From the NCBI RefSeq assembly GCF_003355155.1, contig NZ_CP031320.1, forward strand, positions 4,641,367-4,705,366: 64,000 nucleotides of DNA, in the 5' to 3' direction. The notes beneath the pieces were generated by a model. That model was given only the letters and a program-made list of their open reading frames with translations, was not told where the DNA came from and did not search any database. Source of the stretch: Streptomyces armeniacus. Its GTDB lineage: Bacteria > Actinomycetota > Actinomycetes > Streptomycetales > Streptomycetaceae. Position numbers and translations under genes: made by a program. Below, one piece after another: positions 1 to 64,000 of this stretch; position 1 is the stretch's first letter; each line of letters opens with the position of its first letter.

Positions 1-956
<956 letters not shown>

Positions 957-1142
957 AAGGCTGACGAATGGGTGCGGGTGAATTCCCGTGACCATCACCA
1001 GAACCCTCAGCCGGATGTCAGGTGTGCGTGGGACAAGGGACGGCACGCAGCCGCTGGATGACGGCGCCGCCAGCTGCTCTTGCGCATGAGGCGGCGCGCC
1101 CGGCGACGGGCCCGTGGCGGCGAGAGGTCGCGTGGACGGTCT

Positions 1143-1625
1143 TCACGCCTCGGTTGAATCGCCTGACCGGTCCGACGTCGGCCAGAAGTACGGGAGATCG
1201 TTCGGCGCATCGGGGAAGAGTGACGCGTAGGCGTCCGGGTCCTTGCGCACCAGCGCCGACCGGTGGCTGCGGTGGACGGCGTCGTCGCCGAGCCAGGGGG
1301 GCAGTTCCCGGGCGGCCGCCAGAGCCGCCTGGGAACGGACTGTCGTACCGGGGCGGAATGCGAGGAGATCAGCGACGAGTGTGGCCGCACAGCTGTCTTG
1401 ATGGCCTTGCGCGCGCCAGACCCTGCAGACTTCCAGGCCATACCGGACCAGCGCTTCCTCATACCCAGCCCACATCCGCACTGCTGGATGGCGACGCCAT
1501 CCGTAATCTGGCACGACGAGGCCGCGAAGCACCTGCAACCCTTCGACCCGCTGTTTGCCAAGCCGGCGACGATCCAGGACCAGGGCTGTGGCTCGGAAGT
1601 CGGGGTAGGGCAGGAACGTTTGCAT
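1143..1625 (-). CDS. PF03013-like (pyrimidine-dimer DNA glycosylase-related) protein, MSMEG_6728 type
   Basis: This 160-residue protein begins MQTFLPYPDF and has the conserved core LDRRRLGKQRVEGLQVLR followed by HPAVRMWAGYEEAL. I recognise this as the small actinobacterial family (MSMEG_6728-like) related to phage pyrimidine-dimer glycosylases of the Pyr_excise group. It lies 17 bp downstream of the DUF4383 gene on the same strand. Its ribosome-binding purines (GAGGAAG) overlap the stop codon of that gene, so the two are probably co-transcribed and translationally coupled. DNA-repair activity is inferred only from distant family similarity. Confidence 0.7.
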   Translation of the reverse strand: MQTFLPYPDFRATALVLDRRRLGKQRVEGLQVLRGLVVPDYGWRRHPAVRMWAGYEEALVRYGLEVCRVWRAQGHQDSCAATLVADLLAFRPGTTVRSQAALAAARELPPWLGDDAVHRSHRSALVRKDPDAYASLFPDAPNDLPYFWPTSDRSGDSTEA

Positions 1626-1641
1626 CCAGTGCGGCTTCCTC

Positions 1642-2148
1642 TCAACGGTCGTCGGCGCGGGAGGCGCGGGAGGCGCGGGAGGCGCGGGAGGCGCGGGAGG
1701 CGCGGGAGGCGCGGGAGGCGCGTCGGCCGAGGAGGAGAGCGAGACCGATCATGCCGATCCCCAGCACGAAGTGGAGCCAGTCGTCGGCAGTGTTGAGGGG
1801 CACGAAGTTGGCCTCACTGTCGTGGCTGACAGCCAGACCGTAGATCCACAGCACCAGGTAGATGGCCCCTCCGCCCAGCAGGTACGCATATGCAGCGGAG
1901 GCGGTGCGGGCGAGCGCCAGTCCGGCGATGCCGAAGGCCAGGTGCACGAGGTTGTGCAGGATGGAGATCTGGAAGATCCCGAACAGTTTGGCGCCCGAGT
2001 CGTGCGAGGCGAATTCCATCGCGCTGTAACTCGTGGTGATGCCGGGAATGAAACCCAGGATACCCACCAGGAGGAATACGGATCCCACCAGCATGGCGAT
2101 TTGCTGGACGGGGTTGCGGACGGTGGGGTGGCGTGTATGTGCAGTCAT
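1642..2148 (-). CDS. DUF4383-type four-helix membrane protein with RAS tandem-repeat tail
   Basis: This 168-residue protein has a cytoplasmic N-terminus and four hydrophobic segments (about residues 17-38, 60-80, 85-105 and 122-142). The layout (VGSVFLLVGILGFIPG, HNLVHLAFGIAGL, DDWLHFVLGIGMIGLALLLG) is that of the DUF4383 family of unknown function. The last 25 residues are seven copies of Arg-Ala-Ser encoded by a 9-bp tandem repeat, which is unusual for the family and probably length-variable. Start ATG 2148 follows GAGG. It is first in a two-gene minus-strand operon with the glycosylase-like gene. Confidence 0.85.
   Translation of the reverse strand: MTAHTRHPTVRNPVQQIAMLVGSVFLLVGILGFIPGITTSYSAMEFASHDSGAKLFGIFQISILHNLVHLAFGIAGLALARTASAAYAYLLGGGAIYLVLWIYGLAVSHDSEANFVPLNTADDWLHFVLGIGMIGLALLLGRRASRASRASRASRASRASRASRADDR
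1654..1722. repeat. 9-bp tandem repeat, seven full copies plus a partial one
   Basis: The unit ggcgcggga is repeated perfectly seven times from 1654 to 1716, with a partial eighth copy to 1722. It is inside the 3' end of the DUF4383 gene, keeps the frame and encodes RAS repeats. Because 9 is a multiple of 3, copy-number change alters tail length without a frameshift. Confidence 0.97.
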
Positions 2149-2635
2149 GATTGTGGGTCCTCACTTGTCATGCGGGAGGTTCAGTACCGGCAACCGGCCC
2201 CCCGCGAGTACCACCCTCCGGCGACCACCACGCCGAGTACCACCCTTGGTGCCGCACACACCACTCGGCAGCCCGACAGTCTCAGCACGTCTCACAGTAC
2301 GGTCGACGCCGCTCCGTCCCGATGCGGAAAGCCCGAGCGCCGGCCGCACGGAGTGGCATTTTTATTGAAAGCGCAAATGCACGGCGAGTCCTTGAGAAAG
2401 CGTGTCATCCGGAAAGAGGGGGGAACTCCGAAGCGTAGGGCGGCGCGTACTGAGGGCCCGGCCACCACTCAGGAGTGGGGCAGTGTGCAGTCCCGGTGAC
2501 GGTCTCCCTGAGAGGCGCCGATGGCGAACCAGCCCTCGGCATCGTCGACCGGGTGGCGCTCACCTCGGGCGGCACGGCCCGCCACCTGCAGGTCTCAGGA
2601 ACCACATCACTACCTGCCTACAGCTAGGAGACACC
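2149..2635. other. Intergenic region, no supported gene
   Basis: This 490-bp stretch separates the minus-strand DUF4383 gene from the plus-strand gene at 2636. The motif GAGTACCACCCT occurs twice about 30 bp apart near 2208-2250 (once with a final TT variant). The open frames crossing it have poor Streptomyces codon patterns. The divergent layout implies promoters here, but I see no convincing consensus. Confidence 0.5.
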
Positions 2636-2911
2636 GTGATCGTCAAGAAAATGCACGAGATGGGCGTTCGAAGCGAACATGCTTACACGGCCGCTTTCGC
2701 ATCCATCGGCCTCACCGTTGCCGCCTGGATGACCAGCCTCAAAGCGGAATCCGGCACGGGGCTGGCCCGCGCCGACCGGTGGGGGCTCTTCGTGGGCGAA
2801 TGGGCTCCCACGTTCTTCGGTGTCGGCCTCGCCCTCTCTCATTACGAACAGGACGATGGCACCTTCACGGCCAGCGTCCATGAATTTCAGCAGCGCCAGG
2901 AGGCCGGCTGA
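2636..2911 (+). CDS. Small membrane-associated protein of unknown function
   Basis: I chose GTG 2636, preceded by CTAGGAG at good spacing, over a longer upstream in-frame start because codon usage becomes typical only here. The 91-residue product has two hydrophobic stretches (about 17-33, and 55-68 with VGEWAPTFFGVGLALS) and a polar tail. Proteins containing RADRWGLFVGEWAPTFF are common conserved hypotheticals in Streptomyces. Function is unknown. The next gene, 87 bp downstream on the same strand, is also conserved and hypothetical. Confidence 0.7.
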   Translation: MIVKKMHEMGVRSEHAYTAAFASIGLTVAAWMTSLKAESGTGLARADRWGLFVGEWAPTFFGVGLALSHYEQDDGTFTASVHEFQQRQEAG

Positions 2912-2997
2912 AAGAGGCCGTAGCAGCCGAATCTTCGCGGTGGCGCTCGCCTCGGCGGGTGCCACCGCCCTCTGCTGTCAGCTAGAAACGGAAGACT

Positions 2998-3447
2998 ATG
3001 AATGCTCACAACGATGGCCCAGACCGCGCCCATCAGCGCCCCGAGGGGTTGAGCGACACGATGGTGCAGGCCCTGGGATCGCTGTCGAAAGCACTGGAGA
3101 CAACGGAGCGCGCCCGAGGGTACCTCTACGGTTTCCATCAGCTCACCGGTGCGGCCGACCTGGAATTGGACCGCGCTGTACGGCTGTTGCGTGAGGCCGA
3201 CCACCAGGAGTGGGCCGAAAGAGTGAAGACAGAAATCGTCGGCCGCAACGTCATTCCGGGCCATTGGACCTTCCAAATCATCGAGGCTTACAACGAGACC
3301 TACTACGAGCCGTTCAAAGACCTCGAACGTGCCGCAGTGAACGGGTTGGCCGAAGGCCGGGATCACCTGTACGAAGGGGAGATGAAGGAAGCCCGCCGTA
3401 CTGATGGACACCCGGCCCACACGGCGCGTCCCGACACCACCCCGTAG
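2998..3447 (+). CDS. Conserved Streptomyces protein of unknown function
   Basis: This 149-residue soluble protein is rich in charged helices. Its central part (TMVQALGSLSKALETTERARGYLYGFHQLTGAADL) suggests a four-helix bundle, followed by AERVKTEIVGRNVIPGHWTFQIIEAYNETYY. No enzyme motif is seen. Start ATG 2998 follows GGAAG. It probably shares a transcript with the small membrane gene upstream. I recognise it only as a type of conserved actinobacterial hypothetical protein. Confidence 0.7.
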   Translation: MNAHNDGPDRAHQRPEGLSDTMVQALGSLSKALETTERARGYLYGFHQLTGAADLELDRAVRLLREADHQEWAERVKTEIVGRNVIPGHWTFQIIEAYNETYYEPFKDLERAAVNGLAEGRDHLYEGEMKEARRTDGHPAHTARPDTTP

Positions 3448-3482
3448 CCGGCCTCGCGCCGCCCCTGCACACTCACAGCCGG

Positions 3483-3784
3483 GAGGACGAGAGCTGGGTG
3501 GTCCTGTCCGGCCCCGTCCGGTTCTGGGTCGGATCGGCTCACTCGACGAGTGCGACACCCATGACGCCGAGCCGGGCGCCTACGTCTTCGGCCCCCGGTT
3601 AGTGCCCCATACGTTCCAGCCGCTCACCACCACGGCGGACGTGCTGGTCATCAACAACCACGGGGCCATCGAAGGCTACTTCCGGTCGATCGGCCCCGCC
3701 GACGCACGCCATGACACGGATCACGCGGACATGCTGGCCCACTACGGGGTGACACTTCTGGACGGCCCACCGCACGCCTCGTGA
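3483..3784 (+). pseudogene. Frameshifted, 5'-truncated cupin-domain gene
   Basis: Two pieces of one cupin are visible in different frames. Frame 3483 encodes EDESWVVLSGPVRFWVG, the first cupin strand pair. About 15-20 codons later a second frame encodes DAEPGAYVFGPRLVPHTFQ, the second cupin motif with its proline-histidine, continuing to the TGA at 3782-3784. The N-terminal part of the family is missing and the frame changes around 3520-3560. I read it as a decayed quercetinase-like cupin. A sequencing error could explain the frameshift but not the missing 5' end. Confidence 0.65.
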
Positions 3785-3845
3785 CCCTCTAGGCTCGGAA
3801 ACGCGTCCGGAACGCGTCCGGAAACGCGTCCGGGGAGGTGAGCGC

Positions 3846-4544
3846 GTGGCGATCACATTCGACGACCGGCCGTCGGAGTCACCCCACATCGAGCGCGTCT
3901 GGCGCAGCCGCAGCGACGCCCTCGGCCGGATGACGTCGATCGCCACCGCGCACTGGACGCTGGTCGCCTGGCGCGCCGGACGGAGCTGGCGGATCGCCGC
4001 GCAGGGCCCGGAGACCGCCGCCACGACCGCTCCGGTGCCGCCCGAGACGGAGTTCCTGGGGATCCGGCTGTCGCTGGGCACGGCCCTGGAGCGGCTGCCG
4101 ACGGACCGGCTCGTGGACCACGACATCGAGTTCCCGGACGTGTCGCGGCACTCCGTACGGATCTTCGGCCACACGATGCCGCTGCCGGACTACGACAGCG
4201 CGGAGGACGTCGTACGCCGCCTGGCGCGGGCCGGAGTGATCGTCCGCGATCCGATGGTGGGCGAGCTGCTGCGCGGCGGTTCCCCGGACGCGACCGCCCG
4301 TACGGTCCGGCGGCACTTCCTGAGCGCGACCGGCCTCACCCCCGGGCTCGTGCGGCAGATCGAACGGGCGCGGGAGGCCGCCCTGCTGATCCGTACGGGT
4401 GCGCCGATCGCGGGCGTCGCCCACGACCTCGGGTACTACGACCAGCCGCACCTGTCCCGCTCGTTGGGCCGCTTCCTCGGGCATACGGCGACGGACCTGC
4501 GGACGGGGGAGTCCGGCCAGCTGTCCCTTCTGTACAAGACCTGA
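3846..4544 (+). CDS. AraC-family transcriptional regulator
   Basis: This 232-residue protein starts at GTG 3846 behind GGGGAGG. The last ~90 residues form an AraC-type double helix-turn-helix: TVRRHFLSATGLTPGLVRQIERAREAALLI followed by PIAGVAHDLGYYDQPHLSRSLGRFLG. The N-terminal 120 residues would be the sensor/dimerisation part. The next gene, on the same strand, is a RibD/DHFR-like reductase. This regulator-reductase pairing recurs in Streptomyces, so the regulator probably controls that gene. The ligand is unknown. Confidence 0.85.
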   Translation: MAITFDDRPSESPHIERVWRSRSDALGRMTSIATAHWTLVAWRAGRSWRIAAQGPETAATTAPVPPETEFLGIRLSLGTALERLPTDRLVDHDIEFPDVSRHSVRIFGHTMPLPDYDSAEDVVRRLARAGVIVRDPMVGELLRGGSPDATARTVRRHFLSATGLTPGLVRQIERAREAALLIRTGAPIAGVAHDLGYYDQPHLSRSLGRFLGHTATDLRTGESGQLSLLYKT

Positions 4545-4661
4545 CCTCGCTCCGCGGTCTAGCGTCGGGACAGCTGACGGAATCGGCACCGGAGCCGGAG
4601 CCGGAGCCGAATCGGAACCGGAGCCGGGGTCGGCGTACCGAAATCGGACACAGGAGGACAC

Positions 4662-5249
4662 GTGCGCAGAGTCGTGCTGGCGATGATGACCACGCTCAAC
4701 GGGCGGCTCGACGACCCGGACGCATGGGTGACCGGAGTGAGCGACGACCACTACCAGGAGATCGACCGCGGCTACGCCACGTTCGACACCATCCTGGTGG
4801 GCCGGGTGACCGCGGAGGAGATGTACGCGTACTGGCCCACCGCCGGCGACGAGGAGGGCGCCGGTGAGCCGCAGAAGGCGATGGCCGAGAAGATGCACTC
4901 GTACAAGAAGTACGTGTTCACCACCGACCCGGACCTGACGCTGGAGTGGCACAACGCCGAACCGGTGGCCGTGTCGGGCGACGACGAGATCCGGGCCTTC
5001 GTCGAGGACCTCAAGGCCCGGCCGGGCCGGGACATCCACCTGTCCGGCGGCGCGCGGCTCGCCCAGACCCTCGTACGGCTGGGCCTGGTCGACGAGTTCC
5101 GCTTCTTCGTCTTCCCGGTCTACTCGCCGGGGGCGAGCTGGTTCGACCGGCTGGAGGGGCAGCAGGGGATGGAGCTGATCAGCTCGACGTCGTTCGAGAG
5201 CGGGGCGGTGGCCGTGTACTGCAGGCCCACCCCGCGGCCCGCCGCTTGA
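4662..5249 (+). CDS. RibD C-terminal/dihydrofolate-reductase-like reductase
   Basis: GTG 4662 lies just behind AGGAGG. The 195-residue product opens with the family strand RRVVLAMMTTLNGRLD. It continues with TFDTILVGRVTAEEMYAYWP, the NADPH-binding loop DIHLSGGARLAQTLV, and LVDEFRFFVFPVYSPG. This is the stand-alone RibD C-terminal (YyaP/YwjB-like) group of NADPH-dependent reductases, generally of unknown substrate. Upstream bases 4575-4625 are a short purine-rich run of GAGCCG repeats. It is probably regulated by the adjacent AraC-type protein. Confidence 0.85.
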   Translation: MRRVVLAMMTTLNGRLDDPDAWVTGVSDDHYQEIDRGYATFDTILVGRVTAEEMYAYWPTAGDEEGAGEPQKAMAEKMHSYKKYVFTTDPDLTLEWHNAEPVAVSGDDEIRAFVEDLKARPGRDIHLSGGARLAQTLVRLGLVDEFRFFVFPVYSPGASWFDRLEGQQGMELISSTSFESGAVAVYCRPTPRPAA

Positions 5250-5270
5250 CGATGGCGGTCAGTCCCACCT

Positions 5271-5295
5271 TCCAGCCCGTCCGGCGTTTGAGGAC
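5271..5295. repeat. Dispersed Streptomyces intergenic repeat motif
   Basis: The string CCAGCCCGTCCGGCGTTTGA followed by GGACG is one I know as a very frequent intergenic motif in Streptomyces chromosomes. It sits just after the stop of the RibD-like gene. It supports a Streptomyces origin. Its function is unsettled. Confidence 0.6.
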
Positions 5296-5580
5296 GGCCC
5301 TCGGCCACGGTGTGCGTGAGGTGTGCCGGATCGCTGTCGGTCCATCGACCGTTGTGTGGCCGGTTGCGTGGTCGTGCCTGGCTGGGTGCCGGGGCTCGCC
5401 GCGGGCGGTGGCCGACCCGCATTGGCGGGCGTCGTACGACGAGCGCACGATGGAAGTGCACAGACAGTGCGGGAGGACGCGGACACCGCACGGCACCAAG
5501 CCCCCGTACGGACCCGCGGGGCCTCGCCAGGGCGGCGGCCGTGCCCTCCGATCACCGCAGCCGCCGGAGGTGTGGGAGCA

Positions 5581-5768
5581 ATGGCCACATTCATGGACGT
5601 CCACCACGGCATGAAGGGCATCACCGCAGATCAGCTCAGGGAGGCGCACGCCGCCGACCAGGCCATCGAGAAGGACGAGAACGTGCACTTCGAGAAGGCG
5701 TGGGCCGACCCGGAGTCCGGCACCGTCTACTGCCTCTCCGAGGCGCCGTCCGCCGACGCGGTGCGCCG
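5581..5768 (+). pseudogene. SCO4226-type nickel-binding protein, 3' truncated
   Basis: ATG 5581 follows GGAGGTG. The first 62 residues (MATFMDVHHGMKGITADQLR through FEKAWADPESGTVYCLSEAPSADAVRR) match the SCO4226 family of ~80-residue nickel-binding proteins, including the N-terminal Met-His region and the Cys. The family normally ends in a short segment around ERxGHPxDxVYEV. Here the similarity stops near 5768 and the sequence turns into the antisense of an unrelated gene. It marks a recombination breakpoint. Confidence 0.75.
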
Positions 5769-5769
5769 T

Positions 5770-5990
5770 GGCGACGAGCTCCTTCAGGTGGTCGGACAGC
5801 CCGACGACGCGCTTCTCGATGCGCTCGCGCCCGATGCGGTCCCACACCTCGCAGGCGCGGCGCACGCCCGCCATGATCGCCATGCTGCCGTTGCCGGCCT
5901 GCTGGAGCCGGGCCGCGATGTCGTAGCTCCCCTTCGGCCCGTCGGTGCGGGGCGGCACGCCGCCCTCGGCCGGGTACCCGCTGGCGACCA
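5770..5990 (-). pseudogene. Fragment of a class V aminotransferase-like gene
   Basis: Read on the minus strand, this gives GSYDIAARLQQAGNGSMAIM, then AGVRRACEVWDRIGRERIEK and GLSDHLKELVA. This pattern resembles the segment before the small domain of class V (PLP) aminotransferases. No start, PLP lysine or stop belongs to it, so it is an internal fragment. It directly abuts the truncated SCO4226-type gene. Together they look like a scar at the left border of the acquired region. Family assignment is by eye and only moderately sure. Confidence 0.5.
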
Positions 5991-6095
5991 CCGGCCAGAC
6001 CCCCGGCGCCGGCGCGGGGGGCGGGCAGCCGGGCGGTGGGGGGCCGGGGGCCCGGGTGCTGTTCCGGGGCCCCCGGGCAACGGTGAACGAGCGGG

Positions 6096-6980
6096 TCAGA
6101 AGGGGCGGTTGAGGAACACCGCGATGTCGTCGGCGAGTGCTTCCGCGTGGTCTGGCGCGGTTTCGCTGAGGTCGTCGAGGAACCAGGTGCAGCCGTTGCG
6201 GAGAATCTCGTGGCGGCGTGCCCCGTTGACGGTGGCGTGATCCAGTACGGCGGCGAGGGTCCATGCGGCCCGCTCGTACCTCGGACTGCCGTTGAGGGTG
6301 CCGCCCATGCTGAGGGTGTGGGCGGAGTCGGCGAGTTGAGCGGGGGTTGCGGTGCCGTGGAAGTGGTGGCAGAGGCACCGGACGACTTCGCGTGCTGCTT
6401 CCTGTACTTGCTCGGGGTCGGGCTTGCTCTGCCACACGCCGGGGATGCGGAGGAGGCGGGCGACTGCGCTGGTGGCGGCGTTGCCGCACGTGAAGCGCTC
6501 GGCGAGGCTTGGGGCGCGGCCGTCGGCGGTGGCGTGGTGGCCGTACGCGGCCATTGCGCGGGCGGCGGTGTATGTGGCCCATGTGCTTCTGGTGGCGGGG
6601 TCGTCGGCCAGGGCCGGTGCGGCGACGCGGTTGATCAGGTCCCATACCTGGCGGGTCAGGGCCTCGCAAGCCGTCTCGATGGCTGCCGGGCTGGACGCGC
6701 TGTAGCGTGCGGCGACCAGTTCTGTCCTGGCTCGGGCGCGGTGGGTGAGGAGTTCGGCGGCTCGGTTGCTGAGGTCGGCGGCGCTGGCCTCCTCGGCGTT
6801 CGGCTTGAGTTCGGTTGTGGGGTGCGTGCTGACGCGGGGTCCCCAGCGGACCACGGCTGCGGGAGCGCCGTGACGGCCGGTGAAGGTACGGATGACGAGG
6901 CCGGGCGGGAGGTCGGCCAGTGCGTCGTCGGTGATGTGCGCGACGGTTTGCCTCGCGCGTACACGGGGGGTGGGGGTCAT
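6096..6980 (-). CDS. Unknown 294-residue protein of the leading-region module
   Basis: I do not recognise a family. The protein is mostly helical and Ala-rich, with a small N-terminal domain (ALADLPPGLVIRTFTGRHGA) and Cys/His near the middle (VVRCLCHHFHGT). It ends DDIAVFLNRPF. Start ATG 6980 follows GAGAGGAC. It is the third of three minus-strand genes (DUF932, ArdC-like, this) whose leaders share the same 18-bp element. That grouping suggests an accessory or protective role during transfer. Convergent remnants lie downstream. Confidence 0.7.
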   Translation of the reverse strand: MTPTPRVRARQTVAHITDDALADLPPGLVIRTFTGRHGAPAAVVRWGPRVSTHPTTELKPNAEEASAADLSNRAAELLTHRARARTELVAARYSASSPAAIETACEALTRQVWDLINRVAAPALADDPATRSTWATYTAARAMAAYGHHATADGRAPSLAERFTCGNAATSAVARLLRIPGVWQSKPDPEQVQEAAREVVRCLCHHFHGTATPAQLADSAHTLSMGGTLNGSPRYERAAWTLAAVLDHATVNGARRHEILRNGCTWFLDDLSETAPDHAEALADDIAVFLNRPF

Positions 6981-7001
6981 CGTGTCCTCTCGTGGTGGGC
7001 G

Positions 7002-7020
7002 GGTCCGGGTGCCGTTCCCG
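7002..7020 (-). repeat. Leader repeat copy A
   Basis: GGTCCGGGTGCCGTTCCCG lies 22 bp upstream of the start of the 294-residue gene. It matches copies B and C except for one or two bases. The shared core is CGGGTGCCGTTCCC. Confidence 0.8.
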
Positions 7021-7082
7021 GGTCCGGCTGTTGGTGACGGGGTGAGGGCGGCGGGTCGGTCGCCGCTGTGCTGAGTCGGTGG

Positions 7083-7685
7083 TCAGTCGGCCAGTTCGAA
7101 CGCAAGGGCTCGGCCAGCGGAGATGACGTGGGCGGCTGAGGTGAACTCGGGCGGGCTGAAGTTGGGGTGGTCGCAGGCGGTCAGGGCCAGCAGGTGTGAG
7201 CTGTGGTCCTGGTCCGGGTGGTAGGCGAGGCGCCGCGCTCCGAGTGCCTTGCAGACGGCGGCGTCCGCTGCGTCGGGGTCGCGGGGCAGGGGCGCGCCGG
7301 GCTTGGCTGTCTGCTGGTGCGGGCTGGGTTCGGTTTGCGAGTACGCGTATACCTCGCCGGTGGCGAAGCTCCGTACAATCCCGTGGGCGGCGTCCAGGCG
7401 CCGGCCGCGTGGACTGCGCACGGCGGTGTAGATGCGGTGGCCGGTCTCGTCGGTACGGACCCGGCGGCCTCGGCACTGCCAGCCCTGTGCGCTGTCAACG
7501 ATCTCGCGTGGTGCCTGCGCGGCGATCAGTGCGATGTTGGTGACGGTGGCGCGCTCGGGGTGCATGGCGGCGGTCCAGAGGACGTCTTTCCAGACCTCGG
7601 GGTAGTCGAGGCTGAGCACGGTTACATCTGCGAGTTCGTTCACGAAGCGGCGGCCGTTGCGGCGCCGTTGAGCGGTTTTGGGCAT
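7083..7685 (-). CDS. ArdC-like (antirestriction/ssDNA-binding domain) protein
   Basis: This 200-residue protein has an N-terminal stretch ATVTNIALIAAQAPREIVDS then GWQCRGRRVRTDETGHRIYT. It resembles the ArdC N-terminal ssDNA-binding domain (YSxxNxxLIxxQ, then GRxVRKGExGxxI). The metalloprotease part of full ArdC is absent, and the C-terminal half is unlike anything I know. Start ATG 7685 follows AAGGAG. The upstream leader shares a repeat with the two neighbours. ArdC proteins protect incoming conjugative ssDNA. The role here is inferred from weak similarity and context. Confidence 0.5.
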   Translation of the reverse strand: MPKTAQRRRNGRRFVNELADVTVLSLDYPEVWKDVLWTAAMHPERATVTNIALIAAQAPREIVDSAQGWQCRGRRVRTDETGHRIYTAVRSPRGRRLDAAHGIVRSFATGEVYAYSQTEPSPHQQTAKPGAPLPRDPDAADAAVCKALGARRLAYHPDQDHSSHLLALTACDHPNFSPPEFTSAAHVISAGRALAFELAD

Positions 7686-7727
7686 GGCGGCTCCTTGTCT
7701 GGTGTGGGGTGGGTGATGGGGGGCGCC

Positions 7728-7746
7728 GGTTCGGGTGCCGTTCCCG
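7728..7746 (-). repeat. Leader repeat copy B
   Basis: GGTTCGGGTGCCGTTCCCG occurs 43 bp upstream of the ArdC-like start. Between it and the start lies the second shared block ACACCAGACAAGGAG, which includes the ribosome-binding site. Confidence 0.85.
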
Positions 7747-7798
7747 CGGACCGGCGGACAGAGGGCCGGGGGCGGGGTGCCCCCGGCCCGTACGGCGG

Positions 7799-8989
7799 CT
7801 ATGCGGCCGCGAGGCTCATTGCGGTAAGGGCCTGCGCCTCGAGGTCGTACGCGGCGTCCGCGTCCGTGAGGGTCTGGGCGGTGGCGGTGATGGCCTGCAT
7901 GACGCCGCCAGCCGTGGTCTGGCCGCCTCGGATGTACTGCTGAAGGATCGAATCCCGCAGTTCCTCGGAGAAGCGGAGCTTCTTGGAGACGACTTCGACC
8001 GTCTTCACGGCGTCGGTGACAGGGCGGGCCGCCTCCCGCTCAATCTCCGCGATCTTGGTTTCGACGTACGACCGGTCAAGGAACGTTGCGACGGCGTCGC
8101 GGGCCTGCGCGGTGATGAGTTGAAGGTTCTTCGTCTCGGTGTCACCGGACCACCGGATGATCCCCGCGTCCAGCTTCGCGCCGAGGTGGACGGCGCGGAG
8201 CGCGTCCTTACCGATGGTCATCCCGTTGTCGCAGACTTGGACCACGATGCGGGGGACGATGCTGAACGCCCCGGCGCCGACTTCGCTGTTGGCGAGCACG
8301 AACCCGGCGGACACGATCGGCAGCTCGCTGCCGCTCTCCCCGGTGAATGGGGAGCGGTAGTTCTTCAGCAGTGCGGGGGCGAGTGCCTTGACGTGCTCTG
8401 ACTGCACGCGGACGATCATTCGGCGGTCGGTGAGGTCACATCCGGTGATCTTCACGTCGTGGCCGGATTCCTTCACTCCGGCCAGCGCGGCCGTGAGTAC
8501 GTCGAAGTTGTCGATCACCTTGTAGCTGTCGGAGAGGAACGCGCGGAGCACGCCCTCATTGCCCCGGCCGTCGTTGAATCCGCGAAGCAGGAACCTGCGG
8601 TCGTCCTTGGAAAGCCACCCGTTGATGTTGGTGTCGTAGAGGTCGGGTCGCTCGGTGCGCATCCGGCGGAGGTAGTTCAGCGGGATGCCGAGCTTGGCGG
8701 CGATCCCCTCGTCCGCGACGGCGGTAGGCCGATAGGTGCCGTCGGCCGTCATCACGCCGCTGGGGGTGATGACCGGCGGAAGTCCCCGCACAGTGAGGGT
8801 GCCGCCATGGGCGCTGAGCACGGAGGCGGGGGCAACCATGTCGATCTTGGAATCGTGCTGGCGCTGGAGGATCCGCGCGAGGTCGCCGAGCTCCGCGTTG
8901 CGGGCGCTCATCGCGTCCGTGGTGTCGGTGGTGGCGCGGCTGGCGAACAGCTCCGCCTGGGTGGGTGTGATCTGGGCTGGTGCGGTCAC
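7799..8989 (-). CDS. DUF932-family protein
   Basis: I chose GTG 8989 (VTAPAQITPTQ) over an upstream ATG at 9076 because it has CAGGAG at proper spacing and follows the shared leader. The 396-residue product matches DUF932 proteins of phages and plasmids: RGFNDGRGNEGVLRAFLSDSYKVIDNFDVL, later VQVCDNGMTIGKDALRAVHLGA and a helical C-terminus. The family is widespread on mobile elements, often in conjugative leading regions, and is of uncertain function. It is first of three similarly led minus-strand genes. Confidence 0.85.
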   Translation of the reverse strand: MTAPAQITPTQAELFASRATTDTTDAMSARNAELGDLARILQRQHDSKIDMVAPASVLSAHGGTLTVRGLPPVITPSGVMTADGTYRPTAVADEGIAAKLGIPLNYLRRMRTERPDLYDTNINGWLSKDDRRFLLRGFNDGRGNEGVLRAFLSDSYKVIDNFDVLTAALAGVKESGHDVKITGCDLTDRRMIVRVQSEHVKALAPALLKNYRSPFTGESGSELPIVSAGFVLANSEVGAGAFSIVPRIVVQVCDNGMTIGKDALRAVHLGAKLDAGIIRWSGDTETKNLQLITAQARDAVATFLDRSYVETKIAEIEREAARPVTDAVKTVEVVSKKLRFSEELRDSILQQYIRGGQTTAGGVMQAITATAQTLTDADAAYDLEAQALTAMSLAAA

Positions 8990-9027
8990 GTCCTGTGCTC
9001 CTGTCTGGTGTGTGGTGATGGGGCGTC

Positions 9028-9045
9028 GGTTCGGGTGCCGTTCCC
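9028..9045 (-). repeat. Leader repeat copy C
   Basis: GGTTCGGGTGCCGTTCCC lies upstream of the DUF932 start. It is followed, towards the gene, by the second shared block ACACCAGACAGGAG. It is an almost exact copy of B. Confidence 0.85.
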
Positions 9046-9050
9046 TTCCC

Positions 9051-9074
9051 GACACAGAAAACTCTACAGCAATC
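9051..9074 (-). promoter_or_regulatory. Candidate promoter element for DUF932 (TGCTGTAGnGTTTT)
   Basis: On the minus strand the AT-rich string TGCTGTAGAGTTTT lies just upstream of leader repeat C. A second copy, TGCTGTAGCGTTTT, lies at 13411-13428 upstream of the MerR/Xis-like gene. TAGAGT/TAGCGT fits the actinobacterial -10 form TAGnnT. No convincing -35 is visible, so this may also be a binding site. Confidence 0.45.
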
Positions 9075-9166
9075 ATGGTGGTGCGACGCGTAAGACACGC
9101 AGGTCAGAGCGTGTTTGTGGTCAGTTGGGCGCGCCTTATCGCGGTGCCGAGCCCTCGGCACACCGG

Positions 9167-9342
9167 GGCGCCGGGGACGGGTGGTCCCTCCGGTCGGTCG
9201 GCGCTCACGGTGGGCCGCGCCCGGGTGGGGGTGCCGGGCTCGCCCGGAGGGCGACCGCGTAGCGGCCTGCCCGGCACCTCCGTCCGGGGGTGGCAGGGTG
9301 CGGAGTGTCGGCCGGGCGGAGGGACCACCCGTCCCCGGCGCC
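9167..9342. repeat. Perfect 26-bp inverted repeat with nested hairpins
   Basis: Bases 9167-9192 and 9317-9342 are exact reverse complements (26 bp). Inside lie a second perfect pair, 9230-9239/9269-9278, and two triloop hairpins (GCCC-gga-GGGC at 9242-9252, CCGC-gta-GCGG at 9255-9265). It occupies the non-coding stretch between the coupling-protein gene and the DUF932 leader. It could be a terminator, a cruciform origin/transfer site or an ssDNA promoter. It encodes no supported protein. Confidence 0.9.
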
Positions 9343-9475
9343 TTCACCGCAACCACCCGCCGGGCCGCACCGCGCAGCGGCGCCCTCTCCCCCTCTGGCT
9401 CGCGTCGTGCCCCCCGGAGGGCCGCCGGAGGCATCTCGAGGATCGGGCAGGCGCCGCCGCGGGCTGTTCCGGGCG

Positions 9476-11509
9476 TCAGTGCCACATGTCGGCGCCGTCG
9501 ACGGCCGGCGGTGCGGCGGGGTCCGGCGCTGCGGGTGGAGCGGGCGGCCGGGGAGGGATGGTGTGCGGCGGCGGCGGGGGCGGTGCCGCCGCGGCGGCGG
9601 GCACGGTCGTGGTGTGCGGGCACCCCGGCGCGTGCCGCCGGGGTGCCAGGGCGACGCGCACTGTCTGTGTGGTGTCCAGCGGATGCCCGACGGCGACCAC
9701 CGCGCGCCCGGGGGCGAGTCTGCGCAGCTTCTCCGGTTCCACGATCCGTTCGCGTACGGGCCGCAGCGACGACGAGCCGGTGGTACCGGTGGTGGTGCCG
9801 AGCGGTCCGGCGTCGTCCTGGACCTGCAGCACCTCTTCCCATCCGGGTCGGGTGCCCAGCAGCGCCGCGATGGGCTCGGCTGCGGACCGCTGCCGATGCA
9901 AGATCATGATGTTGCTGTTGGTCATCACCGCGGCCGCGAACTCCCGGCTTACGGCGTCCAGGTCCGCGAGGTCCTGGGTGGCCAGCAGGAGTCCGCCTCC
10001 CGCTCCCCGGATGCGCAGGAACAGGCTGGTCATGGTCGACCCTCCGAGTGCGGAGAATTCGTCGACCCCGGCGAAGAAGAAGCCGTGGACACCCCAGCCT
10101 TCCTCCAGCAGGCGGTCGCCGACCGCGCCCAGGTCCGTCAGCGCCAGGCTGCCGATCTGGCGGGCGGCCCGCGCATCGCGGGCGGCGGAGAGGCTGAACA
10201 GTACGATGTCCCCGGACTTGATGGACTCGTACAGGGCGATGCCGTCGGGCCGGTCGGCGAGCACGCGGCCGGCGTCACCCGCTGACATGTTGACGATGCG
10301 TGCGGCCAGGCCGGGCACGGAGCGCTGGAGTTCGCGCCCGTCGCGCTGCAGATAGTCCAGGTACTGGTGCACGACCCGGCCGGTCGTGCTCTTCAGCATC
10401 CGGGTACGGTCCGCGAGGGCCTTCACACTCATCAGCCGGGACAGATCGGGCAGGTCCCGCCGCCAGGAACGTGTGCCGTCCGGGAAGGACTCGGTCACCC
10501 CCTGGTCAACCAGGTCGTCCAGGGCGCGCATGGCGTGCCGGAGGAAGACCTCGGCGGCTTCCCGGTGATGGGGTTCGCTGAACCCTCCGCCGGCGACCTG
10601 GTCGAGGGTTTCGACGATCCGGGAACACACCTGCTCGACCGTCCCAAACCGGATCGGGTTGTAGGCGCAGCCGCGGCCGGTGACTGTCACCATCCGGAAC
10701 CGGCGCCCGGCCGTACGGGCCATCGTCTCGAGCGCGGCGGCGAAGTCCGGGTCGGCCTTCATATCGATGAACACGATCGGGATGGTGAGCGGCCTCGCGT
10801 GCGGGGTGGCGACCAGCTGGTGCAGCAGACGCTCGATCGTGCTGCTCTTGCCGTAGCCGGTAGCTCCCGCGACGAACACGTGCTGCCTCAGCGCCGAGCC
10901 GGGGATGTCGTACACGGCGCCGGTTTCGGTATCGACGCCGAGCCGCACTCGGAGCTCCGGCAGACCGCGTGCGGGCTCCCGGTCGTCCTGCTCCCCTACG
11001 GCCGCGACCGCGGCGTCGAGCTGGTCCTCGGGTAGCTGCTCCGGCTCTTCCCGCCACCGGGCACGGTGCCGCCACCGCCACATCAGCCACGCCCCGCCGA
11101 TCAGGACACCGGTTGCGACCGCGAGCGGAGCCTGGCTCGCCAGCCAGTCCGGGCACCGCCCGGCAGCATCCTGCGCCAGGCCCTCCGGCCCTTCTCTCAG
11201 CAAGCTCTCCCGGTCCATCGCAGGTACCTTGCGTGCGATCTCCCGGTATGGGGCGAGGTACGCCCCCCAGCCACCGCACGCGGCCACCAGAGCGGCGCCG
11301 ACCGCCCCGCCTCCGGCCATCCACCACCGGCCCCGCAGCCGCAGGCGGCGCCCGCCCGCGACCACGAGCACCGCGACCCCCAGGGAGATCGGCGCCAGGA
11401 CCACTGCCGGGACCGCGAGCATCCGAGCCAGCGATTCCCACGCCGAGACCGTCCGCCGCTCCTGCCCACCCCAACGCGCAGTCGGCCGAACCACCCCTCT
11501 ATCACTCAC
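9476..11509 (-). CDS. VirD4/TraD-type conjugative coupling ATPase
   Basis: This protein has two N-terminal transmembrane segments (LAVPAVVLAPISLGVAVLVV and a second near residue 120). They are followed by a motor domain with Walker A GATGYGKS (about residue 212) and Walker B FFFAGVDEF (about 475). The segment LGGSTMTSLFLRIRGAGGGLLLATQDLADLD is typical of the TraM-recognition/AAD part of type IV coupling proteins. The proline-rich tail is probably flexible. I chose GTG 11509 as start, which is uncertain because the Shine-Dalgarno is weak. It should dock substrate DNA to the T4SS at 16-22 kb. Confidence 0.85.
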   Translation of the reverse strand: MSDRGVVRPTARWGGQERRTVSAWESLARMLAVPAVVLAPISLGVAVLVVAGGRRLRLRGRWWMAGGGAVGAALVAACGGWGAYLAPYREIARKVPAMDRESLLREGPEGLAQDAAGRCPDWLASQAPLAVATGVLIGGAWLMWRWRHRARWREEPEQLPEDQLDAAVAAVGEQDDREPARGLPELRVRLGVDTETGAVYDIPGSALRQHVFVAGATGYGKSSTIERLLHQLVATPHARPLTIPIVFIDMKADPDFAAALETMARTAGRRFRMVTVTGRGCAYNPIRFGTVEQVCSRIVETLDQVAGGGFSEPHHREAAEVFLRHAMRALDDLVDQGVTESFPDGTRSWRRDLPDLSRLMSVKALADRTRMLKSTTGRVVHQYLDYLQRDGRELQRSVPGLAARIVNMSAGDAGRVLADRPDGIALYESIKSGDIVLFSLSAARDARAARQIGSLALTDLGAVGDRLLEEGWGVHGFFFAGVDEFSALGGSTMTSLFLRIRGAGGGLLLATQDLADLDAVSREFAAAVMTNSNIMILHRQRSAAEPIAALLGTRPGWEEVLQVQDDAGPLGTTTGTTGSSSLRPVRERIVEPEKLRRLAPGRAVVAVGHPLDTTQTVRVALAPRRHAPGCPHTTTVPAAAAAPPPPPPHTIPPRPPAPPAAPDPAAPPAVDGADMWH

Positions 11510-11587
11510 TGCACCCACCCGTGCACGGAGAGAACACGACTCCGTACCGTACCGCGCCCCTCCCACCGCCAGGGCGCGGACCCCCAA

Positions 11588-11750
11588 CGGGCGCGCAGCG
11601 CCCGCCTCTCGTGAGCCGCGGAGCGGCTTCACCCGCCGGGCGCGCGGATGCCGCGGAGCGGCAGCGCGGCCGTGAGCCGCGAAGCGGCGAACTCCCCTGC
11701 GGAGCTGGGGCCCGCAGCGGAGCTGCGGAGCACGGGGCGCGGAGCGCCCC
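11588..11750. repeat. Cluster of GNA-triloop mini-hairpins (candidate transfer/replication origin)
   Basis: Short perfect stems closed by three-base GNA loops follow one another: 11588-11604 (loop gca), 11615-11627 (gga), 11650-11662 (gga), 11676-11688 (gaa), 11712-11728 (gga) and 11734-11750 (gga). The core is GCCGC-gga-GCGGC. GNA triloops are known to make unusually stable DNA mini-hairpins. The cluster lies between the divergent coupling-ATPase and replication-relaxation-type genes. An origin role is inference. Confidence 0.8.
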
Positions 11751-12015
11751 CTCTCCCACTCCGCTTCCCCGTACGACCCGGGCCCGTACGGGAAGCGTCA
11801 CAGCGACCGGCAGGACACCGCCGCAGGACGCGCGCCCTGACCTTGCGGCCGTCACGCCTCCAAGCCGAGAACAGCAAAGGTCACACGATTGGGGCAAGCG
11901 TTTCTGCAGGTCACGAACTGTCCGGCTATCCTCCGGCGCGCAGACCCCACGCACCCCCGAGAGCACACCCCGAGCACATCCGGCCGACACCCGGTGGCGG
12001 GAGAGAGGCGGACGA

Positions 12016-12765
12016 ATGCCGACGACCACGGCCCGGCGGAATCATGTGATGACCAGCCGGGACCTGGAGATCCTGCAGTGGGCGGCGCGCTGGCGGGCCG
12101 TCACCTGCCCTCAGGTGGCTAGGGAGTTCGACCGGCGAACGGAGCGGACGCGGCGGCGGGAAGTCTACGAGCGCAGGCTCCGCGCCCTGCACCAGCTGGA
12201 GCTGCTCCAGCAAGCGCGGCCCCTGGGAGACCAGCCTCGGATCCACTGGCTGACCCGGGCCGGGATGGCGGCCGCCGGCGTCGAGGGCACCCCGGGGTCC
12301 CCGAGCGTCGGCGAGCTCGTGCACGACCTGGAGGTGGTCGAGCTCGCGCATCATCTGGCGGTGACCCAGCCGGACCACCAGCTCGTCACGGAGCAGGAGA
12401 TCCGGCGATCCGAGCCGAATCCATCCTCCGGGCCTGGTGCCCGGCTGCGGTCCGACATCGAGATCGGTGCCGGGCGAGGGACCGGCGGGCGCTCTTTTCC
12501 GGATCTGGCGTCGGTCGTCACGAGTGAGGACGGCGCCGAGCAGGTGTGGGTGCACGAGCTGGAGCGCGCCCGGAAGGGTCGAGCACGGCTGCTGTCGATC
12601 ATGCTGTCGTACGTGTACGCCGAGCACGTGCACGGTGTCGTGTACTGGGCCTGGCCCGGCCTGGCCGATCCTCTGGCCGCGGTGGCGGAGGAAGCAAACC
12701 GGACCGCGGCGGCGGCAGGATTGCGACCCTGCGTCGTCGTCCGGCCGTGGCAGCCCCGGCTCTGA
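12016..12765 (+). CDS. Replication-relaxation-type (Replic_Relax-like) DNA-binding protein
   Basis: ATG 12016 follows GGGAGAGAGG. The 249-residue product has an N-terminal winged helix (MTSRDLEILQWAARWRAVTCPQVAREF, then ERRLRALHQLELLQQARP). The C-terminal half resembles the nuclease-like fold of replication-relaxation proteins: LRSDIEIG, PDLASVVT, WVHELERARKGRARLLSIM, SYVYAEHVHGVVYW. Such proteins are carried by actinobacterial plasmids and conjugative elements and are thought to act in initiation or relaxation at an origin. Divergence from the coupling ATPase across the mini-hairpin cluster fits that role. No relaxase tyrosine motif is visible. Confidence 0.6.
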   Translation: MPTTTARRNHVMTSRDLEILQWAARWRAVTCPQVAREFDRRTERTRRREVYERRLRALHQLELLQQARPLGDQPRIHWLTRAGMAAAGVEGTPGSPSVGELVHDLEVVELAHHLAVTQPDHQLVTEQEIRRSEPNPSSGPGARLRSDIEIGAGRGTGGRSFPDLASVVTSEDGAEQVWVHELERARKGRARLLSIMLSYVYAEHVHGVVYWAWPGLADPLAAVAEEANRTAAAAGLRPCVVVRPWQPRL

Positions 12766-12863
12766 CGACCGGGCAGCAGGAGGCATGCCCGCAGCGTACG
12801 CGAAGGACTGAACCCCCGGCCTGGGAGCGGCCCTGGAGTATCCGCTGCACCCGCGGGGCTGAC

Positions 12864-13283
12864 TCACCCGCTGCTGCGGGCGCGCTTCAGGAGGCGCTGC
12901 GCCGTGCGTTCGGTGACGCCGTACGTGCTCATGATCTGCTCGGTGGTGACCGTGTCACCGTCAGCGAGACGGCCAGCGAGCTCTGCGGCCCGGCGGGCGG
13001 CGAGTGAGCCGCGGGCCGTCGGACGCCGACGGCGGGTGTCACGGGCGCCGGGCGGGCGGCCGGTGCGGGCGGGGTTCGCGCTCGGCGGGTGATCACGGTG
13101 GTGCTCGATCTCCCGAAGCGTCCACCGTCGCTTGCGGCCGATCTTCCGACCAGACGGCGCCTCGCCACGGGCCGCGTACGCCCGGAGCGTCGATGCGCCG
13201 ATACCGAGGATGTCGGCGGCCTGCTCGGCAGTCAGCAGCACGTCCTCGCCGTGCTCACCGTCCTGTCCGGAGTTCGGGTTCAT
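12864..13283 (-). CDS. MerR/excisionase-like DNA-binding protein
   Basis: This 139-residue protein has an N-terminal MerR/Xis-type winged HTH (LLTAEQAADILGIGASTLRAYAARGEAPSGRKIGRKRRWTLREIEHHR). A basic linker leads to a second HTH at the C-terminus (VTTEQIMSTYGVTERTAQRLLKRA). The first domain resembles phage/ICE excisionases, but no integrase is present in the window. Its 5' leader contains the CCAGACAGGcG block and the TGCTGTAGCGTTTT element also found before DUF932, suggesting shared control. It may be a regulator or a recombination directionality factor. Confidence 0.7.
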   Translation of the reverse strand: MNPNSGQDGEHGEDVLLTAEQAADILGIGASTLRAYAARGEAPSGRKIGRKRRWTLREIEHHRDHPPSANPARTGRPPGARDTRRRRPTARGSLAARRAAELAGRLADGDTVTTEQIMSTYGVTERTAQRLLKRARSSG

Positions 13284-13508
13284 CGTGTGGGTGCCTCCGG
13301 CCGATATGCTGGTGATGCATCGTCACGCCTGTCTGGCGTGTGATGGGGTTCGGGGCCGGCGGATGCCGTCACCACCCGAGGGTGGTGTCCCGCCGGCCCT
13401 TCTCGCCGTCACCAAAAACGCTACAGCATCGCGTGTCGGTGTGGGGCCGCCTGCCGTACGGCGGCGCGCCGGAATGGGTCCGCCGACAACGAACGTCCCG
13501 ACGCACGC

Positions 13509-13541
13509 GGCCCCTTCGGATGTTCCGGTTCCGAAGGGGCC
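13509..13541 (-). terminator. Hairpin terminator after the 52-residue gene
   Basis: GGCCCCTTCGG (13509-13519) and CCGAAGGGGCC (13531-13541) form a perfect 11-bp stem just beyond the stop of the minus-strand gene 13564-13722. Confidence 0.75.
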
Positions 13542-13563
13542 CCTGGGCTGTGCTCGTTGCGGT

Positions 13564-13722
13564 CTAGCGCGCCTGCACCCACCACGCTAAGAGGCCGATG
13601 GTCGCGGTGCCGGACGCGTACGCCGCGCCGCGCAGGAAGTTCGTCGCCACGAGCCGGCCGTAGCGCCGCCATCGTTTCCTGAAGCGGTCGGGCCTCGGCA
13701 GACGTCTCTCCGTAGACTGCAT
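13564..13722 (-). CDS. Small single-span membrane protein (52 residues)
   Basis: ATG 13722 follows GAGAGGGG at good spacing and runs 52 codons to the TAG at 13564-13566, immediately before a hairpin terminator. The product MQSTERRLPRPDRFRKRWRR has a very basic N-terminus and then one hydrophobic segment (AAYASGTATIGLLAWWV). That is a typical topology for tiny cytoplasmic-in membrane proteins on Streptomyces mobile elements. Function is unknown. Confidence 0.55.
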   Translation of the reverse strand: MQSTERRLPRPDRFRKRWRRYGRLVATNFLRGAAYASGTATIGLLAWWVQAR

Positions 13723-13958
13723 GTGGTGCCCCTCTCGTCAACGCTCAAGACAGTGGTGGTTCCGCGCAGGGAGTCCTTGTCAGCCCGAGGTTGGATGCCG
13801 GACGGCTGGACACGGGCTCCCTTGCGCTTGGAAGAAGCCTACGAGGTTGTGCACTTGTGATTTTGCCGGGGGTGCCCTTCTGTCGAACTTGATCGCCCTG
13901 CGGTTCACGAAGTAGGCGGGACGGACGCGGACTTGGAGCCTTCCACACTCCCTGTTGG

Positions 13959-13990
13959 TTTATCTCTACCTAGCCCATGGTAGAGATAAA
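13959..13990 (+). promoter_or_regulatory. PadR operator (perfect inverted repeat)
   Basis: TTTATCTCTACC (13959-13970) and GGTAGAGATAAA (13979-13990) are exact reverse complements around an 8-bp spacer, ending 2 bp before the padR start codon. Its position and AT-rich outer ends fit autoregulation by the adjacent PadR protein. Confidence 0.85.
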
Positions 13991-13992
13991 AC

Positions 13993-14349
13993 ATGCCGAA
14001 GAGACCTGCCGCTCCGCAGCCGCGGATGACGCTTCCCACGCAACTCGTCCTGCAGGTTCTGCTGGAGCAGCCGTCCCAAGAGCTCTACGGACTTCAGATC
14101 GGCTCCCAGGCCGGGCTGGCCAGTGGCACGATCCACCCGATCCTGGCTCGACTGGAAGCAGTGGGCTGGTTGACCTCCCGATGGGAGGACTCAGACCGAG
14201 CTCATCAGCAGGGCCGCCCGCGCAGACGGTACTACCAGCTCAGCCAGGAAGGCTGCTCACAGGCCCCCGTCGCGCTGGCCCGCGCTAAGGCTCGCCGAAA
14301 CGCGCTGCGAGGGATGTCTCTGAATCTTCCCGGAGAGGCCCACGCGTGA
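13993..14349 (+). CDS. PadR-family transcriptional regulator
   Basis: This 118-residue protein has the PadR winged helix: LPTQLVLQVLLEQPSQELYGLQIGSQAGLASGTIHPILARLEAVGWLTSRWE, then GRPRRRYYQLSQEG (the wing). Start ATG 13993 immediately follows a perfect 12-bp inverted repeat, the probable operator. The stop overlaps the start of the next gene, so the two are translationally coupled. PadR-membrane protein pairs of this kind recur in Streptomyces. The signal is unknown. Confidence 0.9.
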   Translation: MPKRPAAPQPRMTLPTQLVLQVLLEQPSQELYGLQIGSQAGLASGTIHPILARLEAVGWLTSRWEDSDRAHQQGRPRRRYYQLSQEGCSQAPVALARAKARRNALRGMSLNLPGEAHA

Positions 14350-14798
14350 TCAGAGCCATCCGTGATCGGGCAAACGTTCCAGACGGAGACACTGCCCTGA
14401 TCCGAGAACTCCCCGATTCGCCGGGGTGTGACCACAACCGGATCGGACCGCTGGCTCATCGGCTGACGACAGCAGCCTCACTCCTGCTCCCGCGGGCGGA
14501 TCGCTCCCGCTACCTGGAAGAGTGGCAGGCAGATCTGTGGGAGCTCAGCGACGGGCCCGGGCGCCAGCAGACCGTCTACGCTCTCCGCGTCCTCATTCGT
14601 GCCCTGCCCATCCGGCGTGCGGCCTGCCAAGGCCGAAGGCGTGCGGTCCGCCGAGGCCGGTGGCGCGAAGCCGCCAAGGACCTGCGCAGGGTGGTGCGCT
14701 GCGTGCCGATAGCGGTCATCGTCGCTGTTTCGATGTCTGGCACGGCAGCGGCAGACGGCCCAGGCACCGTTAGGGCTCCCGGTTGTATGCCTGACTGA
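14346..14798 (+). CDS. PadR-coupled membrane-anchored protein
   Basis: GTG 14346 overlaps the padR stop (GTGA). The 150-residue protein has a conserved core LLLPRADRSRYLEEWQADLWEL, a basic middle region, and one C-terminal hydrophobic segment (CVPIAVIVAVSMSGTAAA) that could be a transmembrane anchor. Similar small proteins with a YxxEWxADL core accompany PadR regulators in Streptomyces. It may be a membrane partner or anti-factor. No enzymatic motif is seen. Confidence 0.7.
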   Translation: MIRAIRDRANVPDGDTALIRELPDSPGCDHNRIGPLAHRLTTAASLLLPRADRSRYLEEWQADLWELSDGPGRQQTVYALRVLIRALPIRRAACQGRRRAVRRGRWREAAKDLRRVVRCVPIAVIVAVSMSGTAAADGPGTVRAPGCMPD

Positions 14799-14859
14799 TC
14801 GAGTTGCCGAGGATCGAGCGCCAGCAGTTGGCAGCGGTCGTCCGTACGGCAGGGAGCAT

Positions 14860-16137
14860 TCACGACTTCTGGCCGGATACGCCGGTGTAGGCGCGCAGGT
14901 AGCGGTGGATGTTGGTGAGGTAGGTGCGGATGGTGGTCACGCACTGCTGGCCGCAGCCGGCCTCGCCGGGGGTTGGCATACCGGTCGCGGACCAGGTGAC
15001 GCGTCCGCATCCGGCAACGTGGCAGACGGCCATCGCGTCGAGGGCGCTGATCCGTTTGCCCGGGTGCCGGGTGAGATAGGCCGTCATCTTCCGGAGGTTG
15101 CCGCAGGTGTAGGTGATGCCGACCCGGAGGTGGACTGCGGGCTCCCACACCGCGTGGCCGCTCGGGGGTTTGCTGCCCTGGCTCCAGGTCCCGGCCGTTC
15201 CCTCGACGGCTTTCCACACGGGGCGGCTGAGCTGGTAGAGGCCGCCCGCTCCCCCGTTGCTGTCAGCCGACCAGGCGCCGGGTTTCCACCGGCTCTCCGC
15301 CATCACCTGGGCGTAGACCCACTCCAGCGGCAGTTCCGGACAACCGGTGAGTTGCCGCTGGATCGTGGGGGTCATCTTCCGCGCGAGGTCGGGCAGGGAG
15401 GAGGAGGTGCCGGCCCGCCCCGCGAGCGGGAGGCAGTCGGCGGCCGATGCCGCGGCGACGGCCGGCCCGGCGGCCGGGAGCGCGGCGGCGGTGAGATACG
15501 GCTCGGGGTCGACGGGGAGATGGCGGCCGCCGATCTGGGGCCGGACTTCGAAGTGAAGGTGCGGGCCGGTGGTGTTGCCGGTGGCGCCGACGGCGCCGAT
15601 CCGGTCGCCTGCATTCAGGTGCTGTCCACGCGCGGGCAGGGCCTTCGAGAGGTGCGCGTACACGGTCACGACGTTGTCGGCGTGCAGCACGGTGACGTAC
15701 CTGCCGAAGGCGTGGCCGGCGCTCTCCGGGACGACCGCCAGGACGACGCCGTCGGTGGCCGCGAAGACTGGCGTGCCCGCGGGCGGGGCGAAGTCGGTTC
15801 CGGTGTGCCGCTTCGACCAGTTCGGCCCGTCCTGCCCGAAGCGTGCGGTGACTGTGGCCGGTGCGGGAACCGGGTACGTCCAGGACGCGGAGTGGAGCGT
15901 CTGGGGCGGTACGGGCGGCCGGGCGTCGGCCTGCGCGAGGGGCAGGTCGATGTGCGGGCCGGAGGAGGCGCTGTCCGGTCCAGCAGGCTGGGCAGGCCCG
16001 GCCGCGGCGGCCGGCGCGCATCCCGCCCCTGCGGTCGCCGCGTCGCCCCCGATTCCTGCGAAAAGGAACAGCGGGAGGGCGACGAGAGCCAGCGCGCCAC
16101 TGCCACCCGCCCACGCCGCTGATGTGCCCGAACGCAT
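14860..16137 (-). CDS. Conjugation-associated cell-wall hydrolase: M23 peptidase plus lytic transglycosylase
   Basis: I chose ATG 16137 (MRSGTSAAWAGG) behind GGGAGCGG. A signal-anchor (ALALVALPLFLFAGIGG) is followed by a LytM/M23 domain with the zinc motifs HTGTD (about residue 108) and HLHFE (about 190). A lysozyme-like/SLT domain then carries the catalytic-type context VYAQVMAESRWKPGAWS and GGAGGLYQL (about 275-305). Several cysteines in the last 100 residues may form disulfides. It should act outside the membrane to open peptidoglycan for the T4SS, which is encoded divergently from 16250. The two-domain build matches VirB1/TcpG-like hydrolases of Gram-positive conjugation systems. Confidence 0.85.
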   Translation of the reverse strand: MRSGTSAAWAGGSGALALVALPLFLFAGIGGDAATAGAGCAPAAAAGPAQPAGPDSASSGPHIDLPLAQADARPPVPPQTLHSASWTYPVPAPATVTARFGQDGPNWSKRHTGTDFAPPAGTPVFAATDGVVLAVVPESAGHAFGRYVTVLHADNVVTVYAHLSKALPARGQHLNAGDRIGAVGATGNTTGPHLHFEVRPQIGGRHLPVDPEPYLTAAALPAAGPAVAAASAADCLPLAGRAGTSSSLPDLARKMTPTIQRQLTGCPELPLEWVYAQVMAESRWKPGAWSADSNGGAGGLYQLSRPVWKAVEGTAGTWSQGSKPPSGHAVWEPAVHLRVGITYTCGNLRKMTAYLTRHPGKRISALDAMAVCHVAGCGRVTWSATGMPTPGEAGCGQQCVTTIRTYLTNIHRYLRAYTGVSGQKS

Positions 16138-16167
16138 ACCGCTCCCTCGCAGGCCACCCCCCACCAA

Positions 16168-16249
16168 CTACGTTTCGCATACAGACGATAACTAACCGTG
16201 CAGGGTGGTCGTTGAGCCAGGCCGGAGCCCCAGGACGGAGGGAGAGGCG
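16168..16249. promoter_or_regulatory. Divergent promoter region between hydrolase and T4SS operon
   Basis: These 80 bp separate two divergent transcription units and are locally AT-rich (CATACAGACGATAACTAACC at 16178-16197). GATAAC could serve as a -10. The downstream Shine-Dalgarno GGAGGGAGAGG precedes ATG 16250. Confidence 0.4.
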
Positions 16250-16738
16250 ATGGCTGTAACCCGTGCACAGCGTGCGGCAAGTGGCCCGCCGGCCGACGTG
16301 CTGCCGCCGGTCGCCGTGGTCGGCTGCCACGGCGGATGCGGGTCGACCACCCTCGCGCGGCTGCTGGCCCCGGCCGCGCGCGAGGTCCAGCGCGATCAAC
16401 TGCACACCGGCGACGATCCGCTGCTGCTGGTCGCGCGGGGCACTGCGTACGGCATGCACTGGGCAACGCGGGGTGTGGCCTGCGCCCACCAGAACATCGC
16501 GAGCGGCTGGTTGGCCGCGCCGCCGCTGCTCGTGCTGGTAGCCGACAGCACGTTGCGGGAGCCGCAGACGGTACGGGCCAGGCTGCGGCTCGTGCAGGAC
16601 CGTGTCCGGGCGGTTGTGCGCGTCCCGTACGTTCCGGCCTGGCGAGACACCGACGACCCGCTGTCGGTACCGCCGACCCGGCCGCTGACCGAAGCCCTGG
16701 CCGCGCTGCGGTCCGCCGTGGCGGTGAGGACCGCGTGA
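16250..16738 (+). CDS. P-loop-like protein, first gene of the T4SS operon
   Basis: This 162-residue product from ATG 16250 has a Walker-A-like loop after a hydrophobic strand (VAVVGCHGGCGSTTLARLL). A Rossmann-like layout of strands follows (DDPLLLVARG, PPLLVLVADS, VRAVVRVPYV). It resembles a MinD/ParA-like fold without a clear Walker B, so ATPase activity is doubtful. Small proteins of this shape head conjugation clusters in Streptomyces. The next gene starts within its stop codon (TGATG). Confidence 0.6.
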   Translation: MAVTRAQRAASGPPADVLPPVAVVGCHGGCGSTTLARLLAPAAREVQRDQLHTGDDPLLLVARGTAYGMHWATRGVACAHQNIASGWLAAPPLLVLVADSTLREPQTVRARLRLVQDRVRAVVRVPYVPAWRDTDDPLSVPPTRPLTEALAALRSAVAVRTA

Positions 16739-17025
16739 TGCAGGACGTGCTGGCGCTTCTGGCGGATGGTGTTCCCAACCCCGGCGCCAAGACGCCGAAA
16801 GGGCTCACCGGGCCGCGCGACACCCTCCTTGGCATCCTGAAGTGGGGCGGATTCGCCATCGCCGCGGGCTCCTTCATCTACACCGGCATCCGTATGCAGC
16901 TGGGTTCGCAAGGCGGGCGCGGGGCCACGACGGCCGCGGACGCGGTCGCCGAACTGCCGATGAAGGTCTTGGGCACCTTGTTCATCGGCGGGGTGGGAGC
17001 GGGGATCCTCGGGATGTTCCTGTGA
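16738..17025 (+). CDS. Pilin/VirB2-like two-span membrane protein
   Basis: The 95-residue protein starts at ATG 16738 overlapping the upstream stop. Two hydrophobic helices (about 35-52: GILKWGGFAIAAGSFIYTG; about 75-95: VLGTLFIGGVGAGILGMFL) are joined by a short Gly-rich cytoplasmic loop, as in TrbC/VirB2-type subunits. It lacks a long signal peptide. Position before the VirB8-like and VirB6-like genes supports a T4SS role. Whether it forms a pilus is unknown. Confidence 0.65.
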   Translation: MQDVLALLADGVPNPGAKTPKGLTGPRDTLLGILKWGGFAIAAGSFIYTGIRMQLGSQGGRGATTAADAVAELPMKVLGTLFIGGVGAGILGMFL

Positions 17026-17801
17026 CCCCGGGCCCGACAGCCGCGCCCGAACCGGGGAAGCGCCGGCGGCCTGTGGCCATCATGGTCGGCGGGGGTCTGG
17101 TGCTGGCCGCTCTGGGTGCGGCGATGATCGGCCACAGCCAGGGATGGGGCGAGGACACCGCGCCGCCGCCTGCCGCCGCACCCTCCTCGGAGCCGGAGCA
17201 CGGGCCGGACGGTGCCGGCAACGGCAAGCCAGCCCCGGCGGCGCCCCGGGAACAGGGGGAACCGGACTGGAACGGCCTGACCCGCATGGACGTCCACGGC
17301 GCGCAGCTGCCCGTCAGCCCCGTCCACGGCCCCAAGAACGCGACAGAGCAGGCCGCTTCGGGGTTCACCCGCGACATCGGCGGCGCGGCGCTGGCCGCCG
17401 TACACCTCGCCACCCGCGTCTCACCGCAGGTGGGCCCGAAGGTGTACGTACCGAACGCCGAACGCATGAAGGGTGACCGGACCGCCTTCCTGGCACAAGT
17501 GGATGCCGACTACGCGAAGGCACGTGACGCGTCCGGCCTGCCCGAAGGTGAGCCACTGCGGATCCACGCCCAGGTCATCGGCTACGCCGCCCCCGCTGCC
17601 GCTTCCTCCGCCGAACAGGTGACCGTGCATCTCCTCTCGCGCGGCGCCGGACCGGACGGCGGTGAAGTCCTGGTGTCCGTCCCCGTCACGCTCACCTGGT
17701 CCGACGGCGACTGGGCGCTCCGCACGCCTCCCGGCGGCAAGTGGCCAGGGCAGTCCGTCACGGGAACCGCCGGCTACACCCTCTTCCCCGGTGAGGACTG
17801 A
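17022..17801 (+). CDS. VirB8/TcpC-like bitopic conjugation protein
   Basis: GTG 17022 overlaps the previous stop. The 259-residue product has one N-terminal transmembrane helix (VAIMVGGGLVLAALGAAMIG), a Pro/Ala-rich linker and a soluble extracytoplasmic domain of about 160 residues. That domain (NATEQAASGFTRDIGGAALAAVHLATR to VTLTWSDGDWALR) looks like an NTF2-type VirB8/TcpC fold. It ends by overlapping the start of the VirB6-like gene. The role would be scaffold between channel and cell wall. Confidence 0.65.
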   Translation: MTPGPTAAPEPGKRRRPVAIMVGGGLVLAALGAAMIGHSQGWGEDTAPPPAAAPSSEPEHGPDGAGNGKPAPAAPREQGEPDWNGLTRMDVHGAQLPVSPVHGPKNATEQAASGFTRDIGGAALAAVHLATRVSPQVGPKVYVPNAERMKGDRTAFLAQVDADYAKARDASGLPEGEPLRIHAQVIGYAAPAAASSAEQVTVHLLSRGAGPDGGEVLVSVPVTLTWSDGDWALRTPPGGKWPGQSVTGTAGYTLFPGED

Positions 17802-19165
17802 TGTGCGGCATCACCGACCCTGGCGGGTGCGTCGCGGACGCGGCCCGCTCCGGCCTGGAGGCCATGGCTGAGGCGATCGCCGACGCCGCCGCGTGGATCA
17901 TCACCGAGAGCTTCACCTGGTGGGTGGATACCAGCGCCGACCAGCTGAACACCGGCGTTGTGAACGCCGTCCGCGAGGTCACGATGCCGCTCACAGTGAG
18001 CGTGGCCGCCGCCGGGATGATCGTTTTCGGAATCCGGATGGTGCTCTCCGGCTCGCCCGACCCGCTGCTGAGCATGGGCGAAGGCGTCGCCAAGCTGACG
18101 TTCTGGACCGTCGCGGGCACCCTGGTCCTCAACTCGGCGATGAAAGCCGCGGCCGCCTTCTCCGGATGGGTCCTGGACTCCGCCAGAACCCGCAAACTCG
18201 GCGAGCAGCTCGTCGAGGCGTTCGACCTCCCCGTGGAGGACAACATCGGCGTGATCCTGCTGCTGTCCCTGATCGGCTTCCTGGCGGGCGTGGTGCAGTG
18301 GCTGATCTCCCTCTTCCGGGAAGGCGCGGTGGTGATCCTCGCCGGGTGCCTGCCGCTGGCGGCGTCCGGCTCACTGGGGCTGGGCCGCCCCTGGCTCAGC
18401 AAGATCACGGGATGGTGCCTGGCGCTGATCTTCTGGCAACCGGCGGCCTCTCTCGTCTACTTCGCCGCCTTCAGCATGCTTGAGCACGCACGCGGCGGCC
18501 AGGAGACGCTGGTTGGCATCACCATGCTCGTCATCGCCAACTTCGCCCTGCCGACGTTGATGAAGCTGTTCTCCTGGGTGGTCAGCACGAGCAGTGGCGG
18601 GGGCGGCAGCGGGTCCTCGAAGGCCGCAGGAGTCGCGATGGCCTATCAGATCCGGGGCGCCGCCGCCGTCCGCGGGAGCGGCCGGATGAGCCCTGATCAG
18701 CACGCCCGGCTGATCGGCTCCGCCCTCCCCCATCAAGGCACTCCGGGCGGCGGCCAGACCGGGCCCGGCTCGGTCGCTTCCGGTGCCGTGCCCGGGTCCC
18801 GTACCCCCGCAGCGGACCCCGCGGGCCCCGGCGGTCCGGCCTGGACGCCCGGCACCATCTCCGGGACTCCAGGCGCCCCCGGAACATCCGGTGGTGGTGC
18901 GGCCGGCGGCAGCGGGGCGACGGGTGCCGGCGGCGCGGCTGCCTCAGGGGCCGGAGCGGCTGCGCCCGCAGCGGGCGAGGCGTCAGCAGGCGCCGCCGGA
19001 GCGGTCGGCGCGAAGGCCACAGCCGCCGCTGGCCCCATCGGCGCCGCCGCCGCTGCCGCCGTCGTGGGCGCCGCAGGCGCGAAGGCCGTCGGGCGTGCCA
19101 TGACCGAGGGCGCTGACGCCCAGCCCGCCTCGCCCCGCGAGCCCGGAAAGGAAGGCAGCAAGTGA
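17801..19165 (+). CDS. VirB6/TrbL-like polytopic conjugation channel protein
   Basis: The 454-residue protein begins MCGITDPGGCVADAARSGLE and has about six transmembrane helices between residues 60 and 270 (MPLTVSVAAAGMIVFGIRMV, LTFWTVAGTLVLNSAM, IGVILLLSLIGFLAGVVQWL, AVVILAGCLPLAASG, CLALIFWQPAASLVYFAAF, LVGITMLVIANFALPTLMKL). A long Gly/Ala/Pro-rich cytoplasmic tail follows. This is the actinobacterial TrbL/VirB6 layout. Genes on both sides overlap it by 1-4 bp, so it is part of one tightly coupled operon. Confidence 0.8.
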   Translation: MCGITDPGGCVADAARSGLEAMAEAIADAAAWIITESFTWWVDTSADQLNTGVVNAVREVTMPLTVSVAAAGMIVFGIRMVLSGSPDPLLSMGEGVAKLTFWTVAGTLVLNSAMKAAAAFSGWVLDSARTRKLGEQLVEAFDLPVEDNIGVILLLSLIGFLAGVVQWLISLFREGAVVILAGCLPLAASGSLGLGRPWLSKITGWCLALIFWQPAASLVYFAAFSMLEHARGGQETLVGITMLVIANFALPTLMKLFSWVVSTSSGGGGSGSSKAAGVAMAYQIRGAAAVRGSGRMSPDQHARLIGSALPHQGTPGGGQTGPGSVASGAVPGSRTPAADPAGPGGPAWTPGTISGTPGAPGTSGGGAAGGSGATGAGGAAASGAGAAAPAAGEASAGAAGAVGAKATAAAGPIGAAAAAAVVGAAGAKAVGRAMTEGADAQPASPREPGKEGSK

Positions 19166-20655
19166 CCTCAGTGCGTCTGTACGGAGGCTGGCGCCTCACT
19201 CGGGGAATCGGGCTGGGCAACCTGACGCTGGGCCAGTCCCTGATCCTGCTGGGCCTGTTGATCACCGTGATGCTGACCGCCGCGGTGGACATCCGGCTGC
19301 TGCTGTACGTCGGCCCCGCAGCCGCGGTGGCGGCGGCGCTGACCGCGCTGCGGTGGCGGGGAGAGCCGCTGCTGGAGACGCTGCTGACCATCGCCCGCTG
19401 GCGTCACGGCGTACGTGCGGAGCAGGACGTCTTCACCTCCGGCGTGGTGACGCTGCACAAGCGGGGCCTCGACTTGCCCGGGCTGCTCGCTCCGGTGGCG
19501 ATCCTCTCCTGCGAGGACGGCGACGGCGGGCACTACGGCATGGCCTGGCACCGCCGAAGCGGCCACCTGACCGCCACCTTGCGGGTCGCCGCGGTCTCCA
19601 CCGCCCTGGCCGATCAGGACTCCGTGGACACCTGGGTCAGTCAGTGGGGTGCCTGGCTGGCGCGCCTAGGGCACTCCCCCATGGTGCGGTGGGTGGCCGT
19701 CACCGTGGACACCGCGCCGGATCCCGGCAGTTCCCTCGAGGACTACGTGGCCGCCCGCCTCGACCCGGCCGCGCCGGCGAACGCCACCGCACTCATGCAC
19801 GAGTTGGTTGCGCTCTCCCCTGCCGCGAGCGCGGCGGTCGAGACCCGGGTCAGCATCACCTTCGACCCGGCGCGCAGTCCCGAGCCGTGTGCCACCTTCG
19901 CGGAGGCCGTCGCGGAGGCCGGCCGGAACCTGGCTGGTCTCCAGCATGCTCTGGGCGCGTGCGGTGTAACGGTTCTGGGCCGCGCCAGCGCCGCGAGGCT
20001 GGCCGGGATCACGCGGGCGGCGTTCGACCCCGTCTCCCGGCCGGAGGTGGCCCGCGCGCTGGCCCACGACCCTCGCACCGGTGCCGAGGCCGACCCCGAC
20101 GCCCTGCTCGGCCACGGCGTCGCCGGCCCTGTGGCTGCCCGCGAGCACCGCAGCCACTACGAGCACGACTCCGGCACATCGGTGTCCTGGGTCTGGGCGA
20201 GCGCGCCCCGGCAGCACGTCACTTCGGAGGTCCTGGTGCCGCTGCTCGCCCCCGCCCGGCATCCCAAGCGGGTCACCCTGGCCTACGAACCCCATGCCGC
20301 CGAAGCCGCCGCCGACCACTTGCAGGGGGAGGTCAACGCCGCTGCTTTCCGAGCCGCGCTGCGGCAGCGGCAGCAGCGCGCCGAGACCGCCACCGACCTC
20401 GCCGACCGCGCTCGCGCCGAGCAGGCCGCGCAGGAGGAGGCGCAGGGTGCCGGGCTGGGCCTGTACTCGATGGTGATCACCACGACCGTCACCGACCCGG
20501 AGGCGCTGCCCCGAGCCGTGGCCGACGTCGAGCAGCGCGCCGGAACCTCCAAGATCAAGCTCCGCCGGGCGCGCTGGTCCCAGGCCGCCGCGTTCGCTGC
20601 CACGCTCCCGCTTGGCATCTACCTGCCGGACGCCGTCCGGCGCCGCACCCGCTGA
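19162..20655 (+). CDS. SCO6880-type membrane protein (VirB3/VirB4 N-terminal-like)
   Basis: GTG 19162 overlaps the previous stop (GTGA). Of the 497 residues, about 30-70 form two membrane helices (LILLGLLITVMLTAAV, LLLYVGPAAAVAAALTAL) as in VirB3/PrgI. The rest is soluble and resembles the non-ATPase N-terminal domain of VirB4 (AWHRRSGHLTATLRVAAVST, DTWVSQWGAWLARLGHSP). There is no Walker motif. The ATPase part is the next gene. I recognise it as the SCO6880 family. The split VirB4 arrangement is typical of these actinobacterial systems. Confidence 0.8.
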   Translation: MTSVRLYGGWRLTRGIGLGNLTLGQSLILLGLLITVMLTAAVDIRLLLYVGPAAAVAAALTALRWRGEPLLETLLTIARWRHGVRAEQDVFTSGVVTLHKRGLDLPGLLAPVAILSCEDGDGGHYGMAWHRRSGHLTATLRVAAVSTALADQDSVDTWVSQWGAWLARLGHSPMVRWVAVTVDTAPDPGSSLEDYVAARLDPAAPANATALMHELVALSPAASAAVETRVSITFDPARSPEPCATFAEAVAEAGRNLAGLQHALGACGVTVLGRASAARLAGITRAAFDPVSRPEVARALAHDPRTGAEADPDALLGHGVAGPVAAREHRSHYEHDSGTSVSWVWASAPRQHVTSEVLVPLLAPARHPKRVTLAYEPHAAEAAADHLQGEVNAAAFRAALRQRQQRAETATDLADRARAEQAAQEEAQGAGLGLYSMVITTTVTDPEALPRAVADVEQRAGTSKIKLRRARWSQAAAFAATLPLGIYLPDAVRRRTR

Positions 20656-20683
20656 CCCGTCCTCCTTCCGCGCCAGGAGCACC

Positions 20684-22147
20684 ATGCCGGATCCGACCAT
20701 GCCGCGTCTGGGGCCCACCCCGCCGTCCTGGGGCTGGCCCGGGCAGGGACTCGGGCGGGCCGCGCACGCGGCCTGCCCGCCGCTCTATCAGGCAACGACC
20801 GTTCAGGGCTGCGGCCTCTACCCGTTCACTGCCGGGTCCGGTGCCCCCGCTGTCGGCGTGCCCATCGGCCGGCACATGATCTGGGGCGAGGTCGTCGCCC
20901 TTGACCCGGTGGACTGGGTCCGGGCGAACCTGGCCACCAACCCCGGGGTGTTCGTACTCGGCGAGCCCGGCGTCGGCAAGTCCGCGTTCAGCAAGCGCAT
21001 GGCCGTCGGGCTGGCCGCATTCGGCACCGGCGTGGTCGTCCTGGGCGACCTCAAGGGCGAGTACGGCGGGCTCGTCACCCGGCTGGGTGGCCAAGTCGTA
21101 CGGATCGGCTGGGGTCTGGACCGCCTCAACCCCCTCGACTCCGGCGCCCTGGGCCAGGCCGTGACCGCCCTGGACGGCACCAGCCCTGAAAGAGCACGCG
21201 CGCTGCGCGCGGAGATCCGGTCCCGTCGCCTGGACCTGCTGCTGGCGCTGTGCCTCATCGCCCGCGGCTCCCGCGGCGCGGCCGTCACCGACGCCGAAGA
21301 ACTCGCCCTCGGCGGCGCGTTGGACCTCCTGGCCCGGGACGCGGCCCAAGAGCCGGTCATTCCGCAGGTCATGCACGTCATCGAGACCGGCGACCCCGAG
21401 ATGTGCCGCGCCGTCCTGGCCCGAAGCCCGCAGGAGTACCGCGAGCTGACCGACGGCATCCTGCGCACCCTCGCCCGGATCTGCCAGGGCCTGCTCCAGG
21501 GCCTGTTCGACGGCCCGACGACCACCCCGGCCGACCTCAGCGCGCCGGCCGTCTCGCTCGACATCCACGCCCTGGACAACGCCGCCGACGACATCGTCGC
21601 CGCCGCCTTGCTGTGCACCTGGGCGTACGGGTTCGGTGCGATCGACGCAGCGCGAGCCGTCGGCGACACCCGTCACTACCTCACCGTCCAGGACGAGATG
21701 TGGCGGTCCTTGCGGGCCGCGCCCGGCCTCGTCGAACGCACCGACCGGCTCACCCGTCTCAACCGGCAGAAGGGGATCGGGAGCATCATCACCACGCACT
21801 CGCTGTCGGATCTGGAGGCACTTCCGACCGCGGAGGATCAGGCCAAGGCCCGGGGCCTGGTCGAGCGGTCCGCGATCACCGTGATGGGCGCCCTGCCGGA
21901 CCTGGAACTCGGGCGGGTCCACCAGGTCCGCTCCCTCACCACCCGAGAGCGGGAGATGGTCGCCTCCTGGTCCGCGCCGGAATCCTGGGAGACCGACCGG
22001 CCCCACCCTGGCCGCGGCAAGTACCTCATCAAGAACGCCGGCCGCCTCGGCATCCCCGTCGAGATGCACCTCACCCCCGGCGAAATCGACCTCTACAACA
22101 CCGACACCGCCATCCGCAGGCAGCCGGTGGCCCGGCTGCCTGTCTAG
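20684..22147 (+). CDS. VirB4-type conjugation ATPase
   Basis: ATG 20684 follows CCAGGAGC. The 487-residue protein has Walker A GEPGVGKS (residues 93-100), the acidic strand VVLGDLKGEYGGL and Walker B YLTVQDEMW (about 332-340). The motif GIGSIITTHSLSDL follows, as in VirB4/TraC ATPases. It lacks membrane helices and the VirB4 N-domain, supplied by the SCO6880-type protein encoded 28 bp upstream. It should power assembly or substrate transfer at the inner face of the channel. Its TAG overlaps, tail to tail, the stop of the next minus-strand gene. Confidence 0.88.
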   Translation: MPDPTMPRLGPTPPSWGWPGQGLGRAAHAACPPLYQATTVQGCGLYPFTAGSGAPAVGVPIGRHMIWGEVVALDPVDWVRANLATNPGVFVLGEPGVGKSAFSKRMAVGLAAFGTGVVVLGDLKGEYGGLVTRLGGQVVRIGWGLDRLNPLDSGALGQAVTALDGTSPERARALRAEIRSRRLDLLLALCLIARGSRGAAVTDAEELALGGALDLLARDAAQEPVIPQVMHVIETGDPEMCRAVLARSPQEYRELTDGILRTLARICQGLLQGLFDGPTTTPADLSAPAVSLDIHALDNAADDIVAAALLCTWAYGFGAIDAARAVGDTRHYLTVQDEMWRSLRAAPGLVERTDRLTRLNRQKGIGSIITTHSLSDLEALPTAEDQAKARGLVERSAITVMGALPDLELGRVHQVRSLTTREREMVASWSAPESWETDRPHPGRGKYLIKNAGRLGIPVEMHLTPGEIDLYNTDTAIRRQPVARLPV

Positions 22148-22458
22148 CGTCCCCGAGCGGCCTGTCCGGTATCTGGCCGGGAGTCTGCGGTCGGCCGCAT
22201 CGCGGCCGGCCACCAGTAGGTGCGGATGTAGGTGCCGACGATGCCGTCGGATGACGCGGAGAGTGCGATCTCAACCTGGTACGCGGTACGGCCGTCCGGA
22301 TAGTCCTGGCGGGCGTGCACCAGGCAGTGCCGCCACCGCCCCGCCACACGTATCCGCAGCGCGGGCCGACGCCCGTACGGATACAGCCACACCCGCGGGG
22401 CCGGGCCGTCCTCCGGCCGCCATGGCCGAGCCTCGAGCGCGTTCCGTACGGCTTCCAT
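22144..22458 (-). CDS. Unknown 104-residue protein
   Basis: Start ATG 22458 (a GTG at 22467 is an alternative). Sequence features include WLYPYGRRPALRIRVAGRWR, then DGRTAYQVEIALS and VGTYIRTYWWPAAMRP. A small beta-rich fold is likely, with no motif I recognise. It is last of four minus-strand genes separated by 37-51 bp that end convergently against the VirB4 gene. Similar short basic, Trp-rich proteins occur on Streptomyces plasmids. Confidence 0.6.
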   Translation of the reverse strand: MEAVRNALEARPWRPEDGPAPRVWLYPYGRRPALRIRVAGRWRHCLVHARQDYPDGRTAYQVEIALSASSDGIVGTYIRTYWWPAAMRPTADSRPDTGQAARGR

Positions 22459-22502
22459 GCTCTCCACCGTACGAACGGGTTCGGCCTCCCGGAACCGCCG
22501 GG

Positions 22503-23078
22503 TCAGTCCTCCGGCCCCCAGAGCTCCGCGAGGCGTCCTTGGGCGGCGCGGTCTGCTTCGCCGGCGGCTACGTCGTGGAGCGTGATGCTGCTTCCCCGGC
22601 CTACACCGACGACGCCTTCCACGACGGTCAGGGCTGCGGCCCGGATGCGCTGCCACAGCAGCAGCCCGTCGGGATGTGCCCGTCTGGTGCCGGGATCGTA
22701 CGCGGCTCCCAGCAGCCGCGCTCGCTCCCCGTCGCCGCGTCCGGGGACTTCCGGTGCGGCCAGCAGTGTCTCGTACGGGCGGTAGCGCAGCACGGTCTCC
22801 ACCCCGGCGGGCGGCGGGCCGGGGGTGTGCAGCCAGAGTGCGGCCGCCGCCTCAGGGGCGCCGTCCAACAGGTCTTGCTCGGCGGCCTGGTGGTGCAGCG
22901 CGGCGGCCAGCAGCACCGCCGTCAGCGGCTGGTCCTCGCCCTCCCAGGTCGCCTGCTCCTCCGGGCTGAGGGACCGCCCGGTACCGCCGTGCCGGGCTCG
23001 GACGCTGATGAGGAGCGACGCCCATACCAGGCAGTGCTCCCAGACCGTACGCGGCTGCTCGCCGGCGGATTCGCTCAT
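22503..23078 (-). CDS. Unknown 191-residue helical protein
   Basis: The product is acidic and Ala/Leu-rich, all-helical by eye (VWEHCLVWASLLISVRARHGGTG, QPLTAVLLAAALHHQAAEQDLLDG). The C-terminal ITLHDVAAGEADRAAQGRLAELWGP ends at TGA 22503. No family is recognised. It belongs to the four-gene minus-strand cluster next to the T4SS and may be an accessory conjugation or immunity protein. That is context only. Confidence 0.55.
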   Translation of the reverse strand: MSESAGEQPRTVWEHCLVWASLLISVRARHGGTGRSLSPEEQATWEGEDQPLTAVLLAAALHHQAAEQDLLDGAPEAAAALWLHTPGPPPAGVETVLRYRPYETLLAAPEVPGRGDGERARLLGAAYDPGTRRAHPDGLLLWQRIRAAALTVVEGVVGVGRGSSITLHDVAAGEADRAAQGRLAELWGPED

Positions 23079-23115
23079 CCCGGCACCGTATCCGCCCTGC
23101 CAGCGTGGGCAGGCG

Positions 23116-23607
23116 TCAGACCGTACCGGGCTGTCGGGCGCCGTCGAGTACGGCGTGCGTCCAGCGGGCGGTGTCGCTCAGCGTGCTGGGCCAGCGGGTC
23201 AGCCCTCCGGTCAGGTCGAGCGGGATGTCCGGCTGCGGCAGCGGTTCCCGCTGCGAGAGCCGCGCGAGCAGCTGCCGCAGCGGGTGCGTGCGCTCGGTGT
23301 GCCCCTGCTCCACCAGCCCCTGGTGGAGGGCTTCCCGGAGCGCGTACGGCTCGCCTTCTATGTCCGCCGGGCCATCGAGCTCATCCACCAGGCGCTCGGC
23401 GGGCACCTCGGCCGGTGTGGTGCCCGCCGAGCGGGCCAGGACGTAGAGGAGCAGGGCGACCGTCCCCACCGCGTCCGCTACCCCGCGCGAGGGGGTCTTG
23501 GGCCAGTGCGAGGACAGCAGCGCGGCGGCGTGCCGGACCGCGTCCTCCCACTCCGGCGGCGCCTCCCGGTACAGGTACTCCCCCACCACGGCGTCCGTGT
23601 CCGTCAT
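23116..23607 (-). CDS. Unknown 163-residue protein
   Basis: I chose ATG 23607 behind GGAGGGGAGCG. The acidic helical protein starts MTDTDAVVGEYLYREAPPEW and contains DAVRHAAALLSSHWPKTPSRGVADAVGTVALLLYVLARSAG. It ends TARWTHAVLDGARQPGTV. No motif is recognised. Size, composition and spacing match its two neighbours, suggesting one transcription unit. Confidence 0.6.
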   Translation of the reverse strand: MTDTDAVVGEYLYREAPPEWEDAVRHAAALLSSHWPKTPSRGVADAVGTVALLLYVLARSAGTTPAEVPAERLVDELDGPADIEGEPYALREALHQGLVEQGHTERTHPLRQLLARLSQREPLPQPDIPLDLTGGLTRWPSTLSDTARWTHAVLDGARQPGTV

Positions 23608-23658
23608 CGTCCCGCTCCCCTCCCGCGTGTGCTTCGTACGGCAGCTCAACGCCGTGTC

Positions 23659-24333
23659 TCAGACGGCCGTTTCGAGGACCCGCAGCCCTGTGACGCCCTC
23701 GTACCAGCGCGAGCTCCCCACCGCGACCGGTGCGGGCGACATGCCCAACGACGGCGCCACTTCCGCCAGGGACACGCTGTCGACCCCGTGCTCGCGCAGC
23801 CGGCGCGCCCCCACCCCGGCCGGCACGTGCGGCCGCTCGCAGCCGTACTGCGCCAACGCCGCGAGGATCTCGATCACGCTTTTCGCGACCGGGGTGTAGC
23901 CGGGCACGGTGGCCATCAGCGCGTGCCATTGCTGTGCGTACGGGCCGGTCGGCGCCGGCCACTGCGGATCGCCGGGCTCCGGGTCGGGGAACTCCGGGTC
24001 CGCGGGGCCGCGCAGGCCCGCCACCCAGAGCACGGCGTTGTGCTGCAGGTGGTCCAGCCCCAGGTCTCCCAGACGGCGGCCCATCGCGTGCGCGGGCGCC
24101 ATCTCCAGCCGGATGCACTCCGCGACGCCGGCGACCACCAGCTCGCGATCGCCCTCCCCCGCCTCCGGTACCGGCCGCCACGTCCGGCCGGCGTGCCTAG
24201 CGCGCCAGGAGACGATCGCCTCCGCCCACGGCCACGCGTCCGTGTACGGATGCCGCCCGTGAGCGGTCTCGTACACGGCGGCGTGCTCCTCCAGCCGCCT
24301 ACCGGGATCCCACATGCCGGCGCCCTCCCTCAT
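23659..24333 (-). CDS. Unknown 224-residue protein, first of the four-gene cluster
   Basis: ATG 24333 follows AAGGACG (MWD at 24315 is an alternative). Features include MWDPGRRLEEHAAVYETAHGRHPYTDAWPWAEAIVSWRARHAG and RLEMAPAHAMGRRLGDLGLDHLQHNAVLWVAGLRG. The C-terminal RRLREHGVDSVSLAEVAPSLGMSP could be an HTH-like helix pair. It is divergent from parA, sharing the 24334-24461 promoter region. Function is unknown. Confidence 0.6.
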   Translation of the reverse strand: MREGAGMWDPGRRLEEHAAVYETAHGRHPYTDAWPWAEAIVSWRARHAGRTWRPVPEAGEGDRELVVAGVAECIRLEMAPAHAMGRRLGDLGLDHLQHNAVLWVAGLRGPADPEFPDPEPGDPQWPAPTGPYAQQWHALMATVPGYTPVAKSVIEILAALAQYGCERPHVPAGVGARRLREHGVDSVSLAEVAPSLGMSPAPVAVGSSRWYEGVTGLRVLETAV

Positions 24334-24435
24334 CGCGTCCTTACCACCAGTCTGCCCGTACGTCGCCTCGCCCGTACGTCGCCAGCCGGAACAACGCCCC
24401 TTCGGCGTGGGGGAGACGGCGAAGAGTTCACCCCA

Positions 24436-24461
24436 CGCGAGATGGTTAGTAAAGTACCGCC
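24436..24461 (+). promoter_or_regulatory. Candidate leaderless promoter of parAB
   Basis: The AT-rich stretch GATGGTTAGTAAAGTACC lies directly before ATG 24462, which has no Shine-Dalgarno. TAAAGT, about 6 bp before the ATG, could be a -10 for a leaderless transcript. A perfect 7-bp inverted repeat AAGGTAG/CTACCTT sits just inside the gene at 24495-24516 and could be an operator. Confidence 0.4.
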
Positions 24462-25607
24462 ATGACCGCGCCATATGATCCGGAGGAGCGGGAAAAGGTA
24501 GTGTCGAAGCTACCTTCTGCTCTGCGCCGTGAACTGAAGGTACGAGCAGCCCAGTTGGGCATCGACATCAAGGACGCCGTGACCGAGGGCATAGTGGCCT
24601 GGCGCTCCTGCGACCCGTTGCCTCCCGTTGACACCTCGGGAGGCGGCCCATTCTCGACCTACCTGCCCGCAGGCCTGTACGGCGAGTTCAAGGCGGACTG
24701 CAAGGCCAAGGGGGTGTCCTTCGCCCAAGGGCTGGCTCAGGCCGTACGGCTGTGGCTGGACAGCCACCCGACGGCTCGTCGGACTCCGCGCCCCACCGGG
24801 GCTCGCAGGATCATCTTCGGGAACCAGAAGGGCGGCGTGGGCAAGACCTCCGCGTCGGCCGGCGTTGCCGAGGCCTTGGCGGAGATGGGCAACAAGGTTT
24901 GCCTAATCGACTTCGACCCGCAGGGGCACCTGACCAAACAGTTCGGGTTCGACATGCTCGGTATCGACGACCCCAGCCTGGCCAAGCACATGCTGGGTGA
25001 GGCCAAGGGCGAGGTGCGGGACCTCCTGGTCCCGATCGAGGAAAAAGCCTTCGCCGGACGGCTGTTCCTGCTGCCAGCGTGCAAGGACGCCTTCCTCCTG
25101 GACGCCAAGCTGGCCACCACCCGCCAGGTCCGGGTCAAGGAGACCGCGCTGGAGAAGGCCATGGAACCGCTGGAGAAGCAGTTCGACTTCATCGTCGTGG
25201 ACTGCCCGCCCAGCCTCGGCTACACGATGGACACCGCCCTCTACTACGCCCGGACACGGGACGAGGAAGAAGAAGGCACCTCCGGCATCTTCATCCCGGT
25301 CCTCGCCGAGGACTCCTCCGCCGACGCCTACGACATGCTGGACGAGCAGATCCAGGAGCTGTCCAACGACATGGACGTCCTGATCGGCGAGCTCGGGTTC
25401 GTGGTCAACATGTACGACAGCCGGCGTGGCTGGGTCGCCACTTCCTCCTTGGACGGGTGGAAGGAGCTCGGCGATGTCGTGGCCGTCATCCCGGACCAGA
25501 GTGAGCAGCGCAAGGCCGTACGGCTGAAGCAGCCGCTTCTCTCCTACGCTCCGGACAGCGAGCAGGCTGATGCCATGAGGAAGATCGCGTTGAAGGTGGT
25601 GTCATGA
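24462..25607 (+). CDS. parA: ParA-type partition ATPase with N-terminal tandem RHH-like region
   Basis: This 381-residue protein has the deviant Walker A KGGVGKT (residues 123-129), CLIDFDPQGHL and FIVVDCPPSLGYTMD, all classic ParA. The first 100 residues are unusual. Two similar segments, LPSALRRELKVRAAQLGIDIKDAV and LPAGLYGEFKADCKAKGVSFAQGL, each look like a ribbon-helix-helix half. ParA may therefore carry its own DNA-binding repressor domain. It overlaps parB by 4 bp (ATGA). Either ATG 24462 (leaderless) or GTG 24501 (after AAAAGG) could be the start. It should segregate the element with ParB. Confidence 0.88.
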   Translation: MTAPYDPEEREKVVSKLPSALRRELKVRAAQLGIDIKDAVTEGIVAWRSCDPLPPVDTSGGGPFSTYLPAGLYGEFKADCKAKGVSFAQGLAQAVRLWLDSHPTARRTPRPTGARRIIFGNQKGGVGKTSASAGVAEALAEMGNKVCLIDFDPQGHLTKQFGFDMLGIDDPSLAKHMLGEAKGEVRDLLVPIEEKAFAGRLFLLPACKDAFLLDAKLATTRQVRVKETALEKAMEPLEKQFDFIVVDCPPSLGYTMDTALYYARTRDEEEEGTSGIFIPVLAEDSSADAYDMLDEQIQELSNDMDVLIGELGFVVNMYDSRRGWVATSSLDGWKELGDVVAVIPDQSEQRKAVRLKQPLLSYAPDSEQADAMRKIALKVVS

Positions 25608-26818
25608 CTGTCGCCGATCAGCTGGGCACGGGGGCGTCCTTCGGTCGGGCCCGCAACGGGCGCAGCGCGCGCGGCCGCGCCAAAGCCGTCGCACAGGGCG
25701 ACATCCCCACCTACGAGCTGGTTCGCCTCCCCCTGCACGAGGTATCCCCCACCCCGTTGAACCCGCGCCGGAACTTCGGCACGGCCGAGGACATGACGCG
25801 CTTCGGGGAGGAGCTCCGCCACGCGCAGCTCGCCGCTTGCGTCGCGGTCACCGCCGACGCGTACCTGACCCTGTGGCCAGAGCACCGCGAGAAGATCGGT
25901 GACGTCGCGCACGTACTCGTCAACGGCGAGCGCCGCTTCCGCAGCGCCCTCCACGTCGGCCTGGACGGGCTGGACTTCGTCGTCCGGGATGATCTGGCGG
26001 CCACGAGGGAGGATTTCATCGACCACCTGCTCAAGGAGAACCTTGAGAGGGAGGACTTCGATGTGATCGAGCGGGCCCGCGGCGTGCAGCAAATGGTCGA
26101 GGTCTGCGAGCAGGACGATCCGTCCGGGGCCCGGGCACGCGCGGCCCGGCGGCTCCAGCGCGACAGGTCCTGGGTCACCAACCAGTTGGCGCTTCTCCGT
26201 CTGCCACTCGAGATCCAGGTGATGCTCAGCAAAGGCGAGCTACCCGAGCGGGACGGGCGGCTACTCGCCCGGTACGCGAAGGACCAACCGGATCTAGACG
26301 CGGCCGCGCTGCTGGCCCATCACGAGGCCGTCAAGGCGCAGAGCGCCGAGGAGAAGGCCCGTGAGCGCGCCCTGCTGCAGGCGGCGAAGCAGCAGGGGGT
26401 GTTGTCCGCGGACAACACGAGCGCGCCTCCAGCGATGGCCCCGAGTACGGAGGCGAGTGGGGGAGACGTGGCCGGGTCGGTGTTGTCCGTGGACAACACC
26501 GACCCGGCCGCCGCGGCGGACAGCGGGCCGATTCCAGCACCCGCCGCGGCTGGCCAGCAGCAGAGCAATGCCACGAAGCCGTCCGAAGCCTCGGACCCGG
26601 CATCCGCGTTGTCCGCGGACAACGACACGGCCAAGTCTGTACCCAAAGTTCCTGCTCAGAACCCTGGCGACGGCGCGGAAGGCATTTCCGACGACGTCCA
26701 GCAGCAGCTGGTGCGTGCTGGCCGCGGAGACATCGACGTGCTCGCGGATGCACTGGGTCAGAACCTCCAGCGAGACAAGCTGGAGCGCCTGGTGGAGCAG
26801 CTCCGGTCGTGGCTGTGA
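25604..26818 (+). CDS. parB: ParB-type centromere-binding protein with embedded palindromes
   Basis: The 404-residue ParB has the N-terminal domain (VRLPLHEVSPTPLNPRRNFG, HVLVNGERRFRSALHVGL) and NLEREDFDVIERARGVQQMVE. The HTH region is RLQRDRSWVTNQLALLRLP. The GERRFRSA box serves as the CTP-binding arginine motif. Residues 260-340 form a low-complexity linker in which LSADN, LSVDN and LSADN are each encoded by a palindrome. The C-terminal 60 residues would dimerise. It is translationally coupled to parA and ends before a bidirectional terminator. Confidence 0.9.
   Translation: MTVADQLGTGASFGRARNGRSARGRAKAVAQGDIPTYELVRLPLHEVSPTPLNPRRNFGTAEDMTRFGEELRHAQLAACVAVTADAYLTLWPEHREKIGDVAHVLVNGERRFRSALHVGLDGLDFVVRDDLAATREDFIDHLLKENLEREDFDVIERARGVQQMVEVCEQDDPSGARARAARRLQRDRSWVTNQLALLRLPLEIQVMLSKGELPERDGRLLARYAKDQPDLDAAALLAHHEAVKAQSAEEKARERALLQAAKQQGVLSADNTSAPPAMAPSTEASGGDVAGSVLSVDNTDPAAAADSGPIPAPAAAGQQQSNATKPSEASDPASALSADNDTAKSVPKVPAQNPGDGAEGISDDVQQQLVRAGRGDIDVLADALGQNLQRDKLERLVEQLRSWL
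26399..26418. promoter_or_regulatory. Candidate parS site 1 inside parB
   Basis: GTGTTGTCCGCGGACAACAC is a perfect 20-bp palindrome in the linker region of parB and shares its core with sites 2 and 3. The TTG leucine codon used here is rare in Streptomyces, suggesting selection on DNA rather than protein. Confidence 0.7.
26470..26509. promoter_or_regulatory. Candidate parS site 2 inside parB, 40-bp near-palindrome
   Basis: Perfect 19-bp arms (26470-26488 and 26491-26509) flank a 2-bp centre. The inner part, TGTTGTCC/GGACAACA, repeats the core of sites 1 and 3. Outer arms GGCCGGGTCGG/CCGACCCGGCC extend it well beyond the other sites. Confidence 0.75.
26607..26624. promoter_or_regulatory. Candidate parS site 3 inside parB
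   Basis: CGTTGTCCGCGGACAACG is a perfect 18-bp palindrome carrying the same 16-bp core as site 1. Centres of the three sites are about 81 and 126 bp apart. Confidence 0.7.
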
Positions 26819-26874
26819 GCGCGAGGGGGCGTTAACGCCGTTAATACCCCCTCCACCATGCCGTCAGAACGCAA

Positions 26875-26916
26875 AAAGGCCCTGCCCCCCGGTGGAGACC
26901 GGGGGGCAGGGCCTTT
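26875..26916. terminator. Strong bidirectional terminator after parB
   Basis: Perfect 19-bp arms at 26875-26893 and 26898-26916 enclose the loop GGAG. The stem starts AAAGGCCCTG and ends CAGGGCCTTT, giving short A/T runs on both sides. It separates parAB (plus) from the convergent RapZ-C/HIT gene (minus). Confidence 0.92.
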
Positions 26917-27009
26917 CGCTTCGGCGACCGTCATCTGGCGGCTTGCATGCGGGGCAGGGCGCCCAACTCGCGGGGCCCAGGGCGGAGTGCTGCGAGGGCA
27001 TGGTGGTCG

Positions 27010-27885
27010 TCACGCGGGTCGTCGTTCTCCCAGACCTCCCTCAAGTCGCTGATCGCGTCGGGGTTGCCTCGCCGACCCACGGCCCGGAGACGGTGAACAC
27101 CGGCACGGTGTCACGGTCCTCTTTTCGCGGGCGGGGTGGGTCCAGGGGAGGGCGAGGCCATCGCCAGCGGTGCGGGGGACCAGATGTCCGTGGAGGTGCC
27201 ACACCGTCTGTGTGGCTGCCTCACCGCAGGAAGTGAGGTAGTTCCACTGACCGCCCAGCTGCTGCGCGAGTTCGGCGGCACGTAGTTGCACGGTGGCCGA
27301 GACGACCGGGTCGATGGTGAAGTCCGTGACGTGGGCCTTGGGCAGGACCAGGAGGTGGCCATCGGTGCAGCCGCCGCTGCGGGGAACGATCGCGAGGGCG
27401 TCGCCCCACTCGTGGACGATGGTCGCCGGGGCGCCGTCGTGGACGATGGCGCAGAACGGGCAGTCGGGCCGGGGATGTTTGCGGGGGACCGGCGGCCGGT
27501 TGATGTGGTGGTGGGTGACCGTGACGGTGGCGCCGGCCTCTTGCATGCGCCGCCCGATCGCGTCGGCAACGGCCGGTGCCCGGTGGCGGCCGTACCAGCA
27601 GTTCACCAGCAGCTGGACCGGGCGGCGGTTGGCGGCGGCGCGGAGGGCGGTGAGTGCGTGGACGGCGTCGTCGACGATGCGGGCCGCGCCCGGCGTCGTC
27701 AGGACGTAATCGCGTACCCCTGCATCCTGCCCGGTCTGGCGGGCGACGACGTCGGCCATAGCAGGGTCGTCGGGTGGGTTGAGGAGCTGGTTGGTGAGGT
27801 TGATGGCGAGGACGGCGGCGCGGTAGCGCGGTTGTGGCGGGTCCTGCCAGCGGGCGCCGAAGCTGTCGATGAACACGTCGTACAC
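27010..27885 (-). CDS. RapZ C-terminal-like domain fused to a HIT-family domain
   Basis: GTG 27885 is 6 bp behind CTGGAGG. Of 291 residues, about 1-130 resemble the RapZ C-terminal RNA-binding domain, with VNCWYGRHRAPAVADAIGRRMQEAGA in the position of its CxxGxHRSV motif. Residues 135-245 form a HIT domain: DCPFCAIVHDG with zinc-type cysteines, HEWGDALAIVP, GHLLVLPKAHVTDF and the catalytic HLHGH at 230-234. HIT proteins hydrolyse nucleotide adducts such as AMP-linked ends. It is third in a minus-strand set with a kinase-like ATPase and a methylase. A nucleic-acid end-processing role is possible but unproven. Confidence 0.75.
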   Translation of the reverse strand: MYDVFIDSFGARWQDPPQPRYRAAVLAINLTNQLLNPPDDPAMADVVARQTGQDAGVRDYVLTTPGAARIVDDAVHALTALRAAANRRPVQLLVNCWYGRHRAPAVADAIGRRMQEAGATVTVTHHHINRPPVPRKHPRPDCPFCAIVHDGAPATIVHEWGDALAIVPRSGGCTDGHLLVLPKAHVTDFTIDPVVSATVQLRAAELAQQLGGQWNYLTSCGEAATQTVWHLHGHLVPRTAGDGLALPWTHPAREKRTVTPCRCSPSPGRGSARQPRRDQRLEGGLGERRPA

Positions 27886-27909
27886 GAGAACCTCCAGGAG
27901 TGAGAGAGG

Positions 27910-27936
27910 AGCGGCCCGCCCTTGTGGCGGGCCGCT
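27910..27936 (-). terminator. Hairpin between kinase-like and RapZ-C/HIT genes
   Basis: AGCGGCCCGCC and GGCGGGCCGCT form a perfect 11-bp stem with a 5-base loop, just upstream of the RapZ-C/HIT start. It would partly separate the two genes. Confidence 0.7.
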
Positions 27937-28001
27937 CGCGGCGTCTGGTTTCGGATCGGTCCTACCGGGCCCGGGTAGCCCGCTGGCGCTCGGCGAGGGA
28001 G

Positions 28002-28850
28002 TCAGGCGGATTGCCAGTCGGGGGTGTCGCAGCTTTGGCAAAACGGCTCGTCGGGTGCCTGTCCGCGGTAGACGTCCAGCAGGTCGCGGGCGCCGTTGAC
28101 CTTCACCCACACCGGACTGCCGCAGTCCTCGCAGGGTTCGCTGTCGAGGCGGGCCTGCCAGTGGTGGTCGAAGACGTCTCCGTCTTCTGACCAGCGCACG
28201 GCCAGTTGCCGTCCGGCGACGGTGAACGCGCCGGTGGAGCCCGAACTGTCGGAGTCGAAGGCGAAGGCCCGGGCGAGGTCTGGGCCGAAGGCGGCGCGGA
28301 CCTCTGCGAGCGGGTCGAAGCCAGCGGCCACGGAACGGGCCAGCAGCAGGTGGAGTAGGTCGAGGTCGGCGGCGTCGCGGACCTCGTCGAAGCCTTCGCT
28401 GAGCAGCTGCTCGGCGAAAGGGACACCGGCTCGCTGCCAGGCGATCGTCTCCGTCGGTACCTGCCGGTTGGCGGGCCGCGCGTTCTGCCGCTCCTGGCAC
28501 GTCTCCAGCGGCGTGCGCACGGCGATCGCCACAGCCAGCATGCCGTGCCGGTGGGCACGCTCCAGCAGCCGGGCCCGTACGGCCAGTTCGGTGTTCGTGC
28601 TGTCCACCAGCGTCGGCAGCCGGCGGGCCAAGCGGCCGGAGAGCGCCGCGTCGAAGACGGCGACCGCGTCGCGGGTACTGGCCTGGGCGCCGGCGTCGTC
28701 GGCTACTTGCTCGCGGAAGTCGTCCAGGGACAGGCGCCAGGTGCGGGGGAAGGCGGCCGCGATGTTGGTCTTGCCGCTTCCGGCCGGTCCGATCAGCACG
28801 TAGAGGCCGGGTTCCGGCAGACCGAGCGCGGCGAGGAGTTGCTGGTTCAC
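28002..28850 (-). CDS. Polynucleotide-kinase-like P-loop ATPase with C-terminal zinc ribbon
   Basis: I chose GTG 28850 (AAGGG upstream); ATG 28865 is an alternative. Of 282 residues, 21-28 are Walker A GPAGSGKT. The order P-loop, RLSLDDFREQVADDAG, LVDSTNTEL, AIAVRTPLETCQERQNARPANRQVP (lid) matches T4 Pnkp/zeta-like kinases. After a ~70-residue linker with TGAFTVAGRQLAVRWSEDG come two Cys pairs (CEDC, CQSC) forming a probable zinc ribbon. It may phosphorylate nucleic-acid ends or a small molecule. It lies between the methylase and HIT genes. Confidence 0.75.
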   Translation of the reverse strand: MNQQLLAALGLPEPGLYVLIGPAGSGKTNIAAAFPRTWRLSLDDFREQVADDAGAQASTRDAVAVFDAALSGRLARRLPTLVDSTNTELAVRARLLERAHRHGMLAVAIAVRTPLETCQERQNARPANRQVPTETIAWQRAGVPFAEQLLSEGFDEVRDAADLDLLHLLLARSVAAGFDPLAEVRAAFGPDLARAFAFDSDSSGSTGAFTVAGRQLAVRWSEDGDVFDHHWQARLDSEPCEDCGSPVWVKVNGARDLLDVYRGQAPDEPFCQSCDTPDWQSA

Positions 28851-28893
28851 GGGTGTGCCCTTCATGGAGGTTGGGTGTGGGCCCGCCGCATGC

Positions 28894-30126
28894 TCACTGG
28901 CCGGCTGGGCTCAGGAGTTGCTCGATCTGCCGGAATTTCTCGTCGCGGGTGCCGGTGACGGTCGCATGCTTTACCTCGGCGGTGATCTGGCGCTGCGGCC
29001 CGCGGCAGCGGGTGAACACCGCGGCGCACAGGGGCAGCGTGACGCCGGGGAAGAGGCGGGTGGGGCCGGGCGGTGCTTTGCCCTCGGGCGTCAGGTTGAT
29101 GATGGCCCCGCGGTCGGCGGATTGGCGTATGAAGGCGCGCATCCCGTCGAAGGTGGGGCTGGTCAGCCAAGGGCTCGGGGTGATGAACGCGACGGACGCG
29201 GTGGCCAGGCGGGTCTCGAATGCCCGCCACAGCGCCCAGCGCCAGAAGTAGATGTACAGGTTGGACATGAGGCCGTCGGTGCGGCCGTGGCCGGGGATGC
29301 GGAACTCGTCCAGGCTGGGCCGGTGCAGCTCGTCGGCGGTGCGCCGGTGTCCCGGCTTCGGGCGGCGGGCTTCGATCCAGGGGGCGGCACCTTTCGCCTT
29401 GTCCTTGTAGGGCGGGTTGCCCACGATCGCCAGCGGGCCGGTGGAGTTGAGCCGGGCGGTCAGGGCGGGGGGCAGGTCGCCGGCGAGCGCGTTGCCAACG
29501 ATGATGTTGTCGTCGAGCCAGCCGATCGGCGTGAGGCCGCTGGTCTCCAGCCAGCAGGCGGACTTGGCGAGGTCGACAGCGACGGGGTCGGTGTCGATGC
29601 CGTACACGCAGGACTTCAGGACGTCCGGCATGACGGCCTGGACGGTCAGCGGCGCCGGACGGTTTGTGCCGTACAGCAGCGCGGTGTACGCGGCGGCCAG
29701 CAGACGTGCGGCCGCCACCAGGAACACCCCGCCGCCGACGGCCGGGTCGAGGACCGTCACCGCCAGGACGTCGCCGGGGTTGTCCTCCAGGTACAGGTCG
29801 GTGACCTCGCTCAGTGCGGCACGGGTCAGCGGCTGCGCGAGCTCGGGAGGCGTGTACCAGCTGCCGGAGGCGCTGCGGTCCTCGGCGGCGAGGAGCTGTT
29901 CGTGGAGGCTGCCGAGTTCCGGGGCGCCCCAGGTGGCGAGGTCTCCGAGGTCGGTGAGGAGCTTCGTTACGCGCTCCGCGGTGTCGACGGGTAGCTCTAC
30001 GTGCCAGGGCTGCGGGTAGTTGCGGGCGGCGGCGGCCGCGTTGACGGCCAGCCGCATGATGTGTCGGTGGCCGTCGGCGCCGGGGGCTTCGGCGACGATC
30101 GCCTCAAGGGCGGTAGAGAGGCTCAT
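28894..30126 (-). CDS. Orphan N6-adenine-specific DNA methyltransferase
   Basis: Motif I DPAVGGGVF (about residues 126-134), CVYGIDTDPVAVDLAKSACWL (SAM acidic loop) and motif IV GNPPY (about 235-239) identify a gamma-type adenine methylase. An SWYTPPELAQPLTRAAL start box precedes motif I. The 410-residue length leaves about 150 C-terminal residues for target recognition (SVAFITPSPWLTSPTFDGMRAF). No restriction nuclease gene is adjacent. It could protect the element from host restriction, regulate it epigenetically, or act with the two downstream genes. Confidence 0.85.
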   Translation of the reverse strand: MSLSTALEAIVAEAPGADGHRHIMRLAVNAAAAARNYPQPWHVELPVDTAERVTKLLTDLGDLATWGAPELGSLHEQLLAAEDRSASGSWYTPPELAQPLTRAALSEVTDLYLEDNPGDVLAVTVLDPAVGGGVFLVAAARLLAAAYTALLYGTNRPAPLTVQAVMPDVLKSCVYGIDTDPVAVDLAKSACWLETSGLTPIGWLDDNIIVGNALAGDLPPALTARLNSTGPLAIVGNPPYKDKAKGAAPWIEARRPKPGHRRTADELHRPSLDEFRIPGHGRTDGLMSNLYIYFWRWALWRAFETRLATASVAFITPSPWLTSPTFDGMRAFIRQSADRGAIINLTPEGKAPPGPTRLFPGVTLPLCAAVFTRCRGPQRQITAEVKHATVTGTRDEKFRQIEQLLSPAGQ

Positions 30127-30251
30127 GTGGGGTCCCGGGGCGGGTCGTCGGGTACGACGTGAAGCCGGTAGAGGTAGGTGTCGGAGAAGCCGAGCTCGAC
30201 AGCGATCGCGGTGACCGTCTCGTCGGCCGTACGGCGGCGGCTTCGCGGCAC
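30123..30251 (-). CDS. Possible small protein coupled to the methylase
   Basis: The reading frame ends with a stop overlapping the methylase ATG (ATGA). I place the start at GTG 30251 because a terminator-like hairpin lies further upstream at 30288-30323, making the longer 68-codon version unlikely. The 42 residues (TAIAVELGFSDTYLYRLHVV) include one HTH-like turn. It could be a real coupled peptide or a remnant of a larger regulator. Confidence 0.35.
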   Translation of the reverse strand: MPRSRRRTADETVTAIAVELGFSDTYLYRLHVVPDDPPRDPT

Positions 30252-30287
30252 GGGCTCGGGAGCGCGATGTTCGCGGTGGGAGGGTGC

Positions 30288-30323
30288 GCGCTCGCCGACC
30301 CAGCGTGCCGGGTCGGCGAGCGC
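30288..30323 (-). terminator. Hairpin terminator after gene 30344-30664
   Basis: GCGCTCGCCGACCC (30288-30301) and its reverse complement (30310-30323) form a perfect 14-bp stem with an 8-base loop. Confidence 0.75.
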
Positions 30324-30343
30324 ACGCACTGTGGGTTCCTGCT

Positions 30344-30664
30344 TCAGCTCTCAGGAGCGGGTGAGGGTGCGAGCCCGGTGCGTCGGCGTTGCTCGCGCCG
30401 AGCGGGGCGTGTGGACGGTGCCGGTCGGCGGCCGGTCGACGCGGTCTTGTGGCTGTCGCGGTGCCGGGTCTGCTCGGGCTGGGCCAGGGTGCGCAGTCCG
30501 TGGGGGGTGCCGACCGGGCCGCAGGCGCTGCATTGGACGCGGTACGAACGGTGGCCGGTGCAGCTGGACTGGGGGTTGCGCGGCCTTCCGGAGGGGTCGG
30601 TCGGGTGTTCGCACACGGTGCCGTCGGAGTGCAGTGGTTCGATCGCGATGCTGATACGGGCCAT
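30344..30664 (-). CDS. Unknown small basic protein with a zinc-ribbon-like start
   Basis: ATG 30664 follows AGGAGACC. The 106-residue protein begins MARISIAIEPLHSDGTVCEH, with Cys/His at 18-20 and YRVQCSACGPVGTP near 45, suggesting a small zinc site. The C-terminal half is Arg/Pro-rich and disordered. Comparable short proteins occur on Streptomyces integrative elements. Function is unknown. It ends in a strong hairpin. Confidence 0.55.
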   Translation of the reverse strand: MARISIAIEPLHSDGTVCEHPTDPSGRPRNPQSSCTGHRSYRVQCSACGPVGTPHGLRTLAQPEQTRHRDSHKTASTGRRPAPSTRPARREQRRRTGLAPSPAPES

Positions 30665-30805
30665 GGGCGGGGTCTCCTGTTCCGAGTTGGAGATTGGGTG
30701 GGGGTGGTGCTGGCTCGCTTCGTGCGGGCGCGGCTCCGGGTGGAGCGCGCTGTAGTAGGTGGTTCGGGGCCGCAGGGGTCCTTCGGCGCGGGGCGGATGC
30801 CGTCC

Positions 30806-31282
30806 TCAGGGGGCGCTGGGTGGCGGGCCGTCGCTCTCGAAGGCGGCGATGAGGTCGCCGATCGCGTCGGGATTGGCGGCTTCGCCGACCCACGTCCCGG
30901 CTGTGGTGAATACCGGGACGTGGTCGCGGTCGGCGTCGTATACGACGGCGTACGGGCCGTACCGGTCGAGGACCATGTCGTGCAGTTCCTGGAGCGGGGC
31001 GGTGGCCAGCACTTCCAGGGTGTCGACGGAGAGCCGGGCGGTGCTGGCTGTGCCGTCGGGCAGGAGGAGGTAGCCGGTGACGCGCAGCAGGTCGCCGGGA
31101 TGGATTTCGGTGAGCAGTGCGTGCGCGATGCGAGGGTCCCGGGTGGCGCAGACCCAGATCGACTCGTCCGCGACGTCGTCGGTGGGCGAGGCGATCAGGC
31201 GGAACCTGGCGGTGCCGTGGGTGGCGCCGGGGGAGGGGATGGCGTCGAGGTAGCCGTCGAGAGCGAGGGGTATGGCGTCCAT
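30806..31282 (-). CDS. Unknown 158-residue protein with OB-fold-like region
   Basis: ATG 31282 overlaps the stop of the Lsr2-like gene (TGATG), so they are coupled. The segment TARFRLIASPTDDVADESIWVCATRDPRIAHALLTEIHPGDLLRVTGYLLLPDG has the strand order of an OB fold with the GDxLRVTGYL pattern. The C-terminal half (LDRYGPYAVVYDADRDHVPVFTTAGTW) is separate. A DNA-binding or ssDNA-binding accessory role is plausible because it pairs with a DNA-binding protein. No close family is recognised. Confidence 0.65.
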   Translation of the reverse strand: MDAIPLALDGYLDAIPSPGATHGTARFRLIASPTDDVADESIWVCATRDPRIAHALLTEIHPGDLLRVTGYLLLPDGTASTARLSVDTLEVLATAPLQELHDMVLDRYGPYAVVYDADRDHVPVFTTAGTWVGEAANPDAIGDLIAAFESDGPPPSAP

Positions 31283-32049
31283 CAGCTGGCCGCCGCGGTC
31301 GGCGGCTGCTGGGCGGCCTCGTACGCTTCGACGACGTTCTTCGGGATCTTCCCGTGAGCGGCGACCTGGTATCCGTTGGCGCGGCCCCAGGCGCGGATCT
31401 CGTCCTGCTGCTCCTTGCTGCGCTTGGCGGCAGCCACCGGGGCGGCGGCCGTGGTGGCCGGGCGGCCACCGGTCTTCACGGCGCGCAATTTCTGCTGGGC
31501 CTTCTCCAGTTCGGCTTGGAGTTTGGCGACGCGTTCTTCGGCCTTGCGCTGTGCGTTCTCGGTGTCGCGGCGCTCGGCGAGTCCGGCGAGTTCCCTGCGG
31601 ATCCGGGCGGCCTTGTTGCGGATGACGGCGGTGGTGTGGTCTTCGGCCCAGGCGAGCAGCTGCTCGACGTCGGAGGCCGCCGGCACGGCGTCGGCCGCGG
31701 TCTGGTGGTCCTGGGCGTCGGCCAGTGCGGTGATCTGGTCCTCGGTCAGGCCGGTGGCCTCGGTGATCTGTGCTGCGGGGGTGTCGTCGTTGTACATGGA
31801 CAGCGCCACCGCTTCGATCGCGTTCGGGGTGGTCATGCGGGGTTCTCCTGTCTGGTTGAGGAGGGGGAACAAGGTGGTGAGTGTGTCGTCGTCGGTGGGC
31901 AGCCCGAGGTTGTCCAGGAGCAGCGTGAGGTCGGCTTTGCCGTGGGCGTGGCGTGCTGTGACTCGGGCCGCGGCGGCGAGTTGCTGGTCCGGGCTGGGGT
32001 CGAGGGGGAGTGATTCGGCTTCGAGGGCCTGCTGCCAGTCGGCGAACAT
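31282..32049 (-). CDS. Lsr2-type DNA-binding-domain protein with coiled coil
   Basis: The 255-residue frame ends with IRAWGRANGYQVAAHGKIPKNVVEAYEAA, the Lsr2/H-NS-like AT-hook-type DNA-binding domain. In front is a long coiled coil (VIRNKAARIRRELAGLAERRDTENAQRKAEERVAKLQAELEKAQQKLRAV). The first 70 residues are a separate helical part. An internal ATG at 31836 with a very good CAGGAG site could give a 184-residue form, so two products are possible. It probably acts as a xenogeneic silencer or nucleoid protein of the element. Confidence 0.8.
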   Translation of the reverse strand: MFADWQQALEAESLPLDPSPDQQLAAAARVTARHAHGKADLTLLLDNLGLPTDDDTLTTLFPLLNQTGEPRMTTPNAIEAVALSMYNDDTPAAQITEATGLTEDQITALADAQDHQTAADAVPAASDVEQLLAWAEDHTTAVIRNKAARIRRELAGLAERRDTENAQRKAEERVAKLQAELEKAQQKLRAVKTGGRPATTAAAPVAAAKRSKEQQDEIRAWGRANGYQVAAHGKIPKNVVEAYEAAQQPPTAAAS

Positions 32050-32052
32050 CGG

Positions 32053-32574
32053 CTACGCCACCGCCTCGGTGTTGAGGCCGGCCAGGAGCAGGCGCTGGTT
32101 GTGGGCTCGGCGGGCCGGGGTGAGGGGCTCGCGCCACGGCTCGTACGGGGCGGGTCGGCGGGGGATGAGTTCCATCTCGAGGGGGTCGAGGGCCCGCTCG
32201 CGGCCGGTGGGCTTCCACCGGCGCTCGCGGCGGTCCTGTTCGGCGACGACGGCGACCCAGTCCGCGCCGAGACGCTGGACGAGGCGCTTGCGCAGTCCGG
32301 TGCGCTGGCGGGCGGTGGTCGCGGCCCACACGCCGGTCGGTGTCCGGTCGGGGTTTGCCAGCGCCCACTTGAGGCAGTTCTTGACGATCGGGCAGCCGGA
32401 GCAGGCCCGGCGCGCCCTGGCGAGTGCCTTGTCCTTCGCCCTCTGGCCTGTGATGTCCTCGATGGCGAACAGCTCCGGGTCGTCCTGGCAGCGAGTCGGC
32501 GCATCGGTGCGGGGGAAGGGGATCCGGTTGTCGGCCTCAGCCATGGCCGGATGGGTGGTGCGGGTGTGGTTCAT
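32053..32574 (-). CDS. WhiB-family iron-sulfur regulator (first copy)
   Basis: This 173-residue protein has the four WhiB cysteines (CQDDPELF, then CSGCPIVKNC, spacing Cx2Cx5C) and the GVWAA turn. The N-terminal extension and an unusually long, Arg/Trp-rich C-terminus (LDPLEMELIPRRPAPYEPWREPL) set it apart from chromosomal WhiB/WblA types. WhiB proteins bind [4Fe-4S] and interact with sigma factor region 4. ATG 32574 follows GAGGTCACC. The Lsr2-like gene starts 3 bp after its stop, suggesting a transcriptional regulator operon. Confidence 0.88.
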   Translation of the reverse strand: MNHTRTTHPAMAEADNRIPFPRTDAPTRCQDDPELFAIEDITGQRAKDKALARARRACSGCPIVKNCLKWALANPDRTPTGVWAATTARQRTGLRKRLVQRLGADWVAVVAEQDRRERRWKPTGRERALDPLEMELIPRRPAPYEPWREPLTPARRAHNQRLLLAGLNTEAVA

Positions 32575-32791
32575 GAGGTGACCTCTGGTGAATGTGGGGG
32601 AGTTGGAGGAGGGCCTGGTCCACGAGGCGGGGCTGCGGCCGCCACGGTCCGGGCCCTCCGCTGTTCCCGGCCGGGGCGGCCCCGTTGGGGAGAGGTGGGC
32701 GCCGGGCGCTGCCCGGTAGAGGTACGGGCGGCGCTTTCCGCGCCCTGGTGGCAGTCGGCGAGCCGCGGGCTACCGTTGACCGCGTCTGCTC

Positions 32792-33469
32792 TTATGCCGC
32801 TCGTCCCCACGAGCTGGTGCCGGGTCGGCCGGCTCGGCGGCCGTTGATGGACGGCACCGTGGTGTGCGGCTTGGCTGCCAGGACCGCGCGGCCGGTGTGC
32901 TTGCCGTCGTAGAGGGCGGCGTCGGCGGCGCGCTGGAGCGTGGACAGGTCGCGGAGGCCGAGGATGTCCTGGGCGGCGGCGCCGATCGAGGCGGCGACGT
33001 CGACGGCCTGGTCGTCCTCGAGGAGGACCGGCGTGTGCAGCGTCCGCACCAGCTGCTCGAGATGGAGCTCGCGGTCGTCGTACGGCAGGGTCAGCACCGC
33101 GGCGAACTCGTCTCCGCCGAGTCGGCCGACGGCGGCTCGCGGACCGGCCCAGGCGGTGAGCCGGGAGGCGGTCGCGGCCAGTACGGCGTCGCCTGCGGCG
33201 TGCCCGTACAGGTCGTTGATCTCCTTGAGGTGGTCTTGGTCGACCATGACCACGAGGGCGTCGTTGCCGTGGCGGGCGAGGATGCGCCGGGCTCGGGCGG
33301 TGTAGGCGTCGCGCCGCAGGAGTCCGGTGAGCGGGTCCGTCCTGGCGGCGGCCAGACGCCGGTGCAGCACCGCGGCGTGTGCGGCCCAGCCGGTCAACGG
33401 CAGGACGGCGGTGGTGAGTAAGAGGGCGCGCTGCCCGATCCGGGCCTGAACGCGGGAGTTGGAGGCCAT
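32792..33469 (-). CDS. Diguanylate cyclase (GGDEF-domain protein)
   Basis: One N-terminal hydrophobic stretch (ALLLTTAVLPLTGWAAHAAVL) precedes a GGDEF domain: DPLTGLLRRDAYTARA, VDQDHLKEINDLYGHAAGDAVL and the signature RLGGDEF (about residues 117-122), then SIGAA and AADAALYDGKHTGR. The sequence before GGDEF (PRAAVG) lacks the RxxD inhibitory site, so c-di-GMP feedback may be absent. It should make c-di-GMP, which in Streptomyces acts through BldD to delay sporulation. ATG 33469 has GGAG upstream. Confidence 0.88.
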   Translation of the reverse strand: MASNSRVQARIGQRALLLTTAVLPLTGWAAHAAVLHRRLAAARTDPLTGLLRRDAYTARARRILARHGNDALVVMVDQDHLKEINDLYGHAAGDAVLAATASRLTAWAGPRAAVGRLGGDEFAAVLTLPYDDRELHLEQLVRTLHTPVLLEDDQAVDVAASIGAAAQDILGLRDLSTLQRAADAALYDGKHTGRAVLAAKPHTTVPSINGRRAGRPGTSSWGRAA

Positions 33470-33566
33470 ACTGGTTCTCCGTCTCGTCTCGTACGGGATG
33501 GGTGGGCCCGGGAGCAGCCGTCGAAGCCGGCAAGCAGAAGAGCGGCTGTCCCGGGTTATTGCAGTT

Positions 33567-33596
33567 CGAGGCTCCGCGCCCTGGCGCGGAGCCTCG
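33567..33596. terminator. Perfect 14-bp hairpin
   Basis: CGAGGCTCCGCGCC (33567-33580) and its reverse complement (33583-33596) are separated by 2 bases. It lies in the 250-bp gap between the unknown gene at 33718 and the diguanylate cyclase gene. The rest of that gap shows no gene. Confidence 0.8.
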
Positions 33597-33717
33597 CTGT
33601 ATGAGTGGTTCCATCGACCGTTGTTGGCCGGTTGAGTTCGCTACACGGCGTCGCCGTGCGCGGATTCCGCCGCGCCTGTCGAGAGGACGCTCGCGGCCCG
33701 GCCGGGCCGACGTACGG

Positions 33718-34080
33718 CTAGCCGGCGCCAGCGGGGCGTTCTCCTTGCGGGTCGAGGGTGCGCGTGGCCAGGTGGAGGCGCATGCCGGCGGAGTCGCTGA
33801 CGAAGGCCGCGGCTTCTTCGATCGCGCAGGCGGCGGACTCGGCATCGTCGGGGTCGACTGTGCTGACCGCAGCGGCCTGGCCGGCCTTGGTGAGCAGTTG
33901 CGCCAGGGCGCCGAGGGCGCCGTCCTGCGGGTGCGCCTCGTGGTGGAGTTCGTGCACGATCTGGGCGAGCACGTGAGCGTCGGTTTCACCGTCGAGTTCG
34001 TCCTCGATCTGCTGGAGGGCGAGTCGGGCGATCGCGGCTGCGGCGCGGACGCGTTCCAGGGGTCGGGAGCGGGCTGTCAC
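33718..34080 (-). CDS. Unknown 120-residue helical acidic protein
   Basis: GTG 34080 overlaps the upstream stop (GTGA). The sequence TARSRPLERVRAAAAIARLALQQIEDELDGETDAHVLAQIVHELHHEAHP and CAIEEAAAFVSDSAGMRLHLATRTLD suggests a helical bundle with clustered His residues. No motif is recognised. Translational coupling to the DUF3307-like membrane protein implies related function. Confidence 0.6.
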   Translation of the reverse strand: MTARSRPLERVRAAAAIARLALQQIEDELDGETDAHVLAQIVHELHHEAHPQDGALGALAQLLTKAGQAAAVSTVDPDDAESAACAIEEAAAFVSDSAGMRLHLATRTLDPQGERPAGAG

Positions 34081-34583
34081 CGGCTGGTCGCCTTCGTGGT
34101 GGCGATGAGGGCGGCCGCGGTCTCCCAGCCGTGGTGCCACGCGCTGTCGAGGTGGAAGGCGCCGTTCATGCCGAAGTCGGCCAGCTTGTAGAAGTTGGTC
34201 TTTCCGGTCTTGTCGGCGAGCTTCTCCAGGATGCCGTGGCCCGGCACCCTGCGGTCCGCGATGTAGTGCGTGCCGAGTGATAGGGCGAGCGCCGCCGCGG
34301 CCGCGCCGGGGTGAACCCGGATGCCCAGTGCGCGGGCTCCGAGGCCGACGACGAGCGCCTGCGTGGCGGTGTAGGTGAGGCAGTGGTGCAGGCACGCCTT
34401 GCGGCCGTCGGCGGTGCCGTGAGCGGTCTTCTGTTTGGTCTGCGGGTCCTCGTATGTGACCGGGGCGTCGTCGGAGGCCCCCTTCACGCGGGCGCAGAAG
34501 TCGTTTTGGACCCAGAAGTCGCCGATCGCGCTGGCAGCGCGGGTCAGTCCGAGCAGGGCCGCGAAGGCGGCAGGACGGTGCAT
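34077..34583 (-). CDS. DUF3307-like membrane protein
   Basis: The 168-residue protein has the order GDFWVQNDFCARVKG, HHCLTYTATQALVVGLGARAL, LALSLGTHYIADRRVPGHGILEKL and GAFHLDSAWHHGWETAAALI. These His/Asp-bearing hydrophobic segments resemble DUF3307 proteins (GDFxxQ, HHxxxYT, HxxxDRR, DQxxH). ATG 34583 follows CAGGAGAC. Function is unknown. In other genomes such proteins are encoded by phages and plasmids. Confidence 0.65.
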   Translation of the reverse strand: MHRPAAFAALLGLTRAASAIGDFWVQNDFCARVKGASDDAPVTYEDPQTKQKTAHGTADGRKACLHHCLTYTATQALVVGLGARALGIRVHPGAAAAALALSLGTHYIADRRVPGHGILEKLADKTGKTNFYKLADFGMNGAFHLDSAWHHGWETAAALIATTKATSR

Positions 34584-34656
34584 TGCTGTGTCTCCTGATC
34601 TTGAAAGGGGTGAGGGAGGAGCGGCGAGGCGTTCGCTGGTGCTCGGCCGCTCGGAG

Positions 34657-34692
34657 ACCCTGCCCCCGGCCGGGTGCGGCTGGGGGCAGGGT
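34657..34692. terminator. Hairpin upstream of gene 34077-34583
   Basis: ACCCTGCCCCC (34657-34667) and GGGGGCAGGGT (34682-34692) form a perfect 11-bp stem. It ends the transcription unit containing 34842-35030. Confidence 0.7.
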
Positions 34693-34841
34693 TGTGCAAA
34701 GGAGGTTCGTCCGGCCGGGATGAGCGGCGTGGACGGGCAGGGGTGTTGGCCAACTCGCCTTTCACCGATGTGGTGCGCGGCGGCCCGTGCCCTCAGCCGG
34801 AGCCGTGTGGGACGGGGTGAGGGCAGGCGGCCGTACGTCGG

Positions 34842-35030
34842 TCAGTTGCTGTTGAAGCGGTTGCCGATCCCGCCGTGGTTGTCGCCCTGGACGATGACCG
34901 TGCCGTCCCCTTCGATGTGTGTGGTGCGGACGTCACCGCGGACCGTTCCGGCCTGCGCGACGGTCTTCGCCTCACTCCTGGTGATCTCGTTGCTGCTGCC
35001 ACCCTCACTGGGCTTCCGCCGTCCGAACAC
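34842..35030 (-). CDS. Unknown 62-residue protein
   Basis: GTG 35030 follows AAGGAG at ideal spacing. The short product FGRRKPSEGGSSNEITRSEA is followed by an alternating pattern GTVRGDVRTTHIEGDGTVIVQGDNHGGIGNRFNSN. That pattern suggests a small beta-solenoid-like or polar repeat. It stands alone between hairpins 34657-34692 and 35066-35126. No family is recognised. Confidence 0.6.
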   Translation of the reverse strand: MFGRRKPSEGGSSNEITRSEAKTVAQAGTVRGDVRTTHIEGDGTVIVQGDNHGGIGNRFNSN

Positions 35031-35065
35031 GGGTCACTCTCCTTCGTGTACCGGGGCACCGGCCT

Positions 35066-35126
35066 ATCCGGGCCCGCCGCGCCCGCCAGCCTCGACGCAG
35101 GGCTGGCGGGCACGGCGGGCCCGGAT
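35066..35126. terminator. 26-bp-arm hairpin terminator
   Basis: Arms 35066-35091 and 35101-35126 pair over 26 bp with one mismatch and a 9-base loop. It lies directly after the stop of gene 35126-35455 on the minus strand. Confidence 0.85.
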
Positions 35127-35455
35127 CAGGGGCGGCGGTGGGCGGTGTCGCTGGCGGCTTCCTCGGTGTCACGGGCGGCCATCCAGGTCCTGATGCGGTC
35201 CCGCGTCGCGTCCAGCTCGGCGAGCTGCGCGCGAGCTTGTGTGAGCTCCTGGATCAGCCACCGCACGTCGTCTGGGGCGTGGGCGAGGAATTCCCCTGCG
35301 GGCAGGCGGGTATCGCCGCTGGTGCCCAGGACCAGGACCGGCTGGCCGTCGGTGTCCTCGATGACGCCGGTGTCATCTTCGCGTTGTCGCCAGTCGCATT
35401 CGGGCAGCGCCCGTACTCGGGCTTCGATCTCGGCGAGGCGGTCGAGGATGGTCAC
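35126..35455 (-). CDS. Phage/ICE-type hypothetical protein, 109 residues
   Basis: GTG 35455 follows AAGGAG. The protein starts VTILDRLAEIEARVRALPECDW and has LAHAPDDVRWLIQELTQARAQLAELDATRDRIRTW, a coiled-coil end. Proteins with the HAPxDVxWLxxEL box are common in Streptomyces phages and mobile elements, but I know of no assigned function. It is bounded downstream by a very strong hairpin. Confidence 0.65.
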   Translation of the reverse strand: MTILDRLAEIEARVRALPECDWRQREDDTGVIEDTDGQPVLVLGTSGDTRLPAGEFLAHAPDDVRWLIQELTQARAQLAELDATRDRIRTWMAARDTEEAASDTAHRRP

Positions 35456-35574
35456 GGTGTTCTCCTTCGTCGGTGCTGGGTGTGGAGGCGATCGGGTCGC
35501 GGGGCGGCTCGGCTGGTCCGGCGCTGTCCCGTCTCCCCTCACCGCCGGTTCGAGACCGGCGGATCGGGCAACCG

Positions 35575-36216
35575 TCAGCGGCGGAGCTGGGGCACGTTCT
35601 TCTCGGTCTCCACGACGCGCGGGTTCGCGGCGCCGACTACGCCTTCGAGTGCGTCCCACAGGCGCTGCCCGCTGGCGCCCCATTCGGGGGCGTAGATGGT
35701 GACCTGCCACGCGTACATGAGCGCCCCGAAGGCATCGAAGCTGACACCGGGCCACATGCAGCGCAGTTCGCCGTGTCCGAGGTATCCGGGAAACACGGAG
35801 TGCGGCTGCCCGTCCCGGGTGGTCAGGACGACGTCCTCATCTACGCGTCCCGCCGCACGACCGCCCAGGACGATCCTCAGGTCGTGCTCAGCGGCCATGT
35901 CCTCGAGCCGTGCGACGAGTTCGTCCTCGTCGACGAAGCCAGTCACCGATGCACGCTGCGACCACATGACGCCGTCGTCGGGCTCGGTGATACCGGGCTG
36001 GCTGTCGACGGTCAGGTAGCCAGCCCGGTTGAGCTGGGCGAGGACGCGGATCATGGCAGGGTTGGTTTCTTCTTCCGGCCCGTAGCCCGGCTGGTAGCCG
36101 GGCCAGGACTTGATGTCGCGCTCCAGCCACCGCGCCATCAGGTCGCCGAGGTCGCTCAGGGTGTGGGCGGCCCTCCACCTCTTGCGGTCGGCGCGGCTCA
36201 TCCATGGGAGTTTCAT
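35575..36216 (-). CDS. DUF6919-like mobile-element protein
   Basis: I chose ATG 36216 (MKLPWMSRADRKRWRAAHTL). The 213-residue protein has LGDLMARWLERDIKSWPGYQPGYGPEEETNPAMIRVLAQLNRAGYLTVDSQPG, which I recognise from a family of Streptomyces plasmid/phage proteins (DUF6919). Later parts include DDELVARLEDMAAEHDLRIVLGGR and WQVTIYAPEWGASGQRLWDAL. Function is unknown. No conserved catalytic residues are visible. Confidence 0.7.
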   Translation of the reverse strand: MKLPWMSRADRKRWRAAHTLSDLGDLMARWLERDIKSWPGYQPGYGPEEETNPAMIRVLAQLNRAGYLTVDSQPGITEPDDGVMWSQRASVTGFVDEDELVARLEDMAAEHDLRIVLGGRAAGRVDEDVVLTTRDGQPHSVFPGYLGHGELRCMWPGVSFDAFGALMYAWQVTIYAPEWGASGQRLWDALEGVVGAANPRVVETEKNVPQLRR

Positions 36217-36247
36217 CGGGTGTGCTCTCAATCGGGTTGGGCCTGGT

Positions 36248-36703
36248 TCAGGCAGCCAGGCGGTGTGTGGGTGGGGGAGTGGTGTAGGTGCTCGGGTCGG
36301 CGGGGGTGCCGTCGTGGCACTCCAGGCAGCTCCCGAGGCTCTTGAGGGGCAGGCAGAACACGTACCGCCGGGAGCAGTTGGGGCAGGTCTGGCGGGCTGC
36401 CATGGCCTGGTCCAGCGCCCGTTCCTGCGCGAGGGTCGGGACCCGCTTGGGGCGCGCGAGGGCGAGGTCGTAGAGCCAGGCGCGGACGGGGTGGTTGCAG
36501 GACCATTGGGGCCGGTAGCTGCAGTGTTTGCAGCGGAGGACCGCCACGGGTTCGTGCCCGCCGGGGCTGAGGTTCCGGTCTCGCATCTGGCGACGGGTGA
36601 CAAGGTGGGCCGGGCAGGAGTCGCGGTCGTACTCCGGGATCCCGCTGGCCTCGCGCGGTATCCGTGTTTCTGTGCGGCTCTTGCGGCGAGGCTGACGGGG
36701 CAT
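36248..36703 (-). CDS. RRQxxxxxLxPGG-type zinc-finger protein
   Basis: ATG 36703 follows GGAG at 6 bp. The 151-residue protein has the core RRQMRDRNLSPGGHEPVAVLRCKHC, then ARPKRVPTLAQERALDQAMAARQTCPNC and CLPLKSLGSCLECH. It contains four CxxC-like pairs in all, probably two zinc ribbons. I know this family as common on Streptomyces integrative elements, of unknown function. It is followed by the DUF6919-like gene on the same strand. Confidence 0.7.
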   Translation of the reverse strand: MPRQPRRKSRTETRIPREASGIPEYDRDSCPAHLVTRRQMRDRNLSPGGHEPVAVLRCKHCSYRPQWSCNHPVRAWLYDLALARPKRVPTLAQERALDQAMAARQTCPNCSRRYVFCLPLKSLGSCLECHDGTPADPSTYTTPPPTHRLAA

Positions 36704-37033
36704 CACCAGCTCCAGGAGCCGGGGTGCCGCGCATGGGGCGTGTGGTTCACCGGGCGCCTTCCTTGCTTCCCGTACGGGGGTCCCGGCGGTGTGGAGCGGC
36801 CAGCGGCGGCCGCCAGCTGCTCCAGACGTTGTGCGGGCGGGGGAGTTGCCGGTGGTGGGCGCCGGGGCGGGGTCGGGGCCGGCCAGCTCGGCGGCGGTGG
36901 AGTTTGAACACGAGCGTCCTCCGTGGTGTCGGAACAGCGCTGCGCCCCGCCGGTGTTCGTCGGCGGGGCGCAGCTCGGCGCGTCTACCTGGGGTGGGTTG
37001 CGGGGCGGCCGGTCACGGCCGGTCCGGCCGTCG
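36704..37033. other. Intergenic region with terminator, no gene supported
   Basis: About 330 bp separate the zinc-finger gene from the NUDIX remnant. The only clear structure is the hairpin at 36939-36974. Open frames here have no ribosome-binding site and unconvincing codon use. Confidence 0.5.
36939..36974. terminator. Perfect 14-bp hairpin
   Basis: GCTGCGCCCCGCCG (36939-36952) and CGGCGGGGCGCAGC (36961-36974) flank an 8-base loop. It probably ends transcription from the minus-strand unit above it. Confidence 0.8.
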
Positions 37034-37130
37034 CTAGTTGATCGTGATCAGCTGCACGATGTCGGCGTGGTCGAACGGCGGGGGGAGGTCTCCGAGCGGC
37101 CACCAGCGGGCGCTGCGGGCCCGACGGCCC
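37034..37130 (-). pseudogene. C-terminal remnant of a NUDIX hydrolase
   Basis: The minus-strand frame SARWWPLGDLPPPFDHADIV ending in a stop at 37034 closely resembles the segment SAGWWPLSDPPPLLAFDHKDIL of the intact NUDIX protein encoded at 37812-38525. No NUDIX box or start belongs to it. It looks like the leftover of a duplication or of a second NUDIX gene. Confidence 0.5.
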
Positions 37131-37203
37131 ACCCGACCGGTCCACCCGCGCCGGCGCCGACTCCGTACTCGACCCGGGTCGGCCGACCAAGCGGCGCGTC
37201 GGT

Positions 37204-37704
37204 TCAGAACGGGGTGCAGGCGGGGCACAGCCGCGCGGCGCTCTCGGTCAGCCGGTTGCACAGGGCCTCTTCGCTGAACATCCGGGTGGTCACGTACGCA
37301 CCGCAGCCAGGGCCCGCGCAGGGCTCGATCAGCGTCAGCACGTCCTCTTCGCTGTCGTTGTCGTGCTGCCGCTGGGTGTGGTGCAGGAACAGTCCCTCGC
37401 CCAGGTACGCCACCGCGCACGCCCAGCGGGCGGGACCAGGGCGGGTGGAGTTGGGCGGGTATCCCTGCCACGCCTGCGCGTCCAGGGCGCGGGCGAGGGT
37501 GTTGGGGAAGGCCCAGGCGATGAACTGGGCCGCCTTCCGCTCCGCCGCGAGTCGCTGCGTCGCGTCCAGCTCACGCTGTGCCCGGTCGGCTTCGCGCTGC
37601 CTCTCTTCCCGCTCGGTTTCCAGCTGGGCCAGGTGCTGGCCCGCGAGCGGACGCAGCGCGCTCAACACGCCGGTCTGACAGGTCTGTTCGGTCGGGCTGG
37701 TCAC
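37204..37704 (-). CDS. Unknown coiled-coil protein with C-terminal Cys cluster
   Basis: GTG 37704 follows AAGGAG. The 166-residue product has a coiled coil (LETEREERQREADRAQRELDATQRLAAERKAAQF), then AFPNTLARALDAQAWQGYPP. The C-terminus has cysteines CAGPGC and CPAC, a likely zinc site. It lies between the NUDIX gene and the NUDIX remnant. No family is recognised. Confidence 0.6.
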   Translation of the reverse strand: MTSPTEQTCQTGVLSALRPLAGQHLAQLETEREERQREADRAQRELDATQRLAAERKAAQFIAWAFPNTLARALDAQAWQGYPPNSTRPGPARWACAVAYLGEGLFLHHTQRQHDNDSEEDVLTLIEPCAGPGCGAYVTTRMFSEEALCNRLTESAARLCPACTPF

Positions 37705-37811
37705 TGGTGTGTCTCCTTTGGGTGAGTCGGGTTGCGCTGTTCGTCCGGGCGCGCGGCACGCGGGTGCCGAACGGAGTCCGGACGCGGTACGGCTGCCTGG
37801 CGAGGCGGCCG

Positions 37812-38525
37812 TCAGCGGTTGAGGGGCTGTCGCCAGGCGTAGGGCGGGAGTTCCCCGGCGGTGCGGAAGGTGCGGATGGCGGCGCCTTCTGGGGCGTCGG
37901 GGAGCGGGGCGACGCGGGCGCCGTGCAGGGAGGCGAGCATGCGGGCGGCGTGGTGCTCGCAGCCGTCGCAGCCCGTGCCGTTGGCGTCGATGACGGTCAC
38001 GGCCACCGGTCCCCGGCAGGCGCTGGGGTCGCTGGGGTGCGCGGCCGGGCACCGGCCGACGCGCTCACGCAGGTACGCCGCCCACCCGGCCGTCTCGTAC
38101 TGCCGCTCGCGGGCGGCTTCGAGGATGTCCTTGTGGTCGAACGCCAGCAGCGGCGGAGGGTCGGACAGCGGCCACCAACCGGCGCTCCGGGCGTCATCCC
38201 CGGCCGTGGCGGTGGTGCCCGCCGGGAGGTGGGCCAGCCAGGCGACGCTGACGTACCGGCCGCGCGGGTCACGGTCGGGCCGGTCGAACGTGCCCAGCTC
38301 GATCAGGCGGGCGGGGTCGACGTGTACGCCGGTCTCTTCCGCCAGTTCGCGGGCGGCAGCAGCGCGGCCGGTCTCCCCGGGGTCCACGTGCCCGCCGGGG
38401 AGTGCGTGCTGGCCCTCGTACGGGTCCCAGTCGCGTTCGATCAGCAGCACGTTGCCCTCGGGCGTGAGGGCGACGACATCGGCGGTGTAACGGATGATCT
38501 CTGCAGGCGTGTGGTCGGTAGTCAT
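37812..38525 (-). CDS. NUDIX hydrolase with C-terminal extension
   Basis: The NUDIX box GHVDPGETGRAAAARELAEETGV fits GX5EX7REUXEEXGU exactly, within a typical beta-alpha-beta core (DVVALTPEGNVLLIERDWDP; VSVAWLAHLP). About 90 extra C-terminal residues contain Cys/His (GCDGCEHHAARM) that may bind metal. ATG 38525 follows AGGAGG. NUDIX genes are regular passengers of actinobacterial conjugative elements, where the pSAM2 homologue Pif blocks redundant transfer. Whether this one does is unknown. Confidence 0.85.
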   Translation of the reverse strand: MTTDHTPAEIIRYTADVVALTPEGNVLLIERDWDPYEGQHALPGGHVDPGETGRAAAARELAEETGVHVDPARLIELGTFDRPDRDPRGRYVSVAWLAHLPAGTTATAGDDARSAGWWPLSDPPPLLAFDHKDILEAARERQYETAGWAAYLRERVGRCPAAHPSDPSACRGPVAVTVIDANGTGCDGCEHHAARMLASLHGARVAPLPDAPEGAAIRTFRTAGELPPYAWRQPLNR

Positions 38526-38579
38526 GTTGGAGACCTCCTGAGTCTCAGTCAGTGGGTGTGGGTGTGCGTGCGATGCGGT

Positions 38580-38627
38580 GGCGCCGCCCGCCCCCCTGGC
38601 CTCCCCGCCGAGGGGGCGGGCGGCGCC
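38580..38627. terminator. 16-bp-arm hairpin
   Basis: GGCGCCGCCCGCCCCC (38580-38595) pairs perfectly with GGGGGCGGGCGGCGCC (38612-38627). It lies in the 240-bp gap between the membrane-protein gene 38769 and the NUDIX gene. The gap is otherwise featureless. Confidence 0.8.
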
Positions 38628-38768
38628 GATGAGCGCGTCTTCGAGTGCCAGCGGGTTGCCGTGGTGTCCGGCGCGCCGAAGCGTCGTGCCTCGTGGACGG
38701 TGAGTGAGGCGGTGCAGTGCGCGGGCACCGGGGGATGGCAGCGCCCTCCCCGTCGGGGGCGGGCAGGG

Positions 38769-39566
38769 TTACTGGCTGCGGACCTCGGCCTTGGGGGCGT
38801 TGTCGTCGGCGACAGCCGGGGAGACGGCTGGGAGGTGGATGTCCTGGTGGATCTCGGTGCGCGGGACCCGGATGTAGAGGACCGGGCGCAAGCTCAGGCC
38901 GCGCAGCGCGGCCGCGGAGGCGAGGGTCCAGGCGAGGACCGCGATCCCGGCGGCGATGGCTCGGCTGTCGGCTGGCGTAGCGGACCAGACCATGGCGACG
39001 CTTCCGGTTCCCCAGCACGTCCAGGTGAGGCGGGCGGCGGTGCTGCGGACGAAGCCACCGATCAGACCGAGCAGGCCCGTGATCTGCCAGAGGGTGTAGA
39101 CGGTGGAGCCGCTGATGGCGAGGTCGGCGGAGTGCTGGGCGGTGTACGAGCGGATCGGCTGGTCGATCACGGCCCACACCCTGAGGGAGGTGTCGGTGCC
39201 GATCTGCACGTGCGGCGCGGCGGTGATCAGCTGGTGGCCGGCTTCGGCGGCGACGTCGCTCGCGCCGTACAGCAGAAGGATCAAGACGGAGGCTCCGGAG
39301 AGTGCAAGGACCGTCTTCACCCAGTGCGCCATGTGGTGCCAGCCGAGTTCGGGGGCCTGGCGGAGGTCTTCCCAGCGGTCGTACAGGTAGCCGCCGTCGC
39401 TCCAGGCTTCGTTCCACCACGCCCGCGGGGTCAGCTGCGGTTGTTCGGTGTCGGTCGGCTCGGCTGGCGGGGGCGGCAGGGCGTTGAGGGCCTGGTCGTG
39501 GTCGGCCGCCGGGGGTTGCTGTCGCTGGGAGGGGATGTGCGGGGGCTGGTCGGTGTGCTCTGACAC
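38769..39566 (-). CDS. Four-span membrane protein of unknown function
   Basis: I chose GTG 39566 after GAAGGGAAG. The 265-residue protein has a proline-rich cytoplasmic N-terminus and PRAWWNEAWSDGGYLYDRWEDL. Four hydrophobic segments follow (VLALSGASVLILLLYGA, ITGLLGLIGGFV, RLTWTCWGTGSVAMVW, IAAGIAVLAWTLASAAAL). It may belong with the spread/transfer membrane proteins of Streptomyces plasmids (Spd), but similarity is not evident. Confidence 0.65.
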   Translation of the reverse strand: MSEHTDQPPHIPSQRQQPPAADHDQALNALPPPPAEPTDTEQPQLTPRAWWNEAWSDGGYLYDRWEDLRQAPELGWHHMAHWVKTVLALSGASVLILLLYGASDVAAEAGHQLITAAPHVQIGTDTSLRVWAVIDQPIRSYTAQHSADLAISGSTVYTLWQITGLLGLIGGFVRSTAARLTWTCWGTGSVAMVWSATPADSRAIAAGIAVLAWTLASAAALRGLSLRPVLYIRVPRTEIHQDIHLPAVSPAVADDNAPKAEVRSQ

Positions 39567-39681
39567 GGTCGGCTTCCCTTCAGAAGGGTGGTGATGCTGC
39601 GTACGGGATGGGAATGGCTCTGTTGCCGGGGCGCAGTGGTGCGGCACGCTTGGTTGGCGGGGCCGGGAAGCGGCAGGGGGC

Positions 39682-39879
39682 GTGATGGCAGTCGAGTTCG
39701 ATTCGGTGATCGCCGACGGCGTGGTCTATCCGGCGTTCACGGACGACGACGGCGTGCTGTGGATCGATGACGAAGACGACTACGAGGTGGTCGTCGACCA
39801 CGCGGTCGTCGACGGGGTGATCTATGAGGCGAGGGTCGACGGGGACGGCCGCCTGCTGATCTACCTGGACGACGACTGA
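39682..39879 (+). CDS. Small, very acidic protein
   Basis: GTG 39682 (or ATG 39685) gives 65 residues: MMAVEFDSVIADGVVYPAFT, then DDDGVLWIDDEDDYEVVVDHAVVDG and RLLIYLDDD. About a third of the residues are Asp/Glu, with only two Arg and no Lys. It is the only plus-strand gene among minus-strand neighbours. Small, all-beta, highly acidic proteins can be DNA mimics such as antirestriction proteins. That is an inference from charge only. Confidence 0.6.
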   Translation: MMAVEFDSVIADGVVYPAFTDDDGVLWIDDEDDYEVVVDHAVVDGVIYEARVDGDGRLLIYLDDD

Positions 39880-39961
39880 CGCGTTTGCTGCGGGCGGCCT
39901 GCGCCGTACTCGACTCCCGGGCAGATGGGCGGAGTTCGAGTACGACGCAGAGCGTCCGGTG

Positions 39962-40453
39962 TCAGCGAAGGTCGTTGCGGGTGCGGGCGAAGAGCATGCC
40001 CCGCGTGGTGCTGGTGTTGTGGATCTCCACGTGGTGAGCGACGGATCCCTCGTACACGTTCTTCGTGACGGCGGAGCGGGCGCGGCTGAGCGCGCCGCCG
40101 ATGGCGGTGGCCGCCATGGCGACGCCCGCGAACGGCAGGGTCACCATCAGCACGCCGGTCAGCGTGACGGAGGCGAGGCCCTGAAGAACGAGCCAGGCCC
40201 CGCAGCCGATGCCGGTGACTCCGGCGCCGACTCCGATGGAGGCGACCGCGATCCCGGCCGCCCAGGCGGGCACGATCCGGTGGTCAGGCTGGGGCGCAGG
40301 CGGTGCGGTGCCGTACGCGGGCAGTGGGGAGTCGTCGCGGATGGCGGTGGGGTGGTGGCGTACGGGCTGCTTGGCCCATTCGTCGATCAGGCGGCGGGCT
40401 TCGGTGGCGGCCTCGGATTCGGGCATGCCGCGGTGGGTGTGCTGGGGATCCAT
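39962..40453 (-). CDS. Two-span membrane protein
   Basis: ATG 40453 follows GGAGAATC. The 163-residue protein has a soluble N-terminal 65 residues and two close hydrophobic helices (AWAAGIAVASIGVGAGVTGIGCGAWLVL; LTGVLMVTLPFAGVAMAATAIGGAL). A polar tail follows (KNVYEGSVAHHVEIHNTSTTRG). It directly follows the FtsK/TraB-like gene, consistent with an Spd-type accessory in intramycelial spread. No sequence family is recognised. Confidence 0.6.
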   Translation of the reverse strand: MDPQHTHRGMPESEAATEARRLIDEWAKQPVRHHPTAIRDDSPLPAYGTAPPAPQPDHRIVPAWAAGIAVASIGVGAGVTGIGCGAWLVLQGLASVTLTGVLMVTLPFAGVAMAATAIGGALSRARSAVTKNVYEGSVAHHVEIHNTSTTRGMLFARTRNDLR

Positions 40454-40520
40454 GGCGATTCTCCGGTCGCGAAGGGCGCCACCCCCGCAGGGCGTGGCGG
40501 GGGCGGGGGAGTGGGTCGGG

Positions 40521-41957
40521 TTACTGCTTGAGCGTGGTCAGGGTGTTGCGGACGCTGCCGAGCTTGACTTCGCGGCCGCCGTCGGCGTTGACGAGATCCA
40601 GAACCTCGCGGGCGTCGAGCGGGTCGTCGTGTGCGTCGAGGACGGCTTGGACGCGGTCGCGCAGCGTGCGCGAGCGGGGCTGGGGTTGCGCCGGGACGGG
40701 GGAGGCGGGCTTCGTTCCGCCGGAGCGAGCGCCGCTCCGGCCTCCGCCGCTTGCCTCTTCCTCCTCGTCCTCTTCGGGGAAGACCGCGCGGTACGCCTCG
40801 GGCCCGTCCAGGCGCTGGCAGTAGGCGTCGCCGATGAGGTCCCAGGCGGCCTCTTCGATCTCGGGCGGGGCGCCGGGCCCGTACAGGTCCAGGATCATCG
40901 GATCGAGGCCGTCGGTGGGCATCTCCGAGCCGATGTTCCAGAACCGCATCTTGCTGGAGGGGTAGCGGCCGTTGACGTTGTAGGCGGTGCCTTGGGTGCC
41001 GGGCAGGTCGTCGTCCTCGTACGCCTCGTCGAACTGGGAGATGAGGTCGACTTCGCCTGCGTACTTCGGGATCGGGGCGAGGACCATCCCGGCGGGCAGC
41101 AGACCATCGGTCACCAGCTGCTTCATCATCGAGCTGGTCCAGCGCAGCAGGACGACTTCGCCTTCCTTGAGCATCGCGCGCAGGGTGTCGCTGCCGCCCA
41201 TCTCCTCCAGGTGGCCGGCCTGCGCGAACAGGCCGATGCCGACGCCGAGGGACCGGCCGGTGCGGCCGATGTCCTTGATGTAGAAGGTCGCTTCGGCCCG
41301 GTACGGGGCGCCCTTCTCCAGCAGGCGGTTGGCCTCGTCCACGATCTGGTAGATCAGCGGGTCGGGCCGGTCCTTGAGGAACTTCGAGCGTCCCATCCGG
41401 GAGTAGCGCTCCTGGCGGTCCATCATCGTCAGCCACGTGGTGCGCAGCTGCGCCATGGTGCCTTCCTGCGTGGTGACCCGCCAGGCGACGTTGCCGTCGG
41501 AGCCGTGCCCGGTCTGCCCGTACGCCTCGGGAGCGGACTGGCCGGCCTTGAGGTCGGCGTACAGGACGGCAATGCCGGAGCGCTTCATCGACGCGAGGAT
41601 GCTCTGCCCGGCGGTTGATTTGCCGGCACCGGTGGTACCGAACAGCAGCAGCCGCTGTGCGGAGCCGGTCTGCGGGTCGTACAGACGCAGCAGCGCGGGC
41701 CGGCCGTTGTGGTGGCGGCCGATCCAGATCCGCCCGCGGTCGTCCATGACCAGCATGTGCGGGTCGGAGAGGATGACCCGGGCGAGGGGGTCGTGCGGGT
41801 AGATGGTGACCAGCGCCTTGTCTCCCATGACGTTCGTCTCGATCGCGAGCCGGTTGACGTCCTTGATGCGCAGCGCGGCGGCGAGCCGCATCGGGTGGTG
41901 GGTGATGATGTCGCCGGGCTCGGCTGCCTCCACGGTCAGCTCGTAGATCTTGCTCAT
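40521..41957 (-). CDS. FtsK/TraB-like DNA-translocase ATPase
   Basis: ATG 41957 follows AAGGAG. Of 478 residues, about 106-113 are Walker A GTTGAGKS and about 201-207 Walker B YQIVDEANRLL. The motifs YADLKAGQS and GRTGRSLGVGIGLFAQ are typical of FtsK/HerA motors. An acidic, disordered region (FPEEDEEEEASGGG) is followed by a C-terminal winged helix (LRDRVQAVLDAHDDPLDAREVLDLVN). That parallels the gamma domain with which TraB/FtsK read short DNA repeats. It lacks membrane helices, which are in the adjacent gene. It may be a split TraB-type transfer protein. Confidence 0.8.
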   Translation of the reverse strand: MSKIYELTVEAAEPGDIITHHPMRLAAALRIKDVNRLAIETNVMGDKALVTIYPHDPLARVILSDPHMLVMDDRGRIWIGRHHNGRPALLRLYDPQTGSAQRLLLFGTTGAGKSTAGQSILASMKRSGIAVLYADLKAGQSAPEAYGQTGHGSDGNVAWRVTTQEGTMAQLRTTWLTMMDRQERYSRMGRSKFLKDRPDPLIYQIVDEANRLLEKGAPYRAEATFYIKDIGRTGRSLGVGIGLFAQAGHLEEMGGSDTLRAMLKEGEVVLLRWTSSMMKQLVTDGLLPAGMVLAPIPKYAGEVDLISQFDEAYEDDDLPGTQGTAYNVNGRYPSSKMRFWNIGSEMPTDGLDPMILDLYGPGAPPEIEEAAWDLIGDAYCQRLDGPEAYRAVFPEEDEEEEASGGGRSGARSGGTKPASPVPAQPQPRSRTLRDRVQAVLDAHDDPLDAREVLDLVNADGGREVKLGSVRNTLTTLKQ

Positions 41958-42805
41958 GCGCGAAGCTCCTTGGCCCCTTCCTCTTCGGGGTCGGGGATGT
42001 CGACGGTGCGGATCTGGGTGATGACGGTGCCGGGCATGCCCTTGGGCGCGATGTGCTTCTCCCAAGCGGTGTTCAGGTCCATGGCCTGCTCGGGGGCCTG
42101 GCCGATGACCAGTCGGCGTACCCCGGCGCCCTGCCGCGGTACGGGCGTGATGGCGATGTCGTCCTCGGGCCAGTTGATGGCCGCGGACAGCTCCAGCAGG
42201 TCGATCTTCGGGACCGGCTTGCCGGGGAGGGTGGAGCGGATGACGGCGGTCATCGACTCCGGGCCCGTGCGGACGATCTGTTCCAGCACGGTGTGCGGAG
42301 CGGCGCCGTCCTCGATGGCGACGCGCTGCGCCCAGTACGCCGCCATCGGGTGCTGTGGTCCGCCCTGGACTGTGTCCTGGGCGAGGATCTCCTTGCTCTC
42401 CTCGATCGCGGTTGGGGTCAGCGACTTCTCACGGCCGACGAGTACCCGGGCGCTCCGGGCGGGGCGGGCCTTCCAGACGCCGACGGTCCACGCGGCGTCG
42501 GCGAGCAGCTGCCACCACCAGTCGACGCCGGGGACGAAGTGCTGTGCGGTGAGCAGCCCGGCCAGCGACCACGACGGGGCGAGGTAGAGAGCCGTCGCCG
42601 TATTGCCGACCGGGGTGCGCGGCAGGGTGGCCGACCACAGGGTGGCCCACCCGGCGCACACGATCGTGCCGGTTATCGAGGTGGCGTAGGCGTCGGGGGC
42701 GAAGGTACCGGCGGCGAGCGCGCCGGTGCCGGCAACGGTGGCGGCGCGGCCGACCGCGTTGCGGGCCAGAGCGATGGGGCCGCGCAGGGGACCGAGTCGA
42801 GTCAT
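41954..42805 (-). CDS. Membrane partner of the FtsK/TraB-like ATPase
   Basis: The stop overlaps the ATPase start (ATGA). The 283-residue protein has several hydrophobic segments in the first 110 residues (AGTGALAAGTFAPDAYATSITGTIVCAGWATLW; ALYLAPSWSLAGLLTAQHF). A soluble C-terminal domain follows (AIEESKEILAQDTVQGGPQHPMAAYWAQRVAIEDGAAPHTVLEQIV; ITPVPRQGAGVRRLVIGQAPEQAMD). Together with the next gene it reconstitutes the N-terminal membrane part plus motor of a TraB/FtsK-type translocase. This is inferred from order and topology. Confidence 0.65.
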   Translation of the reverse strand: MTRLGPLRGPIALARNAVGRAATVAGTGALAAGTFAPDAYATSITGTIVCAGWATLWSATLPRTPVGNTATALYLAPSWSLAGLLTAQHFVPGVDWWWQLLADAAWTVGVWKARPARSARVLVGREKSLTPTAIEESKEILAQDTVQGGPQHPMAAYWAQRVAIEDGAAPHTVLEQIVRTGPESMTAVIRSTLPGKPVPKIDLLELSAAINWPEDDIAITPVPRQGAGVRRLVIGQAPEQAMDLNTAWEKHIAPKGMPGTVITQIRTVDIPDPEEEGAKELRA

Positions 42806-42834
42806 CGGTGCTGCTCTCCTTCGAGGGGATGAGG

Positions 42835-42870
42835 AAGGGCGGCGGCCCCCGGCCGGGGGTCGCCGCCCTT
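42835..42870. terminator. Hairpin between genes 42894 and 41954
   Basis: AAGGGCGGCG (42835-42844) and CGCCGCCCTT (42861-42870) pair perfectly, with further inner pairing CCCCCGG/CCGGGGG. It limits read-through from the cluster upstream. Confidence 0.75.
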
Positions 42871-42893
42871 CGTGTGGTGCGGTGGGCGTGGGG

Positions 42894-43328
42894 TCAGCGG
42901 TTGGAGTAGAACTCCCGGTCGGCCATGTCGATGCCGTCCGGCATGTTGTTCGCGGCCTCCGCGACCGAGCCGTAGTCGGCGATGTGGGCGTCGGCGGTCT
43001 CGTGGAAGAGGGTGGCCATCTCCTCGCACTCGGTCGCCATCCCCTCCGCTTCCTCGAGGCAGGTGCGCATGACCGTGGCCGCCTCGCGGTGCTCGTTGAC
43101 GGTGGACTGGTCGACGTTGAGAGCGGCGGCCTGGTCGGCGAGCTTGTCGACCGACTGAGCGCAGTCCTCCACGTAGTTGAAAGTGGAGCGGACCTGCTCG
43201 GACAGGCCGCGCATGGTGACGCTGGCCGCGGTCAGCTGCATGACGACGATGGTGAAGCGGACAGCGCCGACGATCACGGAGCCGGTCGTTTCGAGGGCGC
43301 CGCCGATACGGGGAGCAATGTCGGACAC
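42894..43328 (-). CDS. Unknown 144-residue protein with one membrane helix and helical tail
   Basis: GTG 43328 follows AGGAGACC. After MSDIAPRIGGALETTG a hydrophobic stretch (SVIVGAVRFTIVVMQLTAASVTM) is followed by a long acidic helix-rich domain (FNYVEDCAQSVDKLADQAAALNV; EAATVMRTCLEEAEGMATECEEMATLFHETADAH). It may form an antiparallel bundle like a methyl-accepting or WXG-type protein. It starts just after the repeat-rich protein gene ends, so the two are probably one operon. Confidence 0.65.
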   Translation of the reverse strand: MSDIAPRIGGALETTGSVIVGAVRFTIVVMQLTAASVTMRGLSEQVRSTFNYVEDCAQSVDKLADQAAALNVDQSTVNEHREAATVMRTCLEEAEGMATECEEMATLFHETADAHIADYGSVAEAANNMPDGIDMADREFYSNR

Positions 43329-43336
43329 GGGGTCTC

Positions 43337-45475
43337 CTATTCGAGGTGGTAGTCGCGCTCGGCAGGGGCGGCGTGCCCAGCGTCGCGGGTCGCGTCAGCG
43401 AGCGGCTTGTGCCGGCGTTCGGCTTCCTCACCGGCGGTACTGATGGCCTCGGCCGCGGCGGGCAGCGTCTCCGCGAGCCCTTCGGCCTTCGCCTTGACGC
43501 TGAGCGCCTTCTCCGCCAAGAGGAGGCACCAGCCCTCCAGGACTCCGGGCACCTTGAGTTCGACGATCTTCGCGTGAAGGGCTTCCAGCCGCGTCATCAT
43601 CTGCTCGCTGCCATCGGCAGCGGCCCTCGCCTCGTCGACGCCCCGGGTGATCTCCTCCGCCATGTCGCTGTCGGCATCGATGACGTCGTAGATCGTCAAG
43701 TCGCTGTCGGCGTACTGGGTGTTCGGTGGCCTGCTCGGGACGGGCACGCTCACGGGTGTTCCTCCTGTTCTAGGTCCTGCGGAGATGGCCCCGGCGGCGA
43801 CGCCGGCACGCCGGCGGTAGTCCCGCTGGCGCTCCGCCCAGCCCTCGCCGCCGACCTGCTCGACGGTGATCGTCGTTCCGGCGGCGTGGCCCCAGCCCGG
43901 GGGAGGGCCGAACCCGCCTTCCGGCCGCGGGTTCTGTCCGGTGCCGGGATCGGCGGATCCGGCCGGGCCGTGGGCGGCGCGCCCTGAGCGCCGGGAACTC
44001 GCCCGGTCCCACCAGCCGCGGCGGGAACGGCGTTTGCGGGCCTTCCACTTCGCTCCAGCCGTTCCTGTGCCGCCGGCGGAACCAGCGGACTTGCCCGGGT
44101 CGGTCTTGCGCGGCTTCTTGGTGAGCTTGACCTTCTTGCGGAGGTTCACCTTCGGAGCCGTGCTGCCGGCGCCGGGGGTGGCGGGCTTGGGCTTCTTCGT
44201 GAGGTTGACCTTCGGGGTCGCCGCCGTGCCGCCCGCTCCGGTGGGTTTGGGCTTCTTGGTCAGGTTGACCTTCGTCGGCGTCGTCCCGGCAGAGGTGGGC
44301 TTCTTGCTCTTCTTGGCCTTGCGTGCTGTGGTCAGCACGGGCGGGTCCAGCCGCTTGCGGCGCTTCTTCAGCCGCCGCGCCGATTCCGTCGCGATGGCGG
44401 CCGTCAGTGTTTCCCGGCCCTTGCCCTTCGGGCCGGGGCCGCCGCTGCCCGGTTTCCGCCCGGCCGTCTTGCCCTTGCGGGCTGTGGCCAGGACGGGCGG
44501 GTCCAGCCGCTTGCGGCGCTTCTTCAGCCGCCGCGCCGAGGCCTTCGACACGGCTTCCGGCAGCGTGCCCCGGCCCTTGCCGCCCACACCCGCTCCCGAC
44601 GTGCCCGTCTTCCTACCGGCGCCGCGGCCCGATTTCGCGCTGGAGGACGGTGTGGAGCGGCCGCCCGAACCGGACTTGCCGAAGGCGCCGAGAGTGCCGA
44701 CACCGCGTTTGCCGCCGCCCTGGGGTCCGTTGCGGGTCCGGGCCGCAGCCGTAATGCCGCCCGACGAGCCGCTCCTGGTTCCGGTCCTTCCACCACCCGC
44801 TCGCCCGGAAGACCCCAGAGGGCCGCTGCGGCCGCCTGGGCCTCCGTGGCGCCCGCTGGTGCCCAACGTGCCCGTACGGCCGCGAGAGGCGGCGCCAGGC
44901 GTCTTTCCGGACGCTTTGGCCCCGGACGCGCCGGGCGGCTTCGGGCCGCTGGGTGAACGGCCGGACGAACTACCAGAGGAACGACCGGAGGAACGGAAAG
45001 TCGCCGGGGTCGATTTGCTGCCGGAATTCGACCTGCCTCCGCCACTTCCTGCGGTGCGGGTACTGCGCCCGAATTCCGGGCTGGTCTGTATGCGGCCTTT
45101 CCGGGTAACCGTTCTCGCGCCGTGGGTGGACTGCACCCCCGCAGCCGCTTTGGATTTCAGATATTTGGCGGCACTCCAGGAGCCGCGCAAGGCCGCCACA
45201 GTGATTCCGGCCATCACGACCGTGGCCATGGGGGAAATACTGGCCCTTTGCCGACTGTCCGGAATTCCAGGGGTCGGGGCTACGGGGGTCAGGTTCCCGG
45301 CGCCGAGCTGGGGATTGTCCGCGGCCAGGAGCGAAGGCGGCGGCGCCAGGGCGGGCAGAGGCGCCAGGGCGGGGGCGGCGCCTTCGGGAGGCGGCGGGGA
45401 CCCGCCCCCCACCGGTCCCGGGATGCTCAGCCCGGGGAAGCCGAGGACTGTCCCCCCGGCGCTGTCGTCGGCCAT
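43337..45475 (-). CDS. Large repeat-rich, strongly basic membrane-anchored protein
   Basis: This 712-residue protein starts at ATG 45475 after AAGGAG. Pro-rich residues 1-75 precede one hydrophobic helix (ISPMATVVMAGITVAAL). About 400 residues of Ser/Gly/Lys/Arg low complexity follow, with duplicated modules: two copies of ARRLKKRRKRLDPPVL and four variants of KVNLTKKPKP. The C-terminal 200 residues are an ordinary acidic helical domain (MAEEITRGVDEARAAADGSEQMMTRLEAL). The basic repeats suggest binding to DNA or another polyanion at the membrane. No family is recognised. Operon with 42894-43328. Confidence 0.75.
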   Translation of the reverse strand: MADDSAGGTVLGFPGLSIPGPVGGGSPPPPEGAAPALAPLPALAPPPSLLAADNPQLGAGNLTPVAPTPGIPDSRQRASISPMATVVMAGITVAALRGSWSAAKYLKSKAAAGVQSTHGARTVTRKGRIQTSPEFGRSTRTAGSGGGRSNSGSKSTPATFRSSGRSSGSSSGRSPSGPKPPGASGAKASGKTPGAASRGRTGTLGTSGRHGGPGGRSGPLGSSGRAGGGRTGTRSGSSGGITAAARTRNGPQGGGKRGVGTLGAFGKSGSGGRSTPSSSAKSGRGAGRKTGTSGAGVGGKGRGTLPEAVSKASARRLKKRRKRLDPPVLATARKGKTAGRKPGSGGPGPKGKGRETLTAAIATESARRLKKRRKRLDPPVLTTARKAKKSKKPTSAGTTPTKVNLTKKPKPTGAGGTAATPKVNLTKKPKPATPGAGSTAPKVNLRKKVKLTKKPRKTDPGKSAGSAGGTGTAGAKWKARKRRSRRGWWDRASSRRSGRAAHGPAGSADPGTGQNPRPEGGFGPPPGWGHAAGTTITVEQVGGEGWAERQRDYRRRAGVAAGAISAGPRTGGTPVSVPVPSRPPNTQYADSDLTIYDVIDADSDMAEEITRGVDEARAAADGSEQMMTRLEALHAKIVELKVPGVLEGWCLLLAEKALSVKAKAEGLAETLPAAAEAISTAGEEAERRHKPLADATRDAGHAAPAERDYHLE

Positions 45476-45515
45476 CGGCCGTCTCCTTCAATAGTCACTC
45501 AGAGTCACATTCAGG

Positions 45516-45555
45516 GGGTTCCCACGCGCGCGTGTACGCGCGCGCGTAGGAACCC
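45516..45555. promoter_or_regulatory. 40-bp near-perfect palindrome with CG-alternating core
   Basis: The two 20-base halves (45516-45535, 45536-45555) match at 18 positions. Outer arms GGGTTCC/GGAACCC surround alternating ACGCGCGCGT tracts able to adopt Z-DNA or a cruciform. It lies 40 bp upstream of the repeat-rich gene, in its probable promoter region, and just downstream of the 66-residue gene. It could be an operator or terminator. TCAC repeats flank it at 45495-45509. Confidence 0.75.
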
Positions 45556-45594
45556 TAGATTCACGGGTGCGGCGGTGATGATGAGCGCGTAGCG

Positions 45595-45795
45595 TCACGA
45601 GCCGTGCTGCGACTCCTGCTGGCCCTGGGTCCACCTCTGAAGGAGGCGGACCAGGTCGGCCCAAGCTTCGTCGTCGGTGCCGGCCAGGAGGCGCGCCAGG
45701 TCCCAGAGCGCGGTCGCCCGGTCCTTGTTCGTCGTGGTCGCCGTCAAGCGCGCGTTCCAGCGTGCGAGCTGGCCCTCGGTGAGACGAGCCGCCAT
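45595..45795 (-). CDS. Unknown 66-residue protein
   Basis: ATG 45795 lies 3 bp beyond the stop of the upstream gene, so it is coupled. The sequence MAARLTEGQLARWNARLTAT continues with KDRATALWDLARLLAGTDDEAWADLVRLLQRW and forms two amphipathic helices. No function is recognised. It probably acts together with the 160-residue protein encoded upstream. Confidence 0.6.
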   Translation of the reverse strand: MAARLTEGQLARWNARLTATTTNKDRATALWDLARLLAGTDDEAWADLVRLLQRWTQGQQESQHGS

Positions 45796-45798
45796 TCG

Positions 45799-46281
45799 TC
45801 AGGCCCTCTTTTCCAGGAAGTCCAGGAAGGACGGCTCTTCGCTCTTCTTCGCGGCCTGACCGTTGTTGTCGCCGGGAGTCTGCGAGACGGCGTTCAGCTG
45901 CTCTGCCGTATTGAGCGACTGGGCAGTCTTGATTCCCTTCTTATGGGCTTTCTCGATCGCTTTCACCTTGCGCTTTTCCGGCAGTTCCACGTAGCGGCGC
46001 TGATATTCGCTGTCGAGCTTTCCCACGTGTTTTACTGCGGCTCGCAGGTCGCTTTCGAACTGTGCCAGCGGGCGGGACGCGAGAAACGCACGGATCCGCG
46101 GCTCGAAGGGCTTGTCTCCGTCGAACTCGACATTCTCCAGGTCGGCTCGGTACTCGCGGAGCAGCACCCTGACCTCGTCGGCCATCTGCCGCAGCCGCGC
46201 ACGCTGCTGGGCGCCGTACAGGGCGGTGCCGCCGGGCTTCATCAGGTGGTCCGAGGTCCATCGGTTGTTGTTCTCGGGCAT
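45799..46281 (-). CDS. Unknown 160-residue charged helical protein
   Basis: ATG 46281 follows GGAGG. Features include HLMKPGGTALYGAQQRARLRQMADEVRVLLREY, FLASRPLAQFESDLRAAVKHVGKLDSEYQRRYVELPEKRKVKAIEKAHKKG, and an acidic C-terminus SFLDFLEKRA. The hydrophobic-acidic tail resembles partner-binding tails. No family is recognised. It forms a unit with the 66-residue gene and lies upstream of the repeat-rich protein. Confidence 0.6.
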   Translation of the reverse strand: MPENNNRWTSDHLMKPGGTALYGAQQRARLRQMADEVRVLLREYRADLENVEFDGDKPFEPRIRAFLASRPLAQFESDLRAAVKHVGKLDSEYQRRYVELPEKRKVKAIEKAHKKGIKTAQSLNTAEQLNAVSQTPGDNNGQAAKKSEEPSFLDFLEKRA

Positions 46282-46572
46282 GGCAGAAGACCTCCAGGTC
46301 TCGAGGGGTTCGTGGCACGTTCCCCCGGGGCGTGCCTGCGGGGCCGGGGTCGTGTTCGGGCGGGGTGCGGCCGGGGCCTGCCGGCCGTGGCCGTCACCGG
46401 TGCGCGCTCAGAGCGTGAGCGCGGGCCGGTGGCGACCATGAGCGGCAGGTGCTGTGCGGGGTGCGGACGCTCAGACGTCCGCGGACAGGGCGTTTCGGCG
46501 CCTTCACCGTGTCCCCGAGGCGGGCTATACGTCTCGAGGCCGGTGGAACCGTCGAACGGTCATTTGTGCAGG
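46282..46572. other. Intergenic region, no gene supported
   Basis: About 290 bp between the 54-residue gene and the 160-residue gene. It contains imperfect inverted repeats around 46375-46435 (GCCGGCC and CGCGCTC/GAGCGCG) that may terminate transcription from above. No open frame has a Shine-Dalgarno. Confidence 0.5.
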
Positions 46573-46737
46573 TCAGCGCCGCTTCCGCCAGCGTGGACGG
46601 TGCGGGTGGCACCACCAGCAGTCCGGGCCGTGGTCGGAATCGGTCCGGGCGTGGGCCACGAAGCACAGGGTTGCTGGGGTCCCCAGGACGATGATGGCGA
46701 GGATCAGCGTGCCGAGTACGGACAGGGCGATGCTCAC
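46573..46737 (-). CDS. Small membrane protein with CWWCH tail (54 residues)
   Basis: GTG 46737 lies 6 bp behind AAGGAGAG. The product has one hydrophobic helix (IALSVLGTLILAIIVLGTPATLCFVAHA) and a short basic cytoplasmic tail DCWWCHPHRPRWRKRR containing a CxxCH pair. It starts 28 bp downstream of the DUF2637 gene and is likely co-transcribed. Such tiny membrane proteins next to DUF2637 proteins recall Spd accessory proteins. The CxxCH could bind metal. Confidence 0.55.
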   Translation of the reverse strand: MSIALSVLGTLILAIIVLGTPATLCFVAHARTDSDHGPDCWWCHPHRPRWRKRR

Positions 46738-46765
46738 GGTGCTCTCCTTTCATGGAACGTGCAGG

Positions 46766-48511
46766 TCAGCGCTGGGGGTCGTAGCCCTGGACGAGCAGAT
46801 CGGCGGCCTCCTGGCGGTACTTGGACGCGGTGTCCGTGGAGGAGACCTCGAGCTCGCGCTGGATGTCGGCGAGCCGTACCTGGTCGGCGTCGCCGCCGGC
46901 GGCGAGGATCATCCGGGCGACCTTGCGGACCGCTCGCTCGCGCGGGCTGCGCTTCGCGGCGTCCTCGTTTTCGACGGCGCGCCGCTCCAGTTCGGCAGCG
47001 GCCCGCCGGGTTTCGGCGGCGGCACGGTTGGCTTCGGCAGCGGCCTTCTTGGACCGCTCGATGTCGGCGAGCGCGGCCTCCGTACGCGCCTTCTCTTCGG
47101 CGGCCTTGCGGTTGGCTTCGGCAGCGTCCATCGCCGCTTCGGCGGCAGCCTTCTTGGCTTCGGCAGCGGCCTTGTCCGCTTCGGCGGCGCGCCTGCGAGC
47201 TTCGGCTGCCTTCTCCGTCTCGAAGGCTTTGGTTTCGTCGGCGGCGGCACGGTCGGCTTCCGCCGCCGCGTTCCGCTTCTGGGCCGCTTCGTGTTCCAGC
47301 TCGGCTGCGCGGACATCTGCAGCGGCCCTTTCCTCGCGTTCCTGGGCCTCCTGGCGCTCGGCCGCGGCCTCGCGGGCGCGGGCTTCGGCTATGACGGCCG
47401 ACTCCAGCGCTTTCTCCTCCAGTTCGGCGGCCCGCTCGGCGGCGCTGACCTGGGCCCGGGCGTGGGCGCGGGCCTCGCCGGTCTCGCCCTCCACCTGGGC
47501 TCGGGCGGCCTCGACCTTGCCCTCGGCCCGGATGTTCTCCTCCTGGGCCTTGAGCTGGGCGATTGTGCGGCGGGTGTCGGCCTCCAGGCGGCGGCGCTCT
47601 GCCTCCTCCTGGCGCGCTTCCGCGGCCTGGTCCTGCTCGTCCGGCATGGCCAGGGCCTCGTCGACGGTGTAGCCGTAGGGCGCCATCGTCATCGGCAGCT
47701 TCTCGTCCTCGCTCACCTGGGACAGGTCGCCGTCGTGCTTGCGGGTCAGCCACAGCTTGTAGGCGAGAAGTTCCTGGTCACGGCGGATCATCTCCGGGTA
47801 GGAGGTGATTCCCCACAGCCGCATCCTGCGGAAGATGCGCCACGTGGAGGGGAAGGACAGGATCCACCGGTCCCAGGGGATGGAGTCGCGTTCTTCCTGG
47901 TCATCGGGACGGACGATGCGGTCGATGGAAGTGCGTCCGATTTCCACGACCGCGATGAACAGGATCGGGACGACGGCGTGCGCGAACGCGGCCACGTAGT
48001 CCAGCAGCTGCCAGGCGCGGCCCCGGGGAGCGGCAGAGGCCGCGTTGAGGACGACGGTGGCGCCCGTCAGCAGCCACACCGGGTAGCGGATCCAGCTGAT
48101 GGGCCGGCGGAGCCAGGCCATCAGCAGGTCGAGCGCGATGAGCACCATGATTCCGGTGTCGACGCCGCCGGTGAACAGCTGCGCCTTGCCCAGGCTGGCG
48201 AAGTGGAGCCGCTCGTACGCGAAGTCGGCGACGTGCTCGAACGACAGGTACAAGCCGATACCCGCGAGGACGAGTGCGGCCACGACGATCAGGCCGGCGG
48301 TCCACTTCTGCGAGCGGGTCAGCGCGGCGCCGCCCGAGGTGTCGGCGGTCTTGATCGAGTTCCGCTTCGGCGTCTCCGAAACGGAATCAGGCGCATTCGA
48401 AAGGTGGTCAGGCGCGCTCGAAGCGGCACCGGGTGAGAGCGAAGCGGTGGTTGGAGGGTCCGAAACCGGGGTGTCGGTGGCCGCTCGGTGCGGCACTTCC
48501 GTGATCGTCAT
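46766..48511 (-). CDS. DUF2637 membrane protein with long Ala-rich coiled coil
   Basis: ATG 48511 follows GGAGG. Of 581 residues, the first ~65 are polar. Four transmembrane helices follow (WTAGLIVVAALVLAGIGLYLSF; GGVDTGIMVLIALDLLMAWL; YPVWLLTGATVVLNAASAA; AAFAHAVVPILFIAVVEIGR), the DUF2637 (Spd-associated) module common on Streptomyces conjugative elements. Residues ~260-520 are an almost continuous Ala/Glu/Lys coiled coil, and the end (LADIQRELEVSSTDTASKYRQEAADLL) is HTH-like. It may link membrane to DNA during intramycelial transfer. Confidence 0.8.
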   Translation of the reverse strand: MTITEVPHRAATDTPVSDPPTTASLSPGAASSAPDHLSNAPDSVSETPKRNSIKTADTSGGAALTRSQKWTAGLIVVAALVLAGIGLYLSFEHVADFAYERLHFASLGKAQLFTGGVDTGIMVLIALDLLMAWLRRPISWIRYPVWLLTGATVVLNAASAAPRGRAWQLLDYVAAFAHAVVPILFIAVVEIGRTSIDRIVRPDDQEERDSIPWDRWILSFPSTWRIFRRMRLWGITSYPEMIRRDQELLAYKLWLTRKHDGDLSQVSEDEKLPMTMAPYGYTVDEALAMPDEQDQAAEARQEEAERRRLEADTRRTIAQLKAQEENIRAEGKVEAARAQVEGETGEARAHARAQVSAAERAAELEEKALESAVIAEARAREAAAERQEAQEREERAAADVRAAELEHEAAQKRNAAAEADRAAADETKAFETEKAAEARRRAAEADKAAAEAKKAAAEAAMDAAEANRKAAEEKARTEAALADIERSKKAAAEANRAAAETRRAAAELERRAVENEDAAKRSPRERAVRKVARMILAAGGDADQVRLADIQRELEVSSTDTASKYRQEAADLLVQGYDPQR

Positions 48512-48553
48512 GAGGGCCTCCGGGAAGGGGGCGTGAGGTGGGGTCGAAACGAA

Positions 48554-48599
48554 GGCCGCTGCTCCCGAAACGCGTTGGCGTGTTCCCGAAGCAGCGGCC
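48554..48599. terminator. Hairpin between genes 48643 and 46766
   Basis: GGCCGCTGCT (48554-48563) and AGCAGCGGCC (48590-48599) form a perfect 10-bp stem downstream of the 61-residue gene. Confidence 0.65.
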
Positions 48600-48642
48600 G
48601 GTGAAGTCGAAGGGGCGTGTTGTGGCGGCGAAGGCGGGGCCG

Positions 48643-48828
48643 TCAGCGGCGGCTGCGGTGCTCTATCGCGTCGCGCAGCACCCCGTGGTGGGCCCACGCG
48701 ACGGTGGGGAAGAGCACGACGGCGGCAGCGATACGGACAGCCAAGGGGGCGCCGGCCTTCTCCAGCGCGAGCGCCACGGAGACGGTGCAGGCCAGGGCGA
48801 AGAGAAAGGAGATCGCGTGCGTGTTCAT
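48643..48828 (-). CDS. Small two-span membrane protein (61 residues)
   Basis: I chose ATG 48828 (GGAG 7 bp upstream) rather than the longer frame. The product MNTHAISFLFALACTVSVAL is followed by EKAGAPLAVRIAAAVVLFPTVAWAHHGVLRDAIEHRSRR. It gives two helices and a basic end, a Spd-like tiny membrane protein near DUF2637. A hairpin follows it. Confidence 0.6.
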   Translation of the reverse strand: MNTHAISFLFALACTVSVALALEKAGAPLAVRIAAAVVLFPTVAWAHHGVLRDAIEHRSRR

Positions 48829-48936
48829 CAAAAGACTCCGGGGGAGATGCGTTCGACGGGGCCGGGCTGTCCGGCTCCCTTTCACCGCCCGATCCGGCGG
48901 GCCGGTGCGGGCGGATCAGGCAACTGGCAGACCGGT

Positions 48937-49158
48937 TCAGGCGGCGGTGAGGGCACCGGTGCCGGATGCGGGCCGGTGCGGCGGAATGACCCGCCCGTCG
49001 GGGAGGAGTTCGCCGGTGTCGTCGAAGAGCACGAGCCCGTTGCACAACCGGCTCCAGCCCTGTTCGGGGAAGTGCGCCACGGTACGGGCGGCCTCGCGGT
49101 CGGGGCGGTCAGCAGGCGGGCACGGAGGCGTGTGCGGGCAGCGGGCGGTGCTGGGCAT
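48937..49158 (-). CDS. DUF5999-like protein
   Basis: ATG 49158 follows GGGAG. The 73 residues include CPHTPPCPPADRPDREAARTV, then HFPEQGWSRLCNGLVLFDDTGELLPDGRVIPPHRP. I recognise this as the DUF5999 family, common in Streptomyces and its phages, with a conserved CxHxPxCP and a GWSxLCNGxxxFDDTGELLPDG core. It is likely a small zinc protein of unknown function. Confidence 0.75.
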   Translation of the reverse strand: MPSTARCPHTPPCPPADRPDREAARTVAHFPEQGWSRLCNGLVLFDDTGELLPDGRVIPPHRPASGTGALTAA

Positions 49159-49296
49159 GGGTGATCTCCCTCGGGCAGGGCGGGTGGGTGGAGTGCGGTC
49201 ACTGCGTTCTCCGCCGTCACCGGAACAGCCGCGGAGGACTGGGCCGGTGACGTCCGGGCAGCGCAGAGCTGCAGGTTGAGTGGGGGTGCGCGGTGG

Positions 49297-50043
49297 TCAG
49301 TCGAGCGCGCGGTCACCGGCAAGGTGAGCGACTTCGCGCAGCTGCTCGCGCTGGGACTCGGTCTCCTTGAGGAGGTCCTCGACCAACGGTGTCTCGGCAC
49401 ACATGGAGTACGAATCCGGGGTGCGGTGCTCGTACGTGATGTACCAGTCGCTCATGTCGACGCGCAGCTCCTGGGCAACCGTCCTCAGGGGAAGTTCGTG
49501 GTCGTAGCCGGCCACGTCGACCTGGTCAGCGGCGAGTCGCGTGAGCCGACAGGCGACCGCGTCCCACGCTTCGGCAGCGTTCCTCGCGGCGCGCTCGGCG
49601 CTGACCAGGCGCAGCATCTGTGCGCGCCAACGGTCGTCCGGGGTGTCCCAGAAAGCCTTGAACGCGGCGCGCAGATTGTCGCGGGCCACCTTCCAAGCCG
49701 TCCACAGGCCGACGGCCTCCTGCAGCACGGGACCGGCCACCGCTCGGAGCAGGGCGTGGGACCACAGGATCCGCGCCGCCTCGTACTGGGAGTAGAGCTC
49801 CGTCCGGTGCGTCCAGGTCAGCGTCTCGTCGTTGTAGATCGCGCGCGGCACCCTGGGCTCGGGCTCACGGCCGGTGAAGGCCCTGAAGTGCCAGATGGTC
49901 TCGCCCCGCTGCTTGCCGAGCTCCCTACGCTGGAAGTGCTGGAAGTGGGGGTGGTTGTACCGGCTCGTGGACGCCGCCGTGGATGCGCCGTGCCGCAGGC
50001 CGGAGTTGTCGAGATCGTGGAACAAGGTGATCGTGCGCGGCAT
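49297..50043 (-). CDS. Unknown 248-residue protein
   Basis: ATG 50043 follows AGGAGGAC. The protein starts MPRTITLFHDLDNSGLRHGA and has a helical centre (THRTELYSQYEAARILWSHALLRAVAGPVLQEAVGLWTAWKVARDNLRAAFKAFWD; AARNAAEAWDAVACRLTRLAADQ). A short C-terminal region contains DWYITYEHRTPDSYSMCAETPLVEDLL. No motif or family is recognised. Confidence 0.6.
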   Translation of the reverse strand: MPRTITLFHDLDNSGLRHGASTAASTSRYNHPHFQHFQRRELGKQRGETIWHFRAFTGREPEPRVPRAIYNDETLTWTHRTELYSQYEAARILWSHALLRAVAGPVLQEAVGLWTAWKVARDNLRAAFKAFWDTPDDRWRAQMLRLVSAERAARNAAEAWDAVACRLTRLAADQVDVAGYDHELPLRTVAQELRVDMSDWYITYEHRTPDSYSMCAETPLVEDLLKETESQREQLREVAHLAGDRALD

Positions 50044-50115
50044 GAGGTCCTCCTGAAGGAGGGCCGGCCCGTACGGACGGCCCTCTCGGTTGGGTGCTGC
50101 AGACGGTGAGTGGTG

Positions 50116-50412
50116 TCAGGCGGCCGGGGCGCGGCGGGCCGCGCGGCGCTTCATCCGGCGCCGGTCGTCCTCGCTGGTTCCGCCCCACACGCCGTGGTCC
50201 TGGCCGTTCTCCAGCGCCCAGTTCAGGCAGCTGTCCATCGCGGGGCAGCGCCGGCACACAGCTTTCGCTTCCTCGATCTGCGCCAGCGCCGGGCCGGTGT
50301 CGCCGACGGGGAAGAACAGCTCGGGTTCCTCGTCGCGGCAGGCCGAGGTGGCCCGCCAGTCCCCGGGCAGATCAGCGGAGGGTGCGTAGGTGGTGCGTAC
50401 GATGTTGCGCAT
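50116..50412 (-). CDS. WhiB-family iron-sulfur regulator (second copy)
   Basis: ATG 50412 follows GGGAGG. The 98-residue protein has the WhiB pattern ACRDEEPELFFPVG, CRRCPAMDSC (Cx2Cx5C) and GVWGGTSEDDRRRMKRRAARR. This is close to WhiB/WblE-type compact proteins and clearly different from the first copy at 32.0 kb. It should carry a [4Fe-4S] cluster and bind a sigma factor. Two WhiB genes on one element suggest control of host development or redox-sensitive transfer. Confidence 0.9.
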   Translation of the reverse strand: MRNIVRTTYAPSADLPGDWRATSACRDEEPELFFPVGDTGPALAQIEEAKAVCRRCPAMDSCLNWALENGQDHGVWGGTSEDDRRRMKRRAARRAPAA

Positions 50413-50442
50413 GCGGGCCTCCCAGAAGGTCCGGTGATCGAG

Positions 50443-50472
50443 ACAGCCCCAGGGCGGCATCCCTGGGGCTGT
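50443..50472. terminator. Perfect 12-bp hairpin upstream of whiB copy 2
   Basis: ACAGCCCCAGGG (50443-50454) and CCCTGGGGCTGT (50461-50472) enclose a 6-base loop, with TTCGG after it. It would end the minus-strand unit containing 50590-50847. Confidence 0.8.
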
Positions 50473-50589
50473 TCGGTGTCTACGGCGGCCGGACGGCCGG
50501 AGCGGGGTGGGCTGGTGGAGCTCCCGACGCTCTCCGCCGTCCCCGCCCCGGATGGGGAGCGGGGACGACGGGCAGGACCGGGGCGCGGA

Positions 50590-50847
50590 TCAGAGGGTGT
50601 TCTCCTCCAGGGAGAAGAACAGGACCACGGTGTTGTCCTGGTCGGGGAAGTGGGCCTTGACCAGGCATACGAGGGTGTCGTTCCGCCTGGTGCCGCGCGG
50701 GACGGCGAGTACGCCGCTGCGGGTACTCGCCCCGCCGTCCTCGCGTCGTACGGTCAGCACAAAGTGGTACTCGCGGTCCTGGCCGCTCAGGCTGTTGTTG
50801 ATGTTGCTGGTTTCCGTGCCGGGGTGCTGTGTGGTCCGTGTGGTCAC
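50590..50847 (-). CDS. Unknown 85-residue protein
   Basis: GTG 50847 follows GAAGGGG and overlaps the upstream stop. The protein has a polar N-terminus, then a beta-rich core YHFVLTVRREDGGASTRSGVLAVPRG and LVCLVKAHFPDQDNTVVLFFSLEENTL. A small barrel is possible. No family is recognised. Confidence 0.6.
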   Translation of the reverse strand: MTTRTTQHPGTETSNINNSLSGQDREYHFVLTVRREDGGASTRSGVLAVPRGTRRNDTLVCLVKAHFPDQDNTVVLFFSLEENTL

Positions 50848-51047
50848 CGGGGTGGCCCCTTCGTCAGCGTGGGTGGGCGGTGTATCTCCTGGACGCGGTG
50901 CCCGGCGGCGTACGCGACCGCGGTGGTGAGATCGACCGCGTGGAGAAGAGCGCGGGTACCGGGTGTGAGCCCTCGGACAGCGAGGGCCCGGGCGGCCGCG
51001 TGGACGGCCGCGCGGGCACTGCGTATGGGGGAGTCGTCGTCAAGCAA
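50844..51047 (-). CDS. Unknown 67-residue helical protein (start uncertain)
   Basis: The stop overlaps the next start (GTGA), suggesting a real coupled gene. A 20-bp terminator stem at 51070-51119 lies upstream, so the start must be below it. TTG 51047 (CAGG upstream) is the best in-frame choice. The sequence includes PIRSARAAVHAAARALAVRG and TRALLHAVDLTTAVAYAAGHRVQEI, two amphipathic helices. Function is unknown. Confidence 0.4.
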   Translation of the reverse strand: MLDDDSPIRSARAAVHAAARALAVRGLTPGTRALLHAVDLTTAVAYAAGHRVQEIHRPPTLTKGPPR

Positions 51048-51069
51048 TCGGTGTGGCCTGAAGGTTGAG

Positions 51070-51119
51070 GCCCGCGGTGGTGCCGCCCGACGGACGAGCC
51101 GGGCGGCACCACCGCGGGC
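51070..51119. terminator. Perfect 20-bp-arm hairpin
   Basis: GCCCGCGGTGGTGCCGCCCG (51070-51089) is exactly complementary to 51100-51119. It lies just after the stop of the 33-residue gene on the minus strand. Confidence 0.88.
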
Positions 51120-51130
51120 GCGGTCGCGGG

Positions 51131-51232
51131 TCAGCAGTAGGCGCAGGAAACGTCCCCGGGCGCGTTGATGGAGTTGCAGCGGGGACACCGCCACGCCTGA
51201 AGGGCCGCGATCAGGAAGCGGAGAGTGGTCAC
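51131..51232 (-). CDS. 33-residue zinc-ribbon peptide
   Basis: GTG 51232 follows GGGAGGAG and the frame ends at TGA 51131, just before a strong terminator. The whole product is a short hydrophobic helix (TTLRFLIAALQAW) plus RCPRCNSINAPGDVSCAYC, a complete CxxC-x10-CxxC treble-clef or RanBP-like zinc ribbon. Its own ribosome-binding site and terminator argue for a real micro-gene. The neighbour 51247 ends in a similar ribbon. Confidence 0.55.
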   Translation of the reverse strand: MTTLRFLIAALQAWRCPRCNSINAPGDVSCAYC

Positions 51233-51246
51233 GATGGCTCCTCCCT

Positions 51247-51690
51247 TCAGGACCCGCAGCGCTTGCAGGCCGAGCCGGACTCGTTGCTCTCGTTGCAGAC
51301 GGGGCAGTTGCCCATGCAGCCGCCGTATCCCGGCGCCGTCAGACCGAGCGGCGTATGCGGGCACCGGTCGCCCCGAACGCGGCGGGCGGCACGCCGGTCG
51401 CCGGCGTGCCGGGAGCCGCGGCCGACGATGACCGCACGCTGGGCGCAGGTGAGCACGAGGCGGCGGGCCAGGGCGTGCGGTCGCGTGACGGGGTCGGGCT
51501 CCGGCTCGGGGCCGCGGTGGTCGTCGTCGCGCTCGATGTCGTCGACGAGCCCGGCCAGCGCGGAGAGAGCACCGCGGCGGGGGAGCGGGGGCATCTGATC
51601 GGGGTTGCTGGTGTCCCGCTCGTGCTGGGGCTCCGGCTCGTCGGCCGCAGTGGTGACGGCCGCCGGGGGCCGTGTCATGATCGTAGGCAC
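51247..51690 (-). CDS. Unknown protein with C-terminal zinc ribbon
   Basis: Start ATG 51690 (or 51678), after TGGAGG. The 147-residue product is disordered at first, then RPHALARRLVLTCAQRAVIVG. It ends GGCMGNCPVCNESNESGSACKRCGS, a zinc ribbon with CPVC and CKRC pairs. Together with the following 33-residue ribbon protein it forms a small unit. Function is unknown. Confidence 0.6.
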   Translation of the reverse strand: MPTIMTRPPAAVTTAADEPEPQHERDTSNPDQMPPLPRRGALSALAGLVDDIERDDDHRGPEPEPDPVTRPHALARRLVLTCAQRAVIVGRGSRHAGDRRAARRVRGDRCPHTPLGLTAPGYGGCMGNCPVCNESNESGSACKRCGS

Positions 51691-51725
51691 AGGCGCTTAC
51701 CTCCAAGTTGGGGCCTGTAGAAGGG

Positions 51726-51756
51726 CGCCGCCCAGGGCCGTAATCCCTGGGCGGCG
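51726..51756. terminator. Perfect 12-bp hairpin
   Basis: CGCCGCCCAGGG (51726-51737) and CCCTGGGCGGCG (51745-51756) are perfectly paired. On the minus strand it follows the 12-residue ORF. Confidence 0.75.
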
Positions 51757-51814
51757 TTCGCGTGTTCGGAGTTGTGCTCGTACGAGCGGCGAGCGTGTGC
51801 TTCGCTCCTGCCGG

Positions 51815-51853
51815 TCATGCGCCGTGGTGGTCGTCGAGCTTGAGGAAGCCCAT
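51815..51853 (-). CDS. Possible 12-residue peptide gene (MGFLKLDDHHGA)
   Basis: ATG 51853 has an ideal GGAGG 6 bp upstream and is followed by only 12 codons and TGA. The ORF is isolated between two perfect hairpins (51874-51907 upstream, 51726-51756 downstream), so it seems to be a transcription unit of its own. Such an arrangement fits a signalling or leader peptide, but a chance SD plus ATG cannot be excluded. Confidence 0.35.
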   Translation of the reverse strand: MGFLKLDDHHGA

Positions 51854-51873
51854 GCGTACCTCCTTCCGGGACG

Positions 51874-51907
51874 GCGCAGGGCGCGACCGTACGGTCGCGC
51901 CCTGCGC
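51874..51907. repeat. 34-bp perfect palindrome
   Basis: The centre is GACCGT/ACGGTC with arms running through GCGCAGGGCGC to its complement, with no loop or mismatch. It is immediately upstream of the Shine-Dalgarno of the 12-codon ORF. It could be an operator for that ORF or a terminator. The centre CGCGACCGTACGGT recurs in part at 52425-52438. Confidence 0.85.
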
Positions 51908-51950
51908 ATGTTGTGTGCTGGAGCCACGGGTGCTGACGGCTCCCCTGTGA

Positions 51951-51986
51951 CTCAGCCCGTGCCGGGCGGGCCCGGCACGGGCTGAG
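51951..51986. terminator. Perfect 16-bp hairpin after gene 51997-52701
   Basis: CTCAGCCCGTGCCGGG (51951-51966) pairs with CCCGGCACGGGCTGAG (51971-51986) with a 4-base loop. It is 10 bp beyond the stop of the minus-strand gene. Confidence 0.88.
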
Positions 51987-51996
51987 CAGGCAACTG

Positions 51997-52701
51997 TCAG
52001 CTGCTGAGCTCGCGGACCAGGCCAGCCAGGAAGCGGCCGACCGCCGCGGCCTCGACGTCGGTGGCCTCCCGCCACTGCGCACTGCGGGTCTGTGCGCGCT
52101 CCTGGGCCTCCCGGCGCTCGCGGCGCCGCTCTTCGCCCTCGGCCTTCGCTCGCTGCTTCCGCTCGAAGTCCCAGGAGGCCGCGTGCTGCGACTCACGGAA
52201 CTCGAGCTCGGCGCCCGTTTCACAGCGGGCGCCGGGCTTGCCATCCTTGTCGCGGCGGCAGACCGTGCAGCCGTCTCGGTGCGCCGCGAGAGCGGCGCGG
52301 GCCTGCTCCAGCTGGGTCCACAGCTTCGACACGACGGGCACGGCCTCCTCCGTCGTGGTGGCCAGGCGCGCGATCGGCGTCGGGGGCGCCTGCTTCGGCT
52401 TCCGGATCACCTGCGTGGGGCGGCGCGACCGTACGGTGGCATCAGCTTCTGCTACCTGGCGGCCCCACTCCGCGATGTCGATGTCGATGTCGACCCGCCG
52501 GGCTGCGCCGCCGCACTTGGGGCCGTTCTTGCCGCGCTCGGTGCGTTCCAGGCGGTGCGGCCAGATCACGCCGCGCCGCAGCGGATGCCACTCTTCGCAG
52601 TCCGGGCAGACGATGGATCGGCGCTCGCCGTCGCGGAGTTGGACGTGGTCGGCTGGGATCTCGCTGACCTTCAGCGGGGGGCGGCTCAGGTTGGGCTTCA
52701 T
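51997..52701 (-). CDS. Unknown 234-residue protein, coiled coil and Cys pairs
   Basis: I chose the second ATG (52701), which is 6 bp from GGGAG. Cysteines IVCPDCEEWHPLRRGVIWPHRLE and later CTVCRRDKDGKPGARC may bind zinc. A basic coiled coil (FERKQRAKAEGEERRRERREAQERAQ) leads to EAAAVGRFLAGLVREL. Proteins with CPDCxxWHxLRRG starts are found on Streptomyces plasmids and integrative elements. Function is unknown. It is divergent from the GntR gene. Confidence 0.65.
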   Translation of the reverse strand: MKPNLSRPPLKVSEIPADHVQLRDGERRSIVCPDCEEWHPLRRGVIWPHRLERTERGKNGPKCGGAARRVDIDIDIAEWGRQVAEADATVRSRRPTQVIRKPKQAPPTPIARLATTTEEAVPVVSKLWTQLEQARAALAAHRDGCTVCRRDKDGKPGARCETGAELEFRESQHAASWDFERKQRAKAEGEERRRERREAQERAQTRSAQWREATDVEAAAVGRFLAGLVRELSS

Positions 52702-53048
52702 CATGCTCCCGTACGCGTTCTAAAGGGGATTCGGGGAGGTCGTTGCGGTCTCCGCAGCCCAGGGCAGGGGTGCCGTGGGCAAGGGACGCCGCATCGGCGC
52801 TCGAAGGTGGTGCTCCCGCAGGCCGGTGAGGGATCTCGTGGTTCGTCACCTCGGAATGGCACTGCTGGCTATGAACTTGGTTGGGGCCGTTGACCGGCGC
52901 CCACAACCGGCGTCGCACTCGGTGCGATTCCAGTGGACGGCGTCGGATGGGGCTCCTCACGAAGCCCGACATACATCAGGTTGCATCAGGTACCCTCAAG
53001 TGTCAAGCGGTACACTGATTGACCTAACGAGGGACGAAGGAGGCGACG
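52702..53048. promoter_or_regulatory. Divergent regulatory region with GntR operator/promoter
   Basis: 350 bp between divergent genes. Close to the gntR start lie two similar blocks GGTACCCT (52988) and GGTACACT (53011). AAGTGTC and GGTACACT form an inverted GTGT/ACAC pair, a typical GntR-type operator shape. TACACT could be the -10. AAGGAGG precedes ATG 53049. Autoregulation as for KorSA-type repressors is likely. Confidence 0.55.
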
Positions 53049-53798
53049 ATGGACCGGGCCGACAACAGGCCGCCGTACGCCCGCATCGCGGGGTACTACC
53101 GCGACCAGATCAGCTCGGGTGTGTTGCCTCCCGGCACCCTGCTGCCAAGCATCAGGGACCTGGCCGATCAGTGGGAGGTCAGCACAGCCACGGTCGACAG
53201 GGCCATGCGCGTACTCCGCAAAGAGCAGCTCGTACAGGGAATCCAGGGCATCGGGACCGAGGTCGTCGGCCGCCCTGTATCGCTGTCCTCCGGTGCCGAG
53301 CGTCACGACCGCAGCGGACGAACCAAGTCCTCGTGGGGAGACGGTGAACAGTCGAGCGCGCACACCGCCGCGACGGTCCCCGCCCCCGATTCGGTGGCAA
53401 CTGTCCTGGGCATCGACCCCGGCGAGGACGTGATCCGGCGACGCCGGGTTTACCGGGACGTGCACGGCATCGTTTGCCATTCCACCTCCTGGCTGCCGGC
53501 CGAGTTCGGCAAAGCAGTACCGGAGCTGCTGCGCAGCGAGCGCCTCAAGGGCGGCCTGTCACTCGACCTGATCGCCCAGGCGACAGGGCGGCAGGTAGTG
53601 AAGCGCGTCGATGAGGAGACCGCGCGCATCGCGACGAATGAGGACCTCAAGCTCTTGGAACTGGCACCGGGGACTGTCGCCGCGATCCTGGTCCTGACAG
53701 CGCAGTTCCTGGATGTCGACGGCCAACTACTGGAGTACGGCGTCGACCTGGGCGCCCCCGGCCGCGTCCGTACGGCGGTCACGGACCCTGTTCGATGA
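53049..53798 (+). CDS. GntR/HutC-family regulator (KorSA-like)
   Basis: The 249-residue protein has an N-terminal GntR winged helix (YARIAGYYRDQISSGVLPPGTLLPSIRDLADQWEVSTATVDRAMRVLRKEQLV). A UTRA-type effector domain follows (VIRRRRVYRDVHGIVCHSTSWLPAEFGKAVPELL, GQLLEYGVDLGAPGRVR). It resembles KorSA/KorA repressors that keep actinobacterial conjugative elements silent. It overlaps the kinase gene (ATGA). Operator-like repeats lie just upstream. It may repress its own operon and the divergent minus-strand gene. Confidence 0.85.
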   Translation: MDRADNRPPYARIAGYYRDQISSGVLPPGTLLPSIRDLADQWEVSTATVDRAMRVLRKEQLVQGIQGIGTEVVGRPVSLSSGAERHDRSGRTKSSWGDGEQSSAHTAATVPAPDSVATVLGIDPGEDVIRRRRVYRDVHGIVCHSTSWLPAEFGKAVPELLRSERLKGGLSLDLIAQATGRQVVKRVDEETARIATNEDLKLLELAPGTVAAILVLTAQFLDVDGQLLEYGVDLGAPGRVRTAVTDPVR

Positions 53799-54379
53799 CC
53801 GCGCTCGACTCGGATCCTGCACGGGCGCCCCACGCGATCCTCATGACGGGGATGCCGGGCGCGGGGAAAACAACGCTCGCGCGAGCCCTCACCACCGTCG
53901 GCTACAGGCGCCTCTGTCCGGACGAGGAGATGTTCCGCCGGTACGGCCGGTACGGCACCGACTTCCCCCGCGGCCAGTTCCGTGTCCGCGAGGCACCCGT
54001 ACTCCAGGACATCGGCGCCGAACTGCGCGCCATGCTGGAAGCAGGGACCGACGCTGTGGTCGACCACGGGTTCTGGACCCCGCGGGAGCGCACCGAGTGG
54101 AAGACGCTCGTCCAGGAGGCCGGCGGGGTACCCGTGCTGATCTACCTGCCGGTGCCGCATGCGTTGCGCTGGGCCCGAATCGAGCAGCGCAATGCGTTGG
54201 CCGACCACGACGCGAACTCGATCGAGTTCAGCGAGGAAGACCTCCTGCGGTTCGCTGGACGCTTCGAGCCCCCGACCGAAGACGAGCCCCACATCGTGTA
54301 CCACGGGAATCCAGAAGCCGTTCTGGCCGCGGTGGGTCATGCCCAGCCCGGGACGGAGAGGGCCCGCTCGGGCTCGTAA
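53795..54379 (+). CDS. Zeta/chloramphenicol-phosphotransferase-like small kinase
   Basis: The 194-residue protein has Walker A GMPGAGKTTLA (residues 18-28), YRRLCPDEEMFRRYGRYGTD and AVVDHGFWTPRERTEW (Walker-B region). ALRWARIEQRNALADHDANSIEFSEEDLLRF follows as lid. This is the AAA_33/predicted-kinase group that includes zeta-like and nucleoside kinases. It is coupled to gntR by a 4-bp overlap. Substrate is unknown; a toxin-like or resistance kinase role is possible. Confidence 0.8.
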   Translation: MTALDSDPARAPHAILMTGMPGAGKTTLARALTTVGYRRLCPDEEMFRRYGRYGTDFPRGQFRVREAPVLQDIGAELRAMLEAGTDAVVDHGFWTPRERTEWKTLVQEAGGVPVLIYLPVPHALRWARIEQRNALADHDANSIEFSEEDLLRFAGRFEPPTEDEPHIVYHGNPEAVLAAVGHAQPGTERARSGS

Positions 54380-54606
54380 CCTGCGCCGCGCGTCTTCCAT
54401 TCCAGTGCTCCACTCCTTCGTACCCGCTCGGGAGACACGCTCCCGAGCTGTGGCGCCGGATCTCCGCGTTGCCGCCCTGTGCGGGGCCTTCAAGAAGGTT
54501 CCTGCGCAGGTAACTTGCGCGAGATGGCTTGTCGTAGACCTGATGTGGACACAGCGTGGAAACTGGTCGTGGCCTGACTGGCCCCGGGAGTCCTAAGGGG
54601 TGTGTA
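54380..54606. other. Intergenic gap before the XRE gene
   Basis: 227 bp with no gene seen. It ends with AAGGGG, the Shine-Dalgarno of GTG 54607. It probably contains a promoter for the XRE-hydrolase-flavoprotein genes, but no clear consensus is visible. Confidence 0.4.
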
Positions 54607-55773
54607 GTGATCACTGTGGAGCAGTGGACGGCCGATGAGGCGCTGCTGTTGAAGTCGGTGATGCGGCAGTCGGTCCGTGACTTCGCTCAGCGCCTCGGCA
54701 TCAACCCGCGGACGGTCTCGCACTGGAAGAACAACCGGTCCGCCGTGTGCCGACCGTCGATGCAGCAGATCCTGGACATGGCCCTGGCCGGCTGTACGCC
54801 TGCGGAGCAGGAAGCCTTCCGCGTCCAACTCGCTACGCGGCGGGGGGAGGACACTTCCGCTACCCCATCAACCGCCCGACCTAGCCCATGCACGGTTGTC
54901 GCCCACCGCTTTCTACCGGCCTACGTGGGGGACAAGCTCGCGCACGTGTATGCCGCCGGGCTGCCGCGCCCGTCAGGGCCCGGCGGGCTCGAGCAACGGG
55001 TCTTTCCCGGCAGACATCCGTCGGCACAGACTTCGACGGTGCACGCGTACGCGTGTGGGATCGCGGTGGTGCACCTGGAGGAGCGCGTCCAAGTCGGCTC
55101 GCTCACGGAGCTCGCAGTGCGGCGGTACCGGTCGTACGCGCGGGACCGCGACTGGGCCGGACGCCGGATCAGGGACCTGCTGAAGGAGCACGGCGCCGGA
55201 CAGGTCACCGCCGAAGGTGTGCCGGATCCGGAGTATGTGCTGTGCGCGTACGAACTGCGTGAGCACTCCTGGGTGGGCGAAGGGCTGGAGACCGCGCTGC
55301 AGCTGCTTGCGACGCCATCGGTGCTGGTTAACCGACAGGATCCGATGAACGTGGTCCCCCTCGGGACTGGCGTGGAGGACGCCAGGTTCCGCGACGGCTG
55401 GGCGCACCCCGAGGTCGTCGAATTCGGCGGGGGTGTCTCCCGCGGAATCGCTGGCTGGTCGGGAGTGGCGTATCACCCGCGGCCAGACGAGCGTGCACTG
55501 ACGATGAGCCAGATCGTCGCGCTGGAGCTGGATGTCCAGGCCCTATGGGCGCTCTCATCGCACATCCTGCACATGATCGAGGAAGGGCACGATCCCGTAA
55601 TGCCGGAGACGTGCGGGTGGCGTGCTCTGCGCAGTGCGTACGTTCGGCTCACCACGGCGCGCGCGACGGAGACAGCCCAGCACCGCATGATGCGCGAGGC
55701 GATCTTAACGACCAGTGAGCTCCCGGAGCGGCTGCGAGCCGCACAGGATGCTCTTCGGGAATCTGTTCCGTGA
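54607..55773 (+). CDS. XRE-type HTH protein with large C-terminal domain
   Basis: GTG 54607 follows AAGGGG at 6 bp. Of 388 residues, about 1-75 form a Cro/C1-like HTH (MRQSVRDFAQRLGINPRTVSHWKNN). The remaining 300 residues include VHAYACGIAVVHLEERVQVGSLTELAVRRYRSYARDRDW and LQLLATPSVLVNRQDPM, an alpha/beta domain I do not recognise. It overlaps the next gene by 4 bp. I expect a ligand-sensing regulator of the two downstream enzymes. Confidence 0.75.
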   Translation: MITVEQWTADEALLLKSVMRQSVRDFAQRLGINPRTVSHWKNNRSAVCRPSMQQILDMALAGCTPAEQEAFRVQLATRRGEDTSATPSTARPSPCTVVAHRFLPAYVGDKLAHVYAAGLPRPSGPGGLEQRVFPGRHPSAQTSTVHAYACGIAVVHLEERVQVGSLTELAVRRYRSYARDRDWAGRRIRDLLKEHGAGQVTAEGVPDPEYVLCAYELREHSWVGEGLETALQLLATPSVLVNRQDPMNVVPLGTGVEDARFRDGWAHPEVVEFGGGVSRGIAGWSGVAYHPRPDERALTMSQIVALELDVQALWALSSHILHMIEEGHDPVMPETCGWRALRSAYVRLTTARATETAQHRMMREAILTTSELPERLRAAQDALRESVP

Positions 55774-56366
55774 CGGCACGGGAAAGGCGGGCGGGAGTGG
55801 ACCTGGACCTTCGTACGACAGCGCTAATCGTGATCGACGTGCAGCGTGGCTTCATCAACCACAACAGCCGCGGGGTGGTCCCCGCGGTCGTGGAGTTGGT
55901 GGATGGCTGGCTGGCCGGCGGTGGTGCTGTGGTGTTCTCCCGGTTCCACAACCCGGCCGGGTCTCCCTACGAGAGGATCACGGGGTGGAAGCGACTGCGG
56001 ACTGCCGACGAGCAAGCGCTCGTCGACGAGCTCGCCCCGTACGTGACGAGGGCCGCCGCGGTCATCGACAAGGGCGAGTCGTCAGTTTTCACCGAGGAAG
56101 GCATCCGCGTCTTTCGACAGGCGGGCTGGACTGATCTGGTGCTGTGCGGCATCGATACGGACGCCTGCGTCTACGACTCCGCGATCGCCGCCTACCAGCG
56201 CGGCTACCGGCCGTGGATCGTGACGGACGCGTGCGCTTCGACGGGCGGGCCCGAGTACCACGACGCGGCGCTGCTGCTCGCCTCTCGAAACGTGAGCAAG
56301 ACCCAGCTCATCACCTCGAGCAGCATCCTGGCGTCGGTCAGCGGCCCGACGGGAGCCTGCGCGTGA
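55770..56366 (+). CDS. Isochorismatase-family cysteine hydrolase
   Basis: GTG 55770 overlaps the XRE stop. The 198-residue protein has the catalytic triad of the family: Asp in LIVIDVQRGF, Lys in VIDKGESSVF and Cys in LCGIDTDACVYDSA. The cis-peptide strand is LVLCGID. Family members hydrolyse amides such as nicotinamide, N-carbamoyl or isochorismate substrates; the substrate here is unknown. It overlaps the flavoprotein gene (GTGA), so the two enzymes are made together. Confidence 0.85.
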   Translation: MTARERRAGVDLDLRTTALIVIDVQRGFINHNSRGVVPAVVELVDGWLAGGGAVVFSRFHNPAGSPYERITGWKRLRTADEQALVDELAPYVTRAAAVIDKGESSVFTEEGIRVFRQAGWTDLVLCGIDTDACVYDSAIAAYQRGYRPWIVTDACASTGGPEYHDAALLLASRNVSKTQLITSSSILASVSGPTGACA

Positions 56367-57259
56367 CGAAGCTGCTCGTCGTGGGGGCTGGCCCGGCAGG
56401 GGTCGCGGCCGCACTGATGGCCTCGAGCCTGGGTATGCGGACGACCCTGATCGAGGCAGGACAGGTCGGCGAGAAGCTTCAAGCCATCGGCGCCCTCGAG
56501 AACGTTCCTGGTGGCTGGTCGAAGGGGGCCGAGCTCGCCGAGGGACTGGCCACCGACGTGGAGCGGCTGCAGGCGGGCGGGAGATGCGCTCTGGTCCACG
56601 GCCAAGTCGAGCGCATCGTCGGAACCGATGACCAGGTCGAGGTCGTGCTCGCCAGCGGCGGCACGCTGGTCGGGAACGCCGCGGTCGTCGCGACCGGCGT
56701 TCACAGTCTCCGGACGCAGGATGTCGACTGGATCGATGCCTCCGCCGAGCTGACCTTGCCTCCGCTGTGGCGTACGTCGGCCGGCGAGCTCGAAGCAGCG
56801 CGTCATACGGTCGTGTTGGGCGGGGACCGCCCGCTGGGGACCTGGTTGCGCGCCCACCCCCACGCCGCGGTCGAGCTGGAGGTGCTGTACCCCGCGGTCG
56901 ACGCCTACAAGATCGCCGAAGTGGCGGAGGATCCCCGCGTCCGCGCGTACGAGATCGAGCACGTTGTCGCGCAGACGTCTGTCGACGGTGTTCATCTCAC
57001 CGTGGAGCAGACCGTCGGCGGTCTCCTCACAGTCACCGCCGACGTAGTGCTTGGCAACATGGGTTCCAAGCCTGCCGTACCCGATGGTGATCTCGTGCGA
57101 GGCCCGGATGGGTACTGCCCTCCTACCGTGCAGCATCCGCGCATCCTGATCGCGGGAGACCTTCGATCCGCGCGGTTCCAGCGCATCGCCAGCGCGCAGG
57201 GCTCGGGTGCCGAGGCCGTGCTCGCCCACTACTACAGGGCCGTGGACGCGCCGAACTGA
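56363..57259 (+). CDS. Thioredoxin-reductase-like FAD/NAD(P) oxidoreductase
   Basis: The 298-residue protein has the FAD motif LLVVGAGPAGVAAALMASSLG, ALENVPGGWSKGAELAEGL, AAVVATGVHSL and the C-terminal FAD site PRILIAGDLRSARFQRIASAQGSGAEAV. The order is that of thioredoxin-reductase-fold proteins, but the CxxC redox pair and a full second Rossmann motif are absent. It therefore probably reduces something other than thioredoxin, as in other cysteine-less members. GTG 56363 overlaps the hydrolase stop. Confidence 0.82.
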   Translation: MTKLLVVGAGPAGVAAALMASSLGMRTTLIEAGQVGEKLQAIGALENVPGGWSKGAELAEGLATDVERLQAGGRCALVHGQVERIVGTDDQVEVVLASGGTLVGNAAVVATGVHSLRTQDVDWIDASAELTLPPLWRTSAGELEAARHTVVLGGDRPLGTWLRAHPHAAVELEVLYPAVDAYKIAEVAEDPRVRAYEIEHVVAQTSVDGVHLTVEQTVGGLLTVTADVVLGNMGSKPAVPDGDLVRGPDGYCPPTVQHPRILIAGDLRSARFQRIASAQGSGAEAVLAHYYRAVDAPN

Positions 57260-57668
57260 GGGCAAACGCGCGACAGACGCAGCGCGATTTACCAAAGATG
57301 CCCGCTGTCCTAGCGAACACCGGGCTGACCCATCAGCGCAGCGCTGGCAGATCCGAGCGCAGCCGGAACAGGGGTCTCGCCTCGTGAACTGCCACGGAGA
57401 TTCCACGCTGTTGCCACGCCGGGGCCTCTCGCTCAGCGGGGTACGCCCAGATCCTTGAGCAGTGCTACTCCCACAGGTCGTTGAGCAGGAAGTCGATCGT
57501 GCAGCGCGTGCCGGGCCAGGTCGAAAAGAGCCCAGCGCACTGCGGTCGCACCGCTCCGTTCTACGCGCTGCACGCTCTACGAGCCTGAGTGGGCGTCAAC
57601 TGCCGCCCGTGGGTATGGCAGCGACACGAGTTCCCCGGGCGCCTCACGAACATCACGGGACCGGTACA

Positions 57669-57737
57669 GTGGCCCCAGCATTGATCAAAAGAAAAGTGGC
57701 CCCGTCGATCGACCTTGGACAAGTCGAGAGGGGCCAC
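57669..57737. repeat. GTGGCCCC repeat with complementary copy (structured element)
   Basis: GTGGCCCC occurs at 57669-57676 and 57696-57703, and its complement GGGGCCAC at 57730-57737. The interior TCGACC...AAGTCGA also pairs partly (CTTG-ga-CAAG). It can form two alternative hairpins, as in a terminator/antiterminator, and precedes the 51-codon frame. Confidence 0.6.
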
Positions 57738-57815
57738 AGCGGCCGAAGGACCTTGTGGTGGGGGTCCGGACGGCCCGCCGAACACCTTCGCATCTCGAAC
57801 CAGAAAGGTGCCGAC

Positions 57816-57971
57816 GTGATCAGGGTACCCGTACCCCTTCCTCGACACACAGCACCCCGCCGTGGTGTCAGCGACCGCACATGCGTCCGCTGGCACTTCG
57901 GCGGGGTGTTCGCGCTGTCCACGCACGCCTCAGCCCGCATCTCTGGCGTTGAGGAGGTCGGGATGACGTAG
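57816..57971 (+). CDS. Possible 51-residue protein
   Basis: GTG 57816 follows GAAAGGTG. The frame gives VIRVPVPLPRHTAPRRGVSD, then CVRWHFGGVFALSTHASARISGVEEVGMT. Codon use is fair and a structured element lies just upstream. I do not recognise it. The call rests on the start region and could be chance. Confidence 0.3.
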   Translation: MIRVPVPLPRHTAPRRGVSDRTCVRWHFGGVFALSTHASARISGVEEVGMT

Positions 57972-58033
57972 GTCTACGTGGGGCGGCGCCCGTGTACGGG
58001 TCTTCCTGCCGCCCCGAGGGGCTGCTCAGCTGC

Positions 58034-58055
58034 CAGGTGATGTAGCGATCACCTG
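58034..58055. repeat. 8-bp inverted repeat, operator-like
   Basis: CAGGTGAT (58034-58041) and ATCACCTG (58048-58055) are separated by GTAGCG. It stands alone in non-coding sequence. Confidence 0.5.
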
Positions 58056-58162
58056 AGGCCAGCGGCCCTCTTCTGCCACCAGAGGCCTGGCAGGGCCTCT
58101 GAAGGGCTGTCCGTCCAGGTGGGAGCCGGTCGGACGGTTTGTATTGGTTCTTCCCCAGAACC

Positions 58163-58185
58163 GAAGCCCACTTCAGGGGCTTCGT
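58163..58185. terminator. Terminator-like hairpin
   Basis: CGAAGCCC (58163-58170) pairs with GGGCTTCG (58178-58185) around a 7-base loop, followed by TTGTG. Confidence 0.6.
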
Positions 58186-58754
58186 TGTGTCACGAGGCGG
58201 GCCCCGGACAGGAGTCATTTTGCACGACCTGGTGGGCCACCGCCAGTTTCGGCGTGCCCGTGTACCCCAGTTTTCGTTGTCCGATCGACAAGAACGCCGG
58301 TTCGATGTGGTGGACATCACATCACGTGGTGTCCACGGCTCGGCTACCACGAGCCTTTCCGGGCTTGTTTCGCCGCGTCGCGTTGTCACATCCGGGTTGG
58401 TGGCTCGGCTTGCCCGGGACGTGCCTTCTCCTCTCGTTGTCGTCTCCCGCGCTGATGCCGTGTCACCATCCGCTCTCGCGGTCGGCCGTACGGCAGGCGT
58501 TCCCCGTTGCCGGCGAACGCCGTTCAGGGGGCCTCGGGGACTTGCACGGCTTGTCCGCCCGCGTGCTACGGGCGGCCTTCGTGATGACCAGTCTCGGCAG
58601 AAATGCAGGTCAGTTCGCAGTTGCGGGGCTAGCCCCCGGCTGTTTCAGAGTGCGGCTGCACCACAGAAAGAACCGGCGAGCCGGTGCTGTCTGTGTGCTC
58701 GCCCCGGGCCCAAGGGGGTGAAGACGTCCGCACTCTCGAAGGGGGGGCACTCCG

Positions 58755-58931
58755 GTGTCCACACTCCAACTGCTCGTCCTGCTGCTCATGGTGCTCGTCG
58801 GCGCGTCCGGCGCGGGCGGCCTGGCGTATCTGGTCCACCGTCACCCTCGGGCAGGAACACCGGTACTGGTCGCCATCGGGTTCACCACGGTGCTCATCGG
58901 CGCCGTCGCCCTGATCCTCACCGCACGGTGA
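58755..58931 (+). CDS. Small two-span membrane protein (58 residues)
   Basis: GTG 58755 follows GGGGGGG. The sequence STLQLLVLLLMVLVGASGAG then GLAYLVHRHPRAGTPVLVAIGFTTVLIGAVALIL forms two transmembrane helices joined by a HRHPR loop. Very similar tiny proteins precede the HTH protein described below in Streptomyces elements I know. The stop overlaps the next start (GTGA). Function is unknown, perhaps membrane anchoring of replication or transfer. Confidence 0.65.
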   Translation: MSTLQLLVLLLMVLVGASGAGGLAYLVHRHPRAGTPVLVAIGFTTVLIGAVALILTAR

Positions 58932-59005
58932 ATCCGTACGCCCTGTTCCACGGCGGGCAGTTCGGTGCGCCCGCCGTGGCGGTGGCCGTCCGGGGTCCGC
59001 TGTGA
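58928..59005 (+). CDS. 25-residue coupled peptide
   Basis: GTG 58928 overlaps the preceding stop and the TGA overlaps the HTH gene's GTG. The product NPYALFHGGQFGAPAVAVAV RGPL is short and featureless. Overlap at both ends suggests it is translated as a coupling peptide or is a shortened gene. Confidence 0.4.
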   Translation: MNPYALFHGGQFGAPAVAVAVRGPL

Positions 59006-59868
59006 GTGCTGTGGCGGCGGCCGCCGCCACAGCGGTTCCTGCGCCGCGTTCGTCGGCCGACGGCAACGCGCCCGCGGTGCTGCCTGCGCTGTGGGTTCCG
59101 GAGGTGGAGCAGTGGCTGTCGACGTCGGCAGGCCGGACGGCGCTCGACGGCTACTCCTGGATGCAGGCGGTGCACTGGGTCGCCGGGTCCGCGCTGTACG
59201 TGCCGCGCCGCTCCCACGGACCGCGTGAGTTCGGCCGGACGACGGTGTGGATCGCGCAGCTCCTCTCCCAGCTCTCGCCGTGCCGCCCCGGAGTGGCGTA
59301 CCTGGTGCGGCGTACGGGGCTGTCGGAGCGGTCGGTGGAGTACCACCTGTCGATGCTGCGCGAGGCCGGGCTGCTGGCGTACGTCGTCAAGGGAACGCGG
59401 GTGCGGGGTGAGCGGGCGCGGGCTTCGGAGTTCGCGCGGGTGATCCCTCCTCAGTTCGATGCCGCCCTCGGTATCCGTACCGAGGGCGAAGGGCGGTCGC
59501 GGCGGATGACGGGGATCGCGGAGTCGCGTCGAAGGCTCATGGCGAAGCTGGCGAAGAAGGCGGCCCGGAAGGTCCGAAAGCCGCTGTCCCGGAAGCCCGG
59601 GGAAAGGGCTGCGAAAGGGCGGTCAGCGGCGAAGCCGACGGCCGGGAAGAGGGTCGGCCAGGGGCGTGTGGAGGCAGTTTCAGCCGGGTCGCGTTGCACC
59701 CCAATGGAGGGTGGTTGCTGTTGTTCTTCTGCTACCGGTGATACCCCCAATCCCCCTGAGAGCAAGCTCGATGACGGGGAGCGCACCTCAGCCACCGGGA
59801 AGAAGACCCGGAAGTCCTCCGGCGCCCGCGGGAAGCTGAACAAGGTCGGCCGCCGCTACCAGCTGGCG
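59002..59868 (+). pseudogene. HTH protein of a mobile element, 3' end lost at the right junction
   Basis: GTG 59002 overlaps the upstream stop. The first 290 residues include ALWVPEVEQWLSTSAGRTAL, VWIAQLLSQLSPCRPGVAYL and the winged helix RRTGLSERSVEYHLSMLREAGLLAYVVKGTRVRGE. They continue with RMTGIAESRRRLMAKLAKKAARKVRK, MEGGCC and KLNKVGRRYQLA. I recognise this as a frequent Streptomyces plasmid/ICE HTH protein that normally continues far beyond RRYQLA. Here the frame runs into antisense-like Pro/Arg sequence where an nrtL fragment begins. It was probably replaced by recombination. Confidence 0.75.
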
Positions 59869-60055
59869 GCGGCGCCACCTCCTCGCCGTCGCCGACGCCG
59901 TCTTCGACGCCCGCGAGGCCTGTCCGCCCCTCCCCCAGGGGGACCAAAAACCCGAGGCCGCCCACCGTGCCCGGCTGGCCCTCGCCGAGGCTGCCGGGAC
60001 GGTGCTGGCCGGCGGCCTGGCACAGCTCGGCGTTACCGCACCCGCACACCTCTGA
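59864..60055 (+). pseudogene. nrtL: 3' fragment of an nrtL/argS-like anticodon-binding-domain gene
   Basis: The frame HLLAVADAVFDAREACPPLP, then GDQKPEAAHRARLALAEAAG and LAGGLAQLGVTAPAHL ends in TGA 60053-60055, 18 bp before lysA. It matches the C-terminus of DALR-type arginyl-tRNA-synthetase domains. In Streptomyces the gene directly upstream of lysA encodes such an ArgS-related protein (NrtL). Only about 63 codons remain; the rest is replaced by the HTH gene. This pins the right border at about 59864-59869. Confidence 0.7.
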
Positions 60056-60073
60056 GGGGATCAGAGAAGAGAC

Positions 60074-61504
60074 ATGAGCCGTTCCGCACACCCCGCCGGG
60101 CCCCGCTACGCCGACGTACTGCCCGAAGGGCACTACTCCGCGCCGCCCGCCGACCTGAACCAGCTCGACCAGGGCGTCTGGGCCCGTACGGTCGCCCGTA
60201 CGCCCGAGGGCGCCGTGACCGTCGGCGGGCTGGACGTACAGCAGCTCGCCGAGGAGTTCGGCACCCCCGCGTACTTCCTCGACGAGGCCGACTTCCGCGC
60301 CCGCTGCCGCGCCTGGCGTGACGCCTTCGGCGCCGACGCCGACGTGTTCTACGCGGGCAAGGCGTTCCTCTGCCGCGCCGTCGTGCGCTGGCTGCACGAG
60401 GAGGGCCTCAACCTCGACGTCTGCTCGCTCGGCGAGCTGACCACGGCGCTGGCCGCCGGCATGCCCGCCGAGCGGATCGCGATGCACGGCAACAACAAGT
60501 CGTCCGAGGAGATCCACCGGGCGGTCGAGGAGGGGGTCGGGCGCATCGTGCTGGACTCGTTCCAGGAGATCGCCCGTGTCGCGCACGCCGCCGCCGCGCT
60601 CGGCAAGCGACAGCGCGTGCAGATCAGGGTGACGGTCGGGGTCGAGGCGCACACGCACGAGTTCATCGCGACGGCGCACGAGGACCAGAAGTTCGGGCTG
60701 GCGCTGGCGGGCGGCGCGGGCGGCGCGGGCGGTGCCGGGGGCGCCGCGGGCGGGCCGGCCGCGGAGGCCGTACGGCGGGTGCTGCAGCTCGACAGCCTGG
60801 AGCTGGTCGGGATCCACTCCCACATCGGTTCGCAGATCTTCGACACCTCCGGCTTCGAGGTCGCCGCGCACCGCGTGGTGGGGCTGCTGCGCCAGGTGCG
60901 GGACGAGCACGGCGTCGAACTCCCCGAGATCGACCTCGGCGGCGGACTCGGCATCGCGTACACGCCCGACGACGACCCGAGCGAGCCGCAGGAGATCGCC
61001 AAGGCGCTCCGCGACATCGTCACGCGCGAGTGCGAGGGCGCCGGCCTGACCGTGCCGCGGCTGTCCGTCGAGCCGGGCCGGGCGATCGTGGGGCCGACGG
61101 CGTTCACGCTGTACGAGGTGGGCACGGTCAAGCCGCTGGACGGGCTGCGGACGTACGTGAGCGTGGACGGCGGCATGTCCGACAACATCCGTACGGCGCT
61201 GTACGACGCCGAGTACACGGTGGCGCTGGCCTCCCGCGCGTCCACGGCGGGGCCGATGCTGTCGCGGGTGGTGGGCAAGCACTGCGAGAGCGGCGACATC
61301 GTCGTACGGGACGCCTTCCTGCCCGCCGACCTGGCGCCGGGCGACCTGCTCGCGGTGCCGGCGACGGGCGCGTACTGCCGTTCCATGGCCAACAACTACA
61401 ACCACGCGCTGCGCCCGCCCGTCGTCGCCGTACGGGACGGTGCGGCGCGGGTGATCCTCCGCCGCGAGACGGAGGAGGACCTGCTGCGCCTGGACGTCGG
61501 CTGA
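60074..61504 (+). CDS. lysA: Diaminopimelate decarboxylase
   Basis: This 476-residue enzyme converts meso-diaminopimelate to lysine. The PLP lysine is in [12 protein letters not shown] (about K96). [31 protein letters not shown] (about 246-256), [19 protein letters not shown] and the inter-subunit CESGD (about 405) are all present. A Gly/Ala low-complexity insertion ([20 protein letters not shown], about 212-231) comes from a GC-rich repeat at 60706-60765. ATG 60074 follows AGAAGAG. It heads the chromosomal lysA-hom-thrC group. Confidence 0.97.
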
Positions 61505-61683
61505 CAGCCGACAGGCTGACAGGCCGAAAAGGCAGCCGGCGCGCAGCAGACACGGGTGCCTCCCGTACGAGGAGGTCCGTGTCGGTTGGCGAGATCTGTG
61601 TCCCACATCCTGGAATCGGCATGGAAACTGCCGACCGGTGCGTGAGACTGACTCCACCACGATTGACAAGTGAGCGAGGTCGA
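61505..61683. promoter_or_regulatory. lysA-hom intergenic region with hairpin
   Basis: GACACGG (61549-61555) pairs with CCGTGTC (61577-61583), and the inner CCTCC/GGAGG also pair, sequestering the GAGGAGG stretch. A second small hairpin, CGGCA/TGCCG, follows near 61617-61635. The region probably holds the hom promoter or an attenuator-like element. No leader peptide is obvious. Confidence 0.5.
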
Positions 61684-62976
61684 ATGATGCGTACGCGTCC
61701 GCTGAAGGTGGCGCTGCTGGGCTGTGGGGTCGTCGGCTCAGAGGTGGTACGCATCATGACGACGCACGCGGACGACCTCGCCGCCCGGATCGGCGCGCCG
61801 GTCGAGCTGGCGGGCATCGCCGTACGGCGCCCCGGCAGGGTCCGCGCGGGCGTCGACCCGAGCCTGGTCACCACGGACGCGGCGGGGCTCGCGAGCCGTC
61901 CCGACATCGACGTCGTGGTGGAGGTCATCGGCGGCATCGAGCCCGCCCGCGCCCTGATCACCTCGGCCTTCGAGCACGGTGCCAGCGTGGTGACGGCGAA
62001 CAAGGCGCTGCTCGCCGAGGACGGCTCGACACTGCACGAGACGGCGGAAAAACACGGCGGCGACCTCTTCTTCGAGGCCGCCGTCGCCGCCGCCATCCCG
62101 CTCGTACGGCCGCTGCGCGAGTCCCTCGCGGGCGACAAGGTCAACCGCGTCCTCGGCATCGTCAACGGCACCACCAACTTCATCCTCGACCGCATGGACT
62201 CCAGCGGTGCCGGCTACTCCGAGGCGCTCGACGAGGCCACGGCCCTCGGCTACGCGGAGGCCGACCCCACCGCCGACGTGGAGGGCTTCGACGCCGCCGC
62301 GAAGGCCGCGATCCTGGCCGGTATCGCGTTCCACACCCGGGTCCGGCTGGACGACGTGCACCGCGAGGGGCTGACGGACGTCACGGCCGCCGACATCGCC
62401 TCGGCGAAGCGCATGGGCTGTACGGTCAAGCTGCTCGCGATCTGCGAGCGCGCCGCCGACGGCCGTTCCGTCACCGCGCGGGTGCACCCCGCGATGATCC
62501 CGCTGAGCCACCCGCTGGCGTCCGTACGGGAGGCGTACAACGCGGTGTTCGTCGAGTCCGACGCGGCGGGCCAGCTGATGTTCTACGGGCCCGGCGCGGG
62601 CGGCGCGCCCACGGCCTCCGCGGTGCTCGGCGACCTCGTGGCCGCCTGCCGCAACAAGCTCAACGGCGCGCGCGGGCCGGGCGAATCGGCGTACGCGCAG
62701 CTGCCCGTCTCGCCCATGGGCGAGGTCGTCACGCGCTACCACATCAGCCTGGACGTCGCGGACAAGCCCGGCGTCCTCGCCCAGGTCGCGACCATCTTCG
62801 CGGAGCACGGCGTCTCCATCGACACCGTCCGCCAGCAGGGCAAGGACGGTGACGCCTGGCTCGTGGTGGTCACCCACCGGGCCCCCGACGCCGCCCTGAG
62901 CGCGACCGTCGAGGCACTGCGCAGACTGGACACCGTCCGCGGCGTCGCCAGCATCATGCGGGTCGAAGGGGAATAA
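61684..62976 (+). CDS. hom: Homoserine dehydrogenase
   Basis: This 430-residue NAD(P)-dependent enzyme reduces aspartate semialdehyde to homoserine in threonine and methionine synthesis. The Rossmann motif [12 protein letters not shown] (residues 10-21), [45 protein letters not shown] and a C-terminal ACT domain ([34 protein letters not shown]) give normal length and order. The ACT domain should mediate feedback by threonine. I chose ATG 61684. The thrC start is 8 bp after its stop. Confidence 0.97.
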
Positions 62977-62984
62977 GGGAAATA

Positions 62985-64000
62985 ATGAGCATCATGGACA
63001 GAACGCCTCCCGTACCGCCCGCGGCCGCCGCCCCTCCGGGGCCGGCGCCGGCGACCTCCCGGCAGTGGCGCGGCATCATCGAGGAGTACCGCGACCGGCT
63101 GCCGGTGGGCCCGGACACCGAGGTCGTGAGCCTCCGCGAGGGCGGCACCCCGCTCGTACCGGCCCGCGTCCTCTCCGAGCGGACCGGCTGCGACGTACAC
63201 CTCAAGGTCGAGGGCGCCAATCCGACCGGCTCCTTCAAGGACCGGGGCATGACGATGGCCATCACGGAGGCGAAGGCGGCCGGCGCACAGGCCGTCATCT
63301 GTGCCTCCACGGGCAATACGAGCGCCTCGGCCGCGGCGTACGCGGTGCGGGCCGGCATGGTGTGCGCCGTGCTCGTGCCCCAGGGGAAGATCGCCCTGGG
63401 GAAGATGGGGCAGGCGCTCGTGCACGGCGCCAAGATCCTTCAGGTGGAGGGGAATTTCGACGACTGCCTGACGCTTGCGCGCGGGCTCTCGGAGAAGTAC
63501 CCCGTCGCACTGGTGAATTCGGTGAACCCGGCCCGTATCGCGGGTCAGAAGACGGCGGCCTTCGAGGTCGTCGACATGCTCGGGGACGCCCCGGACATCC
63601 ATGTGCTGCCGGTCGGCAACGCGGGCAACATCACTGCGTACTGGAAGGGCTACCGCGAGTACGCGGACCGTACGACGGGCGGTCCCGCCACCCGTACCCC
63701 GGTGATGTGGGGGTACCAGGCGTCGGGCGCGGCGCCCATCGTGCTGGGCGAGCCGGTGCGGGAGCCGAGCACGATCGCCACCGCGATTCGCATCGGCAAC
63801 CCCGCGTCCTGGCAGCAGGCGGAGCGCGCGCGTGACGACTCCGGCGGCTTCATCGACTCGGTGACCGACCGTCAGATCCTGCGTGCCTATCGGCTGTTGG
63901 CGGCGGAGGAGGGCGTCTTCGTGGAGCCCGCCTCGGCGGCCTCCGTGGCCGGACTGCTGCAGGCGACCGAGCAGGGCCTGGTCGACCCCGGGCAGCGCAT
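62985..64000 (+). CDS. thrC: Threonine synthase, 3' end outside window
   Basis: ATG 62985 follows AAGGGAAAT. The first ~338 residues of the PLP enzyme converting phosphohomoserine to threonine are present. They include [16 protein letters not shown], the PLP lysine in [14 protein letters not shown] (about K83), [31 protein letters not shown], the phosphate loop [14 protein letters not shown] (about 210) and [17 protein letters not shown]. It directly follows hom in the usual Streptomyces hom-thrC(-thrB) order. Confidence 0.97.

Follow-up and report, generated by a model that had tools for sequence, protein, structure and literature searches.

A covarying Y-shaped hairpin, a candidate single-strand initiation element, and a separate repeated leader precede probable anti-restriction genes in a Streptomyces mobile element

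Introduction

Early gene expression from entering single-stranded DNA (ssDNA) is well described for enterobacterial plasmids. In the 64,000-nucleotide stretch of Streptomyces armeniacus DNA analyzed here (the window), three consecutive minus-strand genes lie downstream of a 176-nt inverted repeat, and an initial annotation read this arrangement as a possible leading region whose repeated leaders might work as ssDNA promoters. Is the repeat such a promoter, and do the repeat and the leaders form one element or two?

Results

Genes around the hairpin

The hairpin stands before probable anti-restriction genes of a Streptomyces mobile element. The coding features of the region are as follows.

6096 to 6980, minus strand: ORF3, 294 aa, with no confident family
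7083 to 7685, minus strand: ORF2, 200 aa, resembling the ArdC N-terminus through its homology with L092 8054-8785 and with the ArdC protein of S. phaeochromogenes NBC_01183
7799 to 8989, minus strand: gene 1, a DUF932-type protein of 396 aa (phrog_1362)
9476 to 11632, minus strand: coupling protein of TraG/TrwB type, next to the hairpin on its upstream side, with the same order in G135 (L092)
12016 to 12765, plus strand: candidate relaxase, Replic_Relax-like and below the curated cut-off; the start given is the first ATG of the conserved part
19162 to 22147, plus strand: SCO6880-family and VirB4-like type IV secretion genes

The name DUF932 for gene 1 is borne out by its match to phrog_1362 (1.5e-91) and by the annotation of most of its Streptomyces plasmid relatives, but not by Pfam DUF932 (PF06067), where it scored 13.6 bits, below the cut-off of 23. 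ORF2 gave no direct match to ArdcN (PF08401) and aligned with two proteins that pass this model, the L092 protein (43.5% over 108 aa) and an annotated ArdC (32%). The proposed link to a type IV secretion system was retained for the VirB4-like and coupling-protein genes, from which transfer of the element as ssDNA may be inferred. The relaxase side of this link was less firm: no match to the TrwC and Relaxase Pfam families was observed in the whole genome, and the sole candidate (67% identical to L092 across 240 aa) matches Replic_Relax below threshold, which counts against the reading of the hairpin that we favor below. The left boundary of the element was a patchwork.

The inverted repeat folds into a Y-shaped hairpin

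The repeat and the elements flanking it are listed here.

9061 to 9066, minus strand: -10-like TAGAGT of the predicted DUF932 promoter, from the window sequence
9100 to 9107, minus strand: CTGACCTG motif, 59 nt past the hairpin base
9167 to 9342, plus strand: Y-shaped ssDNA hairpin, from its fold, held-out model matches and family covariation
9381 to 9434, plus strand: companion segment on the 3' side of the hairpin, containing two more mini-hairpins with GGA triloops (CCCGGAGGG and GCCGGAGGC)

The 26-bp inverted repeat with nested triloop hairpins that had been noticed at this place was confirmed and extended. The arms (9167-9206 and 9303-9342) are 40 nt each and 88% complementary, with the outer 26 bp perfect, and the tip (9223-9285) carries two triloop hairpins, C-GGA-G and C-GTA-G. 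Folded as ssDNA, the hairpin reached -93 kcal/mol (z -10.2), and none of 200 shuffles was equally good. The triloops sit on the strand serving as template for the DUF932 genes, and this plus strand was taken as the active one. A comparison of the window with 4227 Rfam models gave no relevant match; two matches up to E 1, far below cut-off, lay elsewhere.

The window repeat was found to be a member of a covarying hairpin family. An alignment of 8 sequences showed two-sided changes in 35 of 61 pairs, one of 10 sequences in 19 of 49 and one of 17 sequences in 15 of 25. In none of the three did any of 500 shuffles reach the observed pairing, two-sided changes or covariation score; further pair types were matched by one shuffle of 500 in the third alignment and by none in the other two. 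Slid structures paired at 35-50%, against 89-96% for the family structure. Two covariance models built without the window, R1 and R2, both recovered it at 57.5 bits (E 4e-9 and 5e-10, respectively). Among 20 distinct parsed genome-scan matches, which include the window and training-set relatives (31 loci inspected, 2 duplicates, 9 unparsed), the second tip loop was C-GNA-G in 19, with N being A in 4, C in 10, T in 4 and G in 1. Many G.T pairs were present on the hairpin strand, where the opposite strand would have A.C. With the window's own genome counted in each, R2 matched 20 of 295 Streptomyces genomes and 4 of 396 genomes of a phylum sample; many copies come from few related elements and are not independent.

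The repeated leader is a separate element

The leader features, all on the minus strand, are given below.

6052 to 6068: fourth leader-like hairpin, degenerate, past ORF3, from the window sequence
7007 to 7019: leader core 3, GGGAACGGCACCC, without a -10 upstream
7691 to 7705: ribosome-binding segment of gene 2, ACACCAGACAAGGAG, from the window sequence
7733 to 7745: leader core 2, GGGAACGGCACCC, without a -10 upstream
8998 to 9011: ribosome-binding segment of gene 1, ACACCAGACAGGAG, from the window sequence
9024 to 9054: leader RNA hairpin 1, UGUCGG GAA GGG AACGGCA CCC GAA CCGACG, in the putative 5' UTR of the DUF932 gene

As the initial annotation had stated, the same element precedes all three genes: the 13-nt core GGGAACGGCACCC is identical at 9045-9033, 7745-7733 and 7019-7007, and two genes share a second element, ACACCAGACA(A)GGAG, at 9011-8998 and 7705-7691. 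The longer form GGTTCGGGTGCCGTTCCC was exact at 9028-9045 and 7728-7745 and had one mismatch at 7002-7019. Allowing up to three mismatches, it occurred at 4 places in the window against 0.14 expected, a count reached by 0 of 100 shuffles. Across the 8.08-Mb genome, the three mismatch-free places of the leader in IUPAC form were all at this locus; 8 other places had two mismatches, and a reversed-pattern control totaled 8. Counts of repeated 13-mers weigh against a non-chance reading in the window, where the 4 found equal the highest of 5 shuffles. Other DUF932 loci exceeded their shuffles (NBC_01244, 7 against a maximum of 4 among 5 shuffles; L042, 6 against 4; L036, 5 against 4; L038, 4 against 3), and the remaining ones, the window included, stayed inside the shuffle range.

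Searched in other elements, the exact core was present in two further genomes, six times in L090 and once in L092, and leader cores of three exact types were present at 14 of 38 loci, with leader stems assigned by eye. Since the exact core occurs in two other genomes and the leader recurs before early-type genes, it is not absent from relatives. The proposal that the leader is itself an ssDNA promoter was not supported: copies 2 and 3 have no -10, and the existing -10s lie outside the hairpin. Hairpin and leader are two distinct elements, the leader probably being an RNA element.

A known counterpart in format is the Start-Associated Sequence (SAS) of cluster K mycobacteriophages, 13-nt GGG-N7-CCC repeats that stand before many genes, almost always in the same orientation, and that in about half of the cases have an inverted repeat upstream, as described in passages of PMC3203893. 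The SAS consensus GGGATAGGAGCCC differs from GGGAACGGCACCC, and SAS typically lie 3-7 bp before the start codon, at the ribosome-binding position, whereas the core here lies 26-47 nt upstream. Since only format and orientation agree, the leader was not assigned to the SAS.

Hairpins in small plasmids

In the four small plasmids with a recognized rep (L046, L049, L051 and L132), the hairpin was in all four cases located beyond rep, at a distance of about 0.9-1.4 kb, and on the rep-sense strand; the plus strand of rolling-circle plasmids is the rep sense. The other four of the eight small plasmids (L045, L047, L048 and L085) gave no recognized rep, and two of these carry a relaxase. The next gene was co-directional with the hairpin in 2 of the 8.

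The plasmid pIJ101 (L052), which has a known and mapped single-strand origin (sso), gave no match with R1 or R2, and this counts against an sso reading. By blastn it showed many weak similarities, the best (42.5 bits at 2592-2678) to the companion segment with the hairpin unmatched; this score was reached by 0 of 100 shuffles, yet the shuffle maximum was 41.1. Folds of pIJ101 7850-8350 contained no Y hairpin as judged by eye. With both models silent and the best blastn score near the shuffle maximum, the pIJ101 sso was rejected as a homologue.

Hairpins in larger plasmids and chromosomal elements

One hairpin module connects plasmids, both small and large, with chromosomal elements. Outside the small plasmids, 38 of 45 hairpins had a next gene directed away from them (34 of 41 by an ORF heuristic and 4 of 4 by annotation in L145), or 37 of 44 distinct ones because L087 and L125 share one hairpin; this is a raw count, and several elements contain long same-strand gene runs. 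The 7 hairpins without a co-directional ORF next to them count against the reading favored below. At least eight copies lay within 24 kb of one 85.7-kb plasmid, each before a gene. A promoter-proximal leader hairpin followed at least 25 of the 45, and relatives had TAGATT, TAAGAT, TAAAAT, TTTAAT and similar hexamers at the -10 place. CTGACCTG was present within 250 nt after 21 of the 45 (20 of these between +55 and +65) and after none of the 8 small-plasmid hairpins.

Eighteen first genes, chosen from the 34 co-directional ones, were scanned with Pfam, and 9 gave a family, including three C5 methyltransferases, ParB_N, DUF3560, DUF2786, DUF3846 and AAA_33. An ssb gene after a hairpin was found by tblastn, and ArdC and an N6-type methyltransferase in L145. 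The leading-region-like layout of the initial annotation is supported in that the ssDNA structure and the repeated leaders recur before ssb, ArdC, methyltransferase and ParB_N genes; its leader as ssDNA promoter is not. DUF932 as a regular partner was not upheld either: the hairpin was directly upstream in only 2 of 34 DUF932 loci scanned with R2 (the window and L009), so the link is not general. In L040, which has four hairpins, DUF932 directly follows none of them, and L022 gave 19.6 bits behind the gene.

Discussion

We give an even chance to the explanation that the 176-nt repeat is an sso-like single-strand initiation element, which primes second-strand synthesis so that early promoters become double-stranded first, the leader being a separate RNA element. 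In the single-stranded state that arises in transfer or in rolling-circle replication, the plus strand would fold into the Y hairpin with GNA triloops, and host factors would prime second-strand synthesis there. DNA on the 5' side of the hairpin would be the first to be copied into the new strand, and it comprises the -10, the leader and both the DUF932 and the ArdC-like gene. The ordinary promoter next to the hairpin would then be double-stranded first and these genes, we infer, expressed early. The GGG-N7-CCC leader would form an RNA hairpin, either in the 5' UTR or in an intergenic gap, copies 2 and 3 being without promoters, and it probably places these messages under a shared control that acts on stability, elongation or translation. 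Of this explanation, the observed parts are the conserved structure with its covariation, the strand on which it lies, and its positions before early-type genes and past rep in small plasmids.

A close likeness is to the sso/sti of Streptomyces rolling-circle plasmids of the pIJ101 type, also non-coding ssDNA hairpins, for which passages of PMC4170104 give the order rep-spdA-sso; the rep-sense position past rep in four of four small plasmids agrees with it. Unlike these, the present family is missed by R1 and R2 in pIJ101, and larger elements carry several copies before early-type gene promoters. An sso on an integrative conjugative element has a precedent in sso1 of ICEBs1, similar to the sso of a rolling-circle plasmid (PMC4595007, abstract); the likeness is one of description, and promoter or leader coupling is absent from that abstract.

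Less likely than priming, and in our view improbable, is an Frpo-type ssDNA promoter, in which RNA polymerase would bind the folded hairpin and transcribe the leading genes from the transferred strand, the RNA serving also as primer. The hairpin strand is the template strand and stands before leading-region-type genes, and the gene set and copy multiplicity resemble F-like leading regions, where passages of PMC11541004 describe Frpo/ssi as ssDNA hairpins in several copies upstream of ssb and anti-defence genes. However, no -10-like hexamer lies inside the hairpin here: TAnnnT on the sense strand was missing from 52 of 53 hairpins (one pair duplicate; about half of the limits set as tip plus 50 nt each side), an absence not surprising by itself as these hairpins are about 80% G+C. 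The -10s come after the hairpin and before the leader, small plasmids mostly have no gene after it, and priming in pSN22 is reported to be independent of RNA polymerase (PMC4170104, in a passage citing Suzuki 2004).

Somewhat more doubtful still is a double-stranded regulatory or partition site, where a plasmid protein would bind the repeat as duplex or cruciform and regulate or tether the downstream promoters. Several copies before promoters, CTGACCTG at a near-fixed distance, which suggests bound proteins, and the ParA and ParB-like genes within the window would suit it. Long stems that vary in sequence but keep pairing would not be expected for duplex binding, nor would one strand that carries the GNA triloops and the G.T pairs. 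We hold a structured non-coding RNA from the plus strand, antisense to the leader direction, to be quite unlikely; the same strand would be the RNA, and covariation and G.U pairs suit RNA equally well, but no relevant Rfam match was obtained. The position of the hairpin just after the coupling-protein gene in the window and L092 would suit an oriT, or a terminator of this gene, but either is very improbable: a coupling-protein match was present at only these 2 of the 47 listed loci, the eight copies in 24 kb of the 85.7-kb plasmid led us to reject a single oriT beside relaxase genes, and the lack of a T run after the window hairpin to reject a terminator.

Returning to the single-strand initiation element, related hairpins before early-type genes, often with similar leaders, suggest a new variant of the known switching-on of genes at DNA entry. 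A wider version, which we advance tentatively and at slightly less than an even chance, is that conjugative elements of actinomycetes carry an early-expression cassette with three parts: a single-strand origin in the form of the Y hairpin with GNA triloops, an ordinary promoter located about 80-180 nt further on, and a leader hairpin. The cassette would be repeated in front of one gene after another and would let anti-restriction, methyltransferase and ssb promoters become double-stranded first, so that priming, rather than a promoter active on ssDNA, would set the time of early expression. The claim that a Streptomyces equivalent would be new holds in part: passages of PMC11541004 already include a leading-region anti-defence island of a conjugative element in Streptomyces sp. 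DJ (PKSK01000906.1), and searches of an open-access library turned up no title naming this hairpin, a hairpin-promoter-leader cassette or DUF932 with a leading region. R1 and R2 make the conversion of transferred ssDNA by the host a testable question and point to candidate genes for anti-restriction and establishment, half of those that were scanned being without a known family. Segments resembling the companion segment were also present in pTSC1, pSGL1, two S. virginiae plasmids and G135.

Hairpin structure and covariation

Read as ssDNA, the 176-nt inverted repeat at 9167-9342 folded into a Y-tipped hairpin (z -10.2), on the + strand and upstream of the minus-strand DUF932-type gene. Relatives were aligned in two apical classes, the Y class (A2, 8 sequences including the window) and the single-hairpin class (A3, 10 sequences), with a separate alignment of tips (A5, 17 sequences); the window is absent from A3 and A5. 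We observed two-sided changes with pairing kept at 35 of 61 pairs in A2, 19 of 49 in A3 and 15 of 25 in A5. These counts and the covariation scores were matched by none of 500 shuffles, and the A5 count of further pair types by 1 of 500. GNA triloops are known for their stability in DNA. Because the A5 tips had been selected by a pattern fixing part of the loop, loop statistics were taken from genome matches of R2, a covariance model built without the window (31 loci, 22 parsed, two of them duplicates). The second tip hairpin loop was C-GNA-G, with all four bases occurring at N, in 19 of the 20 distinct parsed loci, which include the window itself and training-set relatives.

The window hairpin was recovered on the + strand by both held-out models, R1 (E 4e-9) and R2 (E 5e-10), the E-values being rough since both models were calibrated briefly. 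A blastn search using window 9050-9475 matched 10 plasmid records, including small circular plasmids. A relative used as query gave 10 records and also matched 105 of 392 Streptomyces genomes; the genome matches were for the most part short, weak and probably due to chance. A weak R2 match (28 bits) was also seen at window 49522-49608.

Genes downstream of the hairpin

Outside small plasmids, 45 hairpins were collected from plasmids, chromosomal stretches and contigs of at least 27 kb; for those known from the tip model only, limits were set 50 nt to either side of the tip. In a raw count of 38/45, the next gene was co-directional: it pointed away from the hairpin and had the hairpin strand for its template (34/41 by an ORF heuristic and 4/4 by annotation in L145). 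L087 and one L125 hairpin lie on the same plasmid, which gives 37/44 distinct cases. The heuristic is imperfect: the L040 hairpin at 14151, among the seven misses, shows a correctly directed open frame when read.

The 85.7-kb plasmid of S. phaeochromogenes NBC_01183 carries four hairpins in each of L050 and L145; they share one strand, and a co-directional gene follows each of them. The products of these genes include a methyltransferase and proteins of the ArdC, DUF3560 and ParB_N types, ParB_N being the annotated name (19.9 bits, where the cut-off is 26.3). In L050, the 250 nt past each hairpin contain CRP-like palindromes, e.g. TGTGATCCAGATCACC, upstream of the -10. Amycolatopsis thailandensis (L040) has four hairpins on one strand within 21 kb, of which one immediately precedes ssb and two belong to the R2 training set. 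The order in genome G135 (L092) is coupling protein, hairpin, leader, DUF3846 and ArdcN protein, and in NBC_01244 hairpin and DUF932 precede a long co-directional run including ArdA and SSB. Four Streptomyces genomes (L121, L122, L131, L137) have hairpin pairs 6.5-8 kb apart, with ParB-like and DUF3560-like genes near.

A promoter-leader module past the hairpin

The initial annotation had placed three leader copies, a common ACACCAGACA(A)GGAG and the inverted repeat in the window, and all of these positions were confirmed in its sequence, part of an 8.08-Mb genome in a single contig. The leader core reads GGG-AACGGCA-CCC on the coding strand. Copy 1 lies directly past a -10-like TAGAGT and is able to fold as UGUCGG-GAA-GGG-AACGGCA-CCC-GAA-CCGACG; no -10 precedes copies 2 and 3 in the window sequence. 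Between the DUF932 stop codon and copy 2, a long GC-rich inverted repeat (7760-7789) is possibly a processing or attenuation hairpin.

CTGACCTG was found in the 250 nt past the hairpin base in 21/45 hairpins outside small plasmids, at +55 to +65 in 20, and in none of 8 small plasmids. It occurs at window 9100-9107 and at a nearly constant distance past 20 further hairpins. A TGTCG-type leader followed at least 25 of the 45 hairpins, two scans combined, and none in the 8 small plasmids. In this count, first regex matches in L121, L122, L131, L137 and L134 were the -35 segment and not the leader; positions from the other scan were substituted for L121, L131, L137 and one of two in L122, and L134 and the second L122 hairpin were left out. 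Any of three exact leader-core types occurred in 14/38 loci, and cores were one-sided (9:0 in L009; 6:0 in L121 and L090; 5:0 in L050, L122, L131 and L137). As in the window, L090 has cores both with and without a -10.

Priming or direct transcription of ssDNA

Frpo elements of F-like leading regions are laid out as hairpin promoters on single-stranded DNA, and the present hairpin could likewise be transcribed directly. Its stem contains no promoter hexamers. Alternatively, the hairpin may prime second-strand synthesis, as a single-strand origin (sso) does; the 5' side of the + strand, with promoter, leader and genes, would then be copied first. We favour priming over direct transcription because of this copying geometry, because the hairpin of small plasmids follows rep, and because the stem is without promoter hexamers. 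The analysis shows the hairpin's structure, strand and gene context, and we infer priming, early gene expression and a role for the leader.

Eight small plasmids carry the hairpin. In the four with a recognised rep, it is carried by the rep-sense strand and follows rep after about 0.9-1.4 kb. The rep gene was recognised from annotation in L051 and by tblastn in L046 and L132 (26-34%) and in L049 (40%); its end in L046 was deduced from two partial matches. PMC4170104 gives the order rep, spdA, sso for plasmids of this kind. The next gene was co-directional in 2/8 by the ORF heuristic; annotation agrees for L049, whereas in L048 it places the next gene on the opposite strand. pIJ101 gave no match with R1 or R2. 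Its bases 2592-2678 show weak blastn similarity to the hairpin's companion segment (42.5 bits; 0/100 shuffles as high); pIJ101 also contains CTCTGACCTGCG, and a CTCTGACCTGCG likewise occurs in pTSC1.

PMC11541004 describes Frpo, methyltransferases and SSB in leading regions; the main text there contains no occurrence of DUF932, ArdC or "Actino", and Streptomyces is mentioned once, where the legend to Extended Data Fig. 5a names an anti-defence island from Streptomyces sp. DJ. PMC3583192, PMC9513070, PMC4595007 and PMC3203893 were also drawn on. No paper combining DUF932 with "leading region" was found in the open-access literature searched.

DUF932 genes at other loci

The R2 scan placed a hairpin directly upstream of DUF932 in 2/34 loci, the window and L009; for many of the others, the available upstream sequence spans just about 1.5 kb. 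Judged by eye, the Streptomyces and Kitasatospora DUF932 copies compared mostly had a hairpin immediately after an AT-rich -10, with visible paired changes; copies from Pseudonocardia, Kribbella, Amycolatopsis and Streptosporangium showed no such pattern by eye. In eight Streptomyces plasmid records the DUF932 gene lies about 1.5-2.3 kb from the record end; the three checked are all linear. This placement, about 2 kb from linear Streptomyces plasmid ends and, in G159, near both ends of the linear chromosome, was noted at L010-L012, L024 and L030. Genome G300 has an inverted second copy at 8.91 Mb of contig 1.

Other features of the window

5643-6007, left flank: patchwork about 98% identical to genome contig bases 1-137 and 396-532, and 96% identical to a stretch at 7.12 Mb.
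12016-12765, + strand: Replic_Relax-like frame (19.6 bits, below cut-off), 67% conserved in L092 and running against the ORF initially predicted at this place.
40521-50460: FtsK-like (PHROG), DUF2637 and WhiB genes, which point to a second module, of AICE-like type, next to that of the T4SS.
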